IMG/VR virus record: IMGVR_UViG_3300036715_001865 | Location: 124,001 to 188,000 of that record | Source of the DNA: a virus | Reading direction: 5' to 3' (one strand) | DNA: 64,000 nt | Part shown: positions 1 to 64,000 of the stretch, one piece after another | Layout of the letters: each line of letters opens with the position of its first letter | Position numbering within the stretch: position 1 is the stretch's first letter | Translations under genes and position numbers: made by a program | Notes under the pieces: model-generated | The model's input: the letters and a program-made list of their open reading frames with translations, nothing else | The model's database searches: none | Told to the model about the DNA's origin: nothing

Positions 1-879
1 AGTCAACCCTAATAACAGTAGTAATGATTCATTGGTATGAGTAGCCAAATATCCTTTGTGGAATTTTACAGTAATGTTAACAGTGTCTCGTGAACCATCT
101 GTATAGTCCACAATATTACCTTTTTCGTATTCACTTTCGAGTTTTGAAATTACTTTTTTGTGAGTTTGTCCATATGGTATCTTGTCAATTAATACTGTGG
201 TAGCTGTTAATATTTTTACATTCCCACTAAAATAATACGCAATACCTCCATCGGTAATTATAGAATCATGAGCAGTGTTATCTGATGGAGTAAACTCTGG
301 AAATATTTCATCCAAGTCTTCAACACTCGTCCCTTGTAATATTTTTAATTGAGCTCGGATAATATCTCCCAAGTCTCTAGGTAAAATATTTGTGGCAAAT
401 CCAACTGCAATACCTTCTGCTGGATTTACCAACGCTAGTGGTACTAGTGGTAGAAAATGTTTTGGTTCTTTTTCTGTACTATCGTAGTTATCCACCATTG
501 GAACAATTTCAATATCTCGCATTACAACATCTTTAGTGAAAGCAGATAATGTTACAGAGGTATATCTGGATGCACCATAAGCAGTGGCATCCAATAAAGT
601 TCCAAATGCACCAGTTCCTTTAAATAAAGGTATATTATTACCATACGGTGCAGTAATTGTGTTTATTGAACCATCAGGGGCATCATGTGGATGAATCGGC
701 AAGGTAGCTCCTGCTAATGTAGCAGATTTCCATTTGTGTCTATCTCTAGCTGTCCATAGCACTCTTCTTGCTCCTGATTTTAATCCATCAGTAATAGATG
801 GAATTGCTCTCATTTGCATTACAAAGAGTGCATATTCTCTTCGTTGTTGGTTAATATATTCTGAACTTGTCCCTGTCAT
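1..879 (-). CDS. Type II DNA topoisomerase, A-type (cleavage) subunit, partial
   Basis: The N-terminal 293 residues of the DNA-cleaving subunit; the 3' end lies beyond the window edge. The segment GASRYTS (Tyr106) matches the RYT motif of GyrA/ParC/T4 gp52, whose tyrosine forms the covalent DNA link. IHPHDAPDG (about 62-70) resembles the PHGD region of GyrA. The ATG at 879 has an AGGTG ribosome site 5 nt upstream and sits 10 bp after the phosphoesterase stop, in one minus-strand operon with the ATPase subunit two genes upstream. Together the two would form an ATP-dependent topoisomerase for phage replication. Family assignment is secure; the subunit length cannot be judged. Confidence 0.9.
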   Translation of the reverse strand, partial: MTGTSSEYINQQRREYALFVMQMRAIPSITDGLKSGARRVLWTARDRHKWKSATLAGATLPIHPHDAPDGSINTITAPYGNNIPLFKGTGAFGTLLDATAYGASRYTSVTLSAFTKDVVMRDIEIVPMVDNYDSTEKEPKHFLPLVPLALVNPAEGIAVGFATNILPRDLGDIIRAQLKILQGTSVEDLDEIFPEFTPSDNTAHDSIITDGGIAYYFSGNVKILTATTVLIDKIPYGQTHKKVISKLESEYEKGNIVDYTDGSRDTVNITVKFHKGYLATHTNESLLLLLGLT

Positions 880-889
880 ATTACACCTA

Positions 890-1591
890 TTATAAATTAG
901 TTTGATTTTTTGGGTTTAGATACGCATGGGCAACATCCACAACATCTTTCATATTTTTTGGTGTATAATTAGTGTGTTCCACACATACATTTATATTCCA
1001 TGGCATTAAAGTGTGTTGATGAATATGACCATGAACATTAACACAACCAGGAGGGACATTGTCCAATGGATAATGTGTCAATAATAATTGATAGTCCACA
1101 TCAACATCTTGAACTGTAATAGTCATACATGAAAATTGTTCATCAAATTTCAAATTGTTTAATTTTCCTTTATTGTCCATATCATGATTGCCAATCACAT
1201 GAATCTTGTGTCCTGGAATTTTTTGCAAGATTTGATTCATACCAGACACGTCACCAAATGTAATATCTCCACACCAAATAACAATATCATTTGCTTGAAC
1301 TGTATTGATATAATTACCTATCAAACACTTGTTCATTAAATCCACTGATGGAAATGGTCGCCCCGAATACTTAATAATATTCTTGTGGTTAATATGAATG
1401 TCACTCCAAATCCAAACCTGTCTTCCGTCTGTTGTTTTTCCGTTGTTATCGATGATAAGGGGTACATCTGTTATTGGTGGTATATTCCAATGTTCTGGGT
1501 TCCTTGCTTTTCGTCTTCCACCGTGTGTTACATCAGGAAGTTCTAAATCCAAAATATAATGAGCCAATAGTGTAGTATTTGTAAATTTCAT
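890..1591 (-). CDS. Calcineurin-like metallophosphoesterase
   Basis: A 233-residue protein with all signature metal ligands of the family in order: D64xH66 (SDIH), GD at 108-109, GNHD at 134-137, H173 in LTHYP, and GHIH at 188-191. It should hydrolyse phosphomono- or diesters in a two-metal centre; the substrate cannot be read from the sequence. The first 60 residues precede the catalytic fold and carry no motif I recognise. It lies between the two topoisomerase subunit genes with short gaps, so it is co-transcribed with them. Compact phage phosphoesterases of this kind act on nucleic acid or nucleotide phosphates, which is a guess here. Confidence 0.85.
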   Translation of the reverse strand: MKFTNTTLLAHYILDLELPDVTHGGRRKARNPEHWNIPPITDVPLIIDNNGKTTDGRQVWIWSDIHINHKNIIKYSGRPFPSVDLMNKCLIGNYINTVQANDIVIWCGDITFGDVSGMNQILQKIPGHKIHVIGNHDMDNKGKLNNLKFDEQFSCMTITVQDVDVDYQLLLTHYPLDNVPPGCVNVHGHIHQHTLMPWNINVCVEHTNYTPKNMKDVVDVAHAYLNPKNQTNL

Positions 1592-1608
1592 GTTTTAATT
1601 CCTCTATT

Positions 1609-3513
1609 TTATTCTATAATAGTTGTGAGCCACGCTTTTCTTAAATCGGCATTTTTACCAAATAACAATTCCATTACCTCTTTCATTTTGCCATCATCCA
1701 CAAACGGTATGACTGATTTCTCGATGTCTCCTAGTATCATTTCCCAATCTACTTTTGACATACTACCCAAACCTTTCATGTATGTAATTTCCCAACCCTT
1801 GTACTTGGTTTTTACTTTTTCATAATCAGATTGTGTTGTAAAATGTATTCTTTTTCCACCCTTTGAAGCAACAACGTTTGGTGCAACTAATCTATAAAAG
1901 ATAGGAGGGCAGTTTGGGTCAAATAATTCAGGCCAAAATTTAAAAAACAAACAAGCAAGTAGTGTAAAAATATCGTCACCATCTCTATCAGCATCTGTTG
2001 CAGGGATAATATATCCATAGTTTAACTTACTTCTATCAGCAGGTTTTCCTGGTGTAAGACCTATTACTGCTAATAACTCTGTAATTTTGCCCATCTTCAA
2101 TGCTTGAGCTGGTGTACAATCCCACACATTGTTGATCTTCCCTGTCAATGCGAATGCTGCAATTGTGTTTGGGTCTCTTGCTTCTGATATTTGAGATTTT
2201 GCTGACAACCCTTCCGTAATTAACAGTCTACATAGTTTGCGGTCAGTGCTAGTAGCATCCAACAATCCATCAACTTTAATGCGTTTGCGTAGTTGTTTTT
2301 CATGAGCGCCAATAGCTTTTGAATTTTCATTAAGGTGATGTCGGTCATTAGCTCGAGCTAACACCTCTTCTAACCAAACATTGGTTGTTTTTGCAAACGT
2401 TTTCCAACTAGAATCCACAGCACTTGTGAATTCTTTTCTCATATCAGGACCAGTTAATCTAGTCTTTGATTGACTGTCATACTCAGGGTTTTTAACCTTC
2501 AAATTAGCCAACACCAACAACCCTTTTCGAATATCATTTCTGGTAATTTCAGCTTTTAATTTTTTAGCTTCTTTTAATAAATGATTTCCTACTCTATCAA
2601 ATAGAACATTGAAAAATTGTGTGTTACACTTTCCACCATCAAATAACAATGAACTATTGACCCAAGTAAACATTTGCTCATCAATCCCATCATGGCCATT
2701 GCATATAATATAAATATCCCCGTGAACATTTTCATCATTTACACTAAAAGTAAAAGTATCTTTTCCTACTGCAATCCTATCAATATACTCTTGTACACCT
2801 CGTTTATAACGAAACTTTTCTCCATTGTATTCAACACTTATATTTGGATTTGTCATCGCAATTTCAACTGCTCTATTGCGAATTAAATTGTCCGGTAGTG
2901 ATATATCCGAAAACACCAACGGATCTAGTTGAAAGCTTAATTCTGTTCCTGTGGTCTTTGCAACCAACTCAGTAATTTTAGGCCTTGATGCTTTATTTGC
3001 ACCATCAACAAATTTCTGGTAGTATTTTTTATTGTCTCGATGTATGGTAATATCTAATTCAGAGCAACAAAAGTTTGTACAAGCTGCGCCCACTCCATTC
3101 ATACCCTGGACACCTATTTGCTTATCTTCAGTAAAGTTTCTACCCGAACGTAATGAACTAAACACTACTTCTGGAGTAAATTTCCCAGAACTATGCTTAT
3201 CAATAGGTACACCTCGACCATTATCACCAATTGTGTATTTTCCTGTTTCAGGTGATGCTTGAATTTTCAACAACTTAACCTTGGAAGAAATCTGGGCAAA
3301 TTCATCCAAACTATTATCAACGATTTCACCGAATGCCTTATACACCGCTGGTATAAATGTAACATCTTCAATTTGTAATACTGGGCTAGATAACAATGGT
3401 ATAGAAAATGTGGTTGGATTGCCACTACCGAAGTATACAGGGTTGCGTAATCTAACATGCTCTCTATCGGTTAATATTTTTATATCTTCTGATGTATATG
3501 TTTTTTCTTTCAT
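1609..3513 (-). CDS. Type II DNA topoisomerase large (ATPase/TOPRIM) subunit
   Basis: A 634-residue GyrB/T4 gp39-like subunit. The GHKL ATPase motifs are E63xVDN67 (EIVDNSLDE), D97xGxG (IGDNGRGVP) and the ATP-lid glycines GVQGMNGVG at 134-142. A TOPRIM domain follows, with ITEGLSAKS near 435 and the acidic DADRDGDD cluster near 505. In T4 these functions are split between gp39 and gp60; here they are in one uninterrupted reading frame. It works with the A-type subunit encoded at the window edge. Start ATG at 3513 follows the 78-residue gene by 14 bp. Confidence 0.92.
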   Translation of the reverse strand: MKEKTYTSEDIKILTDREHVRLRNPVYFGSGNPTTFSIPLLSSPVLQIEDVTFIPAVYKAFGEIVDNSLDEFAQISSKVKLLKIQASPETGKYTIGDNGRGVPIDKHSSGKFTPEVVFSSLRSGRNFTEDKQIGVQGMNGVGAACTNFCCSELDITIHRDNKKYYQKFVDGANKASRPKITELVAKTTGTELSFQLDPLVFSDISLPDNLIRNRAVEIAMTNPNISVEYNGEKFRYKRGVQEYIDRIAVGKDTFTFSVNDENVHGDIYIICNGHDGIDEQMFTWVNSSLLFDGGKCNTQFFNVLFDRVGNHLLKEAKKLKAEITRNDIRKGLLVLANLKVKNPEYDSQSKTRLTGPDMRKEFTSAVDSSWKTFAKTTNVWLEEVLARANDRHHLNENSKAIGAHEKQLRKRIKVDGLLDATSTDRKLCRLLITEGLSAKSQISEARDPNTIAAFALTGKINNVWDCTPAQALKMGKITELLAVIGLTPGKPADRSKLNYGYIIPATDADRDGDDIFTLLACLFFKFWPELFDPNCPPIFYRLVAPNVVASKGGKRIHFTTQSDYEKVKTKYKGWEITYMKGLGSMSKVDWEMILGDIEKSVIPFVDDGKMKEVMELLFGKNADLRKAWLTTIIE

Positions 3514-3527
3514 CTAGTTTTATTCTC

Positions 3528-3764
3528 CTAATTGCGGGAAGTGGCTTGTTGAGCTGCTATTAGCCTCTCAACATCATCCATTGCAAAATTTAAAGCACTT
3601 AATAATTGCAATACTGTTTGCCCAGCAGGCATCTGCCGGAGTATATTAAGTTTATCCAGAATTAAACCTTGTTGAGTACCAAGTTGTGTAACATTCATAG
3701 TATCCCACAAATCTGTTCTTATATTAACTTCCCAATCTTCTTTTTTTATTTGTTCATATTCCAT
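3528..3764 (-). CDS. Small hypothetical protein
   Basis: A 78-residue acidic protein (MEYEQIKKEDWEV...) wedged between primase and topoisomerase with gaps of 2 and 14 bp, so it is clearly part of the operon. The second half is predicted helical (LLSALNFAMDDVERLIAAQQ). I recognise no family. Confidence 0.65.
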   Translation of the reverse strand: MEYEQIKKEDWEVNIRTDLWDTMNVTQLGTQQGLILDKLNILRQMPAGQTVLQLLSALNFAMDDVERLIAAQQATSRN

Positions 3765-3766
3765 TA

Positions 3767-4798
3767 TTATGTTCCTTTTTCACAATATAAATTTATTACT
3801 ACCTTGGCTAAATTACCCGAAACAGTATTCTGCATAATGGTACGTAATGTGTATAATAATCCATGCTTTCGAATAGAATCATTAACATCTTTGCAATCGT
3901 CACTTTTATCTAATGTACTTATACTCCACCCCAAGTCAATTGCTTGTTCAGCTAAAATATGCCCTGACCCATACCTATCCGGTATTACTACTTTAGGTCT
4001 TCGAGATTTGTTTAACCACGTGATTTGGGATTTTGTTAATTTGTTGCCAAAAATTGCGACTCCTGATAATGCAGATGCATCAAACCAACCTTCTACAACA
4101 TATAATGGATCCGTGTTGTACCCTTGTATTTGATCATACCCATACATTACATTATCCCTAGCTACTGATGCACTCAAATATTTCTTTTGGTGCAAATCTG
4201 TTAAATCCCTACCTTGATAGAATATTAATTTGTTGTCTTTATATATTGGAATGATTAGTCGTCCGTACCATCTGGCATTAAGAACATGCTGTTGGTGCTT
4301 TACACAATGAAATGGATAAGTTTTCCAATCGATCCCTCTGTTGGCTAAGTATTCAATAGAATACTGACACCAATCATCATCGGGATCATCCACTAATGGA
4401 TAAAAGAAAGGTAGTAACGGGATTTCATCCGGCTCAATAGATTGATAAACAGATACAGCTTTAGAATATTCACCTGTAAGGGCGTCGAGAGTTAGTTTCC
4501 CCCAATCCACCTTAAGGATACCAAATGATTCAAATACTTCCACCATATTTTTTGATGGATTTTTATTTTCAGTTGGCTCATATACTGCAACATGTCCACA
4601 ATTAAAACAATTATATGTTCCACCATGTTCTGTAAACACAAATGCAGCTCGTTTACCTTTTTTACCATGGTCATTGCATACCTTACACAATACAGGATAC
4701 CATCCCTTAGCACTTGGAGGGTCTAAGTGTATATGTTGAGTGATTATTTGTTCAAATAGATTATTAGAAGAATCAACTGTTGACGGCTTCCTATCCAT
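3767..4798 (-). CDS. DNA primase (zinc-finger plus TOPRIM), gp61-like
   Basis: A 343-residue primase that would make RNA primers for lagging-strand synthesis with a helicase not in this window. An N-terminal zinc ribbon is formed by C38xxC41 and C64xxC67 (CKVC, CFNC). The TOPRIM core begins at YVVEGWFDA near residue 230 with its conserved Glu, and continues to VVIPDRYGSG with the metal-binding Asp. Size and two-part layout match T4 gp61 and the N-terminal halves of bacterial DnaG; no C-terminal helicase-binding domain is visible. Its own sigma70-like promoter lies just upstream. Confidence 0.85.
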   Translation of the reverse strand: MDRKPSTVDSSNNLFEQIITQHIHLDPPSAKGWYPVLCKVCNDHGKKGKRAAFVFTEHGGTYNCFNCGHVAVYEPTENKNPSKNMVEVFESFGILKVDWGKLTLDALTGEYSKAVSVYQSIEPDEIPLLPFFYPLVDDPDDDWCQYSIEYLANRGIDWKTYPFHCVKHQQHVLNARWYGRLIIPIYKDNKLIFYQGRDLTDLHQKKYLSASVARDNVMYGYDQIQGYNTDPLYVVEGWFDASALSGVAIFGNKLTKSQITWLNKSRRPKVVIPDRYGSGHILAEQAIDLGWSISTLDKSDDCKDVNDSIRKHGLLYTLRTIMQNTVSGNLAKVVINLYCEKGT

Positions 4799-4826
4799 AC
4801 GCTCTCCAATATTGATATAAAATACA

Positions 4827-4855
4827 ATTATACATCAATATTGAATAAACTTCAA
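4827..4855 (-). promoter_or_regulatory. Sigma70-like promoter for primase operon
   Basis: On the minus strand TTGAAG (4855-4850), a 17-nt spacer and TATAAT (4832-4827) lie about 30 nt upstream of the primase ATG. Confidence 0.7.
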
Positions 4856-4863
4856 CTTTCTTA

Positions 4864-5817
4864 CTATTCTGATGAATTGTTCTCTATATAATCCATTAGT
4901 TTTGTGTATATCAACCGTTGATATCTTTTCCACTGTTGAAGTTTGTATTTTTGGAATTTTGGATTGTCAGTTGGAGCTAGTAACACCGATTTCATTTTAT
5001 CAAACCGTTGAACTATGCCAAAACTTTTGTTAAGACCTAACGTGCCTTTGGTGCTAATATTATTCAATACCTGTTTAATAATATCTGTTGGATGGCCTCT
5101 ATCCTCTGCCCACCAAATTAAACCAGATACAATATTTTGCGAATGTGCTTCAATCTCCACTTGCTGACTTAAGTATTTTTCCTGATCACCACTCCCCCCT
5201 GCTGACTTTATAAGGTGCTTATCTGTTGAGGTGAGGGTGTGTTGGTTGTTGCTGCGTTGGGACTGTATTATGTGGGTTAGTTCATGCTCCACTGTTCCAA
5301 CCCAATTAGGTACTAATAAAGCCGCTCGGTTTACCTGGTGAATCAACTTAAATGGATAGTATAGGTCAATTAATGCAACATTCATGTATGGACCAGTTTT
5401 TTTAGTAACCTCCTCAGATGAACCAACAAAAATTCTACGAAATCCTGTTGCAGTGCCGTGGTGAGCCATTTTTTCCACAATATGAACCCCTACTCTTATT
5501 GAGGTGCCTTGATAGTTATCTTTATCATACTTGACCCGTGTTGCTACTGGTTGATTTGTTTTTATGTTGTCAGGTGTACCATAAAATGGTGTTTTAATTT
5601 GAGAATTTAAAAGGTTATTGATAACAGGGGTTAACATTTTTTTTAACTTGTCCTCCAGTACCTTAACCATATCCACTGTGTTTAGATTAAGGTCTTCACT
5701 GGTTAAGTCCACAAACTTAAGCCAATCATTAAATATCTTGGTTAGTTGTTTATTCGCAGTGGGCGGCAATGCTATTTTTTCCACTAATAATTTTTGAGTT
5801 GACATAAAAATATCCAT
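4864..5817 (-). CDS. HELTH-motif putative zinc metalloprotease-like protein
   Basis: A 317-residue protein (305 if the second ATG, MSTQKLLVEK, is used; neither start has a good ribosome site). H178-E-L-T-H182 in TVEHELTHIIQSQ is an HExxH zinc-protease motif followed by a helix, typical of gluzincin/metzincin active sites; a third metal ligand is not obvious (E201/E206 region possible). The remainder is not recognisable. A GATAAATA late-type promoter lies immediately upstream (5837-5830), so it is probably expressed late, when structural or internal proteins are made. It could process phage proteins or be a virion-delivered protease. Confidence 0.6.
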   Translation of the reverse strand: MDIFMSTQKLLVEKIALPPTANKQLTKIFNDWLKFVDLTSEDLNLNTVDMVKVLEDKLKKMLTPVINNLLNSQIKTPFYGTPDNIKTNQPVATRVKYDKDNYQGTSIRVGVHIVEKMAHHGTATGFRRIFVGSSEEVTKKTGPYMNVALIDLYYPFKLIHQVNRAALLVPNWVGTVEHELTHIIQSQRSNNQHTLTSTDKHLIKSAGGSGDQEKYLSQQVEIEAHSQNIVSGLIWWAEDRGHPTDIIKQVLNNISTKGTLGLNKSFGIVQRFDKMKSVLLAPTDNPKFQKYKLQQWKRYQRLIYTKLMDYIENNSSE

Positions 5818-5829
5818 TAATTGATATTT

Positions 5830-5837
5830 TATTTATC
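5830..5837 (-). promoter_or_regulatory. Late-type promoter box GATAAATA
   Basis: GATAAATA reading on the minus strand, 13-20 nt before the ATG of the HELTH gene. It matches the T4 late consensus TATAAATA at 7 of 8 positions. Confidence 0.5.
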
Positions 5838-5840
5838 ACC

Positions 5841-5870
5841 CACAAACAAAAAACCACCCGAAGGTGGTTT
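5841..5870 (-). terminator. Rho-independent terminator after tmRNA
   Basis: A perfect 8-bp stem AAACCACC/GGTGGTTT with loop TTCG, followed on the minus strand by a T-rich tract. It closes the tmRNA transcript. Confidence 0.85.
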
Positions 5871-6140
5871 ATGTGAAGGTGTTTCTGTTTCCAAGTGTAC
5901 CTCCAATACTCATACCTACTTAGTTGCCTAAGCGGCTAGTGCATAATTTTCTGAATTTGCAGTTATATTTTTTATGCCATTAGATATTACTATCCAGAAG
6001 GTCATCTCTCTAGTTGCCGATCAAACTTATTCTACCCCAATCGATACCATGACATCCCCATAATTAGTTATTTGTGGAGATGGTGGGAGTCGAACCCACG
6101 TCTTGAAGCCTTTAATTTGATAGGAATTACAACCATTCAA
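5871..6140 (-). ncRNA. ssrA: Circularly permuted tmRNA (ssrA)
   Basis: Transfer-messenger RNA for ribosome rescue, read on the minus strand, with the acceptor piece encoded before the coding piece. The acceptor piece contains a T-arm (GTGGG-TTCGACT-CCCAC, 6099-6083) and the 3' acceptor strand CATCTCC (6082-6076). After a 16-nt linker beginning at the discriminator A (6075-6060), the coding piece starts GGGGATG (6059-6053), which pairs with CATCTCC over all 7 positions with one G-U. The next segment TCATGGTATCGATTGGG resembles the tmRNA D-loop region. A second inter-piece helix is visible: TTTGATCGG (6025-6017) with CCTATCAAA (6124-6116), 8 of 9 paired. The tag frame encodes ANSENYALAA then TAG. 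CCA is not encoded. Permuted tmRNAs are known in alpha- and some beta-proteobacteria and cyanobacteria; a phage copy is unusual. Confidence 0.9.
5928..5960 (-). other. tmRNA proteolysis-tag reading frame (ANSENYALAA)
   Basis: GCA resume codon at 5960-5958, ten sense codons, and TAG at 5930-5928. The peptide ANSENYALAA matches the E. coli tag ANDENYALAA at 9 of 10 residues and ends in the ALAA degron recognised by ClpXP, so a functional tag is expected. Confidence 0.9.
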
Positions 6141-6146
6141 CTTTTG

Positions 6147-6154
6147 TATTTATA
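6147..6154 (-). promoter_or_regulatory. Late promoter TATAAATA upstream of tmRNA
   Basis: An exact T4-late consensus TATAAATA on the minus strand. It overlaps the stop codon of the upstream 117-residue gene and lies about 6-8 nt before the likely tmRNA 5' end, so the tmRNA is probably a late transcript. Confidence 0.65.
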
Positions 6155-6503
6155 CTATTCGAGTTTTATGTGCCTTAATATACTCATTTGTGAAATACTT
6201 TACTCTACCATCTACCATTTCACACAAGGTAGTAGGATGTATTCCCGAACCTACTGCAATAGTAAATTGAATATCAACCAATTGCTCATCGATATCATCA
6301 GTGGGCCGAACATAATCCATACCGGATACAAATATCCTATAAGCTTCAGTGGCTAAATTATATGCCAATTGATCTATAGCAATTTTTGTTTGGTTGGCAT
6401 CAATAGCTTGAATGGTACCATCTTTGATAATTTCTGTACACAATTCTTCCCAAGATTGTAACTCTTGATTGCTAATTTTAGTTGGTGTAGATGTATTGTT
6501 CAT
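6150..6503 (-). CDS. Hypothetical protein
   Basis: A 117-residue protein starting MNNTSTPTKISNQELQSW. It overlaps the 3' end of the 2H phosphoesterase gene by 4 bp (ATGA), implying translational coupling. A helical mid-region is followed by VGSGIHPTTLCEMVDGRVKY. No family recognised. Its stop codon is embedded in the tmRNA late promoter. Confidence 0.65.
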   Translation of the reverse strand: MNNTSTPTKISNQELQSWEELCTEIIKDGTIQAIDANQTKIAIDQLAYNLATEAYRIFVSGMDYVRPTDDIDEQLVDIQFTIAVGSGIHPTTLCEMVDGRVKYFTNEYIKAHKTRIV

Positions 6504-7009
6504 TTATGTCCTTTTGTTGAGGCCCAATCCAAATCCAAGTCTTCTTGATACTCTTTTGCAATGTGAATTACAGGAAGTGTATCTAAAATACTTGGTAGTT
6601 TATCAATATCCATATCCCCAATATTATATGATAGGGTAATATGTGGGGTAAAATCAGGAAAGTCAAATGTAGCATCATGTTTTTTCATTAGATATTCATG
6701 TCGTTCTTTCAATTCTGGACAATCATATTTTATAACCAAACAATTGCTACTACTTCCATCTTCACTGGTTGACTTCCATACATCAAAAGTTGTTGGAGTT
6801 CCAGTAAACATTGGATCTATATTACCCAATGCTTCATATTCAGGTAAAAACTTTCTACTATATAACAACGTAGAATGCATATCTTTTGGCAATAATCCAT
6901 TGGGAATATCATTATCTTTAATGTACTTCAATACTGCTGTGGTTGTGGGTGTATCAAACTTTACACCTGCATACGTTCCTTTATTCGTTTGTAGTTCCGT
7001 TAATAACAT
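6500..7009 (-). CDS. 2H phosphoesterase, candidate anti-CBASS protein Acb1
   Basis: A 169-residue protein with two HxT motifs, H45-S-T47 (DMHSTLLYS) and H123-I-T125 (TPHITLSYN), the defining catalytic pairs of the 2H phosphoesterase fold. The spacing, the LHSTxLYSRK-type first motif and the YDCPxLxxRHxxLMxxHxAT stretch before the second motif resemble T4 57B, shown to be Acb1, which cleaves cyclic oligonucleotide signals of CBASS immunity. It is slightly longer than T4 57B, with an extra MLLTELQTNKG leader that resembles the N-terminal leader of other late proteins in this window. Acb1 identity is inferred; 2H family membership is seen directly. Confidence 0.75.
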   Translation of the reverse strand: MLLTELQTNKGTYAGVKFDTPTTTAVLKYIKDNDIPNGLLPKDMHSTLLYSRKFLPEYEALGNIDPMFTGTPTTFDVWKSTSEDGSSSNCLVIKYDCPELKERHEYLMKKHDATFDFPDFTPHITLSYNIGDMDIDKLPSILDTLPVIHIAKEYQEDLDLDWASTKGHK

Positions 7010-7307
7010 TTAACTTCCTTGATATTGATTTATCTCTGAATCTTGACGCTTTTGCCATATCAGAGTGATTACCGCATTTATCTTCCATCCGCAACATATG
7101 TGCAAATGCTAGTCCTATTTCATCTCGGACACGAACTTTAACTTCCTGATTTACTCGTCCATTCAAATACACTCTACAGTGCCACCAATTAAGTATCTTA
7201 GTGACGTTTGTAAAGTGAGTACATTCACCAGTGGCAATATTCTGTATAGGTAGTACTGGTTTGATACTGTTTGGCTTGATACTGTTTGGCTTGATACTGT
7301 TTGGCAT
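6981..7307 (-). CDS. Hypothetical protein with NSIKP repeats
   Basis: A 108-residue basic protein whose first 17 residues are three NSIKP units (MPNSIKPNSIKPNSIKP), directly encoded by a 15-bp tandem repeat. The rest (GRVNQEVKVRVRDEIGLAFAHMLRMEDKCG) is unassigned. It overlaps the start of the 2H phosphoesterase gene by 29 bp. If translation began after the repeat there is no other ATG nearby, so the repeat is probably translated. Confidence 0.55.
   Translation of the reverse strand: MPNSIKPNSIKPNSIKPVLPIQNIATGECTHFTNVTKILNWWHCRVYLNGRVNQEVKVRVRDEIGLAFAHMLRMEDKCGNHSDMAKASRFRDKSISRKLNVINGTTNE
7261..7305. repeat. 15-bp tandem repeat, three copies
   Basis: TTGATACTGTTTGGC is repeated three times without variation at 7261-7275, 7276-7290 and 7291-7305. 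It is in frame with the gene read on the minus strand, so copy-number change adds or removes whole NSIKP units. Confidence 0.95.
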
Positions 7308-7311
7308 GATA

Positions 7312-7929
7312 CTACTTCCGTTTATATTTCACAAAAACTAATTCTTTGTTTTCAGCTGGTGTTACACTCACCACATCGAATTGTTTTTTAATACTCTTTA
7401 TCGGAAAATACATATCACATTCTACATCTTTATCAACAAAAGTCAACAATAGTTCATCTGCGAATGCAATAGCTTCTACAAATATTCTTCCACCACCAAT
7501 AATAAATACTGGATTATCTAATTCATCAGTGTGATATTCCACAGCTCTAATATTTGGAATAACAGTAGCATTTGGCAAAGATGTAAGTGTCCTTGAGACT
7601 ACAAAACACTTACGATTTGGCAACACACTTTCAATTGCCTTATCTCCCAATCGCTTGTTAATGTCTTCATAAGTATGCCTACCCATTACACAGCAATGTC
7701 CCATCGTGTGCTCCTTGAAGAATTTAAAATCTTCAGAGTAATACCAAGGAATTTCCCCCTTGTTTGAGAATCCACCAAAGTTCTTCTCAATTGCAGCAAT
7801 AATGGTGTACTTTTGTTGTGGGATGGGTTCAAATTGAAACTGTGGTTGACCCATAGCTGCTCGTATTTGAGCTTCCTGCTGCATTCGAGCTTGTTCCGCA
7901 AACATTTTTTGCACTTCTTCCGGATTCAT
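7312..7929 (-). CDS. Dihydrofolate reductase with N-terminal extension
   Basis: A 205-residue DHFR reducing dihydrofolate to tetrahydrofolate, needed alongside the thymidylate synthase encoded downstream. The fold begins near residue 39 (KYTIIAAIEKNFGGFSNKGEIPWY) with the Trp/Asp-Glu active region WYYSEDFKFF. It contains the cofactor motifs VMGRHTYEDI and FIIGGGRIF. The preceding 38 residues are Gln/Ala-rich (RMQQEAQIRAAMGQPQF) and absent from typical DHFRs of about 160-180 residues. It overlaps the upstream gene by 4 bp. Confidence 0.9.
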   Translation of the reverse strand: MNPEEVQKMFAEQARMQQEAQIRAAMGQPQFQFEPIPQQKYTIIAAIEKNFGGFSNKGEIPWYYSEDFKFFKEHTMGHCCVMGRHTYEDINKRLGDKAIESVLPNRKCFVVSRTLTSLPNATVIPNIRAVEYHTDELDNPVFIIGGGRIFVEAIAFADELLLTFVDKDVECDMYFPIKSIKKQFDVVSVTPAENKELVFVKYKRK

Positions 7930-8375
7930 ACTAATATTGCTCCCAACCGTTGAACTGTTAATGGAATGTTTCGAGTGTCGCTATACAACAGCAACGAGAG
8001 GTCTTGGTCAAAAAATACCTTTTCGGCCCGTAATCCTGCCAACGAAAATCCATCTATCATTCTAGTGATTGAAACAAACTTAAATACTTGGTGTTCAGTT
8101 GTAACAGTCAGTTTTACCATACAATAAGTAATAGGTGTGTTACCATCGCTAATCAACAAATCGATGAACTCCGCCATAACTCTTTTAGCATCCTGTGAGT
8201 TTTTCCCCACATATAGGCGGGTCACTCCTCTATTTCCAACCCACACTTCACCTAACATGAGGTACAGGAATGCAGTGGTAATTCTTCTGCGACGGTGCTG
8301 ATAGCTTGAAAACGTGCCATTTAAAATGTGTGCCGTAGCAGTGTGCAACGTGTCAATATCCAACTCTCTAATCAT
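7926..8375 (-). CDS. Hypothetical protein
   Basis: A 149-residue protein (MIRELDIDTLHTATAHILNG) with 4-bp overlaps to both the DNA ligase gene and the DHFR gene, so it is tightly coupled to DNA metabolism genes. Mixed alpha/beta composition; no motif I recognise. Confidence 0.65.
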   Translation of the reverse strand: MIRELDIDTLHTATAHILNGTFSSYQHRRRRITTAFLYLMLGEVWVGNRGVTRLYVGKNSQDAKRVMAEFIDLLISDGNTPITYCMVKLTVTTEHQVFKFVSITRMIDGFSLAGLRAEKVFFDQDLSLLLYSDTRNIPLTVQRLGAILV

Positions 8376-10333
8376 AACATCTCCTTAATATCCGAAATAC
8401 CTACAATTGGTATATTCAATTCCCGAGCTTTATCCAACTTACTAGAAGCCCCATCTGGATTATTAGTAACTACTAAACTGGTTTTTGAACTAATAGAGCT
8501 ACCAATTTTTCCACCAGCCTGTTCAATTAATTTTTGCAAATTAGCATCACGAAATCCAGTAAACACTACAATTTTTCCACTAAAATTACCAGAAGCAGGT
8601 GGCATATATGGTGCAATCACTACTACTTTTTGTACTTCTCTTAAAAAATTTAAAAATTGTGGATATCCTGTTTGCACTTTTGTGGCTGTTTTGTGTTCAA
8701 ATCCTTTAACATCTAGGATTTTACTGTAACTTTCACACAGTGACATATCTCCATTGAATGCATCATACAGAGCTTTCATTTTCCGAACTCCAACTCCTCT
8801 ACCAAATGCGTTATGAGCACCCATCAATAGATATAATGGGATATTGGTTAATTTTTCACGGAGGCCATTGAAAATCTTTTTTGCATTTACTTTTGAGTTT
8901 AGTAAACTACTTAAATCTTCTTGGGTCAACATAATAACACTTTCAGGTGTTTCAAATCCCATATCAAATATTTTTTGTAGATTACCTTCGCCTAAGTGAG
9001 GTGCTTTAATGGCATCAAAAAAGTCAACTAATTGTCCATATAATGCCTCTTTACTGTTAGCATCGTCCAACACCAAATCAACACCAGTTTCTGTCCAATG
9101 AGTATATCCATATTGGAGAGTCTTCTCAGTAAACCATTCATCATAATCAGCTACTGTTGATGGATGCAAAACTTCCATAATAAATGGCACAACATCACCA
9201 CTTCTGGTTACTTTTACTTTAGACCCTGGACCAATTTTGTTTTCACAAATAAACTTCATATTGAAGCCTGTTGCCCACGTAACTGTTACTCCAACCAATT
9301 CAACTGGAGAAATTTCCACTCTTGGTTTTAGATAACCATGTTTACTAATGTTGATTTCGACGTCCACAACAGTAGCAATTACAACATTGGAGGCATCTGT
9401 AATTTTATATTTGATTGCGTATGCTGGATTCAAAGTAGAGCTGGTTGGATTCATTTCAGCACGTTTGGCAGCTGAATCAACTTCCAGTACAATACCATCT
9501 AACTCATATGCAGAATATTGTTTCCGGTTTTTAACTTCTGCAACTAACAGACCATCATTAATGTTATCCAATTTCCAACGGCGGTAGGATACAACATTAA
9601 AACCTAACTCTTCCAGTAACTGAAGCTGTGCTGTTTTTCCTAATTTGGAACCTACTATTTCGTAGACAACAAAATCAACATATTGATATACACCAACTGG
9701 ATTAACACTAGCATTCATTAAACCAGATACCATATTTCGGGCATTTTTATATGGTGTTCCATTTCTTGTTTTTAAAGTTTTGATAATTGGAAAGTTTCTA
9801 ATTGAAATAATGTTCTCACCACGGACAGCTAACGGCTGCCCATTGTGGTTGATTTTCTTAGGAACAGATGGCATTTGTGATAAATGTCTGGAAATGTCGG
9901 CACCTTGTGTACCATTTCCTCTACTATAACCTATTTGAAAATTACCATCTGCATCATATACAACAAGACCACTAGTGCCATCTAATTTATCAGATTCCAC
10001 AGCACTATATGACTCTAGGCTCCACTTTTTGACCCAAGCTTCAATTTCACCGTCATATACTTGGTCCAACGAGCCCATTTGGAATGGTAAAGTAACCTTT
10101 CCGCCACGGACATCACTACCAATGCCTAAGAAATAAGCATTGGTTGGATCAGTGTTTTTTGCATATTTAGATAGGGCATCATACTCACTATCTTCCATCA
10201 GAGGTTCTTCGTCATTGAAATATAACTCATCTGCTAATTCAAGTACGGATATGATTTGAGCGGTTGAATACCCACCAAATCCAATCTCAAAGAAAGCCGC
10301 CGCCAATAATTTACCTTCATCTGTAGTAATCAT
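8372..10333 (-). CDS. NAD+-dependent DNA ligase (LigA-like)
   Basis: A 653-residue ligase sealing nicks with NAD+. Lys116 in ESDKLDGTSG is the adenylated lysine of the KxDG motif. An OB-fold region (PGSKVKVTRSGDVVPF), HhH-like segments (IFDMGFETPESVIMLTQEDL) and a C-terminal BRCT domain (GKIVVFTGFRDANLQKLIEQAGGKIGS split over 575-605) follow. The Cys4 zinc finger of bacterial LigA is not evident between the OB and HhH regions, a plausible phage streamlining. T4 itself uses an ATP-dependent ligase, so this phage belongs to a different lineage or has swapped enzymes. Confidence 0.92.
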   Translation of the reverse strand: MITTDEGKLLAAAFFEIGFGGYSTAQIISVLELADELYFNDEEPLMEDSEYDALSKYAKNTDPTNAYFLGIGSDVRGGKVTLPFQMGSLDQVYDGEIEAWVKKWSLESYSAVESDKLDGTSGLVVYDADGNFQIGYSRGNGTQGADISRHLSQMPSVPKKINHNGQPLAVRGENIISIRNFPIIKTLKTRNGTPYKNARNMVSGLMNASVNPVGVYQYVDFVVYEIVGSKLGKTAQLQLLEELGFNVVSYRRWKLDNINDGLLVAEVKNRKQYSAYELDGIVLEVDSAAKRAEMNPTSSTLNPAYAIKYKITDASNVVIATVVDVEINISKHGYLKPRVEISPVELVGVTVTWATGFNMKFICENKIGPGSKVKVTRSGDVVPFIMEVLHPSTVADYDEWFTEKTLQYGYTHWTETGVDLVLDDANSKEALYGQLVDFFDAIKAPHLGEGNLQKIFDMGFETPESVIMLTQEDLSSLLNSKVNAKKIFNGLREKLTNIPLYLLMGAHNAFGRGVGVRKMKALYDAFNGDMSLCESYSKILDVKGFEHKTATKVQTGYPQFLNFLREVQKVVVIAPYMPPASGNFSGKIVVFTGFRDANLQKLIEQAGGKIGSSISSKTSLVVTNNPDGASSKLDKARELNIPIVGISDIKEML

Positions 10334-10362
10334 ATTTTTCTCCGTTATTCAATAATAATGAT

Positions 10363-10390
10363 ATTATATACGAATTTTAGTATTTGTCAA
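10363..10390 (-). promoter_or_regulatory. Sigma70-like promoter for ligase operon
   Basis: TTGACA (10390-10385), 16-nt spacer, TATAAT (10368-10363) on the minus strand, about 30 nt before the ligase ATG. Confidence 0.8.
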
Positions 10391-10416
10391 CTTAACGGGA
10401 ATCTAAATTATACAGC

Positions 10417-11280
10417 CTATACTGCTACGGTAGCTTTAATTGTAGGGTGACTTTCATAACCAATGATTTCGAAATCTTCAAATTTAAAATCATCAATATC
10501 ATTAATCGACCTATTAAACATAAATTTTGGTGATTTAAATGGAGTTCGAGATAACTGTTCAATACATTGATCTACGTGGTTTTCGTAGATATGAACATTA
10601 CCACCATTCCAAATCAATTCACCAGGGTTTAAACCGGTTACTTCTGCTAACATTCTCAACAATAATGAATACTGTACAACATTGAATGGAACACCCAAAA
10701 ATACATCACAGCTACGTTGATTTAATATCATTGAAAGTTCACCATCCACAACATTACACTGAAACGAATAATGACATGGGGGCAATTTCATATTTGACAA
10801 ATCACCAACATTCCATGCAGTTACAATCATTCTTCTATCTGTTGGATTGTGTAACAACTTATCAATCAAAATAGCAATTTGGTCAATCTCATACGACTTA
10901 AAAATAGGAGCACCATGTATCTCACTACTTTGAACATCCAGTTCATGAGTTAACCACCTTCTCCACTGGTATCCGTACACTGGCCCCAACTCTCCATGTT
11001 CATCTGCCCATTCGTCCCAAATACGAACATTATGGTCTTGTAAATATTTAATGTTGGTGCTACCAGTCAAGTACCATAACAATTCACGAACAATTGATCT
11101 GATGTGCATATGTTTTGTGGTCAATAGTGGAATACTACCATCTCTCAAATCAAAACACATTTGAGGACCAAAAATACTTTTGGTTCGAATTCCTGTTCTA
11201 TTTTGACTCCAAGTACCTTCAGTTAATACTCGTTGTACGAGGTGTAAATATTCCTTATCGTGAAACGATATTTCTTCCAT
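10417..11280 (-). CDS. thyA: Thymidylate synthase (ThyA)
   Basis: A 287-residue ThyA converting dUMP and methylene-tetrahydrofolate to dTMP and dihydrofolate. Cys169 in KLPPCHYSFQ is the catalytic nucleophile. RSCDVFLGVPFNVVQYSLL and the C-terminal TVAV complete the signature. DHFR, in the following operon, recycles its dihydrofolate product. Full length and intact. Confidence 0.96.
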   Translation of the reverse strand: MEEISFHDKEYLHLVQRVLTEGTWSQNRTGIRTKSIFGPQMCFDLRDGSIPLLTTKHMHIRSIVRELLWYLTGSTNIKYLQDHNVRIWDEWADEHGELGPVYGYQWRRWLTHELDVQSSEIHGAPIFKSYEIDQIAILIDKLLHNPTDRRMIVTAWNVGDLSNMKLPPCHYSFQCNVVDGELSMILNQRSCDVFLGVPFNVVQYSLLLRMLAEVTGLNPGELIWNGGNVHIYENHVDQCIEQLSRTPFKSPKFMFNRSINDIDDFKFEDFEIIGYESHPTIKATVAV

Positions 11281-11292
11281 GAAATCTCCTTT

Positions 11293-11475
11293 TTATTGTT
11301 CAACTACATACAGATCACTATCTCTAACCCATTTCTTCCATGACCCAACCATTCTATCTGATGGGGTGATTTCATACAAGGTGTCGATTTTTTTACTTGC
11401 TAATTCTTTAGCGGCCTTTTTTCCAGTTTTAATAACTTCCACCCCTTCGTATACGTATACAGGCTTATCATCCAT
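11293..11475 (-). CDS. Small hypothetical protein
   Basis: A 60-residue protein (MDDKPVYVYEGVEVIKTGKK) between thyA and the Thg1-like gene with gaps of about 12 bp. A compact two-strand/helix composition ends in VRDSDLYVVEQ. Unassigned. Confidence 0.6.
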   Translation of the reverse strand: MDDKPVYVYEGVEVIKTGKKAAKELASKKIDTLYEITPSDRMVGSWKKWVRDSDLYVVEQ

Positions 11476-11487
11476 CTAATTTTTTCC

Positions 11488-12240
11488 TTATGTTAAATAT
11501 TGTTCGATATAGTCCCGATCTTGTGTAAAAATCGGGATATTACGTTCTATTCCTTTTGTTTGTCGATCGCCACCTAGCCGCGTGGTATAGCAACTTCCTC
11601 TTTTTTTCCAGGTATGTAGATTGTTCCAATTTACACATTTTTCCAACATCAACATATCTTGCACCTGGCTTGTGTTTTTCTTATGCAATTGGTTATGACT
11701 GAAGTGGTGTTGTCCCAACATGTTTATTGAATTTCTTGTTGCATCCTGTTGTCTCCATACAAAATAATTGGCCACTTCAGACATGGGTACGTTAAATACT
11801 CTACTGTCAAATAATGCAAAATTTGCTGGAGTATATGGGATGTCTGGGAACAATTGTCCAATGTGGAAATTGAAATTAGCAGTTGCGATTGCTGCTGATA
11901 CTGATACAGTTTTCTGAATATTGCCACCGTACCAAGGGTCTGTTGTTAGTTTATCCCAATCACACAACAATATTGAAATTTCATCTGATTGTGTATACCC
12001 AAATTTAGCATTTTGAATTTGTGAACCTAATGCTTCCATAGTGAGACACATCGCTGTATGTAATTTTTCACTAAATGGATCATTGATCATACTAGGATCA
12101 TTTTCTTTGTTGATTTTTCTGGTATATGTATGGAACGCTTTACCATCTAACCTAATAATGGTAGCAGATCTACCTAAAAGAGAAGACTGAGTGGTCTTCT
12201 CATATTTCTTCATTCTGTCGCCCAATGTGTCCTTTGACAT
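11488..12240 (-). CDS. Thg1-like 3'-5' nucleotidyltransferase
   Basis: A 250-residue member of the Thg1 family, which adds nucleotides to the 5' end of tRNAs: G-1 on tRNA-His in Thg1, and templated repair of 5'-truncated or mismatched tRNAs in Thg1-like proteins. The metal-binding RLDGKAFHTYTR (D32) and YTQSDEISILL (D86, E87) motifs are clear, as are the later RQQDATRNSINM and LHxKNT segments (CNWNNLHTWKKRGSCY). The phage encodes a tRNA-His and several tRNAs with imperfect acceptor stems, which are candidate substrates. Which activity it has cannot be read from sequence. Confidence 0.88.
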   Translation of the reverse strand: MSKDTLGDRMKKYEKTTQSSLLGRSATIIRLDGKAFHTYTRKINKENDPSMINDPFSEKLHTAMCLTMEALGSQIQNAKFGYTQSDEISILLCDWDKLTTDPWYGGNIQKTVSVSAAIATANFNFHIGQLFPDIPYTPANFALFDSRVFNVPMSEVANYFVWRQQDATRNSINMLGQHHFSHNQLHKKNTSQVQDMLMLEKCVNWNNLHTWKKRGSCYTTRLGGDRQTKGIERNIPIFTQDRDYIEQYLT

Positions 12241-12270
12241 ACAAATCTCCTTATATTAAGCTGCAAATGT

Positions 12271-12299
12271 ATTATACGGAGATTATCTATCAATATCAA
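12271..12299 (-). promoter_or_regulatory. Sigma70-like promoter for Thg1-like gene
   Basis: TTGATA (12299-12294), 17-nt spacer, TATAAT (12276-12271) on the minus strand, about 30 nt upstream of the ATG. Confidence 0.75.
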
Positions 12300-12319
12300 C
12301 TGGTGGACTAATACATGGA

Positions 12320-13789
12320 TTAGCGCTTTCTTCTTCTAACACGGTTATTAACTAATGTTCCAGATGAAACTGCTGGATCTCCTGCTAGTTCATTCAAATA
12401 CTCTTCAACTGCTGTGTATCCATTATTGTTAGCATCACTGTTTCTATCACTACTATTATTTGGATTCAAAGAATGTGTTGTTTCCCAATCATCTGGCATT
12501 CCATCATGATCAGTATCAACAGAAGCAGTTCCTACAGCTAATGTGGGCCAATTATTTTGGTCTTGTCCTACAGTACCTGTTCCATTTATAATATCATCCA
12601 TTATACGAGAATCAATAATATCTCTAGTTGGTAATTTTGCTCCTGCACTTGGTAACACATTGGTTAAAACTAAACTTGTAGAATAGGTGGTTACAAATGG
12701 TGTGGTAACTGGTGAAGATAGTAAATTAATACCTGAATTGCCACCATAAATGTTACCTGGATTGAAGTCATTTACTGTTCCAGTTGGATATAGTGGAGAA
12801 TAGTTGCCAGTTATATAAATGCGAGTTTGTGAATCCACATCAAGTATTGTATTGTAACTACCAGCATCACCCAAATCTAATGGATTCTTTTTGTATACGT
12901 TGTTTACAAAATTAGCTTGGGTGGTATTAAAATTGACTGGATAAAGATTGGTAGCCTTTTGCATTCGGATGTTACCCGAATTATATGTTGGGTAATAGTA
13001 AATTACATTATTACGGAAGTCAAAAATACTAGGGTCATCTACACGAGGATTACGTTCTTGGTTGTGAGCAAATACTGTGTGATGAATGGATATAGATCTC
13101 GGATGAACGGTGTCAACACCAATATCACCACCAGCTAAAAATCCCATACTGTGAGAGCCTTTAGAGTGACCTGAAGTTGCTCCAGATGCAATAATACAGT
13201 TTTGAATAGTGACATCACTTACTGAGTCCCAAACTGTTGCATTCTGATCAACAGACCATTGAATAGACAAATGATCCAACACAACATTATAAACTCTGTT
13301 TGGGATATCCACACCCCACATTTCAACACCACTATTATAGTCACATGAGTTTAATCCTTTGGCAATACATGCATCACTACCTGGTCGAATTCTTAAATAT
13401 CGAATTACAACATCATGAGCCCCATCTTGAATATAGAATCCCCAATTTTTGATTTGGATACCATCCCCAGGAGCTGTTTGTCCTGCAATAGTAATATAAC
13501 TATGTGCTGCATTTATGATAATATCATTAGCTAATGATATAGTTCCACCTGTTTTGAATACAACAGTTCTTGCTCCTGTTATACCTTCAACACAGTTTCT
13601 AAGTGAACCAACTCCAGAATCGTCTAAATTGGTTACTTCACATATAACTCCACCTCTTCCTCCAACAGTCTGAGTACCATACCCTTCGGCAGTTGGAAAC
13701 GCTTTTGGAGGAATTGCGGAAGCAGGGGTAATAAAGGAAAATAGCAATAATGCTATTAAGGTTGAAGCAAATAAAGATAGTTTTTGCAT
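12320..13789 (-). CDS. Secreted pectate-lyase-like parallel beta-helix protein
   Basis: A 489-residue protein with a classic signal peptide (MQKLSLFASTLIALLLFSFI, cleavage after ASA near 26). The mature part opens with KAFPTAEGYGTQTVGGRGG and the CEVTNLDDSGVGSLRNCVE motif of polysaccharide-lyase family 1/beta-helix enzymes, followed by repeated rungs such as NVVLDHLSIQWSVDQN and SISIHHTVFAHNQERNPR. The C-terminus has an Asp-rich calcium-binding segment (DTDHDGMPDDWE). It is probably exported through Sec to degrade a polymer. A Sec signal is unexpected for a tail-spike, so it may act as an enzyme released by the infected host. A late-type box sits upstream. Confidence 0.8.
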   Translation of the reverse strand: MQKLSLFASTLIALLLFSFITPASAIPPKAFPTAEGYGTQTVGGRGGVICEVTNLDDSGVGSLRNCVEGITGARTVVFKTGGTISLANDIIINAAHSYITIAGQTAPGDGIQIKNWGFYIQDGAHDVVIRYLRIRPGSDACIAKGLNSCDYNSGVEMWGVDIPNRVYNVVLDHLSIQWSVDQNATVWDSVSDVTIQNCIIASGATSGHSKGSHSMGFLAGGDIGVDTVHPRSISIHHTVFAHNQERNPRVDDPSIFDFRNNVIYYYPTYNSGNIRMQKATNLYPVNFNTTQANFVNNVYKKNPLDLGDAGSYNTILDVDSQTRIYITGNYSPLYPTGTVNDFNPGNIYGGNSGINLLSSPVTTPFVTTYSTSLVLTNVLPSAGAKLPTRDIIDSRIMDDIINGTGTVGQDQNNWPTLAVGTASVDTDHDGMPDDWETTHSLNPNNSSDRNSDANNNGYTAVEEYLNELAGDPAVSSGTLVNNRVRRRKR

Positions 13790-13825
13790 AATAAATACCA
13801 GTTTTTAAATTGTCTGGTATTTATT
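13790..13825. repeat. 12-bp inverted repeat carrying opposed late-type boxes
   Basis: AATAAATACCAG (13790-13801) and its exact reverse complement (13814-13825) flank a 12-nt loop, ending one base before the lyase ATG. The distal arm supplies AATAAATA on the minus strand (13825-13818), a plausible late promoter for the lyase; the proximal arm is the mirror image and would fold onto the lyase start region if transcribed from further upstream. Confidence 0.7.
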
Positions 13826-13844
13826 ACTACTAACTTTACATCTA

Positions 13845-13940
13845 TTAATCCATATTGCTAATCTTATGAGTTTCTAAGATAGCTCGTTCAGTGTCGAGGT
13901 TTCTTGTAATGGCAGCTTCTGTGGTAAACTTATTTGGAAG
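13845..13940 (-). pseudogene. Orphan C-terminal remnant of a MazG-like NTP pyrophosphohydrolase
   Basis: On the minus strand 31 codons and a stop read LPNKFTTEAAITRNLDTERA then ILETHKISNMD. This aligns to the C-terminus of the intact gene at 14880-15461 (YPDKFTVDSAIHRDVDKERS then ILESYE), with about half the residues identical and no gaps. There is no start codon or upstream domain. It is the stranded 3' end of a homologous gene, separated from the intact copy by the GIY-YIG endonuclease gene. Confidence 0.8.
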
Positions 13941-13945
13941 AACTA

Positions 13946-13995
13946 GGAGACACTATCATAAATATCTTCACCAAATTAATAAGTGAGTAGTCTCC
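13946..13995 (+). promoter_or_regulatory. Start-site hairpin with internal late promoter (endonuclease control)
   Basis: GGAGAC (13946-13951) pairs with GTCTCC (13990-13995), which directly abuts the ATG; three more pairs (ACT/AGT) follow after one bulge. The late box CATAAATA lies in the loop (13957-13964). A long read-through RNA would hide the start region, while a late RNA starting inside the loop lacks the 5' arm. T4 homing endonucleases such as I-TevI and mobE use this design. Confidence 0.65.
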
Positions 13996-14889
13996 ATGCA
14001 GCAACAGTTTTATGTATATGAATTAATTGACCCAAGAACAAATATTCCGTTTTATGTGGGAAAGGGATGTGGCAATCGAATACACCAACACATATTAGAA
14101 GCTAACAAACCAAGAGATAAACAAGTTAATAAGTTTAAATGTGCAGTTATTAACAATATACTGAGCAACCATAGAGTGGTGGTTGAATCAATCATACAGG
14201 ATAAATTATCAGAACAACAAGCATTTGAGTTAGAAATAGAATTAATAGCTAAATACGGAAAAAGGTGGGATGGCACTGGATCATTAACCAACTTTCACGA
14301 TGGTGGAATAGGAGGAACTGGATATCCAAAAGAAATAGAACAATATAGCATAACAGGATCATTTATAAAATCCCACTCATCGATTACATTAGCAGCTATG
14401 GAGCATAATATTCATAAAAGCTCAATATGTGCGGCACTTAATGGGAGAACCTTGTTGGCTGGTGGATATAGATGGGGATATGTTGGAGATATATTAACAC
14501 CATATACCAACATGAAATATACTCCTGTATCTTGTTATAATATGGATGGAACCATTAGATGCAGCTTTAATAGTATTAAATCTGCAGCAAAAAGTTGTAA
14601 TATTATATACACCAATATTATTGATGCTATAGCTGGAAGGCACCATACTGCAGGTGGATATAGATGGGCGTACCTTGGGGAAATTCCAAATTCCATCCCA
14701 GATGGCTATAATATTCCAGGTACTAGAAAGTTTGCATGTTATGATAATAACATGCAACTAATAAAAGTGTATGATAATCTGGCAGATGCTGTATTAGAAA
14801 CTGGCGCAGTATCCTCTGGTATAGTAGATAGGTGCGCCGGCCGTGTTAAATATAAATCAGGGGGATTTTATTGGAAATATTATTCATAA
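13996..14889 (+). CDS. GIY-YIG homing endonuclease with NUMOD-type repeats
   Basis: A 297-residue free-standing nuclease. The N-terminal GIY-YIG domain is FYVYELIDPRTNIPFYVGKG with R of GNRIHQH and the later catalytic Glu region. Residues about 115-297 hold three NUMOD1-like DNA-binding units, each ending in a GGYRW/GGFYW motif (AGGYRWGYVG, AGGYRWAYLG, SGGFYWKYYS). Its last 10 bp overlap the tail-to-tail NTP-pyrophosphohydrolase gene, and it is flanked by a duplicated fragment of that gene, which marks it as a mobile insertion. Confidence 0.9.
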   Translation: MQQQFYVYELIDPRTNIPFYVGKGCGNRIHQHILEANKPRDKQVNKFKCAVINNILSNHRVVVESIIQDKLSEQQAFELEIELIAKYGKRWDGTGSLTNFHDGGIGGTGYPKEIEQYSITGSFIKSHSSITLAAMEHNIHKSSICAALNGRTLLAGGYRWGYVGDILTPYTNMKYTPVSCYNMDGTIRCSFNSIKSAAKSCNIIYTNIIDAIAGRHHTAGGYRWAYLGEIPNSIPDGYNIPGTRKFACYDNNMQLIKVYDNLADAVLETGAVSSGIVDRCAGRVKYKSGGFYWKYYS

Positions 14890-15461
14890 CTCTCCAAAAT
14901 AGACCGTTCCTTGTCCACATCACGGTGGATAGCACTATCTACTGTGAATTTATCTGGATATCTATGTCTAAGTTTTTCAAATCCCATATCTAATGTTTCA
15001 TTTAAGGATTTACCAAGTGCATCATGGCCTATTAAGATATACCACATAACATCAAACATCTCCTCCCTAACATTAACCTGATCGATATCAGTTCCATTTT
15101 CAACGGCTTTTACAATTGCCTCAATTAATTCAGTACTTTCAGTAGCAATACCAATTAAAGCATGAAACAATCTAGGGTCAATTGGAAGATCCACAACATT
15201 AGAAGTATTGGTAGTACTTGCTAATGCAGTATGTGTATTAATAACAGTTCCTAATTGAGAATTCCAACCGTTATTATCAATTGGTTTTCCATAAAACACA
15301 TTTTTCTTAATTGCATCTAACATATTACCAGCAGCAATAAACATTTGCATTACCTGTAATAATTTATCGTAGTCAGTATGAACTACTTCGAGGTGACTTT
15401 CAGTGCGAATAGCATCTTTGATATATTGAGCCAAATCCGTGGTATCTTGTGAATTATTCAT
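14880..15461 (-). CDS. MazG-like all-alpha NTP pyrophosphohydrolase
   Basis: A 193-residue protein with the E-x2-E-x2-E motif (ATESTELIEAIV) and the downstream EExxD (REEMFDVMWYI) that bind Mg in MazG/HisE-type enzymes hydrolysing (d)NTPs to (d)NMPs. It may clean the dNTP pool or lower the ppGpp/dNTP signals of stress. It has its own consensus promoter. Its 3' end overlaps the endonuclease gene, and a diverged copy of its C-terminus lies beyond that gene. Confidence 0.8.
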   Translation of the reverse strand: MNNSQDTTDLAQYIKDAIRTESHLEVVHTDYDKLLQVMQMFIAAGNMLDAIKKNVFYGKPIDNNGWNSQLGTVINTHTALASTTNTSNVVDLPIDPRLFHALIGIATESTELIEAIVKAVENGTDIDQVNVREEMFDVMWYILIGHDALGKSLNETLDMGFEKLRHRYPDKFTVDSAIHRDVDKERSILESYE

Positions 15462-15491
15462 ATAATCTCCTTTTGTATGAATTCATTACAT

Positions 15492-15520
15492 ATTATACAG
15501 ATGTTTTGTTTTAATGTCAA
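15492..15520 (-). promoter_or_regulatory. Consensus sigma70 promoter
   Basis: Perfect TTGACA (15520-15515), 17-nt spacer, perfect TATAAT (15497-15492) on the minus strand, driving the NTP pyrophosphohydrolase gene. Confidence 0.88.
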
Positions 15521-15617
15521 CGTAATGGTGTTTTTCAAAATACTTCAAACGTTAATATGATTATAGTATAATAAATGTTTACAAAATAAATAAACTCACA
15601 ATACCACTGGAGATTAT

Positions 15618-16361
15618 ATGAAAACACATTACCGTACTATATGGCTATCAGATATACACTTGGGAACGAGAGATTGTCAAGCTGATGCACTTTTAAATTT
15701 TCTAAAAGATACTGAATCAGATAATCTTATTTTGGTTGGCGATATTATTGACTTTTGGGCAATTAAGAGAACTCCATACTGGCCAACATCTCACAACACA
15801 ATTATACAAAAAGTTCTTAAAAAAGTAAGACACGGAACTAAAGTAATTTTCATCGCTGGAAATCATGACGAGTCCCTTAGAGAGCACGTAGGGTTATCAT
15901 TTGGTGGAGTGGAAATACATGAAAATTATACTCATACCCTCACAGATGGTAGAACAATATTTTGTGTACATGGTGACATTTATGATGTAATTACCAGATA
16001 CCATAGATGGTTGGCTATTTTAGGTGATGTTGGATACACTGGACTACTGTGGTTAAATCGAATTCAAAACAAAATCAGAGCTTCTATCGGGTTTGGACAT
16101 TGGTCTTTATCAGCATACGTTAAATCTCGAGTTAAGGACGCTGTTAGTTTTATTAGTGATTATGAAGCTAATGTGGTGAAAGAGGCTAAGCAATTAGGTG
16201 TAACAGGTGTGCTATGTGGACACATCCACCACGCAGAAATGCGAACAATTGATGGGGTTCTTTATTTAAATACAGGAGACTGGGTGGAAAGTTGCACTGC
16301 TATTGTGGAACATTTAGATGGTAGTTTGGAATTAATTAAATGGATGGAACATAACAGATGA
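15618..16361 (+). CDS. LpxH-like UDP-2,3-diacylglucosamine diphosphatase family phosphoesterase
   Basis: A 247-residue calcineurin-like enzyme of the COG2908/LpxH type. Metal ligands: SDIHLG (D12, H14), VGDIIDFW, IAGNHDE, VHGD and CGHIHHAE; the GDxxDFW motif and the R/K-rich helical cap are typical of the lipid A enzyme family. It would act at the inner membrane on a lipid-linked sugar. Its stop overlaps (ATGA) the ancestral start of the glycosyltransferase gene, now displaced by an endonuclease insertion, so the two were a coupled pair. A host-envelope modification role is inferred. An AATAAATA box at 15585-15592 may provide late expression. Confidence 0.8.
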   Translation: MKTHYRTIWLSDIHLGTRDCQADALLNFLKDTESDNLILVGDIIDFWAIKRTPYWPTSHNTIIQKVLKKVRHGTKVIFIAGNHDESLREHVGLSFGGVEIHENYTHTLTDGRTIFCVHGDIYDVITRYHRWLAILGDVGYTGLLWLNRIQNKIRASIGFGHWSLSAYVKSRVKDAVSFISDYEANVVKEAKQLGVTGVLCGHIHHAEMRTIDGVLYLNTGDWVESCTAIVEHLDGSLELIKWMEHNR

Positions 16362-16404
16362 AGATTTTCATGGCGTTCAAGGTACAGGAAACGGTCATAT
16401 CACA
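16358..16404 (+). pseudogene. Stranded 5' end of the glycosyltransferase gene
   Basis: ATGAAGATTTTC begins on the LpxH-like stop (ATGA overlap). After a 1-nt loss the next codons read GVQGTGNGHIT, matching AVNATGNGHIT of the intact glycosyltransferase (17613-18653) from its residue 6. Similarity ends abruptly there. It is the original 5' end, cut off by the endonuclease gene that follows; the gene now uses a second 5' end downstream of the insertion. Confidence 0.8.
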
Positions 16405-16413
16405 GTACTCCAT

Positions 16414-16421
16414 CATAAATA
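16414..16421 (+). promoter_or_regulatory. Late-type promoter CATAAATA
   Basis: CATAAATA 29-36 nt upstream of the PD-(D/E)XK endonuclease start. A small TACCA/TGGTA stem-loop lies between box and ATG. This is the same box form as before the GIY-YIG gene. Confidence 0.5.
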
Positions 16422-16449
16422 CTAATACCAAAACAATTATGGTAATATT

Positions 16450-17601
16450 ATGGATGATAAATGGACCATGGAATGGTTTATTGGTATGGGGGTTATCTTG
16501 GTTGCTGTAGGTGGTAGCTTACGAATAGTAAAAAGTAAAATTTCTGATGAAATTAGGAATGATATTATAAGTGCTACCCCAAAATGTAGAGATAATTTAT
16601 CAGAGCGGATATATTGGTTGCTAAATGATATAACGGATTATCCTTACTGTGTTGGATGTGGTGTTTATATTCAGCCCATTTTTTACAAGTTAAAAAATGG
16701 ATACAAAAATTCCAGATTTTGTTCTCCGGCTTGTTCAAGCAGGTCTGATGATATAAAACAAACTAAAAAATATAATTTTAAAGAGATACATGGTGTGTAC
16801 CACCACATGCAGCTATCTTCAACGAAAAGTAAGATTAAGCAAACAAATTTAGATAGATATGGTGTGGAAAATACATTTCAATCTGATGAAATTAAAGATA
16901 AAATTAAACAAAATAGATTAGAACAAACTGGATATGAATATGCTTCACAAAATCCAGAAATTAGGAAAAAAATACAACAAACAAATTTAGATAGATATGG
17001 AGTGGATAATCCACGGAAATCTAATGTAACCGTAGATAAAATAAAACAGACCAACCAAGAACGATATGGATATGATTCGTTCTTAATTTCTCCAGAGGGA
17101 CAACAACAAAGATTACAAACCACTTTAGAAAAATATGGGGTGGAATATGCTTTACAAAGCCCCGAAATACAACAAAATAAAAACCAAACCTGTTTAGCTA
17201 AGTATGGAGTAAACCATCCTATGCAAACTACTACTGTTTTTGAAAAATGTGGTAAGTACAAGAATAAACAATTGAATCTACCATCTGGTAAATCAATTCG
17301 ATACCAAGGATACGAAAACGTGGCAATCACGCATTTATTATTAGAGGTAGGAGAAGAAGATATTAAAAACCAACGAGGAGAAGTTCCTTCTATTTGGTAT
17401 ATAATAGATGACACAACACATAGGTATTATCCAGATATTTATATTCCCAGTAAGAATTTAATAGTGGAAGTAAAATCAACCTGGACATATAAAAAACATT
17501 TTGATATTAACCAATTAAAGAAACAAACTTGTATTGAACAAGGATATAATTTTGAATTTTGGATATGTTCAAATAAGAAAATTTTAGAAATAATACGATA
17601 A
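16450..17601 (+). CDS. Putative homing endonuclease with NUMOD-like repeats and PD-(D/E)XK domain
   Basis: A 383-residue protein. An N-terminal zinc-finger-like region (CVGCGVYIQP ... CSPACSS) is followed by five or six repeats of about 30 residues built on IKQTNLDRYGVENxFQS. The C-terminal nuclease carries YPDIYIPSKNLIVEVKSTW, a D-x(n)-E-x-K active site. Repeat plus Vsr/PD-(D/E)XK-like layout matches phage site-specific homing nucleases. It sits exactly between the stranded and functional 5' ends of the glycosyltransferase gene. Confidence 0.8.
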   Translation: MDDKWTMEWFIGMGVILVAVGGSLRIVKSKISDEIRNDIISATPKCRDNLSERIYWLLNDITDYPYCVGCGVYIQPIFYKLKNGYKNSRFCSPACSSRSDDIKQTKKYNFKEIHGVYHHMQLSSTKSKIKQTNLDRYGVENTFQSDEIKDKIKQNRLEQTGYEYASQNPEIRKKIQQTNLDRYGVDNPRKSNVTVDKIKQTNQERYGYDSFLISPEGQQQRLQTTLEKYGVEYALQSPEIQQNKNQTCLAKYGVNHPMQTTTVFEKCGKYKNKQLNLPSGKSIRYQGYENVAITHLLLEVGEEDIKNQRGEVPSIWYIIDDTTHRYYPDIYIPSKNLIVEVKSTWTYKKHFDINQLKKQTCIEQGYNFEFWICSNKKILEIIR

Positions 17602-17612
17602 GGGATATATTT

Positions 17613-18653
17613 ATGAAGATATGGTACGCTGTAAACGCCACGGGGAATGGACATATCACACGTGGAAGAGTGATGGCAAAAGAATTAAAATCAGCTGGCA
17701 TTGAGGTTGATTTTATGTTTTCAGGTAGACCACCAGATAAACTTTTTGACATGGAAGTGTTTGGAAACTACCAAACAAGGAAAGGGGTAACTTTTAATAT
17801 ACACAAGGGGAAAGTTGATTCATACAAAACCATCATAGAAATGGATGTATCCACTATGTGGAAAGATATAGCTAATTTACAACTAAGTTCGTATGATCTG
17901 GTTATTAGTGATTACGAGCCTGTAACAGCGTGGGCAGCAAAACAACAAGAAATACCTGTTATAGGTATTGGCCACCAATATGCATTTAATTATGACATTC
18001 CAATCAAGGGCGGTAATTGTATTACTAAAGGGATAATGAAGAATTTTGCACCAGTTACAACTGGGGTTGGTTTACATTGGCACCACTTTAACCAACCAAT
18101 ACTTCCTCCCATAATCGACCTACCACATCTTCCAGAATATACAACAAAAACTATAATTGTGTATTTGCCCTTTGAAGATCAACAAGAGGTAATTCAGATG
18201 TTATCAAAGATCAGAGGATTTGAATTTCATGTGTATACATCTGAAAATATAAAATCTACATATGATCACATTAAGCATTATACACCTTCGCGTGATGGAT
18301 TTCAAAATGATTTGTTACACAGTGTTGGAGTTATTTGCAATGCAGGATTTGAATTAGTAAGTGAGGCGTTACAACTTGGAAAGAAAATACTAGTAAAGCC
18401 TGTACAAGCTCAAATGGAACAGTTATCTAATGCAGAAGCACTGACACAATTACAATATGGATATTCAATGATATGGTTAGATAGGGAGATGGTTAAGTAT
18501 TGGTTATATGATACCAAAGCTACTATAATATCATATCCAAATACTGCTAAAATGTTGGTTGAAAAAATGCAAAGCGGTGGATTAGATTTATCCACCGCTG
18601 AAATTATTAAATTTTGGGAAAATGTTACCGTCTCGGACCTTTCTTGCTATTAA
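17613..18653 (+). CDS. MJ1255/VC2487-family glycosyltransferase
   Basis: A 346-residue GT-B-type glycosyltransferase. The N-terminal AVNATGNGHITRGRVMAKEL is the glycine-rich acceptor loop, VISDYEPVTAWAA the central motif, and VICNAGFELVSEALQLGKK the nucleotide-sugar binding region, as in the TIGR00661/COG1819-like family. It probably glycosylates a lipid or surface polymer; bacterial relatives can sit beside LpxH-like genes, as here. The 3' end overlaps the convergent deformylase gene by 29 bp, and a 10-bp hairpin (AGCGGTGGAT) near its end may limit read-through. Confidence 0.75.
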   Translation: MKIWYAVNATGNGHITRGRVMAKELKSAGIEVDFMFSGRPPDKLFDMEVFGNYQTRKGVTFNIHKGKVDSYKTIIEMDVSTMWKDIANLQLSSYDLVISDYEPVTAWAAKQQEIPVIGIGHQYAFNYDIPIKGGNCITKGIMKNFAPVTTGVGLHWHHFNQPILPPIIDLPHLPEYTTKTIIVYLPFEDQQEVIQMLSKIRGFEFHVYTSENIKSTYDHIKHYTPSRDGFQNDLLHSVGVICNAGFELVSEALQLGKKILVKPVQAQMEQLSNAEALTQLQYGYSMIWLDREMVKYWLYDTKATIISYPNTAKMLVEKMQSGGLDLSTAEIIKFWENVTVSDLSCY

Positions 18654-19119
18654 ACAATTGTTTTTTAGCAAGTAGTACTGTGGTAGCAGGGGCGCGTTCT
18701 GTAAACACTACACCATTTAAGTGATCTACTTCATGTTGAATAACAGTAGCTTCCAGATTCTTAAATTCTTGTGTGTGTTCTTCTCCTGTTTGATCTTGCC
18801 AAGTTACCGTTATATCTTTTGACCGTTTAACATTAAAAAACAAACCAGGAAAAGATAAACATCCTTCTTTAATTGTTTGTGTTCCTTCAGTTTTTTCGAT
18901 CTTGGGATTTATCATTGTAAATGGAAAAAATTCAAGAACTAGAATTTGTTGAGAAATATTAACTTGTGGAGCAGCTAAACCTGCTCCATTCCGTTCCTGT
19001 AAAATAACAGCCATATTTTGAACAATATGAACTAAATTACGATCAAACACTTCAACACGTTCTGCTGGAGTTGCTAAAATAAAGCTACCATCATATTGAA
19101 ATTTAAAATCTGGAGTCAT
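18625..19119 (-). CDS. def: Peptide deformylase
   Basis: A 164-residue PDF that removes the N-formyl group from nascent proteins. Motif 1 GAGLAAPQV (45-53), motif 2 EGCLSFPG with metal ligand C87, and motif 3 QHEVDHLNG with H129, E130, H133 are all intact. The C-terminal helix is short compared with bacterial enzymes, as in other phage deformylases. Confidence 0.93.
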   Translation of the reverse strand: MTPDFKFQYDGSFILATPAERVEVFDRNLVHIVQNMAVILQERNGAGLAAPQVNISQQILVLEFFPFTMINPKIEKTEGTQTIKEGCLSFPGLFFNVKRSKDITVTWQDQTGEEHTQEFKNLEATVIQHEVDHLNGVVFTERAPATTVLLAKKQLFNSKKGPRR

Positions 19120-19132
19120 ACAAAGTCACCTA

Positions 19133-19726
19133 CTAATTTAATTGGTTATGGGCCAACAAGCGGCTATCCTTTCCAACTTTCGTCATCAAAAAATCCATTT
19201 GATCTTGTAATATATTTCTATTTGTTAAAATTAAATGTTCATAAATTGATGGAACATATGGTAAATACAACAATTTCATACCTGCTTCTTCAGGTGTGTT
19301 ATCATCTTTACGTCTATTGCATCCAGCACACGCAGTAACAACATTCATCCAGACATTTTTCCCTTGTCTTGAACTTGGTAAAATATGATCTCTGGTTAGT
19401 TTTGCTGTGGTAAATTCAATTCCACAATATGCACATAAATTATGATCTCGTCTAAACAATGTTTTGTTTGTCAAAGACGGAGTCCGAAACACGTGTTTTG
19501 ACCCAATTTCACCTTTAATAGCAATAATGGTATTTAATTCCATTGTTGATTGGGTCTGAGTAATACGGTTAGTACCACCGTGGATAACATACAATTCATC
19601 ACTTGGTGTCCAGGCAATTAAATTTTTTGCTTGATAGTATGCTGCCGTCTGAAAATCAATCCAACGCGATGGTGTTCCAGACATATCTAACTGGAGGATT
19701 AATGGGTGTTGTTGAGTATGTTCCAT
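19133..19726 (-). CDS. HNH endonuclease
   Basis: A 197-residue protein with CAYCG ... LTRDHILPSSRQGKNVWMN split by the H of the HNH core, then ACAGCNRRKDDN, the treble-clef HNH signature with two CxxC zinc pairs. It resembles bacterial and phage HNH nucleases with an N-terminal beta region (TPSRWIDFQTAAYYQAKNL). It could be a homing nuclease or host-DNA nuclease. A consensus promoter lies upstream. Confidence 0.85.
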   Translation of the reverse strand: MEHTQQHPLILQLDMSGTPSRWIDFQTAAYYQAKNLIAWTPSDELYVIHGGTNRITQTQSTMELNTIIAIKGEIGSKHVFRTPSLTNKTLFRRDHNLCAYCGIEFTTAKLTRDHILPSSRQGKNVWMNVVTACAGCNRRKDDNTPEEAGMKLLYLPYVPSIYEHLILTNRNILQDQMDFLMTKVGKDSRLLAHNQLN

Positions 19727-19774
19727 ATTTCACCTTAATAATTTACTATACTTACCGTATTTACTATAAGATAT

Positions 19775-19802
19775 ATTATACAGCATTTAATAAATTTGTC
19801 AA
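19775..19802 (-). promoter_or_regulatory. Sigma70-like promoter
   Basis: TTGACA (19802-19797), 16-nt spacer, TATAAT (19780-19775) on the minus strand, upstream of the HNH gene. Confidence 0.82.
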
Positions 19803-19826
19803 CTATTAAGGGGAATAAGGGATATA

Positions 19827-20582
19827 CTACATTTGTATTCCTCTACTATTCAATTCTTGTTGTAAAACTAACAATTTATTATCTGTTTTTGCTAATTTCA
19901 TTCGTATTTCATGAGCGACTTTTTTATCCAAATCTCCCAATACTTGGTTGATTATCATATCAGCTTGTGATAATTGTTGTCCCATAGATGGAGCTTTTTG
20001 TTTTGCTTTAGATTCAGGGGCCTTTTTACCCCAGTCTCTATCAAACGCTTCTTGCAATTTTAGCCACATATTTTCAAATGCATTTACTGCATTTTCTAGT
20101 CTACTAGCAGCAACTTTTAATCTGTTTTGTTGATCTAATGGGGCATCACTGGCCATAGATTTTAGTAACATAGGTAACTCACCAGCAAATATATCTACAT
20201 ACTTACTATATGATATTCCTTTTTCTTGTCTTACAGCAACGTCCATATTAATTTCAACACCACCCAATTCTTTTAATTGTGAAGCATTTTTTTTGTATCT
20301 ACTATCTTTTGATAGGGTGATTAAAGCATTTTTCATACCTGTTGTTGGATTTATTCTTCGTGAAGATGTGCTTAAGAAATTTTCTGCAAACCATCTACCT
20401 TTTTGTTGACCTGCAACTTTTTTTGTGGTTCTCCACATATCTTCGTGGTTTCCCTCAGCATACATATTTTTGATAATACCAGGTAGGGTATCAGAGTGTA
20501 ACATGGTTAATAAATTTACGTTGTATAATAATTGATCTACAGCATTTATGCTCATATCTTCAAATAGGTCTTGTAATAACAT
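19827..20582 (-). CDS. Hypothetical late protein with internal-protein-like leader
   Basis: A 251-residue, mostly helical protein beginning MLLQDLFEDMSIN, one of the M-x-x-x-(E/D)-L leaders shared by late genes in this window. A basic middle (RTTKKVAGQQKGRW) and a coiled C-terminus (KVAHEIRMKLAKTDNKLLVLQQEL) follow. The TATAAATA box 31-38 nt upstream indicates late expression. It may be a virion internal protein; no known domain. Confidence 0.65.
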   Translation of the reverse strand: MLLQDLFEDMSINAVDQLLYNVNLLTMLHSDTLPGIIKNMYAEGNHEDMWRTTKKVAGQQKGRWFAENFLSTSSRRINPTTGMKNALITLSKDSRYKKNASQLKELGGVEINMDVAVRQEKGISYSKYVDIFAGELPMLLKSMASDAPLDQQNRLKVAASRLENAVNAFENMWLKLQEAFDRDWGKKAPESKAKQKAPSMGQQLSQADMIINQVLGDLDKKVAHEIRMKLAKTDNKLLVLQQELNSRGIQM

Positions 20583-20612
20583 GGTGGGATTCCTTAGTAA
20601 TGTATATTACAT

Positions 20613-20624
20613 TATTTATAAATA
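20613..20624. promoter_or_regulatory. Divergent overlapping late promoters
   Basis: The 12-bp palindrome-like TATTTATAAATA contains exact TATAAATA on the plus strand (20617-20624) and on the minus strand (20620-20613). It stands between two divergent late-type genes. Confidence 0.65.
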
Positions 20625-20649
20625 TATGTAAACTATACGGAATAACCCT

Positions 20650-21093
20650 ATGCACATTACATTTAAACAATTTTTAATCGAAACCTTAGATAACCCTGTT
20701 CCATATAGTTGGATTGGAAAATATGACGACCAGTGGACAGCTAAATTCCAAATTGATGAGCTCATCTATCACGTAATTTTTAGTCAGGATGACGAAAATC
20801 TTAGTAAATGGGAATGTGTTTTTACAATTGTAAACCAAACTAATGATCAAGGTATGTTTGCTCTTACTGGAACAGGAAATGCAATGACAGTTTTCAGCAC
20901 TATTACAAAAATTGCAGTTGATTTCATTAAAAACAACTCTACTGTTAATATGTTTGTATTCACAGCTGATGGTGACTCACGAAAACGTTTTTATGATAGA
21001 TGGGCTAAACAATTAGCCCATCTATTTGGAGGGTGGGATATCCGTATTATTGACAGGGGAGTTCGTAAGTATATTTTACGAAGACCTATGTAG
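20650..21093 (+). CDS. Hypothetical late protein
   Basis: A 147-residue protein starting MHITFKQFLIETLDNP, similar in form to the T4 internal-protein leader. The C-terminal half (VFTADGDSRKRFYDRWAKQL) resembles a conserved phage family of acetyltransferase-like shape, but no catalytic motif can be assigned. Late promoter at 20617. A 13-bp perfect inverted repeat lies inside the coding region. Confidence 0.6.
   Translation: MHITFKQFLIETLDNPVPYSWIGKYDDQWTAKFQIDELIYHVIFSQDDENLSKWECVFTIVNQTNDQGMFALTGTGNAMTVFSTITKIAVDFIKNNSTVNMFVFTADGDSRKRFYDRWAKQLAHLFGGWDIRIIDRGVRKYILRRPM
20996..21025. repeat. 13-bp perfect inverted repeat inside a gene
   Basis: ATAGATGGGCTAA (20996-21008), loop ACAA, and its exact complement (21013-21025) within codons for DRWAKQLAHL. 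Its stability is unusual for coding sequence in this AT-rich window. Confidence 0.8.
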
Positions 21094-21098
21094 GTCAA

Positions 21099-22031
21099 TT
21101 ATCTTGAAAGTTCTGAAATACTATCACCAGATGATAATCTTCTGATAGTTTCTGCTAACATCGGGGCAACAGAAATTTGTCTAATTTTTGGACTGTGTTT
21201 AGTTAATGGAATGGTATCTGTAACAACAACTTCTGTCAACACTGAATTATTAATTCTATCATAAGCACTGCCAGACAAAATTGGATGGGTACAATAAGCA
21301 ACTACCTTTGCAGCACCATTATCCATTAATGCTTGTGCTGCATTACACAATGTTCCACCACTGTCGATCATATCATCTGTAATAATACAAACCTTATCTT
21401 CAACATCACCAATGATATTCATCACTTCTGATACACCAGCTTTTGGTCTTCTTTTGTCAATAACAGCTAATTCAACACCTAAGTGTTTGGCTAATGCACG
21501 AGCTCTACCAACCCCACCAATATCTGGAGATACCACCATGGTATTATTTGGATAATTCCACCGTATATCACTGACAAATAGTTTTCCAGCTGATAAGTTA
21601 TCAACAGGTATGTCAAAGAATCCTTGTATCTGAATGGCGTGTAAATCCACGGTTACGATATGATCAATATTGACTGATTGTAATAATCCAGCAACTACTT
21701 TAGCTGATATAGGAGTTCGTGAATTTTCGAGGCGGCGATCAGCTCTTGCATACCCATAATATGGGATGATTGCTGTAATTTTTTTGGTTGAAGATCTATA
21801 CAATGCATCTGCCATCAATAACAATTCCATTAGGGTGTCATTGGTTGGAGCACAAGTTGGTTGAATAATAAACGCTTTATCTTTTCTGACACTATCCTGA
21901 ATTTCGATCTGAATTTCACCATCACTAAATTGACCTACTACAGTCTTACATAGGGTGGTATTCAACTCTTCTGCGATCAATTGTGCCAATGGTAAATTAG
22001 CTGTGCCAGATAACAATTTGATTCTTTGCAT
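21099..22031 (-). CDS. prs: Ribose-phosphate pyrophosphokinase (PRPP synthetase)
   Basis: A 310-residue enzyme making PRPP from ribose-5-phosphate and ATP, feeding nucleotide and NAD synthesis. The start is the ATG at 22031 (MQRIKLLSGT), preceded by GGAG; an upstream in-frame TTG is the -35 element of the promoter. Conserved segments are GQFSDGEIQIEI, IPYYGYARADRR, VVTVDLHA-type HIVTVDLHAIQIQGFF and the PRPP loop ITDDMIDSGGTL. It pairs functionally with the NMN adenylyltransferase at 24.7 kb. Confidence 0.94.
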   Translation of the reverse strand: MQRIKLLSGTANLPLAQLIAEELNTTLCKTVVGQFSDGEIQIEIQDSVRKDKAFIIQPTCAPTNDTLMELLLMADALYRSSTKKITAIIPYYGYARADRRLENSRTPISAKVVAGLLQSVNIDHIVTVDLHAIQIQGFFDIPVDNLSAGKLFVSDIRWNYPNNTMVVSPDIGGVGRARALAKHLGVELAVIDKRRPKAGVSEVMNIIGDVEDKVCIITDDMIDSGGTLCNAAQALMDNGAAKVVAYCTHPILSGSAYDRINNSVLTEVVVTDTIPLTKHSPKIRQISVAPMLAETIRRLSSGDSISELSR

Positions 22032-22065
22032 TAACAACTCCATTTCTTTAGTAAAATGAAGTTGT

Positions 22066-22094
22066 ATTATATATAGATAAAAGTATAATGTCAA
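22066..22094 (-). promoter_or_regulatory. Perfect-consensus sigma70 promoter
   Basis: TTGACA (22094-22089), 17-nt spacer, TATAAT (22071-22066) on the minus strand, about 35 nt before the PRPP synthetase start. Confidence 0.92.
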
Positions 22095-22131
22095 CTAAAT
22101 ATAGGGACACAAGTTAAGTGGAGAGTTTCAA

Positions 22132-22686
22132 ATGAATGTACAAGAATTATTGACCCCTATTGTATTGTTTGAGGATGTGAGTTCTTCTAATATTAAGATG
22201 GAGTTACAAAAAGTCAAGAAAGATATGGAAAACCTGATGTTACGAGGTGGATCTTTAGGTCATGGTAGTGTATTACCTCAATACATGGATCAAATGAACC
22301 GTCTGAAGGCAAGACAGAAATCATTAAGAGACCAATTAACACTATCAAAAACTCACTCATCTGTTCAACAAGAGTTAGGAAGCGATTGGCAAAAAAGTCA
22401 AGCTGAACGTATGGCAAATCCAATGGACAGAGCCAACAGAAACAGTGAAGCAATTAGTACTGGACTACAACAAGGTCACCAATTAAGAAAAGAGTTGGGT
22501 GGATATGATGGAATTGCGCAAGATATCCTTAAAAATATAAGAGCTTTAACAGAAAATGGAACAAAACCATTAGAATTTGAAGTGTTATCAAATAAGTATG
22601 GAGTTAATATTAGAACTCTACACAAATGGTTTGAACGTCCAGAATTTATGAAACTTCGTAGATTTATGCCACACATGTACCGTTAA
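22132..22686 (+). CDS. Hypothetical coiled-coil protein
   Basis: A 184-residue basic protein starting MNVQELLTPIVLFEDVSS, again a leader of the type shared by late genes. Helical segments with heptads (MELQKVKKDMENLM; QMNRLKARQKSLRDQL) are followed by a small helix-turn-helix-like C-terminus (LSNKYGVNIRTLHKWFERPEF). Possibly a DNA-binding internal protein. Confidence 0.6.
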   Translation: MNVQELLTPIVLFEDVSSSNIKMELQKVKKDMENLMLRGGSLGHGSVLPQYMDQMNRLKARQKSLRDQLTLSKTHSSVQQELGSDWQKSQAERMANPMDRANRNSEAISTGLQQGHQLRKELGGYDGIAQDILKNIRALTENGTKPLEFEVLSNKYGVNIRTLHKWFERPEFMKLRRFMPHMYR

Positions 22687-22691
22687 TAATA

Positions 22692-22720
22692 TTGACTTAA
22701 ATATTGATTTAGTATATCAT
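22692..22720 (+). promoter_or_regulatory. Sigma70-like promoter
   Basis: TTGACT, 17-nt spacer, TATCAT, about 33 nt before the 96-residue gene. Confidence 0.6.
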
Positions 22721-22752
22721 CATATTTTATCATATTTTAAGGAGATTAACAC

Positions 22753-23043
22753 ATGTCTGCAACATACAAATCAGTTATCATTATTGGATTACGATTAAGC
22801 GAATTGTCACTTATTAATGTGGATGATCCAGATTGTGAATTACACGAATATCAATTGGGGGAACTCGAATCGTGTAAATTGGGACGTCCAGATAATATTA
22901 TAGGGTTTGAGTACACCTCAACTGAAGGATTTGATGGATGTGCAATTCAATTAAATGATTCAGTTGTTAATCAACTCAAAGATCGGTTTGTTAACATAAC
23001 AGACAAAGTTGCTAAAGTATATCTAGCAACAGTTGGATATTAA
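22753..23043 (+). CDS. Small hypothetical protein
   Basis: A 96-residue acidic protein (MSATYKSVIIIGLRLSEL) with its own promoter and an AAGGAG ribosome site. Beta-rich start, acidic Cys-containing middle (DDPDCELHEY). Unassigned early-type gene. Confidence 0.65.
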   Translation: MSATYKSVIIIGLRLSELSLINVDDPDCELHEYQLGELESCKLGRPDNIIGFEYTSTEGFDGCAIQLNDSVVNQLKDRFVNITDKVAKVYLATVGY

Positions 23044-23050
23044 CCAACTG

Positions 23051-23079
23051 TTGACTTAATATAGGTATACCAGTATAAT
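23051..23079 (+). promoter_or_regulatory. Sigma70-like promoter
   Basis: TTGACT, 17-nt spacer, TATAAT, upstream of the 50-residue gene at 23107. Confidence 0.8.
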
Positions 23080-23106
23080 AACTTACAAATATATAAGGGT
23101 GTACCT

Positions 23107-23259
23107 ATGGAAACATATACCGAAGTAATTAATGGACAGTTAGTTACCATAAAAAGATTGTCCATTCATACAAGATCAAACAACACTAGAACTAAGTCTC
23201 TTAAGGAACTTTTTCCTAAGCCAAAAAGATTAACAAAAAGACAACGTTTGTTTCAATAA
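23107..23259 (+). CDS. Very small basic protein
   Basis: 50 codons, METYTEVINGQLVTIKRLSI then a Lys/Arg-rich tail (FPKPKRLTKRQRLFQ). It follows a good promoter and is bounded by another. The high positive charge suggests nucleic-acid or ribosome binding; no family known. Confidence 0.55.
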   Translation: METYTEVINGQLVTIKRLSIHTRSNNTRTKSLKELFPKPKRLTKRQRLFQ

Positions 23260-23265
23260 CCAGCG

Positions 23266-23294
23266 TTGACTTTTTTGTCTATATAAAGTACAAT
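23266..23294 (+). promoter_or_regulatory. Sigma70-like promoter for a structured RNA
   Basis: TTGACT, 17-nt spacer, TACAAT. The transcript would open with the 9-bp hairpin at 23305-23325. Confidence 0.75.
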
Positions 23295-23302
23295 TGGATT
23301 TA

Positions 23303-23790
23303 TGTTGTTACATTGGATGTAACAAATTATTACCCCTTTTACCACACTTTTAAATAAGTTACTTTAGGGGTAATGAATCAATTATAAGAATGATTGTGAT
23401 GACTCAATCGGCAACCAATGATACCCTTCTCTTGGCCAAGTGGGAACAAAGCACAGGGATGTGCTTCCAAGCCCGTAAGATAATACTTACATAAGTCTGT
23501 CAACTTGGGAGTTAAGTCTCCTATACTTGTGATAAACATGTGATATCCATGTCGCCAGGTACTTCCAATCAACTGCGTTAATGTGGGGGCAGGGATATTG
23601 ATTGTATTCATTAAGTATAGCTAATTCGATAAAATAGAGATATGAGATAAGACATGAACGCAGTGAATGTTTATCTCATATCTCTCCTGAAAGGTAATTG
23701 AATAAGATTGTTTGAATCAATTATCCCTATGGGATGAATATTAGTGGTGATTCCACTTCGTGTTCATCACCACTAATATTCAATTTTACT
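23303..23790 (+). ncRNA. Unassigned structured RNA region
   Basis: About 490 bp without a convincing gene but with four strong hairpins downstream of a promoter: TTGTTACAT/ATGTAACAA with a 3-nt loop (23305-23325); ATTACCCCT/AGGGGTAAT (23329-23374); AGAGATATGAGATAA with its exact complement plus ACAT/ATGT (23636-23685); and a 16-bp perfect stem starting GAATATTAGTGG (23736-23781). None has a terminator T-tract. A 77-codon minus-strand frame at 23378-23611 lacks a ribosome site. It could be one long structured RNA or several small ones; no known RNA class is recognised. Confidence 0.5.
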
Positions 23791-23800
23791 TAGGTGTTGT

Positions 23801-23968
23801 ATGTGTGATTATCCATTAATAGATATGACTCGATTATCTCAACTTTATGATATAAATTATATTGCTCCTATGGATAAACCAATACAATTGGAATTAATAA
23901 GGAAATATGTGTGTAAATCAAAACCTCCTATTGAAGATGATAATTCCCCTATTGATTTAAATAATTAA
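23801..23968 (+). CDS. Small hypothetical protein
   Basis: 55 codons, MCDYPLIDMTRLSQLYDINY onward, with an AGGTG ribosome site 5 nt upstream. Acidic C-terminus (IEDDNSPIDLNN). Unassigned. Confidence 0.5.
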   Translation: MCDYPLIDMTRLSQLYDINYIAPMDKPIQLELIRKYVCKSKPPIEDDNSPIDLNN

Positions 23969-23979
23969 TTGTATATAAT
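23952..23979 (+). promoter_or_regulatory. Sigma70-like promoter
   Basis: TTGATT, 16-nt spacer, TATAAT, overlapping the end of the preceding gene and 24 nt before the ATG at 24003. Confidence 0.72.
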
Positions 23980-24002
23980 ATAGTTTTAAAAGGAGAAAAA
24001 TA

Positions 24003-24200
24003 ATGATTGTGGATATTAATGAAGTAAGACAGCTACATAAACGAATACAAGAAATCAACAGTGTACCATTATCCGAAATACAATGGGTAGATGATGGAAA
24101 CATTATTCCTGTATCAGATAAAGCTGTTGCTGATTGGAAATCTGTTGGTCTAAGTAATACCTATTTTGTTTTATTTGATAAGGTTGTACCAAATGAGTAA
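24003..24200 (+). CDS. Small hypothetical protein
   Basis: 65 residues (MIVDINEVRQLHKRIQEINS), AGGAG ribosome site, own promoter. Overlaps the next gene by 8 bp, so the two are probably translationally coupled. Confidence 0.65.
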   Translation: MIVDINEVRQLHKRIQEINSVPLSEIQWVDDGNIIPVSDKAVADWKSVGLSNTYFVLFDKVVPNE

Positions 24201-24684
24201 AAAACAGTTAAGAGTAATGCCACCAGATGTAAAATCACAACTACCCATTTATATCAACCAAGTAGAAGAAAGATACAATGCTAAATATGTAGGTGATTTT
24301 TGTATTAAAACAACATCTGGGTGGACTGATGCACCAGCTGCAATTTTTTACACAGAACACCCAGATGAAGCAAAAGGACACACACATTATTTTGCTATTT
24401 ACTTAAATCCATCAAATCCCCTAAGTGATTTTATAATTACCAAAGGAGATTCAGCTTTTTCACAACCAATTATTGGGTTAGTGACAGAAGATGGTACCGT
24501 GATTTTTAGTAGATATGGGCATGATTTTCGTTCTACACCTGATGGTAGTTTTATTGATGGTGGAAGAGATTATTGTCGCACAGGTGGAGATATTAATAAC
24601 CATGTACTTGTCAGATTGATAATTGACAAAGATAAATTGGTAATTGATGAAAAATCTATTGATACGGATTTGTATTCAATATAA
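24193..24684 (+). CDS. Hypothetical protein
   Basis: 163 residues starting MSKKQLRVMPPDVKSQLPIY at the ATG overlapping the previous stop. A beta-rich body includes HTHYFAIYLNPSNP and GRDYCRTGGDINNHVLVRLI. Unassigned; operon partner of the 65-residue gene and probably of the NAD enzyme that follows. Confidence 0.65.
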   Translation: MSKKQLRVMPPDVKSQLPIYINQVEERYNAKYVGDFCIKTTSGWTDAPAAIFYTEHPDEAKGHTHYFAIYLNPSNPLSDFIITKGDSAFSQPIIGLVTEDGTVIFSRYGHDFRSTPDGSFIDGGRDYCRTGGDINNHVLVRLIIDKDKLVIDEKSIDTDLYSI

Positions 24685-24734
24685 TAATATACACAAAAAG
24701 ATTGTGTATTAATTTTAATTAGAGGAGTTCTAAT

Positions 24735-25787
24735 ATGTCAACAAATAAAGAATTTGATTATTTAATTTTCATTGGTAGATTTCAACCAATGCACATTGGT
24801 CACTTACAAGTAATAAACAAAGCACTGGAGTTATCTGATAACTTGATTGTATTAGTTGGTAGTTCGTATATACCAAGTACGATTAAAAACCCATGGTGTT
24901 TTGGTGAACGTGTAGCTATGATTGCAAGCACTTTATCCAGTGATTTACTTCCACGAGTTTCTATTGAAGCATTGGAAGACATTATGTACAGTGATGATGC
25001 TTGGATTCGACAAGTTCAAGAAAAGGTTGCAAGTACTATTTTTAGCCAAGAAGGGAAAAGTGGTAAATTTAGATTTTCCCACGACTTGAAAATAGGTATT
25101 ATCGGTCACAGCAAAGATGAATCATCTTTCTATCTTCGATTATTCCCACAGTGGACCCAAGTAAGTCATGAAATGGATGAAGTTGTTCATGCAACTGACA
25201 TCCGAGCCATTTTGTTTGAAAACAAAAACATTCTGTATCTTCGTGGGTTGTTGCCAAGCTCGGTGTTTGATCAGATGAAAAATTATATCTTAACCACACG
25301 GTTTGCAACTTTACAAAAAGAGTATGAGTTTATTAAACGATATAAACAATCCTGGGCCGCTGCTCCATATGAACCAACATTCATGACAGCAGATGCAGTT
25401 GTAGTTCAATCTGGGCATATTTTAATGGTTGTCCGTGATGCTTCTCCAGGTGAAGGGCTTTTTGCTCTACCAGGTGGCTTTGTGAATACCAATGAATATA
25501 TTGAGTGTGCTGCTCTTCGTGAGCTAAAAGAAGAAACCAAAATCGATGTACCAGCTAAGGTACTTCGTGGTAATATTAAGCAGTCTCATGTATTTGATCA
25601 CCCACAAAGAAGTTTAAGAGGAAGAACAATTACACAAGCGTTCTTTATTGAATTGCCACCAGGTCCATTACCTAAGGTAAAAGGAAGTGATGATGCAAGA
25701 GCTGCTATGTGGATTCCATTTAACGAATTGAACCCTCAAAATATTTTTGAGGATCATTTCAGTATCATCCGATATTTTATAGGATAA
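24735..25787 (+). CDS. Bifunctional NMN adenylyltransferase / Nudix hydrolase (NadM-Nudix)
   Basis: 350 residues. The N-terminal nucleotidyltransferase has GRFQPMHIGH (14-23) and the late ISxxR-like region and makes NAD+ from NMN and ATP. The C-terminal Nudix domain has GGFVNTNEYIECAALRELKE followed by ETKID, matching the GX5EX7REUXEEXGU box, and could hydrolyse ADP-ribose or NADH. This fusion occurs in NAD-salvage modules of large phages and cyanobacteria. With PRPP synthetase it suggests NAD+ rebuilding during infection, possibly against NAD-depleting defence; a NadV partner is not in this window. Confidence 0.93.
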   Translation: MSTNKEFDYLIFIGRFQPMHIGHLQVINKALELSDNLIVLVGSSYIPSTIKNPWCFGERVAMIASTLSSDLLPRVSIEALEDIMYSDDAWIRQVQEKVASTIFSQEGKSGKFRFSHDLKIGIIGHSKDESSFYLRLFPQWTQVSHEMDEVVHATDIRAILFENKNILYLRGLLPSSVFDQMKNYILTTRFATLQKEYEFIKRYKQSWAAAPYEPTFMTADAVVVQSGHILMVVRDASPGEGLFALPGGFVNTNEYIECAALRELKEETKIDVPAKVLRGNIKQSHVFDHPQRSLRGRTITQAFFIELPPGPLPKVKGSDDARAAMWIPFNELNPQNIFEDHFSIIRYFIG

Positions 25788-25791
25788 CCAA

Positions 25792-26049
25792 ATGAAAACA
25801 GTTCAACACACGTTTGGTGATGGTAAATATACTGCAATTTTTCATGAGAGTGGTAAATTGGATGTATTAAGGTATGGTGAGCCATGGTCTGATGAAACTG
25901 GTAATGGTCTTCTGTTGGCTATGTTGATGGATTATGATTTCCTTAAAGAACAATCTCAATTTGCAGATATGCAAATTGATAGTTTATTGAATGAAGTGCA
26001 ATATTTAAGAGATAAGTTACCACCTGAAGATAAAACGTTGACTTTTTAG
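25792..26049 (+). CDS. Small hypothetical protein
   Basis: 85 residues (MKTVQHTFGDGKYTAIFHES), 4 bp after the NAD enzyme. Beta-hairpin-like N-terminus, helical middle (LLLAMLMDYDFLKEQSQF). Unassigned; co-transcribed. Confidence 0.65.
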   Translation: MKTVQHTFGDGKYTAIFHESGKLDVLRYGEPWSDETGNGLLLAMLMDYDFLKEQSQFADMQIDSLLNEVQYLRDKLPPEDKTLTF

Positions 26050-26068
26050 CAAAAGTCATATATATAAT
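26038..26068 (+). promoter_or_regulatory. Possible promoter for tRNA-Met/structured RNA
   Basis: TTGACT (26038-26043) and TATAAT (26063-26068) with a long 19-nt spacer, 45 nt before the tRNA. Confidence 0.45.
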
Positions 26069-26112
26069 ATGTTCTTTCTTGAATAGTTATTATTTGAGGA
26101 AGAACATTTGAT

Positions 26113-26187
26113 TGCGGATTACAGTTCTGGCTGAACTGACGAGTCTCATAAGCTCGACAAAGAGTGGTTCGATCCCACTATCCGCTA
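26113..26187 (+). tRNA. tRNA-Met(CAT)
   Basis: Cloverleaf: acceptor TGCGGAT/ATCCGCT with a T-T mismatch at the first pair, D-stem CAGT/ACTG with GG in the loop, anticodon arm CGAGT-CTCATAA-GCTCG, T-arm AGTGG-TTCGATC-CCACT. CCA not encoded. It could be elongator Met or Ile decoded via lysidine. The mismatched first pair is a possible target for 5'-end repair. Confidence 0.8.
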
Positions 26188-26189
26188 CG

Positions 26190-26640
26190 GAAATTCCACT
26201 AAAACCAATGGTTTACAAAAACTCAAAGGTTGGGATTTTTATTTAATATATTATGTTGTTGCATATACGAAGAATTTCTTCTATTATGATATTTCAATGT
26301 CGTAGGGGTCTAACATTTCGTCAGATTTGAGTAGGCACAGAGATTGGAACCATGCTGTGTACGGAACCACAGATGTTGTCATTAACAGTAAAATGATCTC
26401 TAACTTGTCAGAGAAAAACATACGATCATTGTGTTGTATGTATAAAACAAGTTGCCTGATATGGAGTTTAATATATCACCAAGCCCATGGTTTACAGAAG
26501 CGGCCTTATTGGAATTAAAACTCCCAATTTGTTTAATGCGTCAAAGTCTTTGTAGATTTTATCTCAACTAATATATTTTTACTTTTCACAAAAAACCAAC
26601 AGAACTAAACAACGCTCTTGTTCTGTGAGCGATATAAGGA
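26190..26640 (+). other. Gene-free structured region after tRNA-Met
   Basis: 450 bp with no supported gene. Nested stems can be drawn: CATgCTGTG/CACAGATG (26352-26373), AACTTGT/ACAAGTT enclosing ACATAC/GTATGT (26402-26454), and ATTGG/CCAAT near 26510. A near-repeat CATGGTTTACA occurs at both ends (about 26208 and 26487). It looks like a folded RNA of unknown class downstream of the tRNA. Confidence 0.4.
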
Positions 26641-26646
26641 ATACAA

Positions 26647-27453
26647 ATGATGCACAAATCAAATATGGTCGGCTGCCTTAAAGCCAATTCAAAAATACTT
26701 CGTGAATTTGGTGATACAGTTTACTTACCATTTGGAGTTGAATACTCAATCCTGTTAAAAAACCTAAATTCTGTTAGAGCAGCTGTTAATATTTTTATTG
26801 ACGGAAAAAATGTCACAGAAGGGGTATCATTAATCATCGATCCAAATTCTGAATTTGAACTGTCAAGATCGATTGTTGCTGGTAATTTAACATCAGGGAA
26901 TGCTTTTAAGTTTATTGAAAGAACGTCCGCAATTGAAGAATTTAAAGGACTTGGAATTGAAGATGGTTTAATTCGAATTGAATTTCAATACGAGAAAAAA
27001 GTAGCTCCAATTGATTGGAACTCCAGAATCAGACAAACTCAACGTCATGATGATTGGGGAAGTGACATATCACTATACGGAATGGAGCGAAGTGCACTGC
27101 ATACAAAAGGTATGTCGGGACAAGCTTCGTCTTATGGTGGAGAACAATCTCCCCAAATAATGTCCCTAGTTGCTGATACTATGAGATCGATGAAGTCTTC
27201 ACCTGCTAACGAAGCTGGTATTACTGTACCAGGATCTATTTCTACTCAACAATTTTCAACAACACAAGGTTTTACTAAAGAACCTGAAAAGCATGTGATG
27301 GTGTTAAAGCTGTTAGGTGAAACAGCCACAGGAACGGTAGTATCTCAGCCTGTTACTGTAGATGTTGTTCCTGTTTGTACCACTTGTGGACGTCGAAATA
27401 AAGCAACCTCTAAATTTTGTACCGATTGTGGTACATCTCTTCAAATCGTATAA
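26647..27453 (+). CDS. Zinc-ribbon protein of a vWA/kinase-associated module
   Basis: 268 residues. An N-terminal beta-sandwich-like part (FGVEYSILLKNLNSVRAAVN, LIIDPNSEFELSRSIV) is followed by a disordered linker and a C-terminal zinc ribbon with C-x2-C ... C-x2-C (VCTTCGRRNKATSKFCTDCG). It is the first of three genes, followed by a J-domain/pseudokinase protein and a vWA protein, likely one functional unit. A promoter lies between genes 1 and 2. Confidence 0.6.
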   Translation: MMHKSNMVGCLKANSKILREFGDTVYLPFGVEYSILLKNLNSVRAAVNIFIDGKNVTEGVSLIIDPNSEFELSRSIVAGNLTSGNAFKFIERTSAIEEFKGLGIEDGLIRIEFQYEKKVAPIDWNSRIRQTQRHDDWGSDISLYGMERSALHTKGMSGQASSYGGEQSPQIMSLVADTMRSMKSSPANEAGITVPGSISTQQFSTTQGFTKEPEKHVMVLKLLGETATGTVVSQPVTVDVVPVCTTCGRRNKATSKFCTDCGTSLQIV

Positions 27454-27463
27454 TATGTTAATT

Positions 27464-27491
27464 TTAATGGGGAGACAAAACTCCCCATTAA
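27464..27491 (+). repeat. 11-bp hairpin between operon genes
   Basis: TTAATGGGGAG, loop ACAAAA, CTCCCCATTAA; perfect stem. No T-tract, so either an attenuator or RNA stabiliser, immediately before the next promoter. Confidence 0.7.
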
Positions 27492-27494
27492 TAG

Positions 27495-27522
27495 TTGATA
27501 AAAAATATACTTTGTGTATAAT
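27495..27522 (+). promoter_or_regulatory. Sigma70-like promoter
   Basis: TTGATA, 16-nt spacer, TATAAT, upstream of the J-domain/pseudokinase gene. Confidence 0.75.
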
Positions 27523-27556
27523 AGCTATCACACTTTAATCAACTTATAACTATATT

Positions 27557-28591
27557 ATGCCTACAAAAATTCAAACATTGTCAGCATCTGAATTATTACT
27601 CATTACACAACCTGAGAAGTTATATTCACTTGCCAATTGCAAAACAGAATATAGATCTTTGTGCTCGATATGGCATCCTGATCGTAACAAAAACATTAAA
27701 GCTACAGAAGTTTTCCAACATATCAAAATGTTGTTTGAGCAAACAGAAGTGAAGATCAAAAGTGGAACATGGAATGGTCCATCAGACTTAACATTTACCA
27801 CACACAAAGGAAAAACATATAAGTTCCATTACAAATGTTACCAAGAATTTGATTTGGGAAAAATGTACATTGGTGCAACTAAATTGATGTATGTGGTCGA
27901 CGCTGAATTTAAAGATCTGTTTGATAATGGGGTGAATATGATTAACTCGATTGTCTATCCAAATTCAGCCTACGAAGATCAATTTAAACGACATTTTCCT
28001 GTTGTGTTATTTAACGGCGAAACGGATATTGGATTAGTTCTAGTGGTTGAAAAAACACTAGATTTGATTTTATTGAAAGACTTGTTGGATGTTATGGGTG
28101 GTAAATTACCAATGGTGCACACTGCTTGGGTACTTAGCACATTGAGCAACATTGCTTGTTTTCTTGAAATGAATAAAATTGCTCATGGTGCACTATCTAT
28201 TGATACATTGTGGATATCGCCTATGTACCATTCTGCTGTTGTATTAGGTGGTTGGTGGTATGCCCGCAAAGATGGTGATAAATTATTAGCATTGCCTTCA
28301 TCAACTTTATCTATTCTACCATCAAGTGTTTTAGTTGATAAAAAAGCTAAATCATCGTATGATAGACAACTTATCAAATCGATTGCGTTAGAGAGTTTAG
28401 GAGATAAAACCAGAATTGGATCTATGTTACTGACCGATAAATCAGTACCAAATAATATCCTAATGTGGTTAAGAGGGTCAGGTGAAAAATCTGCAGTTGA
28501 AGATTATAAAGCTTGGTCAAAAGTACGGGATGCAGGGTTAGGGCCAAGAAAGTTTGTTGCCCTTGACATCGACATTCATAAAATTTATTAA
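27557..28591 (+). CDS. J-domain / protein-kinase-like (pseudokinase) protein
   Basis: 344 residues. The N-terminal J domain carries the HPD motif in CSIWHPDRNKN (about 40), which would recruit DnaK/Hsp70. From about residue 100 on, the sequence resembles a degenerate protein-kinase fold: HGALSIDTLWI stands where HRDxKxxNxxx would be, and VVLGGWWYA where the DFG motif would be, with both catalytic aspartates missing. It is therefore more likely a scaffolding pseudokinase. It sits between the zinc-ribbon and vWA genes, which supports a joint role. Confidence 0.65.
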   Translation: MPTKIQTLSASELLLITQPEKLYSLANCKTEYRSLCSIWHPDRNKNIKATEVFQHIKMLFEQTEVKIKSGTWNGPSDLTFTTHKGKTYKFHYKCYQEFDLGKMYIGATKLMYVVDAEFKDLFDNGVNMINSIVYPNSAYEDQFKRHFPVVLFNGETDIGLVLVVEKTLDLILLKDLLDVMGGKLPMVHTAWVLSTLSNIACFLEMNKIAHGALSIDTLWISPMYHSAVVLGGWWYARKDGDKLLALPSSTLSILPSSVLVDKKAKSSYDRQLIKSIALESLGDKTRIGSMLLTDKSVPNNILMWLRGSGEKSAVEDYKAWSKVRDAGLGPRKFVALDIDIHKIY

Positions 28592-28609
28592 TGAGATAGG
28601 AGAAATATT

Positions 28610-29536
28610 ATGGGATATACCCGCTGGAGCGATGATGATTGGACAGATTATTCATCTACAACAAAAACTAAAACTGCCGACAAGATTTTTACCTCTACAG
28701 CAACTGTAAATCAATTGGATCCGAAGGGTGTATTACTTCGAGAATCTCGGGACAGTGACCTCAACCCTGAATCAACAGCTATTATTATTGGTGTTGATGT
28801 TACTGGTTCAATGGGCATGATTGCGGATTATTTTGTTAAAGAAGGTCTGGGTGTATTATTTACACACATCTTAGATCGTAAACCAGTTACAGATCCACAT
28901 TTGATGGTGATGGCTATTGGTGATGCGGCTGCAGGTGATAGAAGTCCACTTCAGGTAAGCCAATTCGAAGCAGATTTGAAAATTGCTGAACAGTTGGAAA
29001 AAATCCATGTTGAACATGGTGGTGGTGGTAATTCATATGAATCGTATGAGTTGCCTTGGTTCTTCGCAGCAAACCACATTTCCATGGATTGTTTGGAAAA
29101 ACGTGGTAAAAAAGGCTATTTGTTTACAATTGGTGATGAGCCTCCATCCAAAGGTGTAATTGCTTCTCAAGTTGCAAAGGTTATTGGTGATGAATTACCT
29201 GGTAATATTTCATTAATTGATATGTACACCCAGGTGAGTAAATCATTTCACACCTTCCACATTATTGTGAAAGAAGGTAACCACTGTAGATATCATTTCG
29301 ATGAAGTAAAAACACAGTGGGAAGAAATTATGGGTCAACACGCCATTGTATTAACAGATTACACCAAGTTGTCAGAAGTTATTGAGTCAATCATTCAAGT
29401 TATTGAAGGTGACAATATTGCTGCAGTAACCACTAGTTGGTCTGGTGATACCTCATTGGTAGTAGCAAGTGCTATTGATGGATTGGGCAAAACTGTAGCC
29501 ACTACTACTTCAGCCAAAGGCGTTGTTAGATTCTAA
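28610..29536 (+). CDS. von Willebrand factor A-domain protein
   Basis: 308 residues with a MIDAS metal site D63-V-T-G-S67 (IIIGVDVTGSMGM), the conserved Thr region and the later TIGDE segment. The vWA fold binds partners through a divalent ion. A 40-residue N-terminal tail (MGYTRWSDDDWTDYSS) precedes it. It is third in the trio with zinc-ribbon and J/pseudokinase proteins; vWA-kinase-chaperone combinations recall bacterial TerY-type stress systems. Its role in the phage is unknown. Confidence 0.75.
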   Translation: MGYTRWSDDDWTDYSSTTKTKTADKIFTSTATVNQLDPKGVLLRESRDSDLNPESTAIIIGVDVTGSMGMIADYFVKEGLGVLFTHILDRKPVTDPHLMVMAIGDAAAGDRSPLQVSQFEADLKIAEQLEKIHVEHGGGGNSYESYELPWFFAANHISMDCLEKRGKKGYLFTIGDEPPSKGVIASQVAKVIGDELPGNISLIDMYTQVSKSFHTFHIIVKEGNHCRYHFDEVKTQWEEIMGQHAIVLTDYTKLSEVIESIIQVIEGDNIAAVTTSWSGDTSLVVASAIDGLGKTVATTTSAKGVVRF

Positions 29537-29551
29537 CGATAGCTTTATACT

Positions 29552-29581
29552 GATAGGTAGGCGATTAATCGCCTACCTATC
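29552..29581 (+). repeat. 13-bp perfect hairpin between genes
   Basis: GATAGGTAGGCGA, loop TTAA, and exact complement. Weak downstream T content, so it is a poor terminator; it may separate the vWA gene from groES. Confidence 0.75.
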
Positions 29582-29607
29582 TTAACGATTAAAAATAGGG
29601 ATATTAT

Positions 29608-29895
29608 ATGAAAATTAGACCACTTGGAAATAGAATTGTAGTAAAACAAGATGCACCAAAAATGACATCAACGAATGGTATTATGTTGGTATCATCTGCA
29701 ATTGATGCAGCCAATATAGGCGTTGTAATTGCAGCTGGACCAGGAAGACATTTGGATAATGGTGAGTTTATCCCCAATAGTGTATCTGTTGGTGATAGAA
29801 TTTTGTTTAATAAACAATCTGCAGAAGAAATTGAAGTTGACAAAGAAAAAGCTCTCATTATGACAGAAGATGCTATTATGGGAATCTTAAATTAA
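29608..29895 (+). CDS. GroES-like cochaperonin
   Basis: 95 residues, standard Cpn10 length: MKIRPLGNRIVVKQDAP start, mobile-loop region (SSAIDAANIGVVIAAGPGR) and the GDRILFNKQSAEEIEVD core. It would cap host GroEL as T4 gp31 does for capsid protein folding. The mobile loop is the GroEL-binding part; its sequence departs from bacterial GroES. Confidence 0.9.
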   Translation: MKIRPLGNRIVVKQDAPKMTSTNGIMLVSSAIDAANIGVVIAAGPGRHLDNGEFIPNSVSVGDRILFNKQSAEEIEVDKEKALIMTEDAIMGILN

Positions 29896-29909
29896 CAAAA
29901 GAGGTTGGG

Positions 29910-30500
29910 ATGAAAATTATACTGTGTGATACTAAAAAGGATATGACAGTTGCTTGGCACAAGGTATTTGCTCGATTGATTGAGTTGGGGTATGATGTTG
30001 AAATTGTGCAGGGTAGTATCGTACACCAACAAGTGGATGCTATAGTGGCACCTGGTAATAGTTTTGGTTTTATGAGTGATGGATTGGACAAGGTAATACT
30101 AAACTATCTTGGGGAGTCTATCCAAGATAGTGTTCAATTTACCATCAAACAATCCATATTAGGTGAATTAGTAGTTGGTGATGCAATTGTTGTACCAACA
30201 CAATCACCCAGAATCCCACAGGTGATATATGCACCAACTATGAGAGTTCCAACTAGATTACCCAAGGATACCACTAATGTGTACTTGGCCACTCTAGCTG
30301 GACTAGTAAGAGCAGTTGAATATAATTTTACATCTGTAGCTATTTCTGGTATGGGAACAGGGTATGGAAACGTTTCGGTGGAAGTGTGTGCCAATCAAAT
30401 GTATTTTGCATATGCAAAGCACTTCATCGGATTACCATGCCCAACAAATATTAATGAAGCAAAAATTCGACATAGACATTTATTTATTCCTCCCTTATAA
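29910..30500 (+). CDS. Macrodomain (ADP-ribose-binding) protein
   Basis: 196 residues forming a single macrodomain: VDAIVAPGNSFGFMSDGLD is the ADP-ribose pocket with the catalytic/binding Asn-rich loop, and VAISGMGTGYGNVSVEVCANQM the second phosphate-binding loop. Macrodomains bind or hydrolyse ADP-ribose, ADP-ribosyl groups or Appr-1''-p. Possible roles are removing ADP-ribosylation used by host defence, or cleaning Appr-1''-p from tRNA splicing-type ligation. Confidence 0.85.
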   Translation: MKIILCDTKKDMTVAWHKVFARLIELGYDVEIVQGSIVHQQVDAIVAPGNSFGFMSDGLDKVILNYLGESIQDSVQFTIKQSILGELVVGDAIVVPTQSPRIPQVIYAPTMRVPTRLPKDTTNVYLATLAGLVRAVEYNFTSVAISGMGTGYGNVSVEVCANQMYFAYAKHFIGLPCPTNINEAKIRHRHLFIPPL

Positions 30501-30512
30501 CTTTTCCCCATA

Positions 30513-30541
30513 TATTGATTTTTCTATAGAAGTAAGATATA
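30513..30541 (+). promoter_or_regulatory. Sigma70-like promoter
   Basis: TTGATT, 17-nt spacer, TATAAT, about 38 nt before the adenylosuccinate-synthetase-like gene. Confidence 0.78.
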
Positions 30542-30578
30542 ATATGTTTTTATTATTACTTCTTCAAGGAATAAATTC

Positions 30579-31766
30579 ATGAGTACAGTACAGTGTGTAA
30601 TTGGGGCGATGTATGGTGACGAAGGCAAGGGCCTAATGGTTGATTACTTTGCCTCACAAAAACCTCTCAACAAAGTTGTTGTTAGATACAACGGCTCAAG
30701 TCAAGCAGGGCATACTGTTGTATGCCCTAATTCAACTCGACATATTTTTTCTCACTTTAGTTCTGGCACGTTCGTTCAGTGTGAGACACTATTAAGTGAA
30801 GATTTTGTTGTTCACCCAATTTTGTTCAAAAAAGAGTTCCTTGAACTGACATCTAAGGGACTTAGGCCATTGGTGTATGCACACGAAGATTGTTTGGTAA
30901 CCACCCCGTATGATATGTTAATCAACCAAATTATTGAATCTCGTCGTGGTAAATTCCGACATGGTTCAGTGGGTGTAGGATTTGGTGAGACTTTTGAGCG
31001 GGATTGTTATATGTCTATCAAAGTTTCTGACTTGTTTGGTAACCGCGATTCTCTCAAAGAAAGATTGATGCTAATCCGAGATCGTTGGGTTCCATCAAGA
31101 ATTCAGCGGTGTGAAGGTGAGCATGAGAAGTCTATGTTTGATGCAATCAAAAGTGATGCTCTTCTTAATAACTTTTTGTCTGATTGTAAGTTTTTTACAG
31201 ATAGAGCTAACATATTGTATTATGATAAATGGACACACAAAGATTTGATTTTTGAAGGGGCACAAGGTTTGATGTTGGATCAAACCTTTGGTTTCTTTCC
31301 ACATGTGACTAGATCTAATACTGGGTTAAAAAACATTATTAAAGTATTGGACCATTTTAAAGTGGAAGAATTGAGAGTAAACCATATCTCGAGAGCGTAC
31401 ACTACCAGACATGGCGCAGGTCCATTAGAATTTGAACAAGATTTTCCTGATAATATCATTGATAACACTAACCACGCGCATGTTTTTCAGGGTAATTTGC
31501 GTTACTCTCCATTAAATTTGGATGATATGCAAAATGTGATAAGTCAAGATTATGATAGTGTTCATGAGTTGCATAAGTATGACCTAGTTGAAGAAACCAC
31601 TATTACCTGTATGGATCAAGTTAAAGTAAATGACACAGTCCCACTTATTTTTAATGGTAGAATGCAACAAATACCAACCAAAGAATTTGAAGAAGGTATT
31701 AAAAACTCAGCAACCTATATGAGCTATGGGCCAACTCGTGACCATGTGTGGAGAGTGGTAGGATGA
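30579..31766 (+). CDS. Adenylosuccinate-synthetase-like enzyme (PurA/PurZ superfamily)
   Basis: 395 residues. The GTP/IMP-binding P-loop MYGDEGKGLMVD (D14) and the GSSQAGHTVV loop define the superfamily, which joins aspartate to IMP (PurA) or dGMP (phage PurZ). The catalytic Asp typical of PurA is kept, whereas PurZ enzymes are reported to replace it, so a PurA-type reaction or a PurZ0-like variant is more likely. Divergent elsewhere, and slightly shorter than E. coli PurA (432). No PurB is seen nearby. It may supply adenine nucleotides or a modified purine. Confidence 0.8.
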   Translation: MSTVQCVIGAMYGDEGKGLMVDYFASQKPLNKVVVRYNGSSQAGHTVVCPNSTRHIFSHFSSGTFVQCETLLSEDFVVHPILFKKEFLELTSKGLRPLVYAHEDCLVTTPYDMLINQIIESRRGKFRHGSVGVGFGETFERDCYMSIKVSDLFGNRDSLKERLMLIRDRWVPSRIQRCEGEHEKSMFDAIKSDALLNNFLSDCKFFTDRANILYYDKWTHKDLIFEGAQGLMLDQTFGFFPHVTRSNTGLKNIIKVLDHFKVEELRVNHISRAYTTRHGAGPLEFEQDFPDNIIDNTNHAHVFQGNLRYSPLNLDDMQNVISQDYDSVHELHKYDLVEETTITCMDQVKVNDTVPLIFNGRMQQIPTKEFEEGIKNSATYMSYGPTRDHVWRVVG

Positions 31767-32047
31767 TAGACATCACACCAATAAACACCGTCAATTTTTT
31801 TGAAGTTACACAATACTTACAACAACAAACTGGTGATGACAAAATTCAACACCGGCTGTATGAATTATTAAAAAATGCCCAATATGGTAATCAAGATTTC
31901 TGTAACGATTCTTATTTTATTTATTGTGTGCCAGAATGTGAGGAATTGTTGAGTCCAGATGAATTGTTGTTGAAAAACACTTGTGTGGAGGCATTGGACA
32001 TGAAACACTCAGATTTTGGAACTATTGTGTTTTATGTAGAGTGGTAA
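31763..32047 (+). CDS. Small hypothetical protein
   Basis: 94 residues (MIDITPINTVNFFEVTQYLQ). Start at the ATGA overlap with the previous stop, indicating coupling to the synthetase-like gene. Acidic, with Cys pairs (CVPECEELLSPDE). Unassigned. Confidence 0.65.
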   Translation: MIDITPINTVNFFEVTQYLQQQTGDDKIQHRLYELLKNAQYGNQDFCNDSYFIYCVPECEELLSPDELLLKNTCVEALDMKHSDFGTIVFYVEW

Positions 32048-32048
32048 A

Positions 32049-32297
32049 ATGGCCAAAATAAAAAGAATTCATATTAATCAACACCACATTAAACACAACA
32101 AGCATCCTGAGGATATAAAACCAGTAATGACTATAAAATGTTCTGGCAAAACATTCATTGGGCAGGAAGTTGTTATATCTGGTGAGTCAAAAGTAGTGTA
32201 TAGACCAGAACACCCATTATCATGTGGTGCACATGTGTGGATTGAAACCAAATCAGATGTATATTTGGATGGTAAATTAGTACCATTCATAATTTAA
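32049..32297 (+). CDS. Small hypothetical protein
   Basis: 82 residues, starting 1 bp after the previous stop. His/Lys-rich N-terminus (RIHINQHHIKHNKHPEDIK), then beta-rich (VVYRPEHPLSCGAHVWIE). Unassigned. Confidence 0.6.
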   Translation: MAKIKRIHINQHHIKHNKHPEDIKPVMTIKCSGKTFIGQEVVISGESKVVYRPEHPLSCGAHVWIETKSDVYLDGKLVPFII

Positions 32298-32319
32298 TTT
32301 TATTATAAGGAATACCACC

Positions 32320-33354
32320 ATGCTAAAAATGCAATGGGTTGCAATCATACTAATGCTAGTATCACATATATCAATAGCTGATGAAGATAATAGCAATTTT
32401 ATTGCTAGAAATCCAGGGAAGTGTACCTATCAAAATAGTACATTTTTGTCTCAACATAGTAGAGAGATTGAGTTGTATGCTGATTTATACAGTGTGCCAG
32501 TATTAATAGCATACCAATTAATTCAAATTGAAAATATTGAAAACCTACCCAAATGGGGTGATTGTCCAGTTGTTAAGATGAAATCTAGTACAGCAAGTGA
32601 CCTGGGGTTAGATATTACCGTTCCAGTTCAACATATTGAAGGTAGTATAAAGTATCTATCTATCAACTATAAAAAATTTAATGATTGGCCACAATCATTA
32701 GCAGGATACCATGCTGGCTCTAATAATAAAGCTGTAATAACAAAAAATTGGGATGTTTTGCCAGAAGAAACTAAGAAATTTGTATATAGTTTTGGTGGCA
32801 ATTTAATACCTGTACTAACCATTTCTCAATCTAATATTCCGAGATTTACTACTGATGGCAATGGCAATTTAATACCTGTACCAACCATTTCTCAATCTAA
32901 TATTCTGAGATTTACTACTGATGGCAATGGCAATTTAATACCTGTATCGGAGGAGCCCAAACCTGAACAACAGATAAAAAGTACAAACCAATCAAATATT
33001 CCTAAATTTACAAGAAAACCACCACCAGAAGTAGCTTCAAATCCAGAAGCTGCCTCAAATATTCCCGAATTTACAGAAAATCCATCCCCGGAGGCAAACT
33101 CAAGTATTCCCGAATTTACAAGAAATAAACAACCAGAAGTTCCCAATTATAGGTTTATTCAGAATGACCTACCACTTGGAGTAATAATATCCATTGTGTA
33201 TTTGTTCTTGTCTAATATAAGTATTAGGTTTTATGGGTGGGTAAGTAATTACGTACCATTTTTGCCAAAGGTTGCTCCACAGGTTTGGTGGGGGTTGTTT
33301 ATAGGTATCCCTTGCTATTTTATGGTAGTAAATTACATTGTCCCACAGGTATAA
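32320..33354 (+). CDS. Exported lytic-transglycosylase-like membrane protein
   Basis: 344 residues. A signal peptide (MLKMQWVAIILMLVSHISIA) is followed by a Slt-like region (YADLYSVPVLIAYQLIQIEN ... SSTASDLGLD ... DWPQSLAGYHAGS), whose spacing mirrors the E ... GLMQ ... AYNAG pattern of soluble lytic transglycosylases but with weak conservation. A repeat-rich linker follows: a 22-residue unit containing GNLIPVPTISQSN occurs twice, then SNIPxFT units. It ends with two hydrophobic segments (VIISIVYLFLSN, WWGLFIGIPCYFMVV). Likely acts on peptidoglycan or the envelope. Confidence 0.55.
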   Translation: MLKMQWVAIILMLVSHISIADEDNSNFIARNPGKCTYQNSTFLSQHSREIELYADLYSVPVLIAYQLIQIENIENLPKWGDCPVVKMKSSTASDLGLDITVPVQHIEGSIKYLSINYKKFNDWPQSLAGYHAGSNNKAVITKNWDVLPEETKKFVYSFGGNLIPVLTISQSNIPRFTTDGNGNLIPVPTISQSNILRFTTDGNGNLIPVSEEPKPEQQIKSTNQSNIPKFTRKPPPEVASNPEAASNIPEFTENPSPEANSSIPEFTRNKQPEVPNYRFIQNDLPLGVIISIVYLFLSNISIRFYGWVSNYVPFLPKVAPQVWWGLFIGIPCYFMVVNYIVPQV

Positions 33355-33362
33355 ATAAAAAT

Positions 33363-33391
33363 AAAGAGCGGGTATACCACCCCCGCTCTTT
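33363..33391. terminator. Bidirectional rho-independent terminator
   Basis: AAAGAGCGGG/CCCGCTCTTT, 10-bp stem flanked by T-runs on both strands. It lies between convergent genes. Confidence 0.88.
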
Positions 33392-34241
33392 ATTTGTTTA
33401 TTTTTTCAATCCTCCACCCCTTCCAACAACCTCTCTCCAATGGATTCCCGTGTCTAGCAGCTAATAAAAATTTATCAAACGGTAACTCTAAATCTTTACA
33501 AACTCCCCGTAAATATCCAGCTCCTATTAAGTCTCCACTTGGATTAAATACTTTACAGAACACAGCATTGCCATTTTTTTCACCTTGTCCACGCTTGTTC
33601 TTCTGCCATGTGGCTTTGCGCTTATCTATTAGGTCTGGTTGTTGTAGTGGGTGGGTATTAGATGTAAACATATCTGATAGTTGTTGTTTTCGTTCGAGTG
33701 TGTGAATATGCTTACCAGTTCTGGTTATAGCTCCTTTCTGGTGAGTTTCTGGGGTTGGTAGTGGAGGTCTGCAACCGGAAGCTAATGCTCTTTGTCTATA
33801 CTCGTCCCGAAGAGAGGGGTTGTTTTGAAATATTTGTTTCCTTATTGTGGACAGTTTTTCCTTGTGTTCATCTGATAGAGTTCGTCCAGATCTTTGAACT
33901 GACCACAATAATCTTGTATTAGATGTTGGTTGCCACCCTAAATTGGATTCTCCTCCTCGTGTGAGGTTATATCCATGTTCTGTTATAAAAGATTGATATT
34001 GAGTAATAAAATGAGCTTCCATTGTTTTTAGGGTGTGCTCTCCATCCAACGAACAATATATCACGTTAAATTCAAAGTTATCTATTCCATATTTTCGAAT
34101 TGCTTTATACAATGGACGATTATTTGTTTTTGATACCGTAATATGTTGATTCCATCTGGATATTGGGTTTTTTCTGTTAGTGTACCCAACATATAGCTTA
34201 CCATTAACTTTGTTGATAATCTTGTAAATATAATGTATCAT
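33390..34241 (-). CDS. GIY-YIG homing endonuclease (NUMOD3 type)
   Basis: 283 residues. The N-terminal HYIYKIINKVNGKLYVGYTN is the GIY-YIG core with catalytic R of ISRWNQH and E of METHF-like KTMEAHFITQ. The middle holds NUMOD3-like helices (GRTLSDEHKEKLSTIRKQI). It lies on the opposite strand to its neighbours, inserted between the transglycosylase-like gene and the RNA ligase gene, with an AGGAGA ribosome site. Confidence 0.9.
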   Translation of the reverse strand: MIHYIYKIINKVNGKLYVGYTNRKNPISRWNQHITVSKTNNRPLYKAIRKYGIDNFEFNVIYCSLDGEHTLKTMEAHFITQYQSFITEHGYNLTRGGESNLGWQPTSNTRLLWSVQRSGRTLSDEHKEKLSTIRKQIFQNNPSLRDEYRQRALASGCRPPLPTPETHQKGAITRTGKHIHTLERKQQLSDMFTSNTHPLQQPDLIDKRKATWQKNKRGQGEKNGNAVFCKVFNPSGDLIGAGYLRGVCKDLELPFDKFLLAARHGNPLERGCWKGWRIEKINK

Positions 34242-34273
34242 TACTTCTCCTACTAATACTATTGAGGTTATTT

Positions 34274-35404
34274 ATGAATATAACAAACACAGAATACCAA
34301 ACCATGTTAAAAATTTGTCAGGATGGCACTTTTTATTTTAATGACCAGTCTATAGGAGCTAACTTATTCAGAATGTTTAATTATAGATTGGCTAGTTATA
34401 CAGATTGGTTAGTTGACCCTATCACGTTTGAGATGCGTGGATTGATGGTAGAGATTGATAGTAATGGGGAATTTTTACGAGTTGCATCTAGGCCACCAGC
34501 TAAATTCTTTAATCTAAATGAAACCCCATTTGTGCAAAATGTTGATTTGTCTGTTGGTGGTGTTGTCAATGATAAGTTGGATGGCTCTCTAATGAGTACG
34601 TTTTGGTACATGGATATAAATGGAGTTATCCAACTTGGGGTGAAATCCAAAATGTCTTTGATTTCAGACCAGTGTGTACAAACAACAGAGTATCTCCAAC
34701 AACATCCAATATTGAGACAAGAATTGTTGGATTTAGCCCGTAAAGGATTTACAGTATATTGTGAAATTTGTGGTCCAGATAACCGTATTGTTGTTGGATA
34801 CCAAGAGCGAAAGCTAACAGCATTGGGCATTCGTGATAATATAACTGGGGAAGAATTACCTCCAACAACATCCTCTATATTATCAAATGGTCATTGGGTC
34901 AATCATTTTTATTCAGATGATATAGCAAGTGTTGTATCAGGGATAGATGATTTGGTGGGAATTGAGGGGTATGTAATACAGTTAAATAGTGGAATTCGAT
35001 TCAAAATTAAATCTAACTGGTATCTATCTTTGCATCACTGTAAAGATTCGGTGAATAACCCTCGTAGACTATTTGAGGCTATTGTTGATGAAGGTGTGGA
35101 TGACATCCGTAGTATGTTTCATGATGATGCTTGGTTAATCAATCAAATTGATGAAATGCAAGTAACAGTGGATAAATTGTACAATGATATGGTTTCTGAA
35201 GTGGAACACTTTTATGAAGTGCATAAAGATTTAGACCGGAAAACTTATGCTATTTTGGGGCAAGAATTAGTTACCAAGATGTATTTTTGTTTAGTTATGG
35301 TAAAATATGCCGGTAAAATTCCAGACTATAAAACGTTCCTCAAATCAAAATACAAAGAGTTGGGATTTGTGGATAAGGCTATCAAAGAAACAGTTGAAGA
35401 ATGA
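34274..35404 (+). CDS. T4 Rnl1-like RNA ligase
   Basis: 376 residues from the ATG at 34274, which has GAGG upstream; a start 12 nt earlier is less likely. Lys101 in VNDKLDGSLMS is the adenylated lysine, at nearly the same position as K99 of T4 RnlA. EMRGLMVEI, VYCEICGPDNRIVV and GYVIQLNSGIRFKIK (motifs IIIa-V) follow, then a helical C-terminal domain. Rnl1 seals broken anticodon loops of tRNA after host PrrC cleavage. Here it is also a candidate joiner of the split tRNA halves at 57.8-58.1 kb. Confidence 0.9.
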   Translation: MNITNTEYQTMLKICQDGTFYFNDQSIGANLFRMFNYRLASYTDWLVDPITFEMRGLMVEIDSNGEFLRVASRPPAKFFNLNETPFVQNVDLSVGGVVNDKLDGSLMSTFWYMDINGVIQLGVKSKMSLISDQCVQTTEYLQQHPILRQELLDLARKGFTVYCEICGPDNRIVVGYQERKLTALGIRDNITGEELPPTTSSILSNGHWVNHFYSDDIASVVSGIDDLVGIEGYVIQLNSGIRFKIKSNWYLSLHHCKDSVNNPRRLFEAIVDEGVDDIRSMFHDDAWLINQIDEMQVTVDKLYNDMVSEVEHFYEVHKDLDRKTYAILGQELVTKMYFCLVMVKYAGKIPDYKTFLKSKYKELGFVDKAIKETVEE

Positions 35405-35652
35405 AAAAACAAACTATTGCGGTTAAGGTGGAGGGATTTCCTCCACCTATTAATAAGCACAATCGTGAGATGTTTAGGAAATTTCATGAAAGCCATTTCC
35501 TATCAGCTCATCCACTACCTTCTTCCCCGTCGGTGCAATATAGTGGTGCAGATGAAGATGATGTTTCATTAATTGTGAAAATGACAATATCATTAATAGT
35601 TGGGGGGTTATTTGGATTATATTTGTATGTTGCCCAAATAGGAAGTATATAA
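35401..35652 (+). CDS. Small membrane protein
   Basis: 83 residues, ATGA overlap with the RNA ligase. Soluble Pro/His-rich N-terminus (FPPPINKHNREMFRKFHE) and a single C-terminal transmembrane helix (ISLIVGGLFGLYLYVAQIG). Unassigned. Confidence 0.65.
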   Translation: MKKQTIAVKVEGFPPPINKHNREMFRKFHESHFLSAHPLPSSPSVQYSGADEDDVSLIVKMTISLIVGGLFGLYLYVAQIGSI

Positions 35653-35657
35653 CTCAG

Positions 35658-35685
35658 TTGATTTTACTATACAATGATGTATAAT
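35658..35685 (+). promoter_or_regulatory. Sigma70-like promoter
   Basis: TTGATT, 16-nt spacer, TATAAT, 33 nt before the solute-binding-like gene. Confidence 0.75.
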
Positions 35686-35717
35686 ATGATTTTTAATTAT
35701 TACAAATAGAGGTAAAC

Positions 35718-37229
35718 ATGAAAAAACTCACAACATTAATTACAAGCTGCATTTTTGTAGTATTGTTCCTATTATCATCATTAGCTGATGCCAAAGGTGG
35801 TAGTTTTGGGGGGCGGTCATCTAGTTCTTCATTCTCATCATCACGGTCATCTAGTTCTTCATTCTCATCCCGACCATCAATTTCAGTAAAAAGCTCGGCC
35901 ACTTCAGCCTCAACAGCCCACACATCGAAGCCAATCACTGTAACTCGGGACAATGTGATGAGTTCAATTGGCAAGCGGGGTGCAACGGGTGATGCAGCTG
36001 GTGTATTGTTTAAGAACTTTCAGACAAGAAACTCTTCCCCCATCAACACTAAAGTGCCGTTGGATAGGGCAACAGTGGATAGAGTATTCACTCCACAGTA
36101 TAGAGCCACCCGCCGTTCAGATTATTATGGCGCATATACTCCAATGCCGACCACACAATATAGAAATGCAGTGTATACAAACCATTCAAGTGGATATGGC
36201 ATTTGGGATTTGATGTTATTCAATAGTATTATGGATAATGTTGGCGATCGAGGTATGTATTATCACCATCAACAGGACCCAGCTTTTCAACAATGGAGAA
36301 CAGATGCAAATTCAGCTTGTGCCGCTGGTGACACTGATGTTTGTGAGAAGTTAAAAGATCTCGACCGTGAAATGAGTGAATATAAAGCAAAAGGTACAGT
36401 GGTTAATCCAGCATATGTAACACCAGGTGTTGATCCAGACATTTATGAAGCTAATAATATTGACCCATCAAAACTTGCAGAAATTAAAGTGTGTACTGGT
36501 GCAGTTGGGTCTGATTACTTGAGATATCAAGCAGAAATTGCTAAATTTACAAAATTGCGAGTGACTCCAGTTACAACAAATGGTTCTGTTGATACTATTG
36601 CAAAAATGGCAACTGGTGAGTGTAATATTGGTTTTGTTCAAACAGATATTTCACTGTCCCCAAGTTTACAGACCCTTGTAACACTGTCACAGTTGGAAGT
36701 TGGATTATTAATTTGTAATAAAGAATCCAATATTAAAACAGCTGCAGATATGAAGAAAGATACAGTAGTGTATATTGGTAATGACCAAACAGGGTCTCAA
36801 TACACCTTTGGAGAGTTACAGCGGTTGAGTGGTAGTTTAGGAAAAGCAGTGGTGAATAATACTTTACCAGCATTACAAGCTGCAGAAGTAGTACAAAGTC
36901 AACCTCAAAGTTGCTTCTTTGCAGTATCAACTCCTGAATACCCAGGATTTATGAGTCTGGATAGATCTGGTAAAGCATATGGGGTTCCTATTTTATCAAA
37001 ACACTTGAGTAAAAATCAACCATACAAATTGGTTGTAGCTGATGTGAAACATTACAAAACCTTAACCCAAGAGGAGTATAAATCGTATAATTGGTTTAAT
37101 ACAAGAGGTACAGACACTATTGCAGTTCCAACAGCATTAGTAGCTCCACAGAGTTGGATAGATCAAAATAAAGACTTATACAACCTATTATTACTTGAAA
37201 AAACAAAACTACAGGCAGCTATTCAATAA
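35718..37229 (+). CDS. Exported Ser-rich protein with TAXI-type solute-binding domain
   Basis: 503 residues. Signal peptide ending near LADA (25), then a low-complexity Ser/Arg stretch (GGRSSSSSFSSSRSSSSSF). The C-terminal 270 residues resemble periplasmic TAXI/TRAP substrate-binding domains: CTGAVGSDYLRYQAEIAKFT, then MATGECNIGFVQTDI, DTVVYIGNDQTGSQYTFGEL and a TVPTALVA-like end. It is probably periplasmic or surface-exposed. It forms a group with a membrane-anchored DUF2491-like protein and a PspA-like coiled coil; possibly envelope remodelling or superinfection control. Confidence 0.6.
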   Translation: MKKLTTLITSCIFVVLFLLSSLADAKGGSFGGRSSSSSFSSSRSSSSSFSSRPSISVKSSATSASTAHTSKPITVTRDNVMSSIGKRGATGDAAGVLFKNFQTRNSSPINTKVPLDRATVDRVFTPQYRATRRSDYYGAYTPMPTTQYRNAVYTNHSSGYGIWDLMLFNSIMDNVGDRGMYYHHQQDPAFQQWRTDANSACAAGDTDVCEKLKDLDREMSEYKAKGTVVNPAYVTPGVDPDIYEANNIDPSKLAEIKVCTGAVGSDYLRYQAEIAKFTKLRVTPVTTNGSVDTIAKMATGECNIGFVQTDISLSPSLQTLVTLSQLEVGLLICNKESNIKTAADMKKDTVVYIGNDQTGSQYTFGELQRLSGSLGKAVVNNTLPALQAAEVVQSQPQSCFFAVSTPEYPGFMSLDRSGKAYGVPILSKHLSKNQPYKLVVADVKHYKTLTQEEYKSYNWFNTRGTDTIAVPTALVAPQSWIDQNKDLYNLLLLEKTKLQAAIQ

Positions 37230-37295
37230 CGCCTATTGAGGGAGAGGCAAAATACTTCTCCCTACTTTAAACTACACTAGAAGGAAACATAACAC

Positions 37296-38003
37296 ATGAT
37301 TTTAACTTTACTAACTTGTGGCATATTGATTTTATTACTTGTTGTCAGTATATCAGTATACCGTAAAAAACATACAACCCATGCACAGACCCCTGTTGAA
37401 ATAATTGCAACTGGTATTGCAGAACGAGTTACTAATATACTCTCGTCAACACCCACTCCATTAGCTGTTTTAAAAAGTATTTACTATGATCGGTTATATG
37501 TTGGCAAAACACTAACATTGGACTCATCATTAAAAGCAATGCTGACAAATGTGTTATTTGGGTTCCCAATAGATCCATTAATCGTATCCTCATTTAAGTA
37601 CTTTGACATTGATGGCAACCCTTTTGAAGAAGTAGTGTTTGATAAAATTGGTGCAAAAAATTATATCATGATGCATGATGAATTTGAAGGTGTTAATTAC
37701 TTTTTAAACAGAGTGATGACAAATGGAGTTCAGACTGGTGAAACTCCACCAATGGTTGATCAAGATGTCATCACGTTGACAGAAGATGGTGTTGATTATG
37801 AGTATCAAGATTTCTCGGGTCTGATGAATGTAACAATGCGGGACAGCAAAGGTAATATATTAAATGATCGTTTAATTCGTGTGTATTCGCGTGAATTACG
37901 CAGCGACGATGACGAATACCTAGTGACAATAATGGATTCCCCTAATGCTATCGAATACTATATTGGGTTTCAAATTAGTATTCATCAATTAGAAGATATC
38001 TAA
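37296..38003 (+). CDS. Membrane-anchored DUF2491-like protein
   Basis: 235 residues with one N-terminal transmembrane helix (LLTCGILILLLVVSISVYRK) and a cytoplasmic-type domain. The C-terminal part (YEYQDFSGLMNVTMRDS ... LVTIMDSPNAIEYYIGFQIS) resembles DUF2491/YjfK proteins, which in bacteria are encoded beside PspA-family YjfJ. This matches the next gene here, but the assignment is tentative. Confidence 0.5.
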   Translation: MILTLLTCGILILLLVVSISVYRKKHTTHAQTPVEIIATGIAERVTNILSSTPTPLAVLKSIYYDRLYVGKTLTLDSSLKAMLTNVLFGFPIDPLIVSSFKYFDIDGNPFEEVVFDKIGAKNYIMMHDEFEGVNYFLNRVMTNGVQTGETPPMVDQDVITLTEDGVDYEYQDFSGLMNVTMRDSKGNILNDRLIRVYSRELRSDDDEYLVTIMDSPNAIEYYIGFQISIHQLEDI

Positions 38004-38013
38004 TATCCATCAG

Positions 38014-38042
38014 TTGATTATTTGCAATAATTACTGTATAAT
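38014..38042 (+). promoter_or_regulatory. Sigma70-like promoter
   Basis: TTGATT, 17-nt spacer, TATAAT, 45 nt before the coiled-coil gene. Confidence 0.78.
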
Positions 38043-38086
38043 TTATTTAACAATAATATTTTTAACTACAAAAGAGGTAATACAAT

Positions 38087-38854
38087 ATGACAAGTACTTT
38101 AAATTTTTTCAAAAACTTAGGTAAAGTGAAATCAGCACAATTGGGTGATGGTTTAGTTAATTTGGCTGCTGCAATTGATGCAGATGGTGTTGGTGAAGCT
38201 GCTATTAAACAGAAACAAGAAGAACATGTGTTGCTGGTTCAGCAATTGGTTGAAGCACAAGGTGTATTCAAGAAAGAGAAAAAAGAGTTTGATGAATTGT
38301 ATGAGTTATATACTAAAAAATTAGCTGCTGCTGAACGCGCTAGTGCTGATTTTACTGCAGACCCAACAAATGTGGCTGCTGGCAATGCTGCTGCTGAATT
38401 GTTGGCAAGTGTGGAAAAGTTAGCTCCAAAACTATCCAAAGAGAAAACTGAATTTGAAAGCGCAGAACGTTGGATGACTGAAATTCAACAAGCAGCTGAT
38501 GAAGCAGCTCAAGAATTGTTGGGATTGCGTCAACGTATTGATGAGATTAAACAACAAACAAAAGAGGCAGAGTTATCCAAAGACCGTGCTAACAAACAAT
38601 TGGCACAAGCAGAACAATTGGCTGGTTTGCGAACTGCATCAAACAAGTTCGATGTTGCAATGAGTGCCCTCGAAAAACAACAAGCTCGAATTGCTGATGA
38701 AGCATCAGTCGCAACCATTGCTGCTGAGCAACTTCGTACTCCAGCATCAACTTTGTCGGATGCTGCATCAAAATACATGAGTGACATGGAACCTGTTGCA
38801 GAAACTGAATCATTAGCTGACAAGTTGGCAAGATTATCTGCATTAGCTAAGTAA
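38087..38854 (+). CDS. PspA/IM30-like coiled-coil protein
   Basis: 255 residues, almost entirely Ala/Glu/Lys/Gln-rich helix (FKKEKKEFDELYELYTKKL; ELLGLRQRIDEIKQQTKEAE) with an amphipathic N-terminus (STLNFFKNLGKVKSAQLGDG). Size and layout fit the ESCRT-III/PspA superfamily, which coats and stabilises membranes. Codon use is regular and expression is probably high (own promoter, strong terminator). Family assignment is by shape, not by motif. Confidence 0.5.
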   Translation: MTSTLNFFKNLGKVKSAQLGDGLVNLAAAIDADGVGEAAIKQKQEEHVLLVQQLVEAQGVFKKEKKEFDELYELYTKKLAAAERASADFTADPTNVAAGNAAAELLASVEKLAPKLSKEKTEFESAERWMTEIQQAADEAAQELLGLRQRIDEIKQQTKEAELSKDRANKQLAQAEQLAGLRTASNKFDVAMSALEKQQARIADEASVATIAAEQLRTPASTLSDAASKYMSDMEPVAETESLADKLARLSALAK

Positions 38855-38870
38855 TACTACTTAGCTCTAC

Positions 38871-38903
38871 AAAAAGCCCAGTGTGTGATACACTGGGCTT
38901 TTT
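38871..38903 (+). terminator. Strong rho-independent terminator
   Basis: AAAAAGCCCAGTGT, loop GTGAT, exact 14-bp complement ending in TTTTT. Confidence 0.95.
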
Positions 38904-38913
38904 CTTTGTGTGT

Positions 38914-38921
38914 AATAAATA
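38914..38921 (+). promoter_or_regulatory. Late-type promoter AATAAATA
   Basis: 25-32 nt before the first kinase-like late gene; first base differs from TATAAATA. Confidence 0.5.
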
Positions 38922-38945
38922 ATATATCCACATTAGGAGTTAGAT

Positions 38946-39572
38946 ATGTTATTGAATGAAATATTAGAAAAGCCCATAAGAGGGATGAAAGTATCCAAGG
39001 CCTCTGCTGAAAGGTTGGATATTGATTCAGATTTATATAGAAAAATACCAAAAAATTTAAAATACTTGGATACTGGTATTCAATCATCAGCATACTTACA
39101 CAAGCCAACTAATACTATATTAAAGCACACTGCATTGCCAGCAAATGAAGGCAATCCAGTCTACCAATTTATTAGATTAGCATCAAATCATCAAGACAAT
39201 CCATACTTTCCTAAGATACACAACACTAAAGGTTATTCAAAAGACGGAAAAACTGCCAGGTTATTAATTAAAATGGAAAAAGCTAAGCCTCTGAACAAAA
39301 AAGAGATACTAAAATGTGTCAAACTATTTGGATTTAGCCTTTCAGAACTTGGCCCATATGATTTTGATAATTGGAATAACACGTTTACGAAAACATTCAA
39401 TGAGGTAGCCACAAGACGACAGTTGTACGCTAATATTGTGGATAATGACCTAAAACAAGCACTTCGTTTGTTAGAACCCCTGTTCCAACATTATAATCCT
39501 GATATGCACTTTGGAAATATTATGGTTCGTTCTGATGGGCACATTATTATCATGGATCCGATTGGTTGGTAA
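38946..39572 (+). CDS. Small kinase-like late protein, paralog 1
   Basis: 208 residues. Leader MLLNEILEKPIRG, then GIQSSAYLHKPTNTILKHTA, which resembles a nucleotide-binding glycine loop and beta-3 Lys. A family signature VYQFIRLASNHQDNPYFPKI follows, and the C-terminal DMHFGNIMVR ... IIIMDPIGW parallels the HxDxxxxN / DxG catalytic loops of protein-kinase/aminoglycoside-phosphotransferase folds. Two relatives follow at 40859 and 41863. Late promoter upstream; perhaps a virion-delivered kinase. Confidence 0.6.
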   Translation: MLLNEILEKPIRGMKVSKASAERLDIDSDLYRKIPKNLKYLDTGIQSSAYLHKPTNTILKHTALPANEGNPVYQFIRLASNHQDNPYFPKIHNTKGYSKDGKTARLLIKMEKAKPLNKKEILKCVKLFGFSLSELGPYDFDNWNNTFTKTFNEVATRRQLYANIVDNDLKQALRLLEPLFQHYNPDMHFGNIMVRSDGHIIIMDPIGW

Positions 39573-39597
39573 TAATTAATACAGATTGTAGTATAAC

Positions 39598-39605
39598 TAT
39601 AAATA
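39598..39605 (+). promoter_or_regulatory. Late promoter TATAAATA
   Basis: Exact consensus, 29-36 nt before the 407-residue gene. Confidence 0.65.
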
Positions 39606-39633
39606 ATATAATACAGATAACAAGGATAATACA

Positions 39634-40857
39634 ATGAAAAAAGGTTACATGATTGCACAGAATAGTATTGCCAATACATTCTTCACTGCATCAAGTTCAT
39701 ACGACAGACCTAAGTGGTTGCCAATTAGTGAAGCTACCACATATGCGACAGCAGAACTAGCAGATAAAGCACTCGTTAAGTTATTAAAACATGGAGCATA
39801 TTCTGCAAAATTAGTAGAAGCCACATCTATGGAATTTGAATTTCCTGATGAAGGTCCAAATAAAGACCAAGCACCCATTACTAAAACAGATGGGGAGGAT
39901 GAAATGACAGCTGGTCAATTATCTGATGAAGATGATATGGACGAGCTTAATATGGACGGTGATGAAATTGAAATGGGTGATGGATATACAGATTCTGATG
40001 AAGATGAATTTGATGACGAAGACCAAGGTGAATTTGATGATTTTGAAGGGGAAGAGGATGATAACTTTGAAGATTTAGATATGGAAGAGGATGAGAATGC
40101 TCTTACTCCAGAAGAACAACAAATGTCTCAAGGTGGTAGAAGTGGAATGTCATCAGGTAATGGTCCTGTTAGAGAAGCATTTGATAATTGGAGAACCACA
40201 CAAGGTGCTGTTCCATTAAAAACTCCCAAAGCTAGTAGAGAAAGAGGCAGGGGCAACCAAAGAAATGCAAAAATAAGTGACAGTGAAGTTCGTGAAATGA
40301 GAACCATGAAAAAGAATGGTGTCAAATTGTCTACAATTTTTGCTAAATGGCCAAATTGTGCTGAAAGCACCATCAAAAAGATATTAGCTGGAGACGCCCG
40401 TAATTCCCCTGCGTGTGATATTGATGAGGGGTTGGATATGAAAGTTACCAAGATTAAATTCAATCAAGATAACAGAAACGACAGAGATACAAATTTCTCT
40501 CAAGATATTGAACCATCATATGCTGAAATCAAAGTACCAAAAAATGTAATGAGAGCCATCAAAGCATCTATTGATACATATAATGATGCTGCTGATTTCA
40601 ACAATGGTAGAGATGATGCACAAGCATCAATGGCACTTACTATTGCAACAGCACTAAAAACATTGGAAGATTGTTTGAAATTGGGAACCCAAGAAGGGTT
40701 AATGCAAGCACAGATTCAATTATCTACTTTTATGAATCCTATTACCACAAATATACCAGATGTTGTAAAAGACTATCTGATTAAGTTTGGTAGACAACCA
40801 ATTTCACTGAAAGATACCTTTTATAGTAAGTGGGATAATTCCCCAAAGGGTAAATAA
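39634..40857 (+). CDS. Hypothetical late protein with acidic region
   Basis: 407 residues. N-terminal globular part, a long Asp/Glu stretch from about 85 to 165 (for example DSDEDEFDDEDQGEFDDF), a basic helix-turn-helix-like segment (AKISDSEVREMRTMKKNGVK ... CAESTIKKILAG) and a helical C-terminus. The acidic tract could mimic DNA; the HTH-like part resembles resolvase-type DNA-binding ends. Late promoter. No known family. Confidence 0.6.
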   Translation: MKKGYMIAQNSIANTFFTASSSYDRPKWLPISEATTYATAELADKALVKLLKHGAYSAKLVEATSMEFEFPDEGPNKDQAPITKTDGEDEMTAGQLSDEDDMDELNMDGDEIEMGDGYTDSDEDEFDDEDQGEFDDFEGEEDDNFEDLDMEEDENALTPEEQQMSQGGRSGMSSGNGPVREAFDNWRTTQGAVPLKTPKASRERGRGNQRNAKISDSEVREMRTMKKNGVKLSTIFAKWPNCAESTIKKILAGDARNSPACDIDEGLDMKVTKIKFNQDNRNDRDTNFSQDIEPSYAEIKVPKNVMRAIKASIDTYNDAADFNNGRDDAQASMALTIATALKTLEDCLKLGTQEGLMQAQIQLSTFMNPITTNIPDVVKDYLIKFGRQPISLKDTFYSKWDNSPKGK

Positions 40858-40858
40858 T

Positions 40859-41608
40859 ATGTTGTTGTGTGAAGTACGACCACAATTGCCAACTTCCAAT
40901 AAAAAGATCCAAATCCCCCAAATGTCAAAAGCAAGACATTTGGGAGCTGGAATACAAGGATTTGCAAAACAGCTTATTAATAAGCCAAATACCGTCGTTA
41001 AGATTGCCTTAACGGCAAATGTTGATGCTTACGAGGAATTTATACGGCTTGCAATGGCACATCAAGATAATCCATTTTTTCCAAAAATTAAAGCAGTAAA
41101 AAAATATAAGATTGATGCTATGACTGAACAGGAGCATGCTGATTTAATGTTAAGTCTAGGTGTCTCATCAGATGCTATTCCTGATGAGGATATGTTAATG
41201 CACATGAATAATGTTATCATCATTGCTATGGAGAGGTTAATTCCAATTCATGCAAATTATTTACGTGATGAGGTCCCTCGTATGTTAATAGATTTGTATG
41301 GAGATCATGTGGTAAACATGCTGCGACGAGATTTCGGTGACGATGTAACAGAAGATATTGATTTATTATTATATGCTTTGGTTAAGTGGTCTAACACCAT
41401 ATCAAAAAGAACCCCTAATAAACATTTTCGAAATATACTGAGATTGATGGCTCCATTGTGGCAAAAGTGGTATAAGGATACAAAAGCTGATAATATGATG
41501 ATTCGACAAACGCCCAATGGGCCACAGTTAGTTTTCTTGGATCCAGTGTGGTCACCTCCAGCAGGAATGATACCAAATAACCGTGATTATATGATAGCAT
41601 TTACATAA
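40859..41608 (+). CDS. Small kinase-like late protein, paralog 2
   Basis: 249 residues, 1 bp after the previous stop. Leader MLLCEVRPQLP, glycine region LGAGIQGFAKQLINKPNTVVK with a putative ATP-binding Lys, family signature FIRLAMAHQDNPFFPKIKAV, and KADNMMIRQTPNGPQLVFLDPVW replacing the DMHxxNIMVR ... DP segment. The catalytic His/Asp are altered relative to paralog 1. A 10-bp hairpin (CCCAAATGTC) lies in codons 20-29. Confidence 0.6.
   Translation: MLLCEVRPQLPTSNKKIQIPQMSKARHLGAGIQGFAKQLINKPNTVVKIALTANVDAYEEFIRLAMAHQDNPFFPKIKAVKKYKIDAMTEQEHADLMLSLGVSSDAIPDEDMLMHMNNVIIIAMERLIPIHANYLRDEVPRMLIDLYGDHVVNMLRRDFGDDVTEDIDLLLYALVKWSNTISKRTPNKHFRNILRLMAPLWQKWYKDTKADNMMIRQTPNGPQLVFLDPVWSPPAGMIPNNRDYMIAFT
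40917..40944 (+). repeat. 10-bp hairpin near a gene start
   Basis: CCCAAATGTC/GACATTTGGG around an 8-nt loop, 58 nt inside the paralog-2 gene. It could slow ribosomes or be incidental. Confidence 0.6.
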
Positions 41609-41619
41609 AGGATTAAATT

Positions 41620-41862
41620 ATGAATATAAATGAATTATTGCTTAAGCCAACAAAACCTAAGAAAAAGAAAGCAAAAATTTTAAAAGAGGCTTTTCCGTTT
41701 CCAGATGATCAAGTGCCAGTTGTTATTGGTGGAATTACATTTGACCCACCATTTTATCCAATGGCAGCAAATATTGAAGATAAAAATGGTCAATTATTAT
41801 GTACTTGTGCCAATAATGGAGTTGCAAAGGCTTTAGTTGACCTTATTGATAGGGTGATGTAA
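41620..41862 (+). CDS. Small late protein with capsid-leader-like N-terminus
   Basis: 80 residues: MNINELLLKPTKPKKKKAKI, a lysine-rich stretch, then LKEAFPFPDDQ and a small domain (IEDKNGQLLCTCANNGVAKA) loosely like the domain repeated in later late genes. Possibly a processed internal protein. Confidence 0.6.
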   Translation: MNINELLLKPTKPKKKKAKILKEAFPFPDDQVPVVIGGITFDPPFYPMAANIEDKNGQLLCTCANNGVAKALVDLIDRVM

Positions 41863-42562
41863 ATGCTTTTGACTGAACTACTAAACAAAACATCACCAAC
41901 CATTAAAACGTCTAAATCATCAACGTCAGGAATTTTAACCCATTCCACTCAACAGGTAATTGGTGGAGGAGCCCAGGCTATTGCGTACCTACATAAAAAA
42001 TTTCCAGGTAAGGTTATCAAAACGATTCAGCTTAGTGGAACGGATGATCCAGTGTATCAATTTATGAGATTAGCCATGAAACACCAAAATAATCCATACT
42101 TTCCTAAAATATATAGTGTGAAAATGTATCCCACTACTCAAGATAGTATGGATGATAGAGCAGATGAGTTTGATATTTTGGATACAAAGGGTGACTATAA
42201 TCCTCCACCAGATACTATGAATTATACAGCATATGTGGTGATGGAAAAATTAAAACCACTCAGTAACATCACTAACCAAGATTTGGAAAAATTTGGACTA
42301 GAGGATTTCAGCTTACCCCCTTCATATGAAAACATATGGGAGACAAGCTGAAATCAGGTTTAGAATGGCTTTTCAAAATCCTGAGATTCGACGTGAGATG
42401 ATACGATCAATACAAGAACCAAATCTAAAACAAGCTCTTCGGTTATTGGAACCATTGTTTAGACACTATACCCCTGATATGCATGGAGCTAATATAATGG
42501 TTCGTGGTACTCAGTGGGTGTTTATAGATCCAGTGTCATTAGATGATGAAGACGAGGTGTGA
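41863..42562 (+). pseudogene. Small kinase-like late protein, paralog 3, frameshifted
   Basis: Two overlapping frames together encode one kinase-like protein. The first (41863-42351) has leader MLLTELLNKTSP, GGGAQAIAYLHKKFPGKVIK and the VYQFMRLAMKHQNNPYFPKI signature. The second frame picks up as NIWRQAEIRFRMAFQNPEIR and ends DMHGANIMVRGTQWVFIDPV. A single extra base in the GGG at about 42338-42340 would explain the break; removing it restores a protein of about 232 residues. It may be a true inactivation, a programmed shift or an assembly error. Confidence 0.7.
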
Positions 42563-42566
42563 TTAG

Positions 42567-42574
42567 CATAAATA
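42567..42574 (+). promoter_or_regulatory. Late-type promoter CATAAATA
   Basis: 23-30 nt before the 62-residue gene. Confidence 0.5.
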
Positions 42575-42596
42575 CGTTACAATTAAGGAGATTGTT

Positions 42597-42785
42597 ATGA
42601 AGGCAAAAGAAGTACTTGAAGAAAACATTATGCAGTACCCAGAAACAATAACAGCATTGGACCAATTAGTTAGATTTACAATTGCTCCACTGTTTGATGA
42701 CTTGGCACTAACAAAAAAAGAAATTAAACAAGCGTCTCAGTTTATACAAAATAGACTGATGACAATGGCAGATAGTAAACGGTAA
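42597..42785 (+). CDS. Small late hypothetical protein
   Basis: 62 residues (MKAKEVLEENIMQYPETITA), helical, AAGGAG ribosome site, late box upstream. Leader weakly of the shared type (KEVLEE). Confidence 0.6.
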   Translation: MKAKEVLEENIMQYPETITALDQLVRFTIAPLFDDLALTKKEIKQASQFIQNRLMTMADSKR

Positions 42786-42796
42786 TAAATTTTTTG

Positions 42797-42825
42797 TTGA
42801 CTTTTTTGACAAAAGCATATATACT
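42797..42825 (+). promoter_or_regulatory. Sigma70-like promoter
   Basis: TTGACT, 17-nt spacer, TATACT, 33 nt before the 41-residue frame. Confidence 0.72.
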
Positions 42826-42857
42826 TCATCACATAAATTATTTAATAGAGATACCAA

Positions 42858-42983
42858 ATGAAATTATCACAACATCAACATAGTATTTTACGATTTAGCC
42901 AATATTGGCTAGGTGGGATGCTGTGCTTATTAGATTGTGATTATAGCTATGGCGGACCTACAAAGACCTTTCGTGAGAATTGA
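42858..42983 (+). CDS. Very small hypothetical protein
   Basis: 41 codons (MKLSQHQHSILRFSQYWLGG onward) between a promoter and a terminator, with AGAG upstream. Either a real micro-protein or a leader of a short RNA. Confidence 0.4.
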   Translation: MKLSQHQHSILRFSQYWLGGMLCLLDCDYSYGGPTKTFREN

Positions 42984-43017
42984 ATAAGAAGATAATAACT
43001 TCACAATGCACTTAATG

Positions 43018-43055
43018 AAAGGTCCAAACGGTAAAAGTTTAGGACCTTTTTTTTT
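43018..43055 (+). terminator. Rho-independent terminator
   Basis: AAAGGTCC/GGACCTTT stem followed by nine T. Confidence 0.92.
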
Positions 43056-43183
43056 GGTCTGTAATATGTGGTAAGATGAGTAACGAGTGCTCCGCTAACC
43101 CACAAAAAATAAATTAGTAAAATGGCGGATGCTAAGAGATAATATCAACCAGTATGTTTAGGGACGGCCTAGACGATAATTAT

Positions 43184-43256
43184 GGCGATTGTGTTGTAAC
43201 GGTTAGCATCCAATACTGTGAATATTGAGGATAGGGTTCAACCCCCTGCTTTCGCC
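43184..43256 (+). tRNA. tRNA-His(GTG)
   Basis: Encoded G-1 (43184) faces C73, the tRNA-His hallmark. Acceptor GCGATTG/CTTTCGC has two T-T mismatches, D-loop AACGGTTA, anticodon arm CAATA-CTGTGAA-TATTG, T-arm TAGGG-TTCAACC-CCCTG. Weak stems suggest it needs protection or repair; a Thg1-like enzyme is encoded in the same window. Upstream GGATGCTAA (43127-43135) is complementary to its D-arm. Confidence 0.72.
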
Positions 43257-43262
43257 CAAAGT

Positions 43263-43270
43263 TATAAATA
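43263..43270 (+). promoter_or_regulatory. Late promoter TATAAATA
   Basis: Exact consensus 28-35 nt before the ATG at 43298. Confidence 0.6.
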
Positions 43271-43297
43271 TGGATATAAATGTTTGAGGTTGTTAAT

Positions 43298-44351
43298 ATG
43301 TTATTAAATGAATTGAGTGTGTTAGTTGAAAAAAGAAGAAATCCAAAAATGAACCCAAGATACTCTCCAGAAGACCAACTGCAACAATTGTCTCAAAAAT
43401 TAGGTGGTGCTATAGATAATGTATTTGTCACCTTTACTCAAGTTGATAAACTAGGGACTAATCCACAAAGTGGTTATTATACTCCAATGGGGATTTATGC
43501 ATATCCATTACAATATGTACTTGACCAAAACATGGATGTTCCATATGCAGGAGAAGCTAAATATATTCAAGTATTTAAGGTTCAAGAATTAACAAACGTG
43601 TGGACCGTATCAGATGAATCACAGTTCGAGGAAATGAAAAGAAAGTTAAAAATCACTGAACCAAAAATGCTACAACATTGAAAATACCTCAGATACTTCA
43701 GAGTTATGGGATTGTATTCAACAATATGTTATAGACACTACAGATACTGACAAGGCTGCAGGATTGGCGTTTAGAAAATTGCTCAAAAAAACTGGTATAG
43801 ATGGGGTCATAGATCATGGGAGTGGAATCATATTTAATGAAGAGCCTACTCAGGCAGTGTTCTTCCATCTAAAAAATTTAACATTGATGGATACTATTGA
43901 TAATAGTAGTTGGTTGGTTAATTACTATAAACCAATATCAAATAAACTCAATACACCAGATGTATCTACTATAACCCCTGTGGAAGCTGTTAATTTGAGC
44001 ACAGCAAAACAACGAAGAATAAGACAACTTGAGCCAATAATTCTAACAAGAGTTGACCCAGCTATATCATATGCTCGTACTATTATTAAAGGTAGATGGC
44101 CTGAACTTGAACACCGGTTATTGGAAGATAAAGATCCTGAAGCTATACTAAAATACGCAAATCTGGTTGTAAGAGGGCGGTTTATTGAGGGCGAGAGAAT
44201 TTTAGCATCTAATCCACCCACAGCAGTAATATATGCTAGACAGGTATTAAAAGGAAGGTTTCCAATGGGTGAGCGTCAAATCAGACAAGATAAAAACAGT
44301 GCTATGTTGTATACAAAATTTTTGAAAACAATTGGTGAAACGTTCATATAA
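43298..44351 (+). pseudogene. Late protein in two frames (frameshifted)
   Basis: Starts MLLNELSVLVEKRRNPKMNP with GAGG upstream. The first frame ends at 43681 (EPKMLQH). The adjacent frame is open from about 43683 (NTSDTSELWDCIQQYVIDTT) and continues to 44351 through GLAFRKLLKKTGIDGVIDHG and repeats like YARxxxxGRxPExExxL. One extra base in CATTGAAAA near 43680 accounts for the break; repaired, the protein has about 350 residues. The first part, with GYYTPMGIYAYPLQYVL and VPYAGEAKYIQVFK, resembles a conserved phage family of unknown role. Confidence 0.65.
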
Positions 44352-44372
44352 TAACTATTGGTATGTGGTTTG

Positions 44373-44380
44373 TATAAATA
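44373..44380 (+). promoter_or_regulatory. Late promoter TATAAATA
   Basis: Exact consensus 25-32 nt before the 77-residue gene. Confidence 0.65.
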
Positions 44381-44404
44381 AGACGTACTGTATAGGAGTT
44401 AAAC

Positions 44405-44638
44405 ATGAAAGTATTAGAATTGTTATCAGAAGGTTTTTTTGGTGGTGAAGATAAAGACCCAACAAAACGCCACTCAGTTGTGACATATGATATGTCAAAA
44501 GGCAAATCAGCTAATTGGGCGGTATATGCAGGAAGTAGACAAGTAGCTAAAGATAAAACCAAAGCAGATGCAATGGCAATGGTTAATTCACAAGTACTAA
44601 CCAAAAAGTTTGGCAAGTTAACAGCTAAACAAGTATAA
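44405..44638 (+). CDS. Small late protein: capsid-type leader plus KFGKL domain
   Basis: 77 residues. Leader MKVLELLSEGFFGG closely resembles T4 internal-protein capsid-targeting sequences, with LSE as a possible gp21-type cleavage site. The rest (SVVTYDMSKGKSANWAVYAG ... MVNSQVLTKKFGKLTAKQV) is one copy of a small domain repeated at 51937 and 52433. Confidence 0.65.
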   Translation: MKVLELLSEGFFGGEDKDPTKRHSVVTYDMSKGKSANWAVYAGSRQVAKDKTKADAMAMVNSQVLTKKFGKLTAKQV

Positions 44639-44647
44639 CGGCTTAAT

Positions 44648-44716
44648 GCCCCTTCTGGCGGAACCAGACCCGACACTACGAATGTTGGTGAGATGATTCG
44701 ACTTCATCAAGGGGTG
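44648..44716 (+). tRNA. tRNA-Arg(ACG)
   Basis: Acceptor GCCCCTT/AAGGGGT, short D-arm CTGG-CGGAA-CCAG, anticodon arm CCGACA-CTACGAA-TGTTGG, T-arm GATGA-TTCGACT-TCATC. The D-loop has only 5 nt, shorter than canonical. Confidence 0.75.
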
Positions 44717-44734
44717 CATAAAATTTGTCCTCTG

Positions 44735-44762
44735 TTGATTTATTAAAGTATTTGTGTATAAT
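44735..44762 (+). promoter_or_regulatory. Sigma70-like promoter
   Basis: TTGATT, 16-nt spacer, TATAAT. Confidence 0.72.
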
Positions 44763-44801
44763 ACTCTGCATAAGTTAAGTAATTCACACATAGGATTTCA
44801 A

Positions 44802-45158
44802 ATGAGATTAAAACTTGTAGGGTTTAGATTAGAAGATGAATATGGTGTTGTTACAACCATTGATAAAGTGCCTCACAAAAGTGAAATGGGTGAATTGGAA
44901 AATAAAGGATATAAAAAACTTTATGTTGTCGATGAAGATGCTATGTGTTCCATTGGAAGTGCTACTAATTTTGTTGTAGCTCCATATAAACCATTTGTCA
45001 ATTTGAGAAATGATGTGGCTGGTTTGGTTAGTATTATGGAAGATGATGGTAAATCATATTCTGAAATTTTAGAGTCGTTATACTCTGAATACACATTATC
45101 AAAAAGTCTTAAAGATGAGTTGCCAAATTTAGTAGCTTATTTGATGGATGAAGAATAA
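44802..45158 (+). CDS. Small hypothetical protein
   Basis: 118 residues from the ATG at 44802 (MRLKLVGFRLEDEYGVVTTI). Upstream in-frame codons would run through the promoter. Acidic, mixed alpha/beta; unassigned. Confidence 0.62.
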   Translation: MRLKLVGFRLEDEYGVVTTIDKVPHKSEMGELENKGYKKLYVVDEDAMCSIGSATNFVVAPYKPFVNLRNDVAGLVSIMEDDGKSYSEILESLYSEYTLSKSLKDELPNLVAYLMDEE

Positions 45159-45168
45159 GTAATATTTT

Positions 45169-45239
45169 GCGGGACTGGTATATAGATTGTGCCCCTGCCT
45201 TCCAAGCAGGTGAATTGGGTTTGATTCCCAAGTTCCGCT
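45169..45239 (+). tRNA. tRNA-Gly(TCC), copy 1
   Basis: Acceptor GCGGGAC/GTTCCGC, anticodon arm CCTGC-CTTCCAA-GCAGG, T-arm TTGGG-TTTGATT-CCCAA. Confidence 0.88.
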
Positions 45240-45254
45240 CAAACAAGAAATAAA

Positions 45255-45329
45255 GCCTGTGTAGCTCAATGGTAGAGTCCCAGTTTTCCAAACTGGTTGT
45301 TGACGGTTCGAGTCCGTTCGCCGGCTCCA
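45255..45329 (+). tRNA. tRNA-Gly(TCC), copy 2
   Basis: Acceptor GCCTGTG/CGCCGGC with one T-C mismatch, D-arm GCTC/GAGT, anticodon arm CCAGT-TTTCCAA-ACTGG, T-arm GACGG-TTCGAGT-CCGTT, CCA encoded. It differs strongly from copy 1, so it is not a recent duplicate. Confidence 0.88.
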
Positions 45330-45368
45330 AGATTTTTTGGTGTTTTAACTTAGAATAGAGAGGTGGAA

Positions 45369-45763
45369 ATGAGAATTGTTAAGAAGTTAGTTCGAATAGA
45401 AGATGTGTGTATGTGTGTACAGGAACGTTGGATAAAGTAGCGACAGTGGCTGTTCATGCTGCCAATACAACTTACCGTGGTGGCTATATTAGCCCAACTC
45501 CTATTCCATTACTTTGTGATGGAACTGCAGTGTGGTCACTTAGAAACGACGTTGACATTAATGATAGTCGGAACGTAAAAGGATACCAACACGATAATTA
45601 CCGATCGTTGTTATTTGTTAATCCCCGCACAGATGTTATTATGATAACGAATCCTTCCAATCGAAGAGATGAGGACCATCATGTTCCAATCTGTGAAATG
45701 AAAAAACAATCAATTGCTGAAATGATTGATGTGTTACAAATGTTGTATAAAGCGGCGCCGTAA
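45369..45763 (+). pseudogene. Small protein with frameshift in a GT-repeat
   Basis: Strong GAGGTGGAA ribosome site then MRIVKKLVRIEDVC. This frame stops after 23 codons, but after the dinucleotide run GTGTGTATGTGTGT (45405-45418) another frame continues as YVCTGTLDKVATVAVHAANT to 45763. A change of one GT unit joins them into about 130 residues. It could be phase variation, polymerase slippage or sequence error. The body (NPRTDVIMITNPSNRRDEDH) is unassigned. Confidence 0.55.
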
Positions 45764-45776
45764 CTACCACAGCTAG

Positions 45777-45805
45777 TTGATTAAAGTAATAAATTAGAAG
45801 ATAAT
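45777..45805 (+). promoter_or_regulatory. Sigma70-like promoter
   Basis: TTGATT, 17-nt spacer, GATAAT, 33 nt before the next gene. Confidence 0.65.
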
Positions 45806-45837
45806 ATATTTTTAAATAAATCGAGGAGTTAACAAAT

Positions 45838-46194
45838 ATGTCAATTGAAATGAATGAAATCGCCACTGAAAACTTAGCCGCAGCCAAATCCGCAGCAGTA
45901 ATCACAGCTGGTACTATTGCAAATACACAATTGGCTAAGTTAGTCGCTAAAAAATCACCAATGATGATTAGAGGGTATGTTGATACTCCAATCGGTAAAT
46001 TGGTATTGGCTAATATCGTTTCCCAAGCATTCAAACATATGCGCCCAGGTGATGCTAAATTGGAATTGTTGTCTGAAGGTATGATGATTGCTGCATATCA
46101 AAACGTGATTGGCACGATTGACCTTGATGGTCTGATTGATGAGTTCGTTGAGTCTGCAAGTGTATCAAGAGTGTTAGACACCCTTGGTGAGTAA
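45838..46194 (+). CDS. Hypothetical helical protein
   Basis: 118 residues (MSIEMNEIATENLAAAKSAA), Ala-rich N-terminal helix then a hydrophobic-patterned body (LVLANIVSQAFKHMRPGDAK). GAGGAG ribosome site, own promoter. Unassigned. Confidence 0.65.
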   Translation: MSIEMNEIATENLAAAKSAAVITAGTIANTQLAKLVAKKSPMMIRGYVDTPIGKLVLANIVSQAFKHMRPGDAKLELLSEGMMIAAYQNVIGTIDLDGLIDEFVESASVSRVLDTLGE

Positions 46195-46204
46195 GTAAAC
46201 ATAT

Positions 46205-46229
46205 CAGGGGCTGTTTAATATAGCCCCTG
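46205..46229 (+). repeat. 8-bp GC-rich hairpin after gene
   Basis: CAGGGGCT/AGCCCCTG, 9-nt loop, no T-tract. Weak terminator or RNA-end stabiliser before the endonuclease gene. Confidence 0.6.
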
Positions 46230-46293
46230 TAGCAAGGTCTAGTATGCGGTTACACTTATAGGTGTAACTATTCTTGGTACAAGGTGAAATAAA

Positions 46294-46716
46294 TTGGATG
46301 TTTTTAAAAATACTAATGTTGTAGTTAAAAAGAAACAAGGGGACTTGGGTGTTGCTCGAGCTATTTATGAATATACTAAAATGGGATATACAGTTTTAGC
46401 CCCACTATCTGACTCAGATAAATATGATTTAGTTGTAGATACAGGTGATGGATTTTTAAAAGTTCAAGTAAAAACATCCAGATGCAAGCCTACTCAAAAA
46501 GGCCAATCAGGATGGCTAGTAAATCTTGCTACTAGAGGAGGAAATACCACTACAAATACTATCCGTTGTAGAGAAGTAGCAGATTACGATATACTATTTG
46601 TATTGGTAGACACTGGAGATTGTTGGTCTATCCCAACAATAGCTTTGGGAGATGCAAAATATAGTATAAAATTAGGTACCACTAGTGGTATAAAATACGC
46701 AGCATATAAACTGTAA
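46294..46716 (+). CDS. PD-(D/E)XK endonuclease, intron-endonuclease-like
   Basis: 140 residues from a TTG start with AAGGTG upstream. N-terminal helix (KKKQGDLGVARAIYEYTKMG) and the catalytic YDLVVDTGDGFLKVQVKTSR (D, and Q-V-K in place of E-x-K) match the group-I-intron/homing PD-(D/E)XK family. It is lodged in the tRNA cluster directly before tRNA-Tyr, so that tRNA gene is a plausible target or insertion site. Confidence 0.75.
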   Translation: MDVFKNTNVVVKKKQGDLGVARAIYEYTKMGYTVLAPLSDSDKYDLVVDTGDGFLKVQVKTSRCKPTQKGQSGWLVNLATRGGNTTTNTIRCREVADYDILFVLVDTGDCWSIPTIALGDAKYSIKLGTTSGIKYAAYKL

Positions 46717-46720
46717 TATT

Positions 46721-46807
46721 GGGGTTGCTGAGCGCTGGAGAGCTCAACTGACTGTAAATCAGCCGCATCCAAATAAGCCTGTGTAGGTTCGAGTCCTACC
46801 AGCCCCA
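46721..46807 (+). tRNA. tRNA-Tyr(GTA)
   Basis: Class II tRNA with long variable arm. Acceptor GGGGTTG/CAGCCCC, anticodon arm CTGA-CTGTAAA-TCAG, T-arm GTAGG-TTCGAGT-CCTAC. Confidence 0.92.
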
Positions 46808-46860
46808 CATAATAAGAAGTTAAATAGTAGTTTGTTGTTGCCAATGTGTTTATATGAGTG

Positions 46861-46918
46861 GTTGAGTTCTTCATATAAAATGACAACTCCTAAACGTATA
46901 GGAACTCAACACTTTTTA
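46861..46918 (+). terminator. Possible terminator
   Basis: GTTGAGTTC (46861-46869) and GAACTCAAC (46902-46910) pair perfectly, followed by ACTTTTTATT. The loop is long (32 nt). Confidence 0.5.
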
Positions 46919-46925
46919 TTATTCA

Positions 46926-46997
46926 GGTCTTGTATTCATTTGGCAAAGATGCCTCTCTGTCTAAGAGGTTAAGTGGGTTCGATTCCCATCAAGATCG
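46926..46997 (+). tRNA. tRNA-Asp(GTC)
   Basis: Acceptor GGTCTTG/CAAGATC, anticodon arm CCTCT-CTGTCTA-AGAGG, T-arm GTGGG-TTCGATT-CCCAT. Confidence 0.9.
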
Positions 46998-47014
46998 CAT
47001 AATTAAATCACTAG

Positions 47015-47042
47015 TTGATTTTAATAAATTTTAATGTATAAT
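47015..47042 (+). promoter_or_regulatory. Sigma70-like promoter
   Basis: TTGATT, 16-nt spacer, TATAAT. Confidence 0.75.
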
Positions 47043-47066
47043 AGATTTTTTCAATTGGAGATATTA

Positions 47067-47249
47067 ATGAATGAAACGTTTTTGTTGTTAGCTTATTCGT
47101 GGTCCAATGTGTACAAACATTTAACTGGTACTGCGTTCTCCAACAAACAATTGTCCAATAATATATTGAATGTTGGTGAATTGGTTGTAAGTTATATGGT
47201 TGTAGCTGCACAATTGTTATTAGCTGTTGTATTAATTAAAGTACTATAG
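47067..47249 (+). CDS. Small membrane protein
   Basis: 60 residues from the ATG at 47067 (GGAG upstream). Soluble N-terminus (MNETFLLLAYSWSNVYKHLT) and a C-terminal hydrophobic helix (LVVSYMVVAAQLLLAVVLI). Unassigned. Confidence 0.65.
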   Translation: MNETFLLLAYSWSNVYKHLTGTAFSNKQLSNNILNVGELVVSYMVVAAQLLLAVVLIKVL

Positions 47250-47258
47250 AGGTGAAGT

Positions 47259-47618
47259 ATGAGCGAATGTGTTTTTGAAAGAGAGTTGTTATTTCTGGAA
47301 GCTAGATATCCTGTGTTATCGGAGGAAAAATTAAGACAGTTGCCGTGGAATAGATTAAAAAATATAATGGCCCGAGTACGAGCTTTTAATAGTGGGATTG
47401 GTGAGTGGTATGGTATTGATTATCATGAGTCGTGTGATCCACCTGAAGAGTTAGATGAATCCATGTTTTCAACATGGGAAGAACGTAAAGAAGCCATTAA
47501 AATACTGTTAGCTCCACATAGAGAGTATTTTAAGTTGTTGAAAAAATGTGCAGCTGAGCTACCAAATTATCAATTGGTAGAATCCCCTCGGGTAAAGCGA
47601 CACAAAAGAAAGAAATGA
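47259..47618 (+). CDS. Hypothetical protein
   Basis: 119 residues (MSECVFERELLFLEARYPVL), helical, ending in a basic tail (SPRVKRHKRKK) that may bind nucleic acid. Nine bp after the membrane-protein gene. Confidence 0.65.
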   Translation: MSECVFERELLFLEARYPVLSEEKLRQLPWNRLKNIMARVRAFNSGIGEWYGIDYHESCDPPEELDESMFSTWEERKEAIKILLAPHREYFKLLKKCAAELPNYQLVESPRVKRHKRKK

Positions 47619-47623
47619 TTAAT

Positions 47624-47759
47624 GGGTCTTGAAATAAGGATAGACGGTTCTATCGGATGTCTGTAACACATCTCCTTCTTGGCATGCAGTTCAACTCTAG
47701 CCAAGGCCCACCAATTTTAATGCCGGATGATCCAACTGTGAATCCAGTTGCCGGCTCCA
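47624..47759 (+). other. tRNA-like sequences, degenerate
   Basis: First unit (47624-47713): acceptor-like GGGTCTT/AAGGCCC ending in CCA, D-like arm GATA-GACGGTTC-TATC and anticodon-like arm GATGT-CTGTAAC-ACATC. There are 8 extra nt before the D-arm, and the T-arm is not canonical (TTCAACT without a matching stem). Second unit (47722-47759): a small two-hairpin element GCCGG ... CCGGC enclosing AACTG/CAGTT and ending TCCA like tRNA-Gly copy 2. These look like decayed tRNAs or tRNA mimics. Confidence 0.4.
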
Positions 47760-47776
47760 ATTACAGAGGTAACAAG

Positions 47777-48271
47777 ATGAGTGAAACACAAATTGAAGCA
47801 CCAGATGAAGGTGAAGTATTTGGTGAATACCAGTTACATATTAAAACTTGGGAAAACGATGCTGACAACGTCGGGGTAAAGGTAATTTCGGGGTTATCCA
47901 AGACAGATGTTGGTTTTTATGTAGAAGTAGTAAAACAATTTACTAGTTGCAATTCTACCCCATCAGGTTTTGGTAATAGTTCAATTACAGATGATGACCT
48001 AATTACCATTATACAAAAATCATTAGAAAAACATTCTGATGTATCAGACTTAGAGCAAGAACTGTTTGGTGGGTGGGATGAGCTTGATATAGATGACACC
48101 GATAAATTAACATATGCTGCTGATATACTGTATGATAATTTGTGTGTGTATATGTTGGGTTATCCAGAAGATGAGAGTTTTCGAGAACAATATCACTTTT
48201 GTAGAGTGTTTGATAGTTACAAAGTGTTGCATTTTCCTGTTAATGGAAATGATGTAACATCTGAATTTTAA
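47777..48271 (+). CDS. Hypothetical protein
   Basis: 164 acidic residues from MSETQIEAPDEGEVFGEYQL (AGAGG upstream). The frame extends upstream into the tRNA-like elements, which is not coding. Unassigned. Confidence 0.62.
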   Translation: MSETQIEAPDEGEVFGEYQLHIKTWENDADNVGVKVISGLSKTDVGFYVEVVKQFTSCNSTPSGFGNSSITDDDLITIIQKSLEKHSDVSDLEQELFGGWDELDIDDTDKLTYAADILYDNLCVYMLGYPEDESFREQYHFCRVFDSYKVLHFPVNGNDVTSEF

Positions 48272-48279
48272 TAAATTCT

Positions 48280-48354
48280 GGCCGTGTGTCCCAACCTGGA
48301 AGAGGAAGCAGACTTAAAATCTGTTAGTTGTGGGTTCGAATCCCATCACGGCTA
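48280..48354 (+). tRNA. tRNA-Leu(TAA), short variable arm
   Basis: Acceptor GGCCGTG/CACGGCT, anticodon arm GCAGA-CTTAAAA-TCTGT, 5-nt variable loop, T-arm GTGGG-TTCGAAT-CCCAT. Bacterial tRNA-Leu normally has a long variable arm; this one does not. Confidence 0.8.
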
Positions 48355-48360
48355 CTAAAT

Positions 48361-48434
48361 GACCAAGTGTCCCAATTGGAAGAGGAAACAGTTTCAAACT
48401 CTGTTAGTTGTGGGTTCGACTCCCACCTTGGTTA
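48361..48434 (+). tRNA. tRNA-Leu(CAA), short variable arm
   Basis: A close relative of the preceding tRNA. Acceptor GACCAAG/CTTGGTT, anticodon loop TTCAAAC, same short variable loop, T-arm GTGGG-TTCGACT-CCCAC. It shares its anticodon with the permuted Leu tRNA at 57.8 kb. Confidence 0.78.
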
Positions 48435-48569
48435 CATATTTTCACAAGATGAAATGAGGAATTTATGATGAGTAGTAAGATTGGTTTATTACCCATAAAA
48501 ATAGGAGTTGTAATTGGGTTGTAGTAAGGGTTGTATTGTCCTTATTACATCAACAGATTGCAAAATAAT

Positions 48570-48644
48570 ATAGCTGTATTCAAAATGGACAAAGACCGCT
48601 GACTCTCTATCAGCTTTGTGCGGGTTCGATTCCCGTCAGCTATG
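48570..48644 (+). tRNA. tRNA, anticodon CTC (Glu) by geometry
   Basis: Acceptor ATAGCTG/CAGCTAT, anticodon arm GCTGA-CTCTCTA-TCAGC, T-arm GCGGG-TTCGATT-CCCGT. The loop gives CTC with an unusual T37; TCT (Arg) would be the reading if the loop register differed. Confidence 0.75.
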
Positions 48645-48666
48645 CAACAACTTAATGGAAGTTATA

Positions 48667-48960
48667 ATGACTTTAAATATAAAAGATATGGTTAACAATG
48701 GACAAAAGGTTACTTTTGTTTGTTATGGAAGTGGTGAATTGTGGTATGTAACTGATTCGGGGTTTGAGTTCCCAGTACCGATTAGTGATACAGGTGATGG
48801 AATCTTCTTAGCCTCAGACAAAGCAATGTTGTTTATGAGATACATTCGAAAACATATTGCATTTTTAGAAGAAAGTAAACAGCTTCAATTAAAAGAACAA
48901 GAGCGGCATAAAACAGAAGCACAGTTTCACATTGGTGTTTTAGGTATTCCAACACAGTAA
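48667..48960 (+). CDS. Hypothetical protein
   Basis: 97 residues from the ATG at 48667 (MTLNIKDMVNNGQKVTFVCY) with GGAAG upstream. Beta-rich first half, charged C-terminal helix (FLEESKQLQLKEQERHKTEA). Unassigned. Confidence 0.62.
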   Translation: MTLNIKDMVNNGQKVTFVCYGSGELWYVTDSGFEFPVPISDTGDGIFLASDKAMLFMRYIRKHIAFLEESKQLQLKEQERHKTEAQFHIGVLGIPTQ

Positions 48961-48969
48961 TGAATTATT

Positions 48970-49050
48970 GATTAGTAAGGAAAGTAAAAGGAGCATGGGA
49001 AATAGTTGTTACCTCTAATAACAACGGTTGGATACCGCACCTGCTAATCA
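48970..49050 (+). other. tRNA-like element, possible Arg(TCT)
   Basis: Perfect 7-bp ends GATTAGT/GCTAATC and a hairpin TGTTA-CCTCTAA-TAACA whose loop would read TCT. The D-arm is absent and the T-loop (TTGGATA) lacks C56. Probably a degenerate tRNA. Confidence 0.4.
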
Positions 49051-49055
49051 AAAAT

Positions 49056-49128
49056 GCCTCTTAAACTAATCTGGTGAAAGTGCAAGACTGAAAATCTTGA
49101 AAGCCTGGATCGAAACCAGGAAGAGGCA
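49056..49128 (+). tRNA. tRNA-Phe(GAA)
   Basis: Acceptor GCCTCTT/AAGAGGC, anticodon arm CAAGA-CTGAAAA-TCTTG, T-arm CCTGG-ATCGAAA-CCAGG. Confidence 0.88.
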
Positions 49129-49158
49129 CATATTTTAAAACAACTAGGGGATTATAAC

Positions 49159-49377
49159 ATGACACTAGAAATAGTAGCAGTAACAATTTTATCTATCGTA
49201 GTAGGCACTCTAATGTTTACAGCATTGTTGGGAACAATATTCCCAAAATTGGGGCATAAGGTGTTTGGTTGGCATACTGTGAATACCGTTGACAGTTTTG
49301 ATGGTGCTAGTGTACATGGTACTTGTACTGTGTGTCATAAGGATTGTATGCAAGATAGCCAAGGAAATTGGTTTTAA
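49159..49377 (+). CDS. Membrane protein with CxxC tail (DUF1660-like)
   Basis: 72 residues. An N-terminal transmembrane helix (VAVTILSIVVGTLMFTALLG) is followed by a short zinc-type motif, CTVCHKDCMQDSQGNWF, similar to DUF1660 prophage proteins. Function unknown. Confidence 0.65.
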   Translation: MTLEIVAVTILSIVVGTLMFTALLGTIFPKLGHKVFGWHTVNTVDSFDGASVHGTCTVCHKDCMQDSQGNWF

Positions 49378-49395
49378 GAGTTTTAGTATTAACTA

Positions 49396-49558
49396 TGTAG
49401 TGTATTAGGTCGTACAAAGAGACGTTGACTCCGATAATAGTTAGGTCCGGATTGTAATTGTGCAATTATAGATATAGTCAAGTGGGATTACAACAACGAC
49501 TCCTGCTTGATGTTCCTTAAACGACAGCCCTATTAGTTGTCCGGTTTAATACACTACA
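49396..49558 (+). ncRNA. Unassigned structured RNA closed by a 12-bp stem
   Basis: TGTAGTGTATTA (49396-49407) and its exact complement (49547-49558) enclose about 140 nt with further pairings: TCAAGTGGGA with TCCTGCTTGA (around 49479-49510), GACA/TGTC, and TAATAG with CTATTA, which together suggest a compact multi-helix or pseudoknotted RNA. GTCCGG occurs twice inside. No tRNA features, no gene, and a promoter for the next gene follows at once. No known class recognised. Confidence 0.6.
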
Positions 49559-49561
49559 CAG

Positions 49562-49589
49562 TTGATTAAATAATTAAAATAAGTATAAT
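49562..49589 (+). promoter_or_regulatory. Sigma70-like promoter
   Basis: TTGATT, 16-nt spacer, TATAAT, 28 nt before the next ATG. Confidence 0.75.
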
Positions 49590-49616
49590 ACATCTTAAGT
49601 TAGGAGGAAACACATT

Positions 49617-50021
49617 ATGACACCAGCAGAGCAATTAATACAAGATTATGACATTGAAGTAGATATTTGTGACGACCCAAGCGAATTTGCAGATTATTTT
49701 CGCGATTGTGGTAGTGATTACTTTGAATGTGGTCAAGGATTTTATCAAGATGAAGCTACAGTAATTGTCCAACTAGGTGATACTTATTTTAATGTTTATT
49801 TGGAAGCTGAAATTGGTAGTCAAAAAATGGAACGTGGGGAGCGATTTTACTCTGTTGAAAATATCATTAAAGTTGAGTGGGAAGTAATTCCAACACCAGA
49901 GCTAAGAGCTAAATGTCAATACAGTATTGTGGCAACGCTTACAGATTTTGATCAACGAAGATTAGTTGAATATTTTGAAGAACACAATATCAGTCACACG
50001 ATTGATAAGATTTTAATATAA
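49617..50021 (+). CDS. Hypothetical acidic protein
   Basis: 134 residues (MTPAEQLIQDYDIEVDICDD), strongly acidic with beta-strand pattern (TVIVQLGDTYFNVYLEAEIG). GGAGG ribosome site. Possible DNA mimic by charge, but nothing specific. Confidence 0.62.
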   Translation: MTPAEQLIQDYDIEVDICDDPSEFADYFRDCGSDYFECGQGFYQDEATVIVQLGDTYFNVYLEAEIGSQKMERGERFYSVENIIKVEWEVIPTPELRAKCQYSIVATLTDFDQRRLVEYFEEHNISHTIDKILI

Positions 50022-50027
50022 AGAGAT

Positions 50028-50098
50028 GACGTGTTGGTATAGTGGTAGTGCCTAAGTCTGCAAAACTTATGACGGGAGTTCAATTCTCCCACCCGTCT
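50028..50098 (+). tRNA. tRNA-Cys(GCA)
   Basis: Acceptor GACGTGT/ACCCGTC with one mismatch, anticodon arm TAAGT-CTGCAAA-ACTTA, T-arm GGGAG-TTCAATT-CTCCC. Confidence 0.86.
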
Positions 50099-50123
50099 CA
50101 AAAATTAGCAACAGGGGTATAAT

Positions 50124-50684
50124 ATGACCACCATGAACGCAGAGCAGTTGTTACAAAAGATTAAAGCTACCTTGAATAGTGTTGATGAGTTGCAATTATT
50201 GAAACAAGAAGCAATAAAATCAACAAAACAAAACGTAAAAGTAGAAGTAGAAGTTGGTGCTGAAGAAACTGGCCCCATGTCATCTGAACGGTTGGCTGAA
50301 ATTTTAATAGTACATACTGTAACTCGTCCAAATTTGAGAGATGATGAATTTTTTGTATTTGTTGGTCAACAGTTTTTGCGAGATTTGTTTGATGGTGACG
50401 GTGATATGTCTAGTTATGTTAATGTAACTCTTCAGTGTCCTGAACGGTGGCTTAATATTCTTGAACAACGCGCATTATTGATGGCTGTGCAAGTAAGATG
50501 CCCTAAGTTGCAAAAATTACATATTGTAACCCATAGTGTGTATATTTTACAGTGTTCACCAAATGGTACAGTTTTTGTTATTGATGACCCTAGCGAATAC
50601 CCTGAAATACCATATAAAAAAGGGGTAAGATATTCACCTCCAGAAAATCCATCTTCTGGACAGTTAAGTATCTTACATTTGTAA
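50124..50684 (+). CDS. Hypothetical protein
   Basis: 186 residues (MTTMNAEQLLQKIKATLNSV). Helical N-terminus then a mixed body (WLNILEQRALLMAVQVRCPK). No motif recognised. Confidence 0.62.
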   Translation: MTTMNAEQLLQKIKATLNSVDELQLLKQEAIKSTKQNVKVEVEVGAEETGPMSSERLAEILIVHTVTRPNLRDDEFFVFVGQQFLRDLFDGDGDMSSYVNVTLQCPERWLNILEQRALLMAVQVRCPKLQKLHIVTHSVYILQCSPNGTVFVIDDPSEYPEIPYKKGVRYSPPENPSSGQLSILHL

Positions 50685-50691
50685 TAGATAT

Positions 50692-50763
50692 AGTGAATTG
50701 GCAGAGAGGTAATGCACTTCTTTCATATGGAAGGTTAGGTGGGTTCAATTCCCACATTCACTA
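50692..50763 (+). tRNA. tRNA-Met(CAT), second
   Basis: Acceptor AGTGAAT/ATTCACT, D-arm GCA/TGC with GG loop, anticodon arm CTTCT-TTCATAT-GGAAG, T-arm GTGGG-TTCAATT-CCCAC. It may decode Ile (ATA) after modification. Confidence 0.86.
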
Positions 50764-50783
50764 CTAATAAAAGGAAACAACAC

Positions 50784-51035
50784 ATGGCATTATCAAGAGA
50801 TTGGAAAAATCAACGTAGAGTTGATCATTATCGTGAACGAAATTTTGTATTTGGTTGGTTTAAGAATGCAAAAACACAACCAATGTTTTGTATGAGTTGT
50901 AGAAATGAAACTTGCAAAGATACATCTCATCACCGATTTGTGTTACATCCAATTATTCGCATTCCGAGAAAGGGCGCAAGTAAAACCAAATGGAAACAGT
51001 TTTTCGAACAAGTAAAACAGTTTCATGTATTATAG
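50784..51035 (+). CDS. Small basic Cys-containing protein
   Basis: 83 residues from the ATG at 50784 (AAGGA upstream): ALSRDWKNQRRVDHYRERNF, then MFCMSCRNETCKD, a likely zinc site, and a basic tail. Nucleic-acid binding plausible. Confidence 0.62.
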   Translation: MALSRDWKNQRRVDHYRERNFVFGWFKNAKTQPMFCMSCRNETCKDTSHHRFVLHPIIRIPRKGASKTKWKQFFEQVKQFHVL

Positions 51036-51102
51036 GTTGGCCGTTGGTACGGTATTAGGACTCCAAATCCTGATTGAGGGAGATCGTTCCTCCCACAGCC
51101 TG
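51034..51102 (+). tRNA. tRNA-Trp(CCA)
   Basis: Acceptor AGGTTGG/ACAGCCT (last pair G-A), anticodon arm TAGGA-CTCCAAA-TCCTG, T-arm GGGAG-ATCGTTC-CTCCC. Overlaps the stop codon of the preceding gene by 2 bp. Confidence 0.8.
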
Positions 51103-51111
51103 CTGAATTAT

Positions 51112-51202
51112 TCCACCATCACTCATTCGAATCGCGGCTTATGAGTTATTGATGCCGGTGTGGTATCTTGGAGACGAGTAGGTTCAAATCCTACTGGTGG
51201 AG
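51112..51202 (+). other. tRNA-like element with oversized D-arm
   Basis: Perfect acceptor TCCACCA/TGGTGGA and T-arm GTAGG-TTCAAAT-CCTAC. The D-arm is ACTCAT/ATGAGT around 14 nt, and the anticodon-like loop CGGTGTG lacks T33. Possibly an unusual or decayed tRNA. Confidence 0.45.
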
Positions 51203-51226
51203 CTTATTTTAAAATTTGAGGTAACT

Positions 51227-51466
51227 ATGACAGAATTATTGCCATGTCCATTTTGTGGATTTCAACCAGATATTAATGAACCAGATTGTATATATCCTGC
51301 TTGTCGTCCCGAATATGATGCAGATGGAAAAATCACATTCCAATTATATAATTTGGTGTGTTATGAATCAGCAGGTGGTTGTAGTGCTCATGTATTGGGA
51401 TATGACCGAGATGAGTGTATTCGGTTATGGAATACAAGAACTCCAGCTAAGGTGAACCATGAATAA
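51227..51466 (+). CDS. Lar-like zinc-ribbon protein (restriction alleviation type)
   Basis: 79 residues: LLPCPFCGFQPDIN, a central CYESAGGCSAH, and LWNTR at the end match the Lar/DUF zinc-ribbon family (CPFCG ... W N x R). E. coli Rac Lar protects unmodified DNA from type I restriction by modulating the enzyme; that role is inferred here. Confidence 0.7.
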   Translation: MTELLPCPFCGFQPDINEPDCIYPACRPEYDADGKITFQLYNLVCYESAGGCSAHVLGYDRDECIRLWNTRTPAKVNHE

Positions 51467-51791
51467 TCAAGACGCACCAAAAATAACCGCATTTAGTGGA
51501 ATATTTGAAGATAAACTTCATAAATTGGTTAAAAAAATTAAAAAAATTAAGAGATTAAGAAAAGAAAAAGCATCACAAGCGAAGATTAAAATGCTTATTT
51601 CAGAGGCAAAAACGCTTAAGAAGTTAGTTAATAAAATGCCAAATGATAATACTCGTCAAACTATAGAGATTGCTTTGTCAGTTGTTGATGGTAAAATTTT
51701 ATTGAAAGAGAGTTGTGCATCAAATGGTCTTCAATTATACAATGTGCGATATGTTGGTGGATTGTTAATTGTTGAGGTTGATAAAGTTTAA
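51459..51791 (+). CDS. Hypothetical basic protein
   Basis: 110 residues overlapping the Lar-like gene by 8 bp. Lys-rich helix (KLVKKIKKIKRLRKEKASQA) and a beta C-terminus (YNVRYVGGLLIVEVDKV). May be a nucleic-acid-binding partner of the Lar-like protein. Confidence 0.6.
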   Translation: MNNQDAPKITAFSGIFEDKLHKLVKKIKKIKRLRKEKASQAKIKMLISEAKTLKKLVNKMPNDNTRQTIEIALSVVDGKILLKESCASNGLQLYNVRYVGGLLIVEVDKV

Positions 51792-51794
51792 TAT

Positions 51795-51868
51795 GTCACT
51801 GTGATCCAATTGGTAGAGGTGATAGGCTAAGAACCTATTTGTTGCGAGTTCGAATCTCGCCAGTGATA
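51795..51868 (+). tRNA. tRNA-Leu(AAG), short variable arm
   Basis: Acceptor GTCACTG/CAGTGAT, anticodon arm ATAGG-CTAAGAA-CCTAT, T-arm GCGAG-TTCGAAT-CTCGC, 5-nt variable loop. A34-containing Leu tRNA without class II arm is unusual. Confidence 0.8.
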
Positions 51869-51898
51869 CTAAAAGAGTTGTAAAACTTGTTGGTGTGG

Positions 51899-51906
51899 TA
51901 TAAATA
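51899..51906 (+). promoter_or_regulatory. Late promoter TATAAATA
   Basis: Exact consensus inside the small inverted repeat GGTATAAATACC, 31-38 nt before the next gene. Confidence 0.7.
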
Positions 51907-51936
51907 CCACGTCTCATATATAAGGAGTAAAGTGTT

Positions 51937-52428
51937 ATGATGGTTAAAGATTTGTTGGAAAGTAGAGAATCCAGAAGCGAACACACCTGGAATTTGGAAG
52001 CATCTGGACAAATGGATGCCCCTAATGTTAGTGGTGGTGAATATGGGTTAGTGAACAAAGCTGGTAAATTTGTGCGTAAGTCTTTGACAAAAGCTGCCGC
52101 GAATGCTTTATGTACCCGTTCAGACTTGATCGCAAAACATGGTCCATTGAAAGTTCGTCAAATATCTGAAGCTGTTACTGGTGATTCAAGAGAAGAATAT
52201 GATCACAATGCGTTTGGTAACTCACAAGGAACTAATTTTCCTCATGGGGAACAAGCTCAGGATAATATCCGAACATTAAATGATAACACTGATGGTGAAT
52301 ATGGATTAGCTACAGGTAGTAATAAGTTAATTAGACGAGAATTAACAAAGCGGGCAGCTATTGCTCTTAGTAATAGACCTGATTTAATATCTAAATATGG
52401 TAAGTTGTATGCTGTAAAAATGGATTAA
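51937..52428 (+). CDS. Late protein with two KYGKL domains
   Basis: 163 residues. Leader MMVKDLLESRESRS of capsid-targeting type. Two copies of a 40-residue domain follow: EYGLVNKAGKFVRKSLTKAA ... DLIAKHGPLKV and EYGLATGSNKLIRRELTKRA ... DLISKYGKLYA. The same domain occurs at 44405 and 52433. Probably a virion internal protein built from repeats. Confidence 0.65.
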   Translation: MMVKDLLESRESRSEHTWNLEASGQMDAPNVSGGEYGLVNKAGKFVRKSLTKAAANALCTRSDLIAKHGPLKVRQISEAVTGDSREEYDHNAFGNSQGTNFPHGEQAQDNIRTLNDNTDGEYGLATGSNKLIRRELTKRAAIALSNRPDLISKYGKLYAVKMD

Positions 52429-52432
52429 TAAT

Positions 52433-52672
52433 ATGAAAGTTTCAGAGTTGTTAGGAGAAGCTCAAATATTCCAAACACCTCATATTCGTAAGCGATACGA
52501 TAAAAGACGAGATGTTAGACGAAGAGCGACTACATTTAATTTAGTTACAGCCAATGGTCAAGTTGTTGCTTCTGGGTTAACACCACAAAAAGCACAATTA
52601 ATGGTACACGACCAAAGTTTGATACAAAAATATGGTAAACTTTATACCAGAAATATTTTATTCAGACAGTAA
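52433..52672 (+). CDS. Small late protein with one KYGKL domain
   Basis: 79 residues. Leader MKVSELLGEAQIF (LGE as possible protease site), a basic linker (RKRYDKRRDVRRRATT), then FNLVTANGQVVASGLTPQKA ... LIQKYGKLYT. Co-transcribed with the two-domain gene. Confidence 0.65.
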   Translation: MKVSELLGEAQIFQTPHIRKRYDKRRDVRRRATTFNLVTANGQVVASGLTPQKAQLMVHDQSLIQKYGKLYTRNILFRQ

Positions 52673-52680
52673 ATTGCTTG

Positions 52681-52709
52681 TTGACTTAATATATAGTTTA
52701 GTGTATTAT
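52681..52709 (+). promoter_or_regulatory. Sigma70-like promoter for tRNA-Leu
   Basis: TTGACT, 17-nt spacer, TATTAT, 50 nt before tRNA-Leu(TAG). Confidence 0.7.
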
Positions 52710-52759
52710 AAGCGAATATTAAGTCAATAAAGAAAATATTGCTGATGTGGGACATGTTT

Positions 52760-52847
52760 GGGGATATGATGAAATTTGGTAGACGTGCTAGATTTAGATT
52801 CTAGTGTTCGAGAGAGCGTATCGGTTCGAATCCGATTATCCCCACCA
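52760..52847 (+). tRNA. tRNA-Leu(TAG)
   Basis: Class II with normal long variable arm. Acceptor GGGGATA/TATCCCC, anticodon arm CTAGA-TTTAGAT-TCTAG, T-arm ATCGG-TTCGAAT-CCGAT, CCA encoded. Confidence 0.94.
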
Positions 52848-52861
52848 ATATATAACAAGCG

Positions 52862-52890
52862 TTGACATTTTGTTATATATAAAGTATAAT
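52862..52890 (+). promoter_or_regulatory. Perfect-consensus sigma70 promoter
   Basis: TTGACA, 17-nt spacer, TATAAT, 64 nt before tRNA-Pro. Confidence 0.9.
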
Positions 52891-52954
52891 AGATTTTTTA
52901 TTATATAAGAGCTAGAAGACTTGTTGGATTTAATCCTCCCCTTTTAGTGAATTT

Positions 52955-53031
52955 CGGGATGTATTTCAGTCTGGTAGAATGAACCGTTTGGGGCGGTTTG
53001 GCCGCAGGTTCAAATCCTGTCATCCCGACCA
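52955..53031 (+). tRNA. tRNA-Pro(TGG), copy 1
   Basis: Acceptor CGGGATG/CATCCCG, anticodon arm AACCG-TTTGGGG-CGGTT, T-arm GCAGG-TTCAAAT-CCTGT, CCA encoded. Confidence 0.93.
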
Positions 53032-53056
53032 ATAATATTAACTCCATGGATAGTTT

Positions 53057-53326
53057 ATGAAAGAGTTGTTAACAGTAAAGAAAGTTGTATCTGGAATTGC
53101 ATTATGTAGTAGTGATAGTGTAAAAGAATTTACAATGGACTTACCAGAAGAGCATATTGGTAATGGAAAAAGTTTTATTCTTAAACCGGGTAATGAATTA
53201 GAGTTGACTCAAGACGAATTAGGATGTAGAATACGCTGTAATCAAAGTGATAAAGAATTAGTTTTGTTTTTGATTGAAACTGATGATGGATTGGAAATTG
53301 AAGAAACGTATGTTGTAAAGAAGTAA
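53057..53326 (+). CDS. Hypothetical acidic beta-rich protein
   Basis: 89 residues (MKELLTVKKVVSGIALCSSD). Repeated strands and acidic C-terminus (LIETDDGLEIEETYVVKK). Unassigned. Confidence 0.6.
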   Translation: MKELLTVKKVVSGIALCSSDSVKEFTMDLPEEHIGNGKSFILKPGNELELTQDELGCRIRCNQSDKELVLFLIETDDGLEIEETYVVKK

Positions 53327-53330
53327 AATT

Positions 53331-53401
53331 AGGGGATTCGTATATTGGTGGTACACTACTCTTTGACAGTAGTAGAAATGGTTCGATTCCATTATCCCCT
53401 G
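53331..53401 (+). tRNA. tRNA-Gln(TTG)
   Basis: Acceptor AGGGGAT/ATCCCCT, anticodon arm CTACT-CTTTGAC-AGTAG, T-arm AATGG-TTCGATT-CCATT. Confidence 0.9.
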
Positions 53402-53408
53402 CAAAATG

Positions 53409-53470
53409 TTGTTGCAAAGAGAAAGTGTTACTTCTTGGTGAAAAAACACACTTACTCATTTATATCTCAA
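53409..53470 (+). repeat. Intergenic element, copy 1
   Basis: About 62 nt: TTGTTGCAAAGA, then AGTGTTACTTC, then ACACACTTA and ending TATATCTCAA. AAGTGT pairs with ACACTT. It lies between tRNA-Gln and tRNA-Glu; copy 2 precedes tRNA-Ile. Confidence 0.7.
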
Positions 53471-53477
53471 CTTTTTT

Positions 53478-53551
53478 GTTCTTGTCGTCTAAAGGTTAAG
53501 GATATCGGTCTTTCAAATCGATGATGTTGGGTTCAAGTCCCACCAGGAACG
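53478..53551 (+). tRNA. tRNA-Glu(TTC)
   Basis: Acceptor GTTCTTG/CAGGAAC, anticodon arm TCGGT-CTTTCAA-ATCGA, T-arm TTGGG-TTCAAGT-CCCAC. Confidence 0.9.
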
Positions 53552-53559
53552 CTTATTAA

Positions 53560-53945
53560 TGTAACCTTAAAGTTAAAGGGCCCTAGCGAGGATGTAGGGA
53601 AATAGAGGATCTAACCTCTCATTGATAAACCCACCAAATTGCAATTTGGTGAGGTTATAATAATAAAACTGATAAGAGTCTGTGGCAACGGGTTTTTATT
53701 AAACAAACATTACACAAAAAAGAGATGTTGAACCACGTTTGCACGAAAGTGTAAAGAACAATACGTTGTGGTGACGTTATAACTCGAAGTAGGGTAGTGA
53801 CGAAGGTCACCAACCTTCCATCTACGTCGATGAAATCCGGGCAAACCGAAAGAGTTACGCCGTTATTAGCCACTTGTAAGAATAGTTAAAGGTCTAATAC
53901 ATTAGTGGTGGTATTAGCGGAATTTTTAAATGTGTTAACAAAATA
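53560..53945 (+). ncRNA. Large structured RNA of unknown class in tRNA cluster
   Basis: About 385 nt without a supported gene. Visible helices: AACCTC/GAGGTT enclosing CACCAAATT/AATTTGGTG (53613-53656); TTTGCAC-GAAA-GTGTAAA with a GNRA tetraloop inside ACCACG/CGTTGTGGT (53730-53773); GTGAC-GAAG-GTCAC near 53797. Size, multiple helices, GNRA loop and position inside a phage tRNA cluster recall ornate phage RNAs such as GOLLD and ROOL, but I cannot match either. A minus-strand frame here is a shadow. Confidence 0.55.
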
Positions 53946-53949
53946 TATA

Positions 53950-54014
53950 TTGTTGCAAAGATTGAGTGTTACTTCATTATTAGAAACCAACACACTTAAT
54001 CGTTTTTATCTCAA
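53950..54014 (+). repeat. Intergenic element, copy 2
   Basis: About 65 nt aligned end to end with copy 1: TTGTTGCAAAGA, GAGTGTTACTTC, CACACTTA, TTTATCTCAA. TTGAG pairs with CTCAA and AGTGT with ACACT, giving a hairpin 7 nt before tRNA-Ile. Confidence 0.7.
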
Positions 54015-54020
54015 TATTAT

Positions 54021-54092
54021 TGGTCCATAGCTCAGAGGCAGAGCGCACCCCTGATAAGGGTGAGGTCGGGATTTCAATATTCCCTGGACCAA
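54021..54092 (+). tRNA. tRNA-Ile(GAT)
   Basis: Acceptor TGGTCCA/TGGACCA, D-arm GCTC/GAGC, anticodon arm CACCC-CTGATAA-GGGTG, T-stem GGGA/TCCC with a slightly irregular loop. Confidence 0.88.
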
Positions 54093-54103
54093 CAAAATTA
54101 TCG

Positions 54104-54194
54104 ATGCAAATCAAACAGTTACTTCTTTTACTTGATATAAAAACCTGACGGTTCGATTCCGTCGTAGAGTGGCCTCGGATGCTATCTGTTTGCA
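54104..54194 (+). other. tRNA 3'-half remnant, possibly Ser(TGA)
   Basis: Anticodon-like arm TTTTA-CTTGATA-TAAAA, T-arm GACGG-TTCGATT-CCGTC and a 3' strand GTAGAGT are present, but there is no D-arm and no partner for the acceptor strand on either side. CAAACAG/CTGTTTG encloses the unit. The first part weakly resembles the repeated intergenic element (GTTACTTCTT). Confidence 0.45.
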
Positions 54195-54206
54195 ACCATT
54201 AACTCG

Positions 54207-54662
54207 ATGAATTTATTTTATGTTACTGATAAAGAGGAAACTGTGGAAGTGATATTAACAAAAATTTGCACAGGGTGTCAAACAGAGAAAAAAGTTATAG
54301 AGTTTCGAAAACGAAGTAACAGTAAGGATGGATTTGCATCTTGTTGTAAAGTTTGTGCCGATGTTGGTTCTGAAAAGTGGAGACAACTAAATTTAGAAAA
54401 AAGAAAAATTCAGTCAACAAAGTTGGTGTATGATACACAACTAAGATTTAATGAGTGGAAAAAAGAACAAGGTTGTAGTTGTTGTATGGAAAATGAACCA
54501 GTGTGTTTAGATCTACACCATTTAGATCCATCAAAAAAAGATGGACACCCGTCCATGTTTGTAAAATATGGGTGGAATAGATTAATGAAAGAAGCAACTA
54601 AGTGTATAGTTGTTTGTAGAAACTGCCATGCGAAAATTCACGCTGGTATGATAAAATTGTGA
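54207..54662 (+). CDS. HNH endonuclease
   Basis: 151 residues. Zinc pairs CTGC/CKVC, then LDLHHLDPSKKDG and CIVVCRNCHAKIHAG give the HNH nuclease core as in McrA/phage HNH proteins. It lies between tRNA-Ile and tRNA-Pro, typical of a homing nuclease using a tRNA cluster as a site. Confidence 0.82.
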   Translation: MNLFYVTDKEETVEVILTKICTGCQTEKKVIEFRKRSNSKDGFASCCKVCADVGSEKWRQLNLEKRKIQSTKLVYDTQLRFNEWKKEQGCSCCMENEPVCLDLHHLDPSKKDGHPSMFVKYGWNRLMKEATKCIVVCRNCHAKIHAGMIKL

Positions 54663-54667
54663 TTTTG

Positions 54668-54742
54668 CAGTCTGTAGCCAAGCGGTATGGTGCATCATTT
54701 GGGGTGATGAAATCGGGAGTTCGATCCTCCCCAGACTGACCA
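54668..54742 (+). tRNA. tRNA-Pro(TGG), copy 2
   Basis: Acceptor CAGTCTG/CAGACTG, D-stem GCC/GGT, anticodon arm CATCA-TTTGGGG-TGATG, T-arm GGGAG-TTCGATC-CTCCC, CCA encoded. Confidence 0.92.
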
Positions 54743-54748
54743 ACATAT

Positions 54749-54819
54749 GCGAGTATAGTTTAAGTGGTAAAACGCCGGTGTCCAACTGGTATTATTGGCT
54801 CGAAACCAATTATTTCGCT
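54749..54819 (+). tRNA. tRNA, probable Gly(TCC), atypical
   Basis: D-arm GTTT/AAAC with GG loop, anticodon arm GCCGG-TGTCCAA-CTGGT (G at position 33), T-arm ATTGG-CTCGAAA-CCAAT, acceptor GCGAG/TTCGC plus a bulge. Imperfect; identity uncertain. Confidence 0.5.
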
Positions 54820-54844
54820 CAAAATTAATTAATAAGGATAACCG

Positions 54845-55240
54845 ATGATAACATTGAGAAATAAATCAGTAAATGTTCCAAGAGATGTATTAATCAACTA
54901 TCTTAGAGCTAATTTGGAACTTCATAAAGCGCAGTTTCAAGAAGCGGTTGAAGTATATCAGAAAAGATTGCAATTTGAATTGCAGGAAGCGTTGGATGTA
55001 GTTGCTGGTCAAATCAACTTTGATGCCTTGTCTAAAGTTAGAGTGTCCTTCAATCCACCACAATCACACGAAAGTGATTATGTGGAAATTTTGGAAATGA
55101 TGGAGATGTCAGTTGATGACACCATTAATCTTGATTCCGAAAGTTTCAGAGCTTACATCAAGAATGAGTGGTCTTGGTCTGCAGGATTAACCAATTTAAT
55201 TGAAGCAAACAAAGTTTATTTATCAAGTAAATTGTCCTAA
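54845..55240 (+). CDS. Hypothetical protein
   Basis: 131 residues (MITLRNKSVNVPRDVLINYL), helical coiled N-terminus (LELHKAQFQEAVEVYQKRLQ) and acidic body. Conserved-looking phage protein, unassigned. Confidence 0.62.
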   Translation: MITLRNKSVNVPRDVLINYLRANLELHKAQFQEAVEVYQKRLQFELQEALDVVAGQINFDALSKVRVSFNPPQSHESDYVEILEMMEMSVDDTINLDSESFRAYIKNEWSWSAGLTNLIEANKVYLSSKLS

Positions 55241-55249
55241 GGAAGAACT

Positions 55250-55444
55250 ATGCCAATATATGAATATAAGTGTGATGCTTGTGATCACACCCTCGAAAAG
55301 ATCCAAAAATTCTCAGATGATCCATTATTGGAATGTCCTGAATGCAAAGAACCTAAATTGGTAAAATTGATCTCTCAAGGTAATTTCTGTCTTATGGGTG
55401 GTAACTGGCACAATCCGGGAATGCACGCTAGTCGGAAAAATTAA
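55250..55444 (+). CDS. FmdB-type zinc-ribbon protein
   Basis: 64 residues: MPIYEYKCDACDHTLEKIQK then LECPECKEPKLVKLIS, the CxxC/CxxC putative regulatory FmdB family. Small nucleic-acid-binding zinc ribbon; role in the phage unknown. Confidence 0.82.
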   Translation: MPIYEYKCDACDHTLEKIQKFSDDPLLECPECKEPKLVKLISQGNFCLMGGNWHNPGMHASRKN

Positions 55445-55600
55445 ATGTCAAGCCAAGAAGAATTGGATTGGTTGTATAGAATGAGTGAGTTAGAAGATAG
55501 TTGGGATTTACCACATATTATGGCATGTAGTCCAGAAATATATCAACAGATTCTAGCTCATCAAAAAATCGATATCATGGATGACTCTGACGAAAATTGA
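55445..55600 (+). CDS. Very small acidic protein
   Basis: 51 codons, ATG overlapping the previous stop (TAAATG): MSSQEELDWLYRMSELEDSW. Coupled to the FmdB-like gene. Unassigned. Confidence 0.55.
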   Translation: MSSQEELDWLYRMSELEDSWDLPHIMACSPEIYQQILAHQKIDIMDDSDEN

Positions 55601-55609
55601 GGTTATATT

Positions 55610-55849
55610 GTGACAGTTAAAGTTATTAGTTTTACTCCATATCGACACATTAGTACTGTCCATATTGATGATAGTTGGTCTCAAGAAAGAATCGATGAGG
55701 CTATTGAATACCAAAGAAATTTAGATAAATTACATTGTTTATATCATGACCACAAAACAAATTTTGCATCAGATTGTGGTGAAGACGAAAAAGAAATTTA
55801 CCGGTTAAGTAGACTATTAGATGATTATGATGTAAAATATCCGTATTAA
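55610..55849 (+). CDS. Small hypothetical protein
   Basis: 79 residues from a GTG with GAGG upstream (MTVKVISFTPYRHISTVHID). Acidic with helical body. Unassigned. Confidence 0.58.
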   Translation: MTVKVISFTPYRHISTVHIDDSWSQERIDEAIEYQRNLDKLHCLYHDHKTNFASDCGEDEKEIYRLSRLLDDYDVKYPY

Positions 55850-55858
55850 GCAACAATT

Positions 55859-55942
55859 GGAGAGTAAAGCTAGGGGGCCCTAGCAACATCCTGCTAAGAT
55901 GATTGAACCGAAAGGTTTTCATTTCGATTATGATGCTCTCCG
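55859..55942 (+). tRNA. tRNA-Ser(GCT)
   Basis: Class II. Acceptor GGAGAGT/GCTCTCC, palindromic D-arm GCTAGG/CCTAGC, anticodon arm CATC-CTGCTAA-GATG, variable arm AACC-GAAA-GGTT, T-arm TCAT-TTCGATT-ATGA. Confidence 0.82.
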
Positions 55943-55954
55943 CGTAACACAATT

Positions 55955-56041
55955 GGAAGATGAACCAACCAGGGCGTTGGACCTACCTTGAAAGTAGTGG
56001 GATGATTAATTTCATTGGGCTTCGAGTGCACCCGTCTTCCA
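55955..56041 (+). tRNA. tRNA-Ser(TGA)
   Basis: Class II. Acceptor GGAAGAT/GTCTTCC, D-arm CCAAC/GTTGG, anticodon arm CTAC-CTTGAAA-GTAG, variable arm with ATGA/TCAT, T-loop TTCGAGT with a partly paired stem. Confidence 0.82.
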
Positions 56042-56063
56042 CAAACATTAATAGAAGAATTAT

Positions 56064-56531
56064 ATGGTTAAAAAATACGATGCTCAAAAAATTCAAGAGA
56101 TAAAGGAAATATTACCTACAGTTCATTCATATACAGAACTAGCTAAATCATTGGGTAGAGTTGATATTACATATTTATCTGCCATATGTAAGCGAGAACA
56201 ATTGGATACCACACATTTTGTTGGCTCACATAGGTTCCAAAAGGGACATATATCATCCACAAGACGGTCCGACTATGATGTATTTATAACAAATTCCACG
56301 TATTGTAGGAGATTAATCAAGCAGCGAATACTTGACCAAAACTTAATGGAATATAAATGTGCTATATGTAACATCGGACCAGTTTGGAATAACAAGCCAA
56401 TGCCATTGATATTAGACCACATTAACGGTATAAACAATGACAACAAACTAACAAATTTAAGATTTGTGTGTAGTAATTGTGATTCACAGTTGGACACATA
56501 TAAGTCAAAGAATAGAAGATTAAAACAATAA
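56064..56531 (+). CDS. HNH homing endonuclease with N-terminal HTH
   Basis: 155 residues. A short helix-turn-helix (YTELAKSLGRVDITYLSAIC) is followed by CAICNIGPVWNNKPMPLILD, HINGINNDN, NLRFVCSNCDSQ and a TYKSKNRR tail: the classic phage HNH arrangement. Directly downstream of tRNA-Ser(TGA). Confidence 0.9.
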   Translation: MVKKYDAQKIQEIKEILPTVHSYTELAKSLGRVDITYLSAICKREQLDTTHFVGSHRFQKGHISSTRRSDYDVFITNSTYCRRLIKQRILDQNLMEYKCAICNIGPVWNNKPMPLILDHINGINNDNKLTNLRFVCSNCDSQLDTYKSKNRRLKQ

Positions 56532-56547
56532 ACACAGGAGTTTCTCT

Positions 56548-56928
56548 ATGGTTGCTATTTCTACTGGCATATGTGTATTATCAGAATATGATAATGCTAT
56601 TTTCTTCAAAGCCCAATGTGGGTGTGCAAGTTCAGATGATGAACAACATTTGTGTATGTCATATAATGACGATTTGCAAGATGTTGAGTTGTTAGTTTCA
56701 TGTAAAGTCACTACTGAATATTTCCCATCATCTTATGATGATACCTTGTGGGAATCTGTTGGTAATTGGGTATCTGCACAGTTGTTTAAAGTTAAACAGG
56801 TGTATCGATTGCTTACAACTGGTGTATTAACTGCAGAAACATCATTTTTGTTTGAGTCAGAGGCTCAAATTCAAGATTACATCACAGCTCTTCAACTGGG
56901 GCTAGAAAAATTAAAACGGGATAAGTAA
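56548..56928 (+). CDS. Hypothetical protein
   Basis: 126 residues (MVAISTGICVLSEYDNAIFF). Mixed alpha/beta, C-terminal helix. Unassigned. Confidence 0.62.
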   Translation: MVAISTGICVLSEYDNAIFFKAQCGCASSDDEQHLCMSYNDDLQDVELLVSCKVTTEYFPSSYDDTLWESVGNWVSAQLFKVKQVYRLLTTGVLTAETSFLFESEAQIQDYITALQLGLEKLKRDK

Positions 56929-56941
56929 TTATCCCGGACAG

Positions 56942-56970
56942 TTGATTTTTCATATCAATAATTGTATAAT
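56942..56970 (+). promoter_or_regulatory. Sigma70-like promoter
   Basis: TTGATT, 17-nt spacer, TATAAT, 32 nt before the next gene. Confidence 0.8.
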
Positions 56971-57001
56971 AGATTTTTAAATTAGAAGAGGAATTAATCA
57001 G

Positions 57002-57775
57002 ATGGCACATAAAACAAAATTGCATGAGATTCTTGCAGTAGAATCAGGTAAAGAAGGTTACTTCAAATCAGCATTGGTTGAAATGACCAATTTATTCAAA
57101 AACAAAGCAAACCATTTTAATGGATTCAATAAAAATTTGACTCTATTTGGTGATGAAACTCCAGAAAAAATTGCAAAAGAAAAAGCGGCTGCTGAATCAC
57201 AGGCATTAACTGCAACTGTGGAATCTGAACTTGCTTATTTGGCTGAAGTGGTTTCTTCTTATGTTGACGTTTTCTATCAAAAAGATGATGCCAATCAACG
57301 TGCTGTTGCAGACATCATTGTAAATGGTGTAGTTATTGCAACTGGCATCCCAGCAACAACTTTGTTGGGCCTGGAAAACAAATTGAAACAGTTGCGTCCG
57401 ATTTATGATCAGATTCCAACGTTACAACCAGGAACAAACTGGGAATTGAATCCAGCGCTGGGTAAAGGTGTTTATATTGATAGAGACCAACAAGTTCGAA
57501 CCACCACCAGAAAAGGTTTTGCATTTAAAGAAATTTCGCCTGCTACTGAGAAGTTTCCAGCTCAGATCGAGCGTTGGGAAACAGTAGATGACATCGGGTA
57601 TACTACTTTGACTCGTTGGACTGGTATGATTTCAGTTGCAGAAAAAGTTGATTTGTTAAAACGTTTTGATGCAGTAATGCACGCGGTTAAACAAGCTCGT
57701 CAACGTGCAAATGAAGTTGAAGTTCACAATGTCAATTTGGGTAAAGTATTAATGGAAGCCATTAACGGCTTCTAA
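57002..57775 (+). CDS. Conserved hypothetical protein (DUF7873-like)
   Basis: 257 residues: MAHKTKLHEILAVESGKEGY, a helical middle, and a C-terminal signature (WETVDDIGYTTLTRWTGMIS ... ANEVEVHNVNLGKVLMEAI) that I associate with a family shared by large phages and some bacteria. Function unknown. Regular codon use and a strong promoter suggest an abundant protein. It directly precedes the permuted tRNA genes and may share their transcript. Confidence 0.65.
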   Translation: MAHKTKLHEILAVESGKEGYFKSALVEMTNLFKNKANHFNGFNKNLTLFGDETPEKIAKEKAAAESQALTATVESELAYLAEVVSSYVDVFYQKDDANQRAVADIIVNGVVIATGIPATTLLGLENKLKQLRPIYDQIPTLQPGTNWELNPALGKGVYIDRDQQVRTTTRKGFAFKEISPATEKFPAQIERWETVDDIGYTTLTRWTGMISVAEKVDLLKRFDAVMHAVKQARQRANEVEVHNVNLGKVLMEAINGF

Positions 57776-57824
57776 CAAGTTTGAGATAAGTTTATCGTCA
57801 ATATTATCGTTAAAGTTATAGATT

Positions 57825-57926
57825 GATAATCTGGTAGAAATACCAACTGGAGGTTCGATTCCTCCCTGGCCCACGAAGAAACAAATATGGGTCGGTGCCG
57901 GAATGTGGTATACGGGGATTGTTCAA
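57825..57926 (+). tRNA. Circularly permuted tRNA-Leu(CAA), 3' half first
   Basis: The 3' half (57825-57873) comes first: GA, anticodon-stem strand TAATC (57827-57831), variable arm TGGTA-GAAA-TACCA, T-arm GGAGG-TTCGATT-CCTCC (57849-57865), acceptor strand CTGGCCC (57866-57872), discriminator A. A 15-nt linker (57874-57888) leads to the 5' half: acceptor GGGTCGG (57889-57895; all 7 pair with CTGGCCC, two by G-U), Leu-type D-arm CCG/CGG with TGG in the loop, anticodon strand GATTG (57917-57921) and loop TTCAA with anticodon CAA. GATTG pairs with TAATC. Flanks TTGAGATAA (57781-57789) and TTGTCTCAA (57940-57948) also pair. The break is in the anticodon loop. No conventional partner half exists on either side. 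Confidence 0.85.
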
Positions 57927-57990
57927 TTGTTTTATCGTATTGTCTCAACAAGTTTATTAGATGGATAATAGTAGTAAGCAACACAAGAAT

Positions 57991-58089
57991 AATTTTGAAT
58001 GCTATGGGTTCGAGTCCCATTCTGTGCACTAACCAAACAAAGCTATAATTATGCACCGGTAGGTCAATGGTAGACCGTCAAATTTTTAT
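57991..58089 (+). tRNA. Circularly permuted tRNA-Lys(TTT), 3' half first
   Basis: The 3' half comes first: anticodon-stem strand TTTGA (57994-57998), 5-nt variable loop ATGCT, T-arm ATGGG-TTCGAGT-CCCAT (58004-58020), acceptor strand TCTGTGC (58021-58027), discriminator A. A 24-nt linker (58029-58052) leads to the 5' half: acceptor GCACCGG (58053-58059, 6 of 7 paired), T8 A9, perfect D-arm GGTC-AATGGTA-GACC, G26, TCAAA (58078-58082) pairing perfectly with TTTGA, and anticodon TTT (58085-58087) after T33. Flanks ACACAA (57981-57986) and TTGTGT (58099-58104) pair. Lys is not covered by any ordinary tRNA found in this window. Confidence 0.85.
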
Positions 58090-58153
58090 CTTCCCTTATT
58101 GTGTAAGACTGAAAGTATTAACGCCCATCAAATCCAATTATAGGATAATTATT

Positions 58154-58184
58154 AAACCGCCGGTTAGGTTAAACCGGCGGTTTT
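58154..58184 (+). terminator. Rho-independent terminator ending the tRNA cluster
   Basis: AAACCGCCGGTT and its exact complement (12 bp) with a 6-nt loop, followed by TTTT. Confidence 0.93.
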
Positions 58185-58199
58185 CCTACGTCTGGTGTG

Positions 58200-58228
58200 T
58201 TGTAATTTAATATATTATAGTATATAAT
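58200..58228 (+). promoter_or_regulatory. Sigma70-like promoter
   Basis: TTGTAA, 17-nt spacer, TATAAT, 29 nt before the RdgB-like gene. The -35 is weak. Confidence 0.6.
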
Positions 58229-58257
58229 ACACTTTCCAACATGAATAAGGAATCCTT

Positions 58258-58881
58258 ATGATATCAAAAAAGATTGTACTTGCGTCCAGCAACCGAACAA
58301 AATTGCGTGAAATTAACTACATGGCTCAAGCATTCAACGGCCCAAGCTTTTCAATTGATTTAGTCGATCAATCAAACTTTAGAACTCCTGATGCGAGAGA
58401 AACGGGAACCACATTTGTGGAGAATGCCATTATAAAAGCAAGACACGCTTGTCATTATAGTGATTTACCAGCTATTGCAGATGATTCAGGATTAATCGTT
58501 GATGCCTTAGGATATTTAGGACCAGGTGTTCGCACATCCAGATATGCTGGTGAACATGCAACAAAAGACGATAACATCAAAAAATTACTGACGGCTATGT
58601 TGGGTATTCCAAGTGCCCAACGAATTGCACGATTGGTATCAGTTGTTGTTTACATGAGAGATGCAAATGATCCTTGTCCAATAATTACAACTGGTGTCTG
58701 GGAAGGTTCTATTGGATATATTCCACAAGGGATGGGTGGTAGTTGTTTTGACTCTATATTCTGGCCATTCAATGTTGATTGTTCAGTTGCACAATTAACT
58801 GTTGCTGAGCTGGCTGTTGTTAGTCATCGTGGTATTGCAATCTCAGAAATGTTCAACCACATAAAAGAGGAATGTAAATGA
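58258..58881 (+). CDS. RdgB/HAM1-like non-canonical purine NTP pyrophosphatase
   Basis: 207 residues. KIVLASSNRTKLREINYMAQ substrate loop, TFVENAIIKARHA, IADDSGLIVDALGYLGPGVR and YAGEHA, ending SHRGIAI, all canonical ITPase motifs. It removes dITP/XTP and related purine triphosphates. With the PurA-like, MazG-like and PurN-like genes it forms a purine-pool theme. Overlaps the next gene by 4 bp. Confidence 0.92.
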   Translation: MISKKIVLASSNRTKLREINYMAQAFNGPSFSIDLVDQSNFRTPDARETGTTFVENAIIKARHACHYSDLPAIADDSGLIVDALGYLGPGVRTSRYAGEHATKDDNIKKLLTAMLGIPSAQRIARLVSVVVYMRDANDPCPIITTGVWEGSIGYIPQGMGGSCFDSIFWPFNVDCSVAQLTVAELAVVSHRGIAISEMFNHIKEECK

Positions 58882-59126
58882 ATTTTGATCCAATAGATAT
58901 ACAGGTGTTTAGTAAGATGGTACCTCGAAGTATAGCTCAAGATATTGTTGGTGTACAACCTATGGATCCAGAATTGTTAACTGGGCTGATGAAATTTACT
59001 TCTCAGCCTACCAGTTATAAACAAGGACAATTGATTCATCAATTTGGAGTGGGGTGGTTAAGATATCACGGAACTGAGTTTATATCAGAAGAGTTGTATG
59101 AACAACTAACAAAACAAGAATCGTAA
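58878..59126 (+). CDS. Small protein resembling a capsid-protein segment
   Basis: 82 residues. VFSKMVPRSIAQDIVGVQPM is strikingly like the segment near the N-terminus of T4-type major capsid proteins (vp.liandIvgvQPm). The remainder (LMKFTSQPTSYKQGQLIHQF) is short. Either a stand-alone mimic or a duplicated piece; ATGA-coupled to the RdgB-like gene. Confidence 0.55.
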   Translation: MNFDPIDIQVFSKMVPRSIAQDIVGVQPMDPELLTGLMKFTSQPTSYKQGQLIHQFGVGWLRYHGTEFISEELYEQLTKQES

Positions 59127-59138
59127 TTTATACCCCTA

Positions 59139-59166
59139 TTGACTTATTCATTAATTGATGTATAAT
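59139..59166 (+). promoter_or_regulatory. Sigma70-like promoter
   Basis: TTGACT, 16-nt spacer, TATAAT. Confidence 0.78.
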
Positions 59167-59221
59167 AATCGAATAAGTTAATAAAACTTTGTCCCCCTCA
59201 CCAAAACTGGAGAATACAAAT

Positions 59222-59398
59222 ATGAGCATGAATAGCAATGATAGTGATGACAACAATTGGATGTGGATTGCTGTTATAGTATTGGGGATCTGTGGTGCAG
59301 CTACAACAATGTATGACAAACACCAAAAGTCTCAGGTAGCAATTGCACAATTGAATGCAGGTTGCAATGGAGGGTCAATTGTCACACTCCCTAGATAA
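59222..59398 (+). CDS. Small membrane protein
   Basis: 58 residues from the ATG at 59222 (GGAGAA upstream): Asp/Asn-rich start then a transmembrane helix (WMWIAVIVLGICGAATTMY). Unassigned. Confidence 0.62.
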   Translation: MSMNSNDSDDNNWMWIAVIVLGICGAATTMYDKHQKSQVAIAQLNAGCNGGSIVTLPR

Positions 59399-59561
59399 AT
59401 TTAACGTTGATGAGTGGATGTCACAAGAAGTTATCAACGAAAAATTAGATACTTTCAACAAAACTGGTGATTGGTCTATTTTTGATGATGTGCCTGCTAT
59501 TCAACATGTGAGTATTATGTATCCACATACAGTGGAATTACTTGATGTCCAACCAAAATGA
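59355..59561 (+). CDS. Small hypothetical protein
   Basis: Up to 68 residues overlapping the previous gene by 44 bp. The true start may be ATG 59367 or a TTG at 59379 with GGAGGG just before it. SLDKFNVDEWMSQEVINEKL is the confident part. Overlaps the ferredoxin-like gene by 4 bp. Confidence 0.55.
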   Translation: MQVAMEGQLSHSLDKFNVDEWMSQEVINEKLDTFNKTGDWSIFDDVPAIQHVSIMYPHTVELLDVQPK

Positions 59562-59740
59562 TTGTATGTGTTTGTAATAATATAAATGAACAAAAAATTC
59601 AGGAAGAATTAAACAATGGTGCTCGAGTGAGCACCATTGTTAAAGCTCATAAGTGTCATAAGTGTGCAAAATGTATTCCTATGATAAGAGAAATGTATCA
59701 AAAACATATTAACCACGTCGAAACAAGAGTAACTGATTAA
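59558..59740 (+). CDS. BFD-like [2Fe-2S] protein
   Basis: 60 residues: MIVCVCNNINEQKIQEELNN and HKCHKCAKCIPMI give the CxC ... CxxC pattern of bacterioferritin-associated ferredoxins. Similar tiny proteins occur in T4-like phages; role unknown, perhaps redox support or ribonucleotide reductase related. Confidence 0.75.
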   Translation: MIVCVCNNINEQKIQEELNNGARVSTIVKAHKCHKCAKCIPMIREMYQKHINHVETRVTD

Positions 59741-59791
59741 TATCAGTTGGTGGTTCAACCCACCATTCGACACTTACAGAAAGGTATTAAC

Positions 59792-60271
59792 ATGAGTAAT
59801 ATATTAACAGGTGTTGGAGTAATTAAATACAATCCACCTAGACCAGGTATGAAACATAGAACTGATTGGTGGGCTGTGTTGGATGTTAATAAAGAATTGA
59901 CCAGATACTACAGATGGTGGCTTGAATTTGAACAACACATTCATTTACAACCTCCAAGTTGGGATTGTCATATTTCTATCGTAAGAGGTGAAAAACCACA
60001 ACCTGAGTTTATAGATGGTTGGAAAAAGTATCAAGGTGAGCGATTAGAGTTTACCTATACACATGGAGTTATCAGAGTAGGCAGAAGTTTACGAACTGAT
60101 GCAAGAGCGGAAAATGCAACTGGTGGAGAGTACTATTTTATTGATGTTGTTTGTCCAAGATTGGATGAGATTCGGAAAGAACTAGGACTTAAAACTGGAT
60201 TCAATCATCACTTAACGATTGGTAGGACCTACGAATATTTAAGTAAACACGAAAACAAACCAAAGAGGTAA
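59792..60271 (+). CDS. Second 2H-phosphoesterase-like protein
   Basis: 159 residues from the ATG at 59792 (AGAAAGG upstream). Two motifs, DCHISIVRG (HxS) and NHHLTIGRT (HxT), spaced about 80 residues apart, fit the 2H fold used by LigT/ThpR tRNA-half enzymes, CPDases and Acb1. It differs from the Acb1-like protein at 6.5 kb elsewhere. Possible substrates are cyclic phosphates at RNA ends or cyclic-nucleotide signals. Confidence 0.65.
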   Translation: MSNILTGVGVIKYNPPRPGMKHRTDWWAVLDVNKELTRYYRWWLEFEQHIHLQPPSWDCHISIVRGEKPQPEFIDGWKKYQGERLEFTYTHGVIRVGRSLRTDARAENATGGEYYFIDVVCPRLDEIRKELGLKTGFNHHLTIGRTYEYLSKHENKPKR

Positions 60272-60275
60272 TATT

Positions 60276-60524
60276 ATGGCAATAAAAGTATTGTTTGCAC
60301 CAGGCACATTGGAAGCATTGGAAGAAGAACTGTCTCCAGAGGACCTCCAAGAGTTCATGGATAATCTCAAAGCTAAAATGGATGATGGGAGTCTAGGAGA
60401 TGATGCTACTCTTATTGATATGGACGAGCTTCAGAAATCTGATCCGGAGACATACAATCACATTTTAGCACAGATTGCTATGATGGAAGTTGATATGATG
60501 GAAACCCCAAGAGTGCTTCACTAA
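60276..60524 (+). CDS. Small acidic hypothetical protein
   Basis: 82 residues (MAIKVLFAPGTLEALEEELS), very acidic and helical, Met-rich C-terminus (AQIAMMEVDMMETPRVLH). Four bp after the 2H-like gene. Confidence 0.6.
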   Translation: MAIKVLFAPGTLEALEEELSPEDLQEFMDNLKAKMDDGSLGDDATLIDMDELQKSDPETYNHILAQIAMMEVDMMETPRVLH

Positions 60525-60532
60525 CCTAGTTG

Positions 60533-60540
60533 TATAAATA
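60533..60540 (+). promoter_or_regulatory. Late promoter TATAAATA
   Basis: Exact consensus 21-28 nt before the PurN-like gene. Confidence 0.6.
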
Positions 60541-60560
60541 TTCAATTTCAAGGATGATAT

Positions 60561-61160
60561 ATGAATAATGTAGTAGTGATGATATCAGGAGAAGGAACAA
60601 CATTGCAATCTTTATTGGATAATTGCAAGGTTGCAAATGTTGTTGGAGTTATTTCAAATAATGCTTGTGTGGGAGGGATTACTAGATCAATTTTCTCTAA
60701 TGTCCCACACATTAAAGTGTTTGTTCCATATCCTCAAGAATGTTCTGGTTCATATGAAGGAAGATTAATAAACGGTTTGAATGATATTATAAAAAAAGCT
60801 GGTGGAGTAAAATTTATTGTGCTTGCTGGATTTATGAAAATTTTATCAGCAGATTTTATTGAGTATTACAACAATAAAGGAATACAAATCGTTAATATTC
60901 ACCCATCACTTCTTCCAAATCATAAGGGGTTAAATACACACAAAAGAGTTTTGGCAAATGATGACGAGAGTCATGGAATGACTATTCACTATGTTACGGA
61001 TAAAGTTGATAGTGGGGAGATTATTTTTCAAAGATCTTTCTATGTAACTGATGCTGATACAGTTTCAACATTGGAACGGAAAGTAAAACAATTAGAGCAA
61101 ATGTATTATCCATTAGTAGTAGATGATTTATTGGTTAAAATGGACAATCTTATTGCATAG
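60561..61160 (+). CDS. Phosphoribosylglycinamide formyltransferase-like (PurN)
   Basis: 199 residues. VVVMISGEGTTLQSLLDNC phosphate loop, IVLAGFMKILSADFIEYYN, the catalytic NIHPSLLPNHKG (Asn-His) and SHGMTIHYVTDKVDSGEII with the Asp. It transfers a formyl group from 10-formyl-THF, for GAR in purine synthesis or another amine. A TATAAATA box upstream suggests late expression, unusual for an early-metabolism enzyme, so the substrate may differ. Confidence 0.85.
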   Translation: MNNVVVMISGEGTTLQSLLDNCKVANVVGVISNNACVGGITRSIFSNVPHIKVFVPYPQECSGSYEGRLINGLNDIIKKAGGVKFIVLAGFMKILSADFIEYYNNKGIQIVNIHPSLLPNHKGLNTHKRVLANDDESHGMTIHYVTDKVDSGEIIFQRSFYVTDADTVSTLERKVKQLEQMYYPLVVDDLLVKMDNLIA

Positions 61161-61180
61161 ATATTTTTGGTGGAGGGTAA

Positions 61181-62037
61181 ATGGTTAAAGACAAGCGACA
61201 TGATAAAATATTCTTCCAACGGAGCAAAGGTATGGCTACATTTGTTATAAACATTATCGCCACACCCGAGGTGTAGAAAGCATTGGGTTTGAAGGTGATG
61301 AATATGATTATGAAGAGTCAGATAGAACCATTGTTGGCTCTCGAGTAAGTACTTCTACCATCCAACTTTACCAAGTTGGATGGGGCGACAATATGAAAGG
61401 TCGTCGAAATTTTAGAACAGCTATTAGACGATACATATCAAAACAAGTTGGCCGTAAATGGGACGACGTGTATAGTGAACTAAGTTCTAAATGTGATCAA
61501 CGCACCTTTCGGTCCACACAATTATTTGAGTGTATTAATAGTGACGTTTGTACAAATATTGGAGTACATGATGATAAGTTGTACATATACGACAGTAATT
61601 ATATCCACCCTGTGGACCAATATTCGTGGACTCGTTGGTATGTTGATCCAAGAGATGGTATTTTGTATGATCGTCCCTATTTCAGAAACCCATTTAAAGC
61701 TCGTTATAAAAAAGAACGAGCTCGTAAGAAATTGGAACTTGCAAACAACATTAGAGTTATTGACAAATATACTGAATATCACTTGATTGATGACCTTTGG
61801 TATAAAATTAAGTTTGAATACAATACCCTTTACCCTTCTGTGCAGCAACGGTATTCCCCCCATTCATCCGAATACCAAGAGTGTATTGTTTGGAAATACC
61901 ATTATAGATATGATATGTTGACGGGTAGCCAGAGAGCTAACCGTACAGCGGTTGCTAAACTCACAGCATCAAAAAGAGATATTAGAAAGTTCAAATTATG
62001 CAAATTGGTTTTAGATGAAGAAGTTGTGACACCATAA
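61181..62037 (+). pseudogene. Hypothetical protein split by a frameshift
   Basis: Start MVKDKRHDKIFFQRSKG with a GGAGGG ribosome site; this frame ends at 61276. A second frame, open from 61201, reads GYICYKHYRHTRGVESIGFE and continues without stop through the ATG at 61393 (MKGRRNFRTAIRRYISKQVG) to 62037. One missing base around 61225-61232 would join them into about 285 residues. The C-terminal part alone could also be translated from 61393. No family recognised. Confidence 0.55.
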
Positions 62038-62040
62038 ATA
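62033..62040 (+). promoter_or_regulatory. Late-type promoter CATAAATA
   Basis: Overlaps the stop codon of the preceding gene, 26-33 nt before the next ATG. Confidence 0.5.
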
Positions 62041-62065
62041 TAGTATTCTAACAAAGGAGACAGAT

Positions 62066-62440
62066 ATGAGTGGTTTGGTGTTAATAAATAGTGAAGTACA
62101 ATTTGCTGAAAAAATTGTAAAAACAGTTACTGTATTGCGTAGCACATCAATTAATATGGGTGTGCGTATATGGTATCAAGTACTTACAGATGAACTTGAA
62201 ATGTTTCAACGATGGTCCATGTTAATGGATCCAACTGATGAAGTATTAATGTGTACACAACCTGGTGATATTTTGGATATTGAATTCATTCAAAATGTAG
62301 CAGAAGATTTGGTTAATTTAACCTTTGAACCATTCGAACGCAATGTGATATCATCTGCAAAATTTAATGAAGCTTTCCAACAAACAATGAAACCAAAAGC
62401 ACCAACCAAGGCAAAAGCAGCCAAAACACCAAAGGTGTAA
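62066..62440 (+). CDS. Hypothetical late protein with basic tail
   Basis: 124 residues (MSGLVLINSEVQFAEKIVKT) ending in a Lys/Ala/Pro tail (KPKAPTKAKAAKTPKV) like histone-like or internal DNA-condensing proteins. AAGGAG ribosome site, late box upstream. Confidence 0.6.
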   Translation: MSGLVLINSEVQFAEKIVKTVTVLRSTSINMGVRIWYQVLTDELEMFQRWSMLMDPTDEVLMCTQPGDILDIEFIQNVAEDLVNLTFEPFERNVISSAKFNEAFQQTMKPKAPTKAKAAKTPKV

Positions 62441-62442
62441 TT

Positions 62443-63735
62443 ATGAGTATTATGAAACAGTTTATTGGAGATGAGTTCACACAATCAGCTAAATTATTAG
62501 TGTTTGAGAATGTATCATTTCCAAATGGATTCGCAAAGTTTCTTGAGGCGTTGGTTGTTGAAGGGATTACTAGTGAAGACCCAACTCGACAATCATTAAC
62601 ATCTGGATACAGATGGTTAGATGAAGTCGCTGTTGGGGGGGTACAACTGGAGACATCTGTATATCCATACAATAGCCACAAAATTGCTGGTGATATTTCC
62701 ATCAAAGGTCCAAAAGATAAAATCGAAATTATCCAATCCATTTTGGAAAGGCAAAATGCGTCATATGATGGTTCTGTTGTCCCAGATGATATTGAACTAA
62801 ACATTGAATATCATCGCACACTAAACCCATTATTGTGGGAAGATATAGGTGGAGAATACTCCCTCCTTGAAGATGTACAGGATGCACTAGATGCATTGGG
62901 TGAAGAGTTTTTTACCTTTTTAGATATGCCAGGGTTAACTGTGGAAGATGTTACCCTCACCGGTAGTAGTGCAAACTTTAATTGGAACGAATCCAGTGAT
63001 ATGGATATTCATTTGGTAGTTGACCTAAAAAAGGCTGAGAAGAAGTTTGGTAAGTTGTGTGGACCATATTTTGATGCTTGTAAAAAAGTGTGGAATAATT
63101 TGCATAACATTGATATCAAAGGTATTCCTGTGGAATTTTATGTTCAGGATAAGGATGAAGTTCATAATAGTACTGGTGTTTATTCTATTGCTGATGAAGA
63201 GTGGGTTGTTGAGCCATCATATGATGAACCAGATTATGATGATAATGATGTCAAATTGAAAACAGCTGAGTGGATCAATAAAATCACTGAAATACTATCA
63301 AGCAATCAACCAGATGCCATTGCAGACTTTATGCAGAAATTGAGTAGATTGAGACAAGCTGGTTTGGACAAAGGTGGAGAATTTTCTACTGAAAATTTAG
63401 CATTTAAAGCATTGCGAAATGGGGGATATTTAGACCTATTAGCAGATACTAAATCTAAAATATGGGATAAAGAAATGAGCTTATCATTAGATGATATTGG
63501 TGCAGAAGAAGAGGAAGAACTTAGTCCTTGGGAAGAATTAGGATACGGTAAAAAACGAACTGTATCTCAACCGGTTGGTCCGGCTCCAAAGAAATCAAGA
63601 ATCAATTTAAATGTTCCGTTTGCCCATAAAGATGCAGCCAAGCGTGCTGGTGCTAGATGGGATGCTGGAATCAGAAAATGGTACATGCTTGTAACACCAG
63701 ATGAACTTAAAAAAATTCCACATGTGTGGCGATAA
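62443..63735 (+). CDS. Nucleotidyltransferase-like protein with C-terminal DUF5710 domain
   Basis: 430 residues. LTGSSANFNWNESSDMDIHL followed by VVD is the GS ... DxD motif of the Pol-beta nucleotidyltransferase superfamily, placed near residue 170. The C-terminus (INLNVPFAHKDAAKRAGARW then DAGIRKWYM) is a DUF5710-type domain. The N-terminus MSIMKQFIGDEFTQSAKLLV may be a virion leader (MKQFIGDE). Substrate (tRNA, protein or nucleotide signal) unknown. Confidence 0.75.
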   Translation: MSIMKQFIGDEFTQSAKLLVFENVSFPNGFAKFLEALVVEGITSEDPTRQSLTSGYRWLDEVAVGGVQLETSVYPYNSHKIAGDISIKGPKDKIEIIQSILERQNASYDGSVVPDDIELNIEYHRTLNPLLWEDIGGEYSLLEDVQDALDALGEEFFTFLDMPGLTVEDVTLTGSSANFNWNESSDMDIHLVVDLKKAEKKFGKLCGPYFDACKKVWNNLHNIDIKGIPVEFYVQDKDEVHNSTGVYSIADEEWVVEPSYDEPDYDDNDVKLKTAEWINKITEILSSNQPDAIADFMQKLSRLRQAGLDKGGEFSTENLAFKALRNGGYLDLLADTKSKIWDKEMSLSLDDIGAEEEEELSPWEELGYGKKRTVSQPVGPAPKKSRINLNVPFAHKDAAKRAGARWDAGIRKWYMLVTPDELKKIPHVWR

Positions 63736-63736
63736 T

Positions 63737-63958
63737 ATGGATACACTACCTCACACTTCTTCCACACAATTATTGGAGGATATGAAAAAGTGGACATATA
63801 AAGATTTAGAGCCAATGGATGATATACGTGATTCGTTCACGTTTGCAGAATTATATCTTGGCAAGTTTTCTGAACCATCAGAAAAAATCAACCAAGATCG
63901 CTTGGATTATGCTGAATATAGACGTTACCAGCGGCAGTTGAATAACAATAAAGAATAA
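63737..63958 (+). CDS. Small hypothetical protein
   Basis: 73 residues from the ATG at 63737 (MDTLPHTSSTQLLEDMKKWT), 1 bp after the previous stop. Charged, helical C-terminus (RLDYAEYRRYQRQLNNNKE). Confidence 0.6.
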   Translation: MDTLPHTSSTQLLEDMKKWTYKDLEPMDDIRDSFTFAELYLGKFSEPSEKINQDRLDYAEYRRYQRQLNNNKE

Positions 63959-63973
63959 CGTATAATATGTTTT

Positions 63974-64000
63974 ACCCCCTCTGGAAAGACTGGAGGGGTT
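63974..64000 (+). terminator. Probable terminator, cut by window end
   Basis: ACCCCCTC pairs with GAGGGGT around the loop; the expected T-tract would continue past 64000. Confidence 0.65.

What the first reader, a model, noticed from the sequence alone, without database searches (positions are those of the whole stretch)
57781..57948. Circularly permuted tRNA-Leu(CAA) gene in a phage
The 3' half (T-arm and acceptor CTGGCCC) precedes the 5' half (acceptor GGGTCGG, Leu-type D-arm, anticodon CAA) with a 15-nt linker. Acceptor (7/7 with wobbles), anticodon stem (GATTG/TAATC) and a flank helix (TTGAGATAA/TTGTCTCAA) all pair, and neither half has a conventional partner nearby. Permuted tRNA genes are known from Cyanidioschyzon and some archaea, where a BHB splicing enzyme joins them; I know of no characterised phage example. 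The break falls inside the anticodon loop, so a mature tRNA needs end joining or must work as two pieces.
Basis: partly seen in the sequence, partly recalled or inferred. Interest (0 to 1): 0.95.

Follow-up and report, generated by a model that had tools for sequence, protein, structure and literature searches.

The report
Phage Y RNA built like permuted tRNA
The backwards-ordered tRNA gene in this giant phage is most likely not a tRNA for making protein but one of about five Y RNAs, small RNAs that carry a tRNA look-alike on a stem expected to bind the Ro60 protein; Y RNAs with this layout are already known, but here the look-alike is unusually complete.

Summary
Window 57781-57948 holds the 3' half, a 15-nt linker and the 5' half of a class II tRNA-Leu(CAA), and ARAGORN calls the rejoined halves a perfect tRNA. 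The better explanation is a Y RNA. In Y RNAs of the YrlA kind the tRNA-like module is circularly permuted: the acceptor stem is closed by a loop and the anticodon end runs into a Ro60-binding stem. The Lys element matches Rfam YrlA (E 1e-4, below gathering). The 3' flank of the Leu element is the 7th best of 380,702 genome positions for the Ro-stem strand learned from other phages. A model built only from other phages has all five suspected Y RNAs of this window as its top five hits in 184 kb. Related phages carry the same stem with covarying pairs, often beside a Ro60 gene, and have Leu-type modules with a canonical Ro stem. No bulge-helix-bulge splice motif was found. No Ro60 gene lies in this 190-kb contig, which is probably about half the genome. 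A spliced permuted tRNA is unlikely but not excluded, since the phage also encodes RNA ligase 1.

The parts
57781..57949 (+). Leu-type Y RNA (the reported element): candidate Ro stem flanks around a circularly permuted class II tRNA-Leu-like module
57781..57799 (+). candidate 5' Ro strand TTGAGATAAGTTTATCGTC (weak match to phage consensus GTTGCGTAGATAAGAGTTACTTC); model R1 prefers an alternative start at 57815
57827..57873 (+). tRNA 3' half: anticodon stem 3' strand, class II variable arm, T-arm, acceptor 3' strand, discriminator A
57874..57888 (+). 15-nt linker closing the acceptor stem as a hairpin loop
57889..57928 (+). tRNA 5' half: acceptor 5' strand, Leu-type D-arm, anticodon stem 5' strand, CAA
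57931..57949 (+). 3' Ro strand TTTATCGTATTGTCTCAAC; 7th best of 380,702 positions in the contig for a weight matrix trained on other phages
57974..58109 (+). Lys-type Y RNA; Rfam YrlA (RF02553) match 33.9 bits, E 1.1e-4 (gathering 69)
57994..58028 (+). Lys-like tRNA 3' half
58053..58089 (+). Lys-like tRNA 5' half with UUU in anticodon position
54103..54208 (+). Y RNA of a type shared with G002, L057, L062, L063 and L080: Ro stem and T-arm only
53952..54015 (+). Y RNA: Ro stem without tRNA module, directly upstream of tRNA-Ile
53411..53471 (+). Y RNA: Ro stem without tRNA module, directly upstream of tRNA-Glu
34262..35404 (+). T4 RNA ligase 1 homologue (PF09511 plus PF20819, the T4 Rnl1 C-terminal domain); part of the rival explanation
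58155..58184 (+). GC-rich hairpin followed by T-run, probable terminator downstream of the Leu and Lys elements
   Evidence: read directly

Best explanation
The reported element and its neighbour are phage-encoded Y RNAs of the YrlA kind. The two ends of each RNA pair into a stem that the ring-shaped Ro60 (TROVE, Rsr) protein is expected to bind. The top of that stem continues into the anticodon-stem end of a tRNA-like module. Because the RNA enters and leaves the module at the anticodon end, the module is read 3' half, closed acceptor hairpin, 5' half, which is a circularly permuted tRNA. It acts as a structured RNA, not as a decoding tRNA: it tethers Ro60 to a tRNA-binding or RNA-degrading partner (PNPase in Deinococcus) and/or serves as a tRNA decoy during infection. 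Shown here: the layout, the conserved covarying Ro-type stem in related phages, Leu-type modules on canonical Ro stems in relatives, and Ro60 genes in those phages. Inferred: Ro60 binding, the partner, the role in infection, and that the matching Ro60 gene lies in the unsequenced part of this genome or in the host.
For: Rfam YrlA matches the Lys element over its full length, E 1.1e-4, and scores similar phage elements 39-45 bits. The Leu 3' flank ranks 7th of 380,702 positions for the Ro 3' strand learned from other phages; element 53952 ranks 5th. Both Leu flanks together: p about 0.001. Model R1, built from 13 elements of other phages, finds the Lys, 53952, 54103, Leu and 53411 elements as its top five hits in 184 kb. 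In that alignment the Ro stem pairs covary at 7 of 8 positions, and the whole structure scores 0.834 against 0.12-0.22 when slid. G002 37756-37894 (60.6 bits) and G013 935-1081 (44.7 bits) are Leu-type modules with a long variable arm on canonical Ro stems; neither was used to build R1. Ro60 (PF05731) is present in 8 of 12 motif contigs, including all three of at least 345 kb; those three share the tail sheath with this phage, G013 at 71% identity. Y RNAs sit beside Ro60 in L055, L058 and G013. Published: bacterial Y RNA superposes on tRNA with a circular permutation (PMC11472068); some jumbo phages carry TROVE, which in cells works with a tRNA-like partner (PMC7824862).
Against: No Ro60 gene in this 190-kb contig. 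Rfam YrlA scores stay below gathering (33.9 for Lys, 16.8 for Leu). The Leu 5' Ro strand is weak and its position ambiguous; the Lys flanks do not match the phage Ro consensus (p 0.26). R1 separates Leu (21.4 bits) only narrowly from the tmRNA (19.1) and a tandem tRNA pair (18.5). The Leu module keeps a complete anticodon arm, more than a Y RNA is known to need.
Confidence: 0.8

Rival explanations
1. A true permuted tRNA gene: flanks are removed, the anticodon ends are sealed (for example by the phage RNA ligase 1), and the linker is cut out of the circle by tRNA end-processing enzymes to give a decoding tRNA-Leu(CAA) and tRNA-Lys(UUU).
For: The rejoined module is a complete tRNA with correct anticodon loop, class II arm and discriminator A. 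The phage encodes a full T4 Rnl1 with its C-terminal domain. No tRNA-Lys was called by ARAGORN in the contig.
Against: No strict bulge-helix-bulge. The flank stem is conserved and also occurs without any tRNA. Related modules lack acceptor stems or have degenerate anticodon loops. An ordinary tRNA-Leu(CAA) already exists at 48361. Rnl1 is common in phages and explained by tRNA repair.
Confidence: 0.08
2. Y-RNA-shaped decoy without Ro60: the tRNA-like module titrates host anticodon nucleases or tRNA-modifying enzymes, and the stem only stabilises it.
For: No Ro60 in this contig. Named phages XaC1 and XbC2 have YrlA-like permuted modules but no TROVE gene. A decoy role for YrlA was proposed in PMC7790460.
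Against: The stem sequence is conserved as in phages that do encode Ro60.
Confidence: 0.08
3. Decayed remnant: 3' and 5' halves left from a tandem tRNA array after deletion of the outer halves, with no function.
For: It lies in a tRNA-rich region, and ordinary tandem tRNA pairs also give weak YrlA scores.
Against: Acceptor (7/7), T, D, anticodon and variable-arm pairs are all intact; the flanks match the Ro stem; two modules sit side by side; relatives conserve the layout with compensatory changes.
Confidence: 0.04

Closest known systems
Bacterial Y RNA YrlA (Rfam RF02553; PDB 6CU1)
   Same: Terminal stem, then T-arm, acceptor stem closed by a loop, D-arm and back to the stem: a circularly permuted tRNA (PMC11472068); the Lys element aligns over the whole model
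   Different: Below the Rfam gathering score; the Leu module keeps a class II variable arm and a full anticodon arm; clustered in a tRNA array rather than beside Ro60 in this contig
Y RNAs of other phages (for example L055, L058, IMGVR_UViG_3300003322_000571)
   Same: Ro-type stem and permuted tRNA-like module, including Leu-type modules
   Different: Those carry the canonical GTTGCGTAG...GTTACTTC strand and Ro60 genes; the window Leu and Lys elements diverge in the 5' strand
Permuted tRNA genes of Cyanidioschyzon and archaea
   Same: 3' half precedes 5' half with a short linker
   Different: Those are spliced at a bulge-helix-bulge by a tRNA endonuclease to give a decoding tRNA (from general knowledge); no such motif here
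Two-piece (permuted) tmRNA
   Same: Acceptor-end loop closed, permuted order; the phage has one at 5837-6164
   Different: tmRNA carries an mRNA-like tag region; no tag here

Membership tests
Y RNA (YrlA kind) | tRNA-like module with T, acceptor and D arms in circularly permuted order | tested here: met
Y RNA (YrlA kind) | conserved Ro60-binding stem formed by the two ends | tested here: inconclusive
   Leu 3' strand rank 7 of 380,702 and both flanks p 0.001; Leu 5' strand weak; Lys flanks fit YrlA but not the phage consensus
Y RNA (YrlA kind) | score above the Rfam gathering threshold (69 bits) | tested here: not met
   33.9 bits (Lys), 16.8 bits (Leu); phage elements found beside Ro60 genes reach only 39-45 bits, so this cut-off, a curation limit rather than a biological feature, is too strict for phage Y RNAs
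Y RNA (YrlA kind) | encoded with or near a Ro60 (TROVE) gene | tested here: inconclusive
   absent in this 190-kb contig, present in the roughly 350-kb relative G013 and in 8 of 12 motif contigs
Y RNA (YrlA kind) | binds Ro60 and an effector such as PNPase | not testable with these tools
   needs protein-RNA binding assays
Permuted tRNA gene | 3' half before 5' half, all tRNA helices intact | tested here: met
Permuted tRNA gene | bulge-helix-bulge at the two anticodon-loop ends | tested here: not met
   no strict BHB in either element
Permuted tRNA gene | joined, end-processed tRNA is made | not testable with these tools
   needs RNA from infected cells

The most novel reading that the evidence does not exclude
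The permuted Leu and Lys transcripts are cut from the Ro-type stem, sealed at the anticodon by the phage RNA ligase 1 and matured through a circle into decoding tRNAs, so one locus would give both a Y RNA and a tRNA. This would be the first spliced permuted tRNA in bacteria or phages known to me.
Probability: 0.06. Interest if true: 0.95.

Novelty: new variant of a known kind. Interest (0 to 1): 0.55.

Why it matters
It removes a tempting but probably wrong claim of a spliced permuted tRNA in a phage. It also points to something useful: giant phages carry sets of Y RNAs whose tRNA-like parts look like different tRNAs (Leu class II, Lys, Glu-like), some nearly intact, and in relatives the same Ro stem is joined to a tRNA in both circular permutations. 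That makes it testable how a tRNA becomes a Y RNA, and why phages with large tRNA sets and RNA repair enzymes also carry Ro60 partners. Current Rfam thresholds miss these RNAs, and permuted-tRNA finders would report them as permuted tRNA genes.

Tried and rejected
(1) Small intron in permuted intron-exon layout: my first reading, when GTTGCGTAG...GTTACTTC turned up inside ordinary-order tRNAs of G002. Dropped because the motif also stands alone, lies beside Ro60 genes and its permuted modules match YrlA. (2) Group I intron or other Rfam ribozyme: no Rfam match, and the flanks are too short. (3) Relatives through the flanking genes DUF7873 and RdgB: none in viral contigs; the tail sheath worked. 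(4) BLAST of the locus against named phages: no match. (5) RtcB in this phage: none. (6) YrlA hits of about 20-28 bits in named phages (XacN1, Paride, Munch): these are ordinary tandem tRNAs, and the family also rings in 10 of 14 control genomes at E <= 0.05, so low scores were discounted. (7) Free-energy z-scores do not support either element (-0.98 Leu, +1.39 Lys). (8) The bacterial genome scan gave only chance-like matches.

Full report
What is there. Put back in tRNA order, they form a perfect class II tRNA-Leu(CAA) for ARAGORN. ARAGORN finds no tRNA at the site in the given order, with or without introns. A second permuted module begins about 65 bases after the end of the first 5' half: 3' half 57994-58028, 24-nt linker, 5' half 58053-58089, tRNA-Lys(UUU) when rejoined. 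The window is bases 124001-188000 of a 190,391-bp linear IMG/VR virus contig. It is a myovirus with portal, tail sheath and Ad2 genes and a full T4 RNA ligase 1.

How the reading changed. Relatives found through the tail sheath (70% identity) include G002, a 183-kb contig with 52 tRNAs, two clear permuted modules and a recurring sequence GTTGCGTAG...AGTTACTTC. A scan of viral contigs for that sequence gave 13 contigs, several with permuted tRNA-like modules between GTTGCGTAG...GTTACTTC and a ...CG..TTT.TCTCA strand. Two further patterns gave more. This is the plan of bacterial Y RNAs of the YrlA kind. A 2024 structural comparison states that bacterial Y RNA (6CU1) and tRNA superpose with a circular permutation (PMC11472068). 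YrlA has a terminal stem that holds Rsr/Ro60 and a tRNA-like domain with D, T and acceptor arms that binds PNPase (PMC8394870).

Tests. (a) Rfam YrlA against the window: the Lys element at 33.9 bits, E 1.1e-4, full length; the Leu element only 16.8 bits, E 0.4. Comparable phage elements score 39-45 bits, also below the gathering score of 69. Tandem ordinary tRNAs give about 18-28 bits, so only the higher scores mean something. (b) Structure: 13 elements from other phages, aligned with a stated structure of Ro stem, T, acceptor and D helices, form standard pairs in 95% of cells; 20 of 24 pairs change on both sides somewhere; the covariation score is 0.834 against 0.12-0.22 for slid versions. 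The Ro stem alone covaries at 7 of 8 pairs. (c) A covariance model of those 13, with no sequence from this genome, ranks Lys (E 9e-5), 53952 (3e-4), 54103 (0.007), Leu (0.008) and 53411 (0.017) as the top five in 184 kb. The permuted tmRNA and a tandem tRNA pair follow closely, so the Leu score alone is not decisive. (d) Flanks alone: the Leu 3' strand TTTATCGTATTGTCTCAAC is the 7th best of 380,702 positions for a matrix trained on other phages, and both flanks together reach p about 0.001. The 5' strand is weak and its place is ambiguous between 57781 and 57815. (e) Leu-type modules with a long variable arm on canonical Ro stems occur in G002 (37756-37894, 60.6 bits) and G013 (935-1081, 44.7 bits), neither used in training.

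Ro60. TROVE genes are in 8 of the 12 other motif contigs, including all three of at least 345 kb. Those three carry the same tail sheath as this phage; G013 is 71% identical. Motif elements lie next to Ro60 in L055 and L058 and about 1 kb upstream of it in G013. This contig has none. At 190 kb against 345-360 kb for the relatives it is probably about half a genome, so absence is not informative.

Both permutants. In G002 (two cases), G013 and L057 there are tRNA-like genes in ordinary order, with 7/7 acceptor pairs, whose anticodon loop is replaced by a closed Ro-type hairpin, for example CGTTTTTGTCTC-GCGTAAGC-GTTGCGTAGACAAAGAGTTACTTC. Rfam scores three of them as tRNA with a long insert: 40.4 and 31.2 bits in G002 and 40.8 in L057. 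The same fold is thus met with its ends at either place. The simplest view is that the fold, tRNA-like module plus Ro stem, is what matters, not production of a linear tRNA. This remains inference.

Why not a spliced permuted tRNA. No strict bulge-helix-bulge exists. The flank stem exists alone at 53411 and 53952. Two related modules (L056, and L059 at 702) lack an acceptor stem. An ordinary tRNA-Leu(CAA) is present. The RNA ligase 1 and the intact anticodon arms keep the idea alive at a few percent.

Literature limits. I could not read the 2014 survey of bacterial Y RNAs (Chen et al.). That it reported Y RNAs in phages is from memory, supported by PMC7765460, which says several phages are reported to have YrlA. 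A search for permuted tRNA with phage found no report of a permuted phage tRNA.

Noticed in passing
L060 1611-1738 (-) and 8956-9085 (-); L145 about 1590-1740; L057 3137-3269: tRNA-like genes in ordinary order with a closed Ro-type hairpin in place of the anticodon loop, acceptor 7/7 paired: the opposite circular permutant of the same fold.
   Followed up: partly
window 5837-6164 (-): A phage-encoded permuted (two-piece) tmRNA, tag ANSENYALAA, closest to the betaproteobacterial type, hinting at a betaproteobacterial host.
   Followed up: no
L105 and L106 (Xanthomonas phages XbC2 309671 and XaC1 328915): YrlA matches of about 41 bits with permuted tRNA modules on a different stem (TTTGGAAT..AACAGCAA / ATTCCAGT.TTAAT), in named phages without a TROVE gene.
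   Followed up: partly
L117 / G008:232966-233031 (-): Permuted tRNA-like module closed by a 10-bp flank helix GCAGGATAAT/ATTATCCTGC without the usual Ro strand.
   Followed up: no
window 55867-56045: By eye, two tRNA-Ser-like genes (GCU and UGA anticodons, with unusual D- or T-arms) that ARAGORN and Rfam do not call.
   Followed up: no
window 48280-48435: Two tRNAs called Leu (UAA, CAA) with short class I variable loops, although Leu tRNAs normally have a long arm.
   Followed up: no
window 45169-58109: ARAGORN calls no tRNA-Lys in the whole 190-kb contig; the only Lys-like sequence found is the permuted module.
   Followed up: partly

What the first reader, a model, noticed from the sequence alone, without database searches (positions are those of the whole stretch)
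57873..58052. Shared linker motif in all three permuted RNAs
The linkers between 3' acceptor end and 5' acceptor start begin AC in all three. Two are very similar just before the 5' G: TAATTAT (tmRNA, 6066-6060 minus; tRNA-Lys, 58046-58052). The Leu linker ends AAATAT, and all contain ACAAA-like runs. Unrelated RNAs sharing this suggests a common processing route (RNase P plus a 3' nuclease) or a common permutation mechanism.
Basis: seen in the sequence. Interest (0 to 1): 0.7.

Follow-up and report, generated by a model that had tools for sequence, protein, structure and literature searches.

The report
tRNA-mimic RNAs paired with DUF7873
The "shared linker" is just ordinary tRNA-type end sequence, but the two RNAs it joins belong to an apparently undescribed family of tRNA-shaped RNAs, encoded back to front beside one uncharacterised protein gene in many phages and some bacteria.

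Summary
The linkers read as stated: all three begin AC, and the tmRNA and "Lys" linkers share TAATTAT before the 5' G. This is not a special signal. All 17 ordinary phage tRNAs checked have C74 and an AT-rich trailer, and 15 of 18 leaders end in T. The 7-base identity has about 1% chance for any of three pairs, judged after the fact.

The "permuted tRNA-Leu/-Lys" are probably not split tRNA genes. They have a T arm, acceptor strand, linker, acceptor strand and D arm on a stem: the layout of YrlA Y RNAs and permuted tmRNA. They lie directly behind a DUF7873 gene. Of 91 other DUF7873 loci (phages, viral contigs, plasmid records), 87 have such an RNA within about 560 nt downstream; matches elsewhere are rare. 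Helices covary strongly. Most linkers (56 of 70) start N-CCA; lengths run from 7 to over 110 nt. Flanks pair into a longer stem where an anticodon loop would be.

Best reading: a DUF7873-linked tRNA-mimic RNA whose linker is probably removed by RNase P and 3' processing, leaving a two-piece, CCA-ended RNA. Protein binding, cleavage and function are inferred. No Ro60 gene was found on the contig.

The parts
57002..57775 (+). DUF7873 (PF25283) gene, 257 aa, first gene of the proposed operon
   Evidence: Pfam E 3.6e-59; same gene precedes such RNAs in 87 of 91 other loci
57827..57921 (+). RNA 1 ('Leu-like'): stem strand 57827-57831, long variable arm 57832-57848, T arm 57849-57865, acceptor 3' strand 57866-57872, linker, acceptor 5' strand 57889-57895, D arm, stem strand 57917-57921; a longer closing stem from about 57781 to 57946 in the predicted fold
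   Evidence: scanner 25.8; R1 model 37.5 bits for 57840-57911; minimum-energy fold (z only -0.93)
57873..57888 (+). linker of RNA 1
   Evidence: sequence; trailer plus leader type
57994..58082 (+). RNA 2 ('Lys-like'): T arm 58004-58020, acceptor 3' strand 58021-58027, linker, acceptor 5' strand 58053-58059, D arm, closing stem 57994-57998 with 58078-58082
   Evidence: scanner 26.6; R1 47.6 bits, E 1.7e-10; YrlA RF02553 33.9 bits over 57974-58109, below the gathering score 69
58028..58052 (+). linker of RNA 2
   Evidence: sequence
58154..58184 (+). terminator-like hairpin with T run closing the proposed operon
   Evidence: read in the sequence; not tested further
6060..6075 (-). linker (intervening sequence) of the permuted tmRNA at 5928-6134
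   Evidence: RF04321 115.6 bits; sequence

Best explanation
The two RNAs are members of a family of circularly permuted tRNA-like RNAs encoded in an operon with DUF7873. Each has, 5' to 3': one strand of an extended stem, the T arm, the 3' acceptor strand, a linker, the 5' acceptor strand, the D arm, and the return strand of the stem. Shown here: the permuted order, covarying helices, linkage to DUF7873, N-CCA at the start of most linkers, and flank pairing where an anticodon loop would be. Inferred: RNase P cuts before the 5' acceptor strand and 3' processing (with CCA addition where CCA is not encoded, as in this phage) removes the linker, leaving a two-piece, CCA-ended tRNA mimic held by its helices, as in permuted tmRNA. 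Also inferred: DUF7873 binds it. Having no anticodon loop, it more likely acts as a tRNA mimic (decoy, tether or regulator of tRNA-handling enzymes or nucleases) than as a decoding tRNA. The shared linker features are ordinary trailer and leader sequence of this genome.
For: An element lies within 900 nt downstream of DUF7873 in 67 of 91 loci by scanner, with 3 hits elsewhere in those loci; with covariance model R1 the tally is 87 of 91; 12 of 27 cellular loci. 95% of pair cells are standard pairs and the covariation score is 0.924 against 0.224 in shuffles. R1 matches the window RNAs, which were not in the model. Linkers start N-CCA in 56 of 70, against 91 of 154 ordinary tRNAs of the same loci. 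Linker length varies from 7 to 80 nt in the viral set and beyond 110 nt in others. Own-flank pairing is -22.4 against -14.2 kcal/mol for swapped flanks, z -18.4. No TROVE gene in this contig or in two other carriers.
Against: No RNA ends, no binding and no function were measured. Elements for the model were pre-selected for pairing, so covariation is inflated. The window's own lower stem is weak (ranks 6 and 40 of 65 swaps) and plain folding does not recover RNA 2. Seven of 65 linkers form a hairpin that pairs CCA with UGG, which may hinder RNase P. Fifteen of 27 cellular DUF7873 loci gave no clear R1 match.
Confidence: 0.6

Rival explanations
1. They are ordinary YrlA Y RNAs that work with a Ro60 (Rsr) protein of the host or of an unsequenced part of the phage; the linker is the uncut loop of the acceptor-like hairpin, and DUF7873 is only a neighbour.
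For: YrlA model aligns over its full length at 33.9 bits, and 35.6 bits in L096; similar RNAs sit beside a TROVE gene in Rhizobium phage Y65.
Against: All fall well under YrlA's gathering score of 69. No TROVE in this contig, TM16 or KpLz-2_45. N-CCA and highly variable linkers are not in the short YrlA loop of the model. Linkage to DUF7873 is strong.
Confidence: 0.2
2. They are true permuted tRNA genes (Leu, Lys) whose anticodon-loop ends are trimmed and sealed by the phage's T4-type RNA ligase, giving decoding tRNAs.
For: ARAGORN accepts rejoined halves, including Leu and Lys anticodons; the phage encodes an Rnl1-type ligase and Thg1.
Against: Rejoined halves pass at many joins with many anticodons; in the family the flanks pair beyond the anticodon stem, leaving no loop to join; Rnl1 is common in phages without this locus (1704 records).
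Confidence: 0.12
3. The linkers carry a dedicated conserved processing or permutation signal shared by tmRNA and the two RNAs.
For: TAATTAT is identical in two linkers; 22 of 65 homologous linkers end TAT.
Against: Ordinary tRNAs of the phage have the same C74 and T-ending AT-rich leaders. Homologous linkers are otherwise unlike in length and sequence.
Confidence: 0.05
4. They are decayed remnants of tandem tRNAs with no function.
For: Both lie in a tRNA-rich region and fall below tRNA cut-offs.
Against: Strong two-sided covariation and the same gene order in unrelated phages.
Confidence: 0.03

Closest known systems
YrlA bacterial Y RNA (Rfam RF02553; partner Ro60/Rsr)
   Same: T arm, acceptor-like hairpin and D arm in this order on top of a long stem; tRNA mimic (PMC8394870)
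   Different: Score under the gathering threshold; partner gene is DUF7873, with no TROVE found in three carriers; linkers mostly N-CCA and of very variable length
Permuted two-piece tmRNA (Rfam RF04321)
   Same: 3' acceptor strand, intervening sequence, 5' acceptor strand in one transcript; the intervening sequence is cut out by tRNA enzymes (PMC11915505); one lies in this same phage
   Different: No tag-coding part or tmRNA pseudoknots apparent; intact D arm; stem in place of the mRNA-like part; linked to DUF7873
Circularly permuted tRNA genes of red algae and some archaea
   Same: 3' half precedes 5' half in the gene, with a linker at the acceptor end
   Different: Those are spliced by an endonuclease and ligase to decoding tRNAs (own knowledge); no anticodon loop is evident here

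Membership tests
YrlA Y RNA (RF02553) | Profile match over the curated cut-off | tested here: not met
   33.9 bits against 69
YrlA Y RNA (RF02553) | tRNA-like module with T arm, acceptor-like hairpin and D arm in permuted order | tested here: met
YrlA Y RNA (RF02553) | Ro60/Rsr (TROVE) partner encoded nearby | tested here: not met
   No PF05731 in the 190 kb contig; the contig may be incomplete and the host is unknown
YrlA Y RNA (RF02553) | Ro60-binding stem with conserved motif | tested here: inconclusive
   A lower stem exists in the family but is weak in the window; its loop motif T[TC]AG differs between subgroups
Permuted tmRNA (RF04321) | Tag reading frame and match over cut-off | tested here: not met
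   57849-57904 reaches 16 bits against 47; no tag found; the real tmRNA is at 5928-6134
Permuted tRNA gene | Joined halves give one tRNA with a defined anticodon | tested here: inconclusive
   Many joins and anticodons pass
Permuted tRNA gene | Mature ligated tRNA in vivo | not testable with these tools
   needs RNA from infected cells
DUF7873 (PF25283) | Profile match over the gathering score | tested here: met
   200.9 bits against 27, residues 5-254

The most novel reading that the evidence does not exclude
DUF7873 and its permuted, CCA-carrying tRNA-like RNA form an undescribed ribonucleoprotein, spread over phages of Rhizobium, Vibrio, Klebsiella, Arthrobacter, Gordonia and Rhodococcus hosts, Streptomyces and Nonomuraea replicons and Bacteroidota assemblies, whose RNA matures by tRNA enzymes into a two-piece tRNA mimic.
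Probability: 0.5. Interest if true: 0.82.

Novelty: new variant of a known kind. Interest (0 to 1): 0.7.

Why it matters
If right, tRNA mimicry by permuted RNAs is not confined to Ro60-bound Y RNAs and tmRNA. A widespread protein family of unknown function (DUF7873) gains an RNA partner and a testable role, and these RNAs are missed by the standard tRNA search and by Rfam at its own thresholds. The retained CCA makes specific predictions about tRNA enzymes (RNase P, CCA-adding enzyme, perhaps synthetases or anticodon nucleases) acting on them during phage infection.

Tried and rejected
Close relatives of the locus by DNA: none in INPHARED beyond chance-level tRNA fragments and none by exact pattern in IMG/VR. 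The single-protein search of IMG/VR found none; the alignment search found 205 relatives, of which 80 were kept. RtcB absent. A group I intron in permuted form was considered because the break lies at the anticodon stem; rejected because the flanks are short and the Rfam scan shows none. Structure search of DUF7873: no Foldseek match at E <= 0.001 in PDB or BFVD; VIA-align best Z 5.6, within the range seen for unrelated folds; no PDB sequence relative. PADLOC has no DUF7873 match. Papers: no hit for DUF7873 and, judging by titles and abstracts in the held library, no permuted tRNA described in phages. The main YrlA papers (Chen 2014; Sim and Wolin 2018; Wang 2018) are not held, so what they say about phage YrlA was not read.

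Full report
Observation. The three linkers are at the stated places and read as described. The tmRNA is a genuine permuted tmRNA (RF04321, 115.6 bits). The other two RNAs are not called by ARAGORN or by Rfam at its cut-offs, but a scanner for permuted tRNA shape (T arm, acceptor strand, linker, complementary acceptor strand, D arm, closing stem) ranks them first and second of all hits in the window, with scores 26.6 and 25.8 against at most 21.3 in six shuffled windows.

Is the linker motif special? Ordinary tRNAs of the same phage have C at position 74 in 17 of 17 cases, A-rich trailers, and leaders that end in T in 15 of 18. 'AC' is therefore discriminator A plus C74, and the T-rich end is the usual leader. 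The 7-base identity TAATTAT has probability 0.0029 per pair under the leader profile (0.0085 for any of three), chosen after the fact. It needs no special signal.

What the RNAs are. Rfam in E-value mode aligns the Lys-like RNA over the full length of YrlA, the bacterial Y RNA that carries a tRNA-like module (33.9 bits, E 1.6e-5, gathering 69). Rhizobium phage RHph_Y65, found through the neighbouring DUF7873 protein, has similar RNAs in an unannotated block just before a TROVE (Ro60) gene. In four phages (this one, Y65, TM16, Klebsiella KpLz-2_45) there is also such an RNA directly behind the DUF7873 gene. No TROVE gene was found in this contig, TM16 or KpLz-2_45.

Test of the DUF7873 linkage. 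I fetched 91 further DUF7873 loci: 11 from phage and plasmid records and 80 from IMG/VR. The scanner found an element within 900 nt downstream on the same strand in 67, and only 3 hits elsewhere in those loci. A covariance model, R1, built from 26 of them reaches 46 bits or more within about 560 nt downstream in 83; four more (L049, L050, L052, L109) pass by the scanner, giving 87 of 91 (my tally from the tables). Some of the 91 are near-identical copies (for example L117-L120, L133-L135), so the number of independent cases is smaller. The remaining four are L054 (none), L094 (about 1.6 kb away), L105 (contig ends) and L137 (21.9 bits). R1 matches the window's two RNAs with 47.6 and 37.5 bits although neither was used to build it. 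In 27 loci from cellular assemblies, mostly Bacteroidota, 12 have matches of 44 bits or more downstream. R1 also cross-reacts with tandem ordinary tRNAs, usually below about 45 bits but once at 56.5 (L132). None of the permuted elements in 20 of these loci is recognised by Rfam at its thresholds.

Covariation and architecture. In 26 aligned elements 95% of pair cells are standard, the covariation score is 0.924 (0.224 in shuffles, 0.07-0.18 when slid) and 19 of 21 pairs change on both sides. The scanner selects for pairing, so these values are inflated, but shuffled sequence gives no hits of such scores. Below the 'anticodon' stem, the flanks of each element pair with each other far better than swapped flanks do (-22.4 against -14.2 kcal/mol, z -18.4, 65 elements), starting after an asymmetric internal loop whose 3' side often carries T[TC]AG. 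This is a Y-RNA-like stem and not an open anticodon loop. For the two window RNAs this stem is weak and RNA 2 is not recovered by plain folding, so for them the stem rests mainly on family membership.

The linker in the family. It begins N-CCA in 53 of 65 elements and 56 of 70 with cellular loci added, compared with CCA in 91 of 154 ordinary tRNAs of the same loci. It runs from 7 to 80 nt in the viral set, with cases of 123 nt (L150) and about 115 nt (L147). A CCA kept at the right place, a leader-like end and a tolerated insertion suggest a segment that is cut out, as in permuted tmRNA (PMC11915505). A minority (7 of 65) are hairpins pairing CCA with UGG, so not all need be processed alike. 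Window linkers have C74 but no full CCA, like most of the phage's other tRNAs.

Operon. In the window the order is DUF7873, RNA 1, RNA 2, terminator-like hairpin. The seven actinobacterial phage and plasmid loci also have two RNAs about 150 nt apart. In 28 of 72 cases an ordinary tRNA follows within 400 nt, mostly 40-63 nt away.

DUF7873. AlphaFold2 gives a confident model (pLDDT 89.8, pTM 0.82) with no convincing relative in PDB or BFVD, which does not prove a new fold. No held paper mentions it.

Mechanism. Most likely the RNA is transcribed with DUF7873, its linker is removed by RNase P and 3' processing, and DUF7873 binds the resulting two-piece tRNA mimic. Lacking an anticodon loop it would act on tRNA-handling proteins, for instance as a decoy; the same suggestion has been made for YrlA against an anticodon nuclease (PMC7790460). 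Cleavage, binding and function are inference. The alternative of a spliced, decoding tRNA is raised by the phage's T4 Rnl1-type ligase and Thg1, but Rnl1 is common in phages and no unique anticodon emerges.

Novelty. The shape is known from YrlA and permuted tmRNA; the DUF7873 pairing, the N-CCA linkers and the spread were not found in the literature I could search. The primary YrlA papers were not available, so earlier notice of some of these RNAs cannot be excluded.

Noticed in passing
L017 (MN988525) 10950-12120: Unannotated block before the TROVE gene of Rhizobium phage Y65 with about seven units, each closed by a 7-bp helix (for example CCTAACG...CGTTAGG) with TTGCGA and ATCT next to it; at least three carry permuted tRNA-like modules, and one has the normal D-to-T order.
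   Followed up: partly
L147 1394-1571; L150 3514-3700; L160 about 3550-3830: Bacteroidota DUF7873 loci with permuted elements whose linkers exceed 110 nt (L160 only seen by eye).
   Followed up: partly
L123 about 3150-3222; L074 2981-3055; L084 2990-3061: Ordinary-order tRNAs directly behind permuted elements, some with odd anticodon loops (TTA 'stop' anticodon in L123, unassigned in L074 and L084).
   Followed up: no
window 11488-12240 (-): Phage Thg1 (tRNA-His guanylyltransferase), PF04446 5.9e-26 and phrog_4717.
   Followed up: no
window 34262-35404 (+): T4 Rnl1-type RNA ligase with the C-terminal tRNA-specificity domain (PF20819).
   Followed up: partly
window 5837-6164 (-): Permuted tmRNA of betaproteobacterial type with tag ANSENYALAA, a hint at the host group.
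   Followed up: no
L020 6020-6090 (Vibrio phage phiKT1024): YrlA-like permuted element in a very stable fold (z -5.5) with the TROVE gene about 20 kb away.
   Followed up: partly
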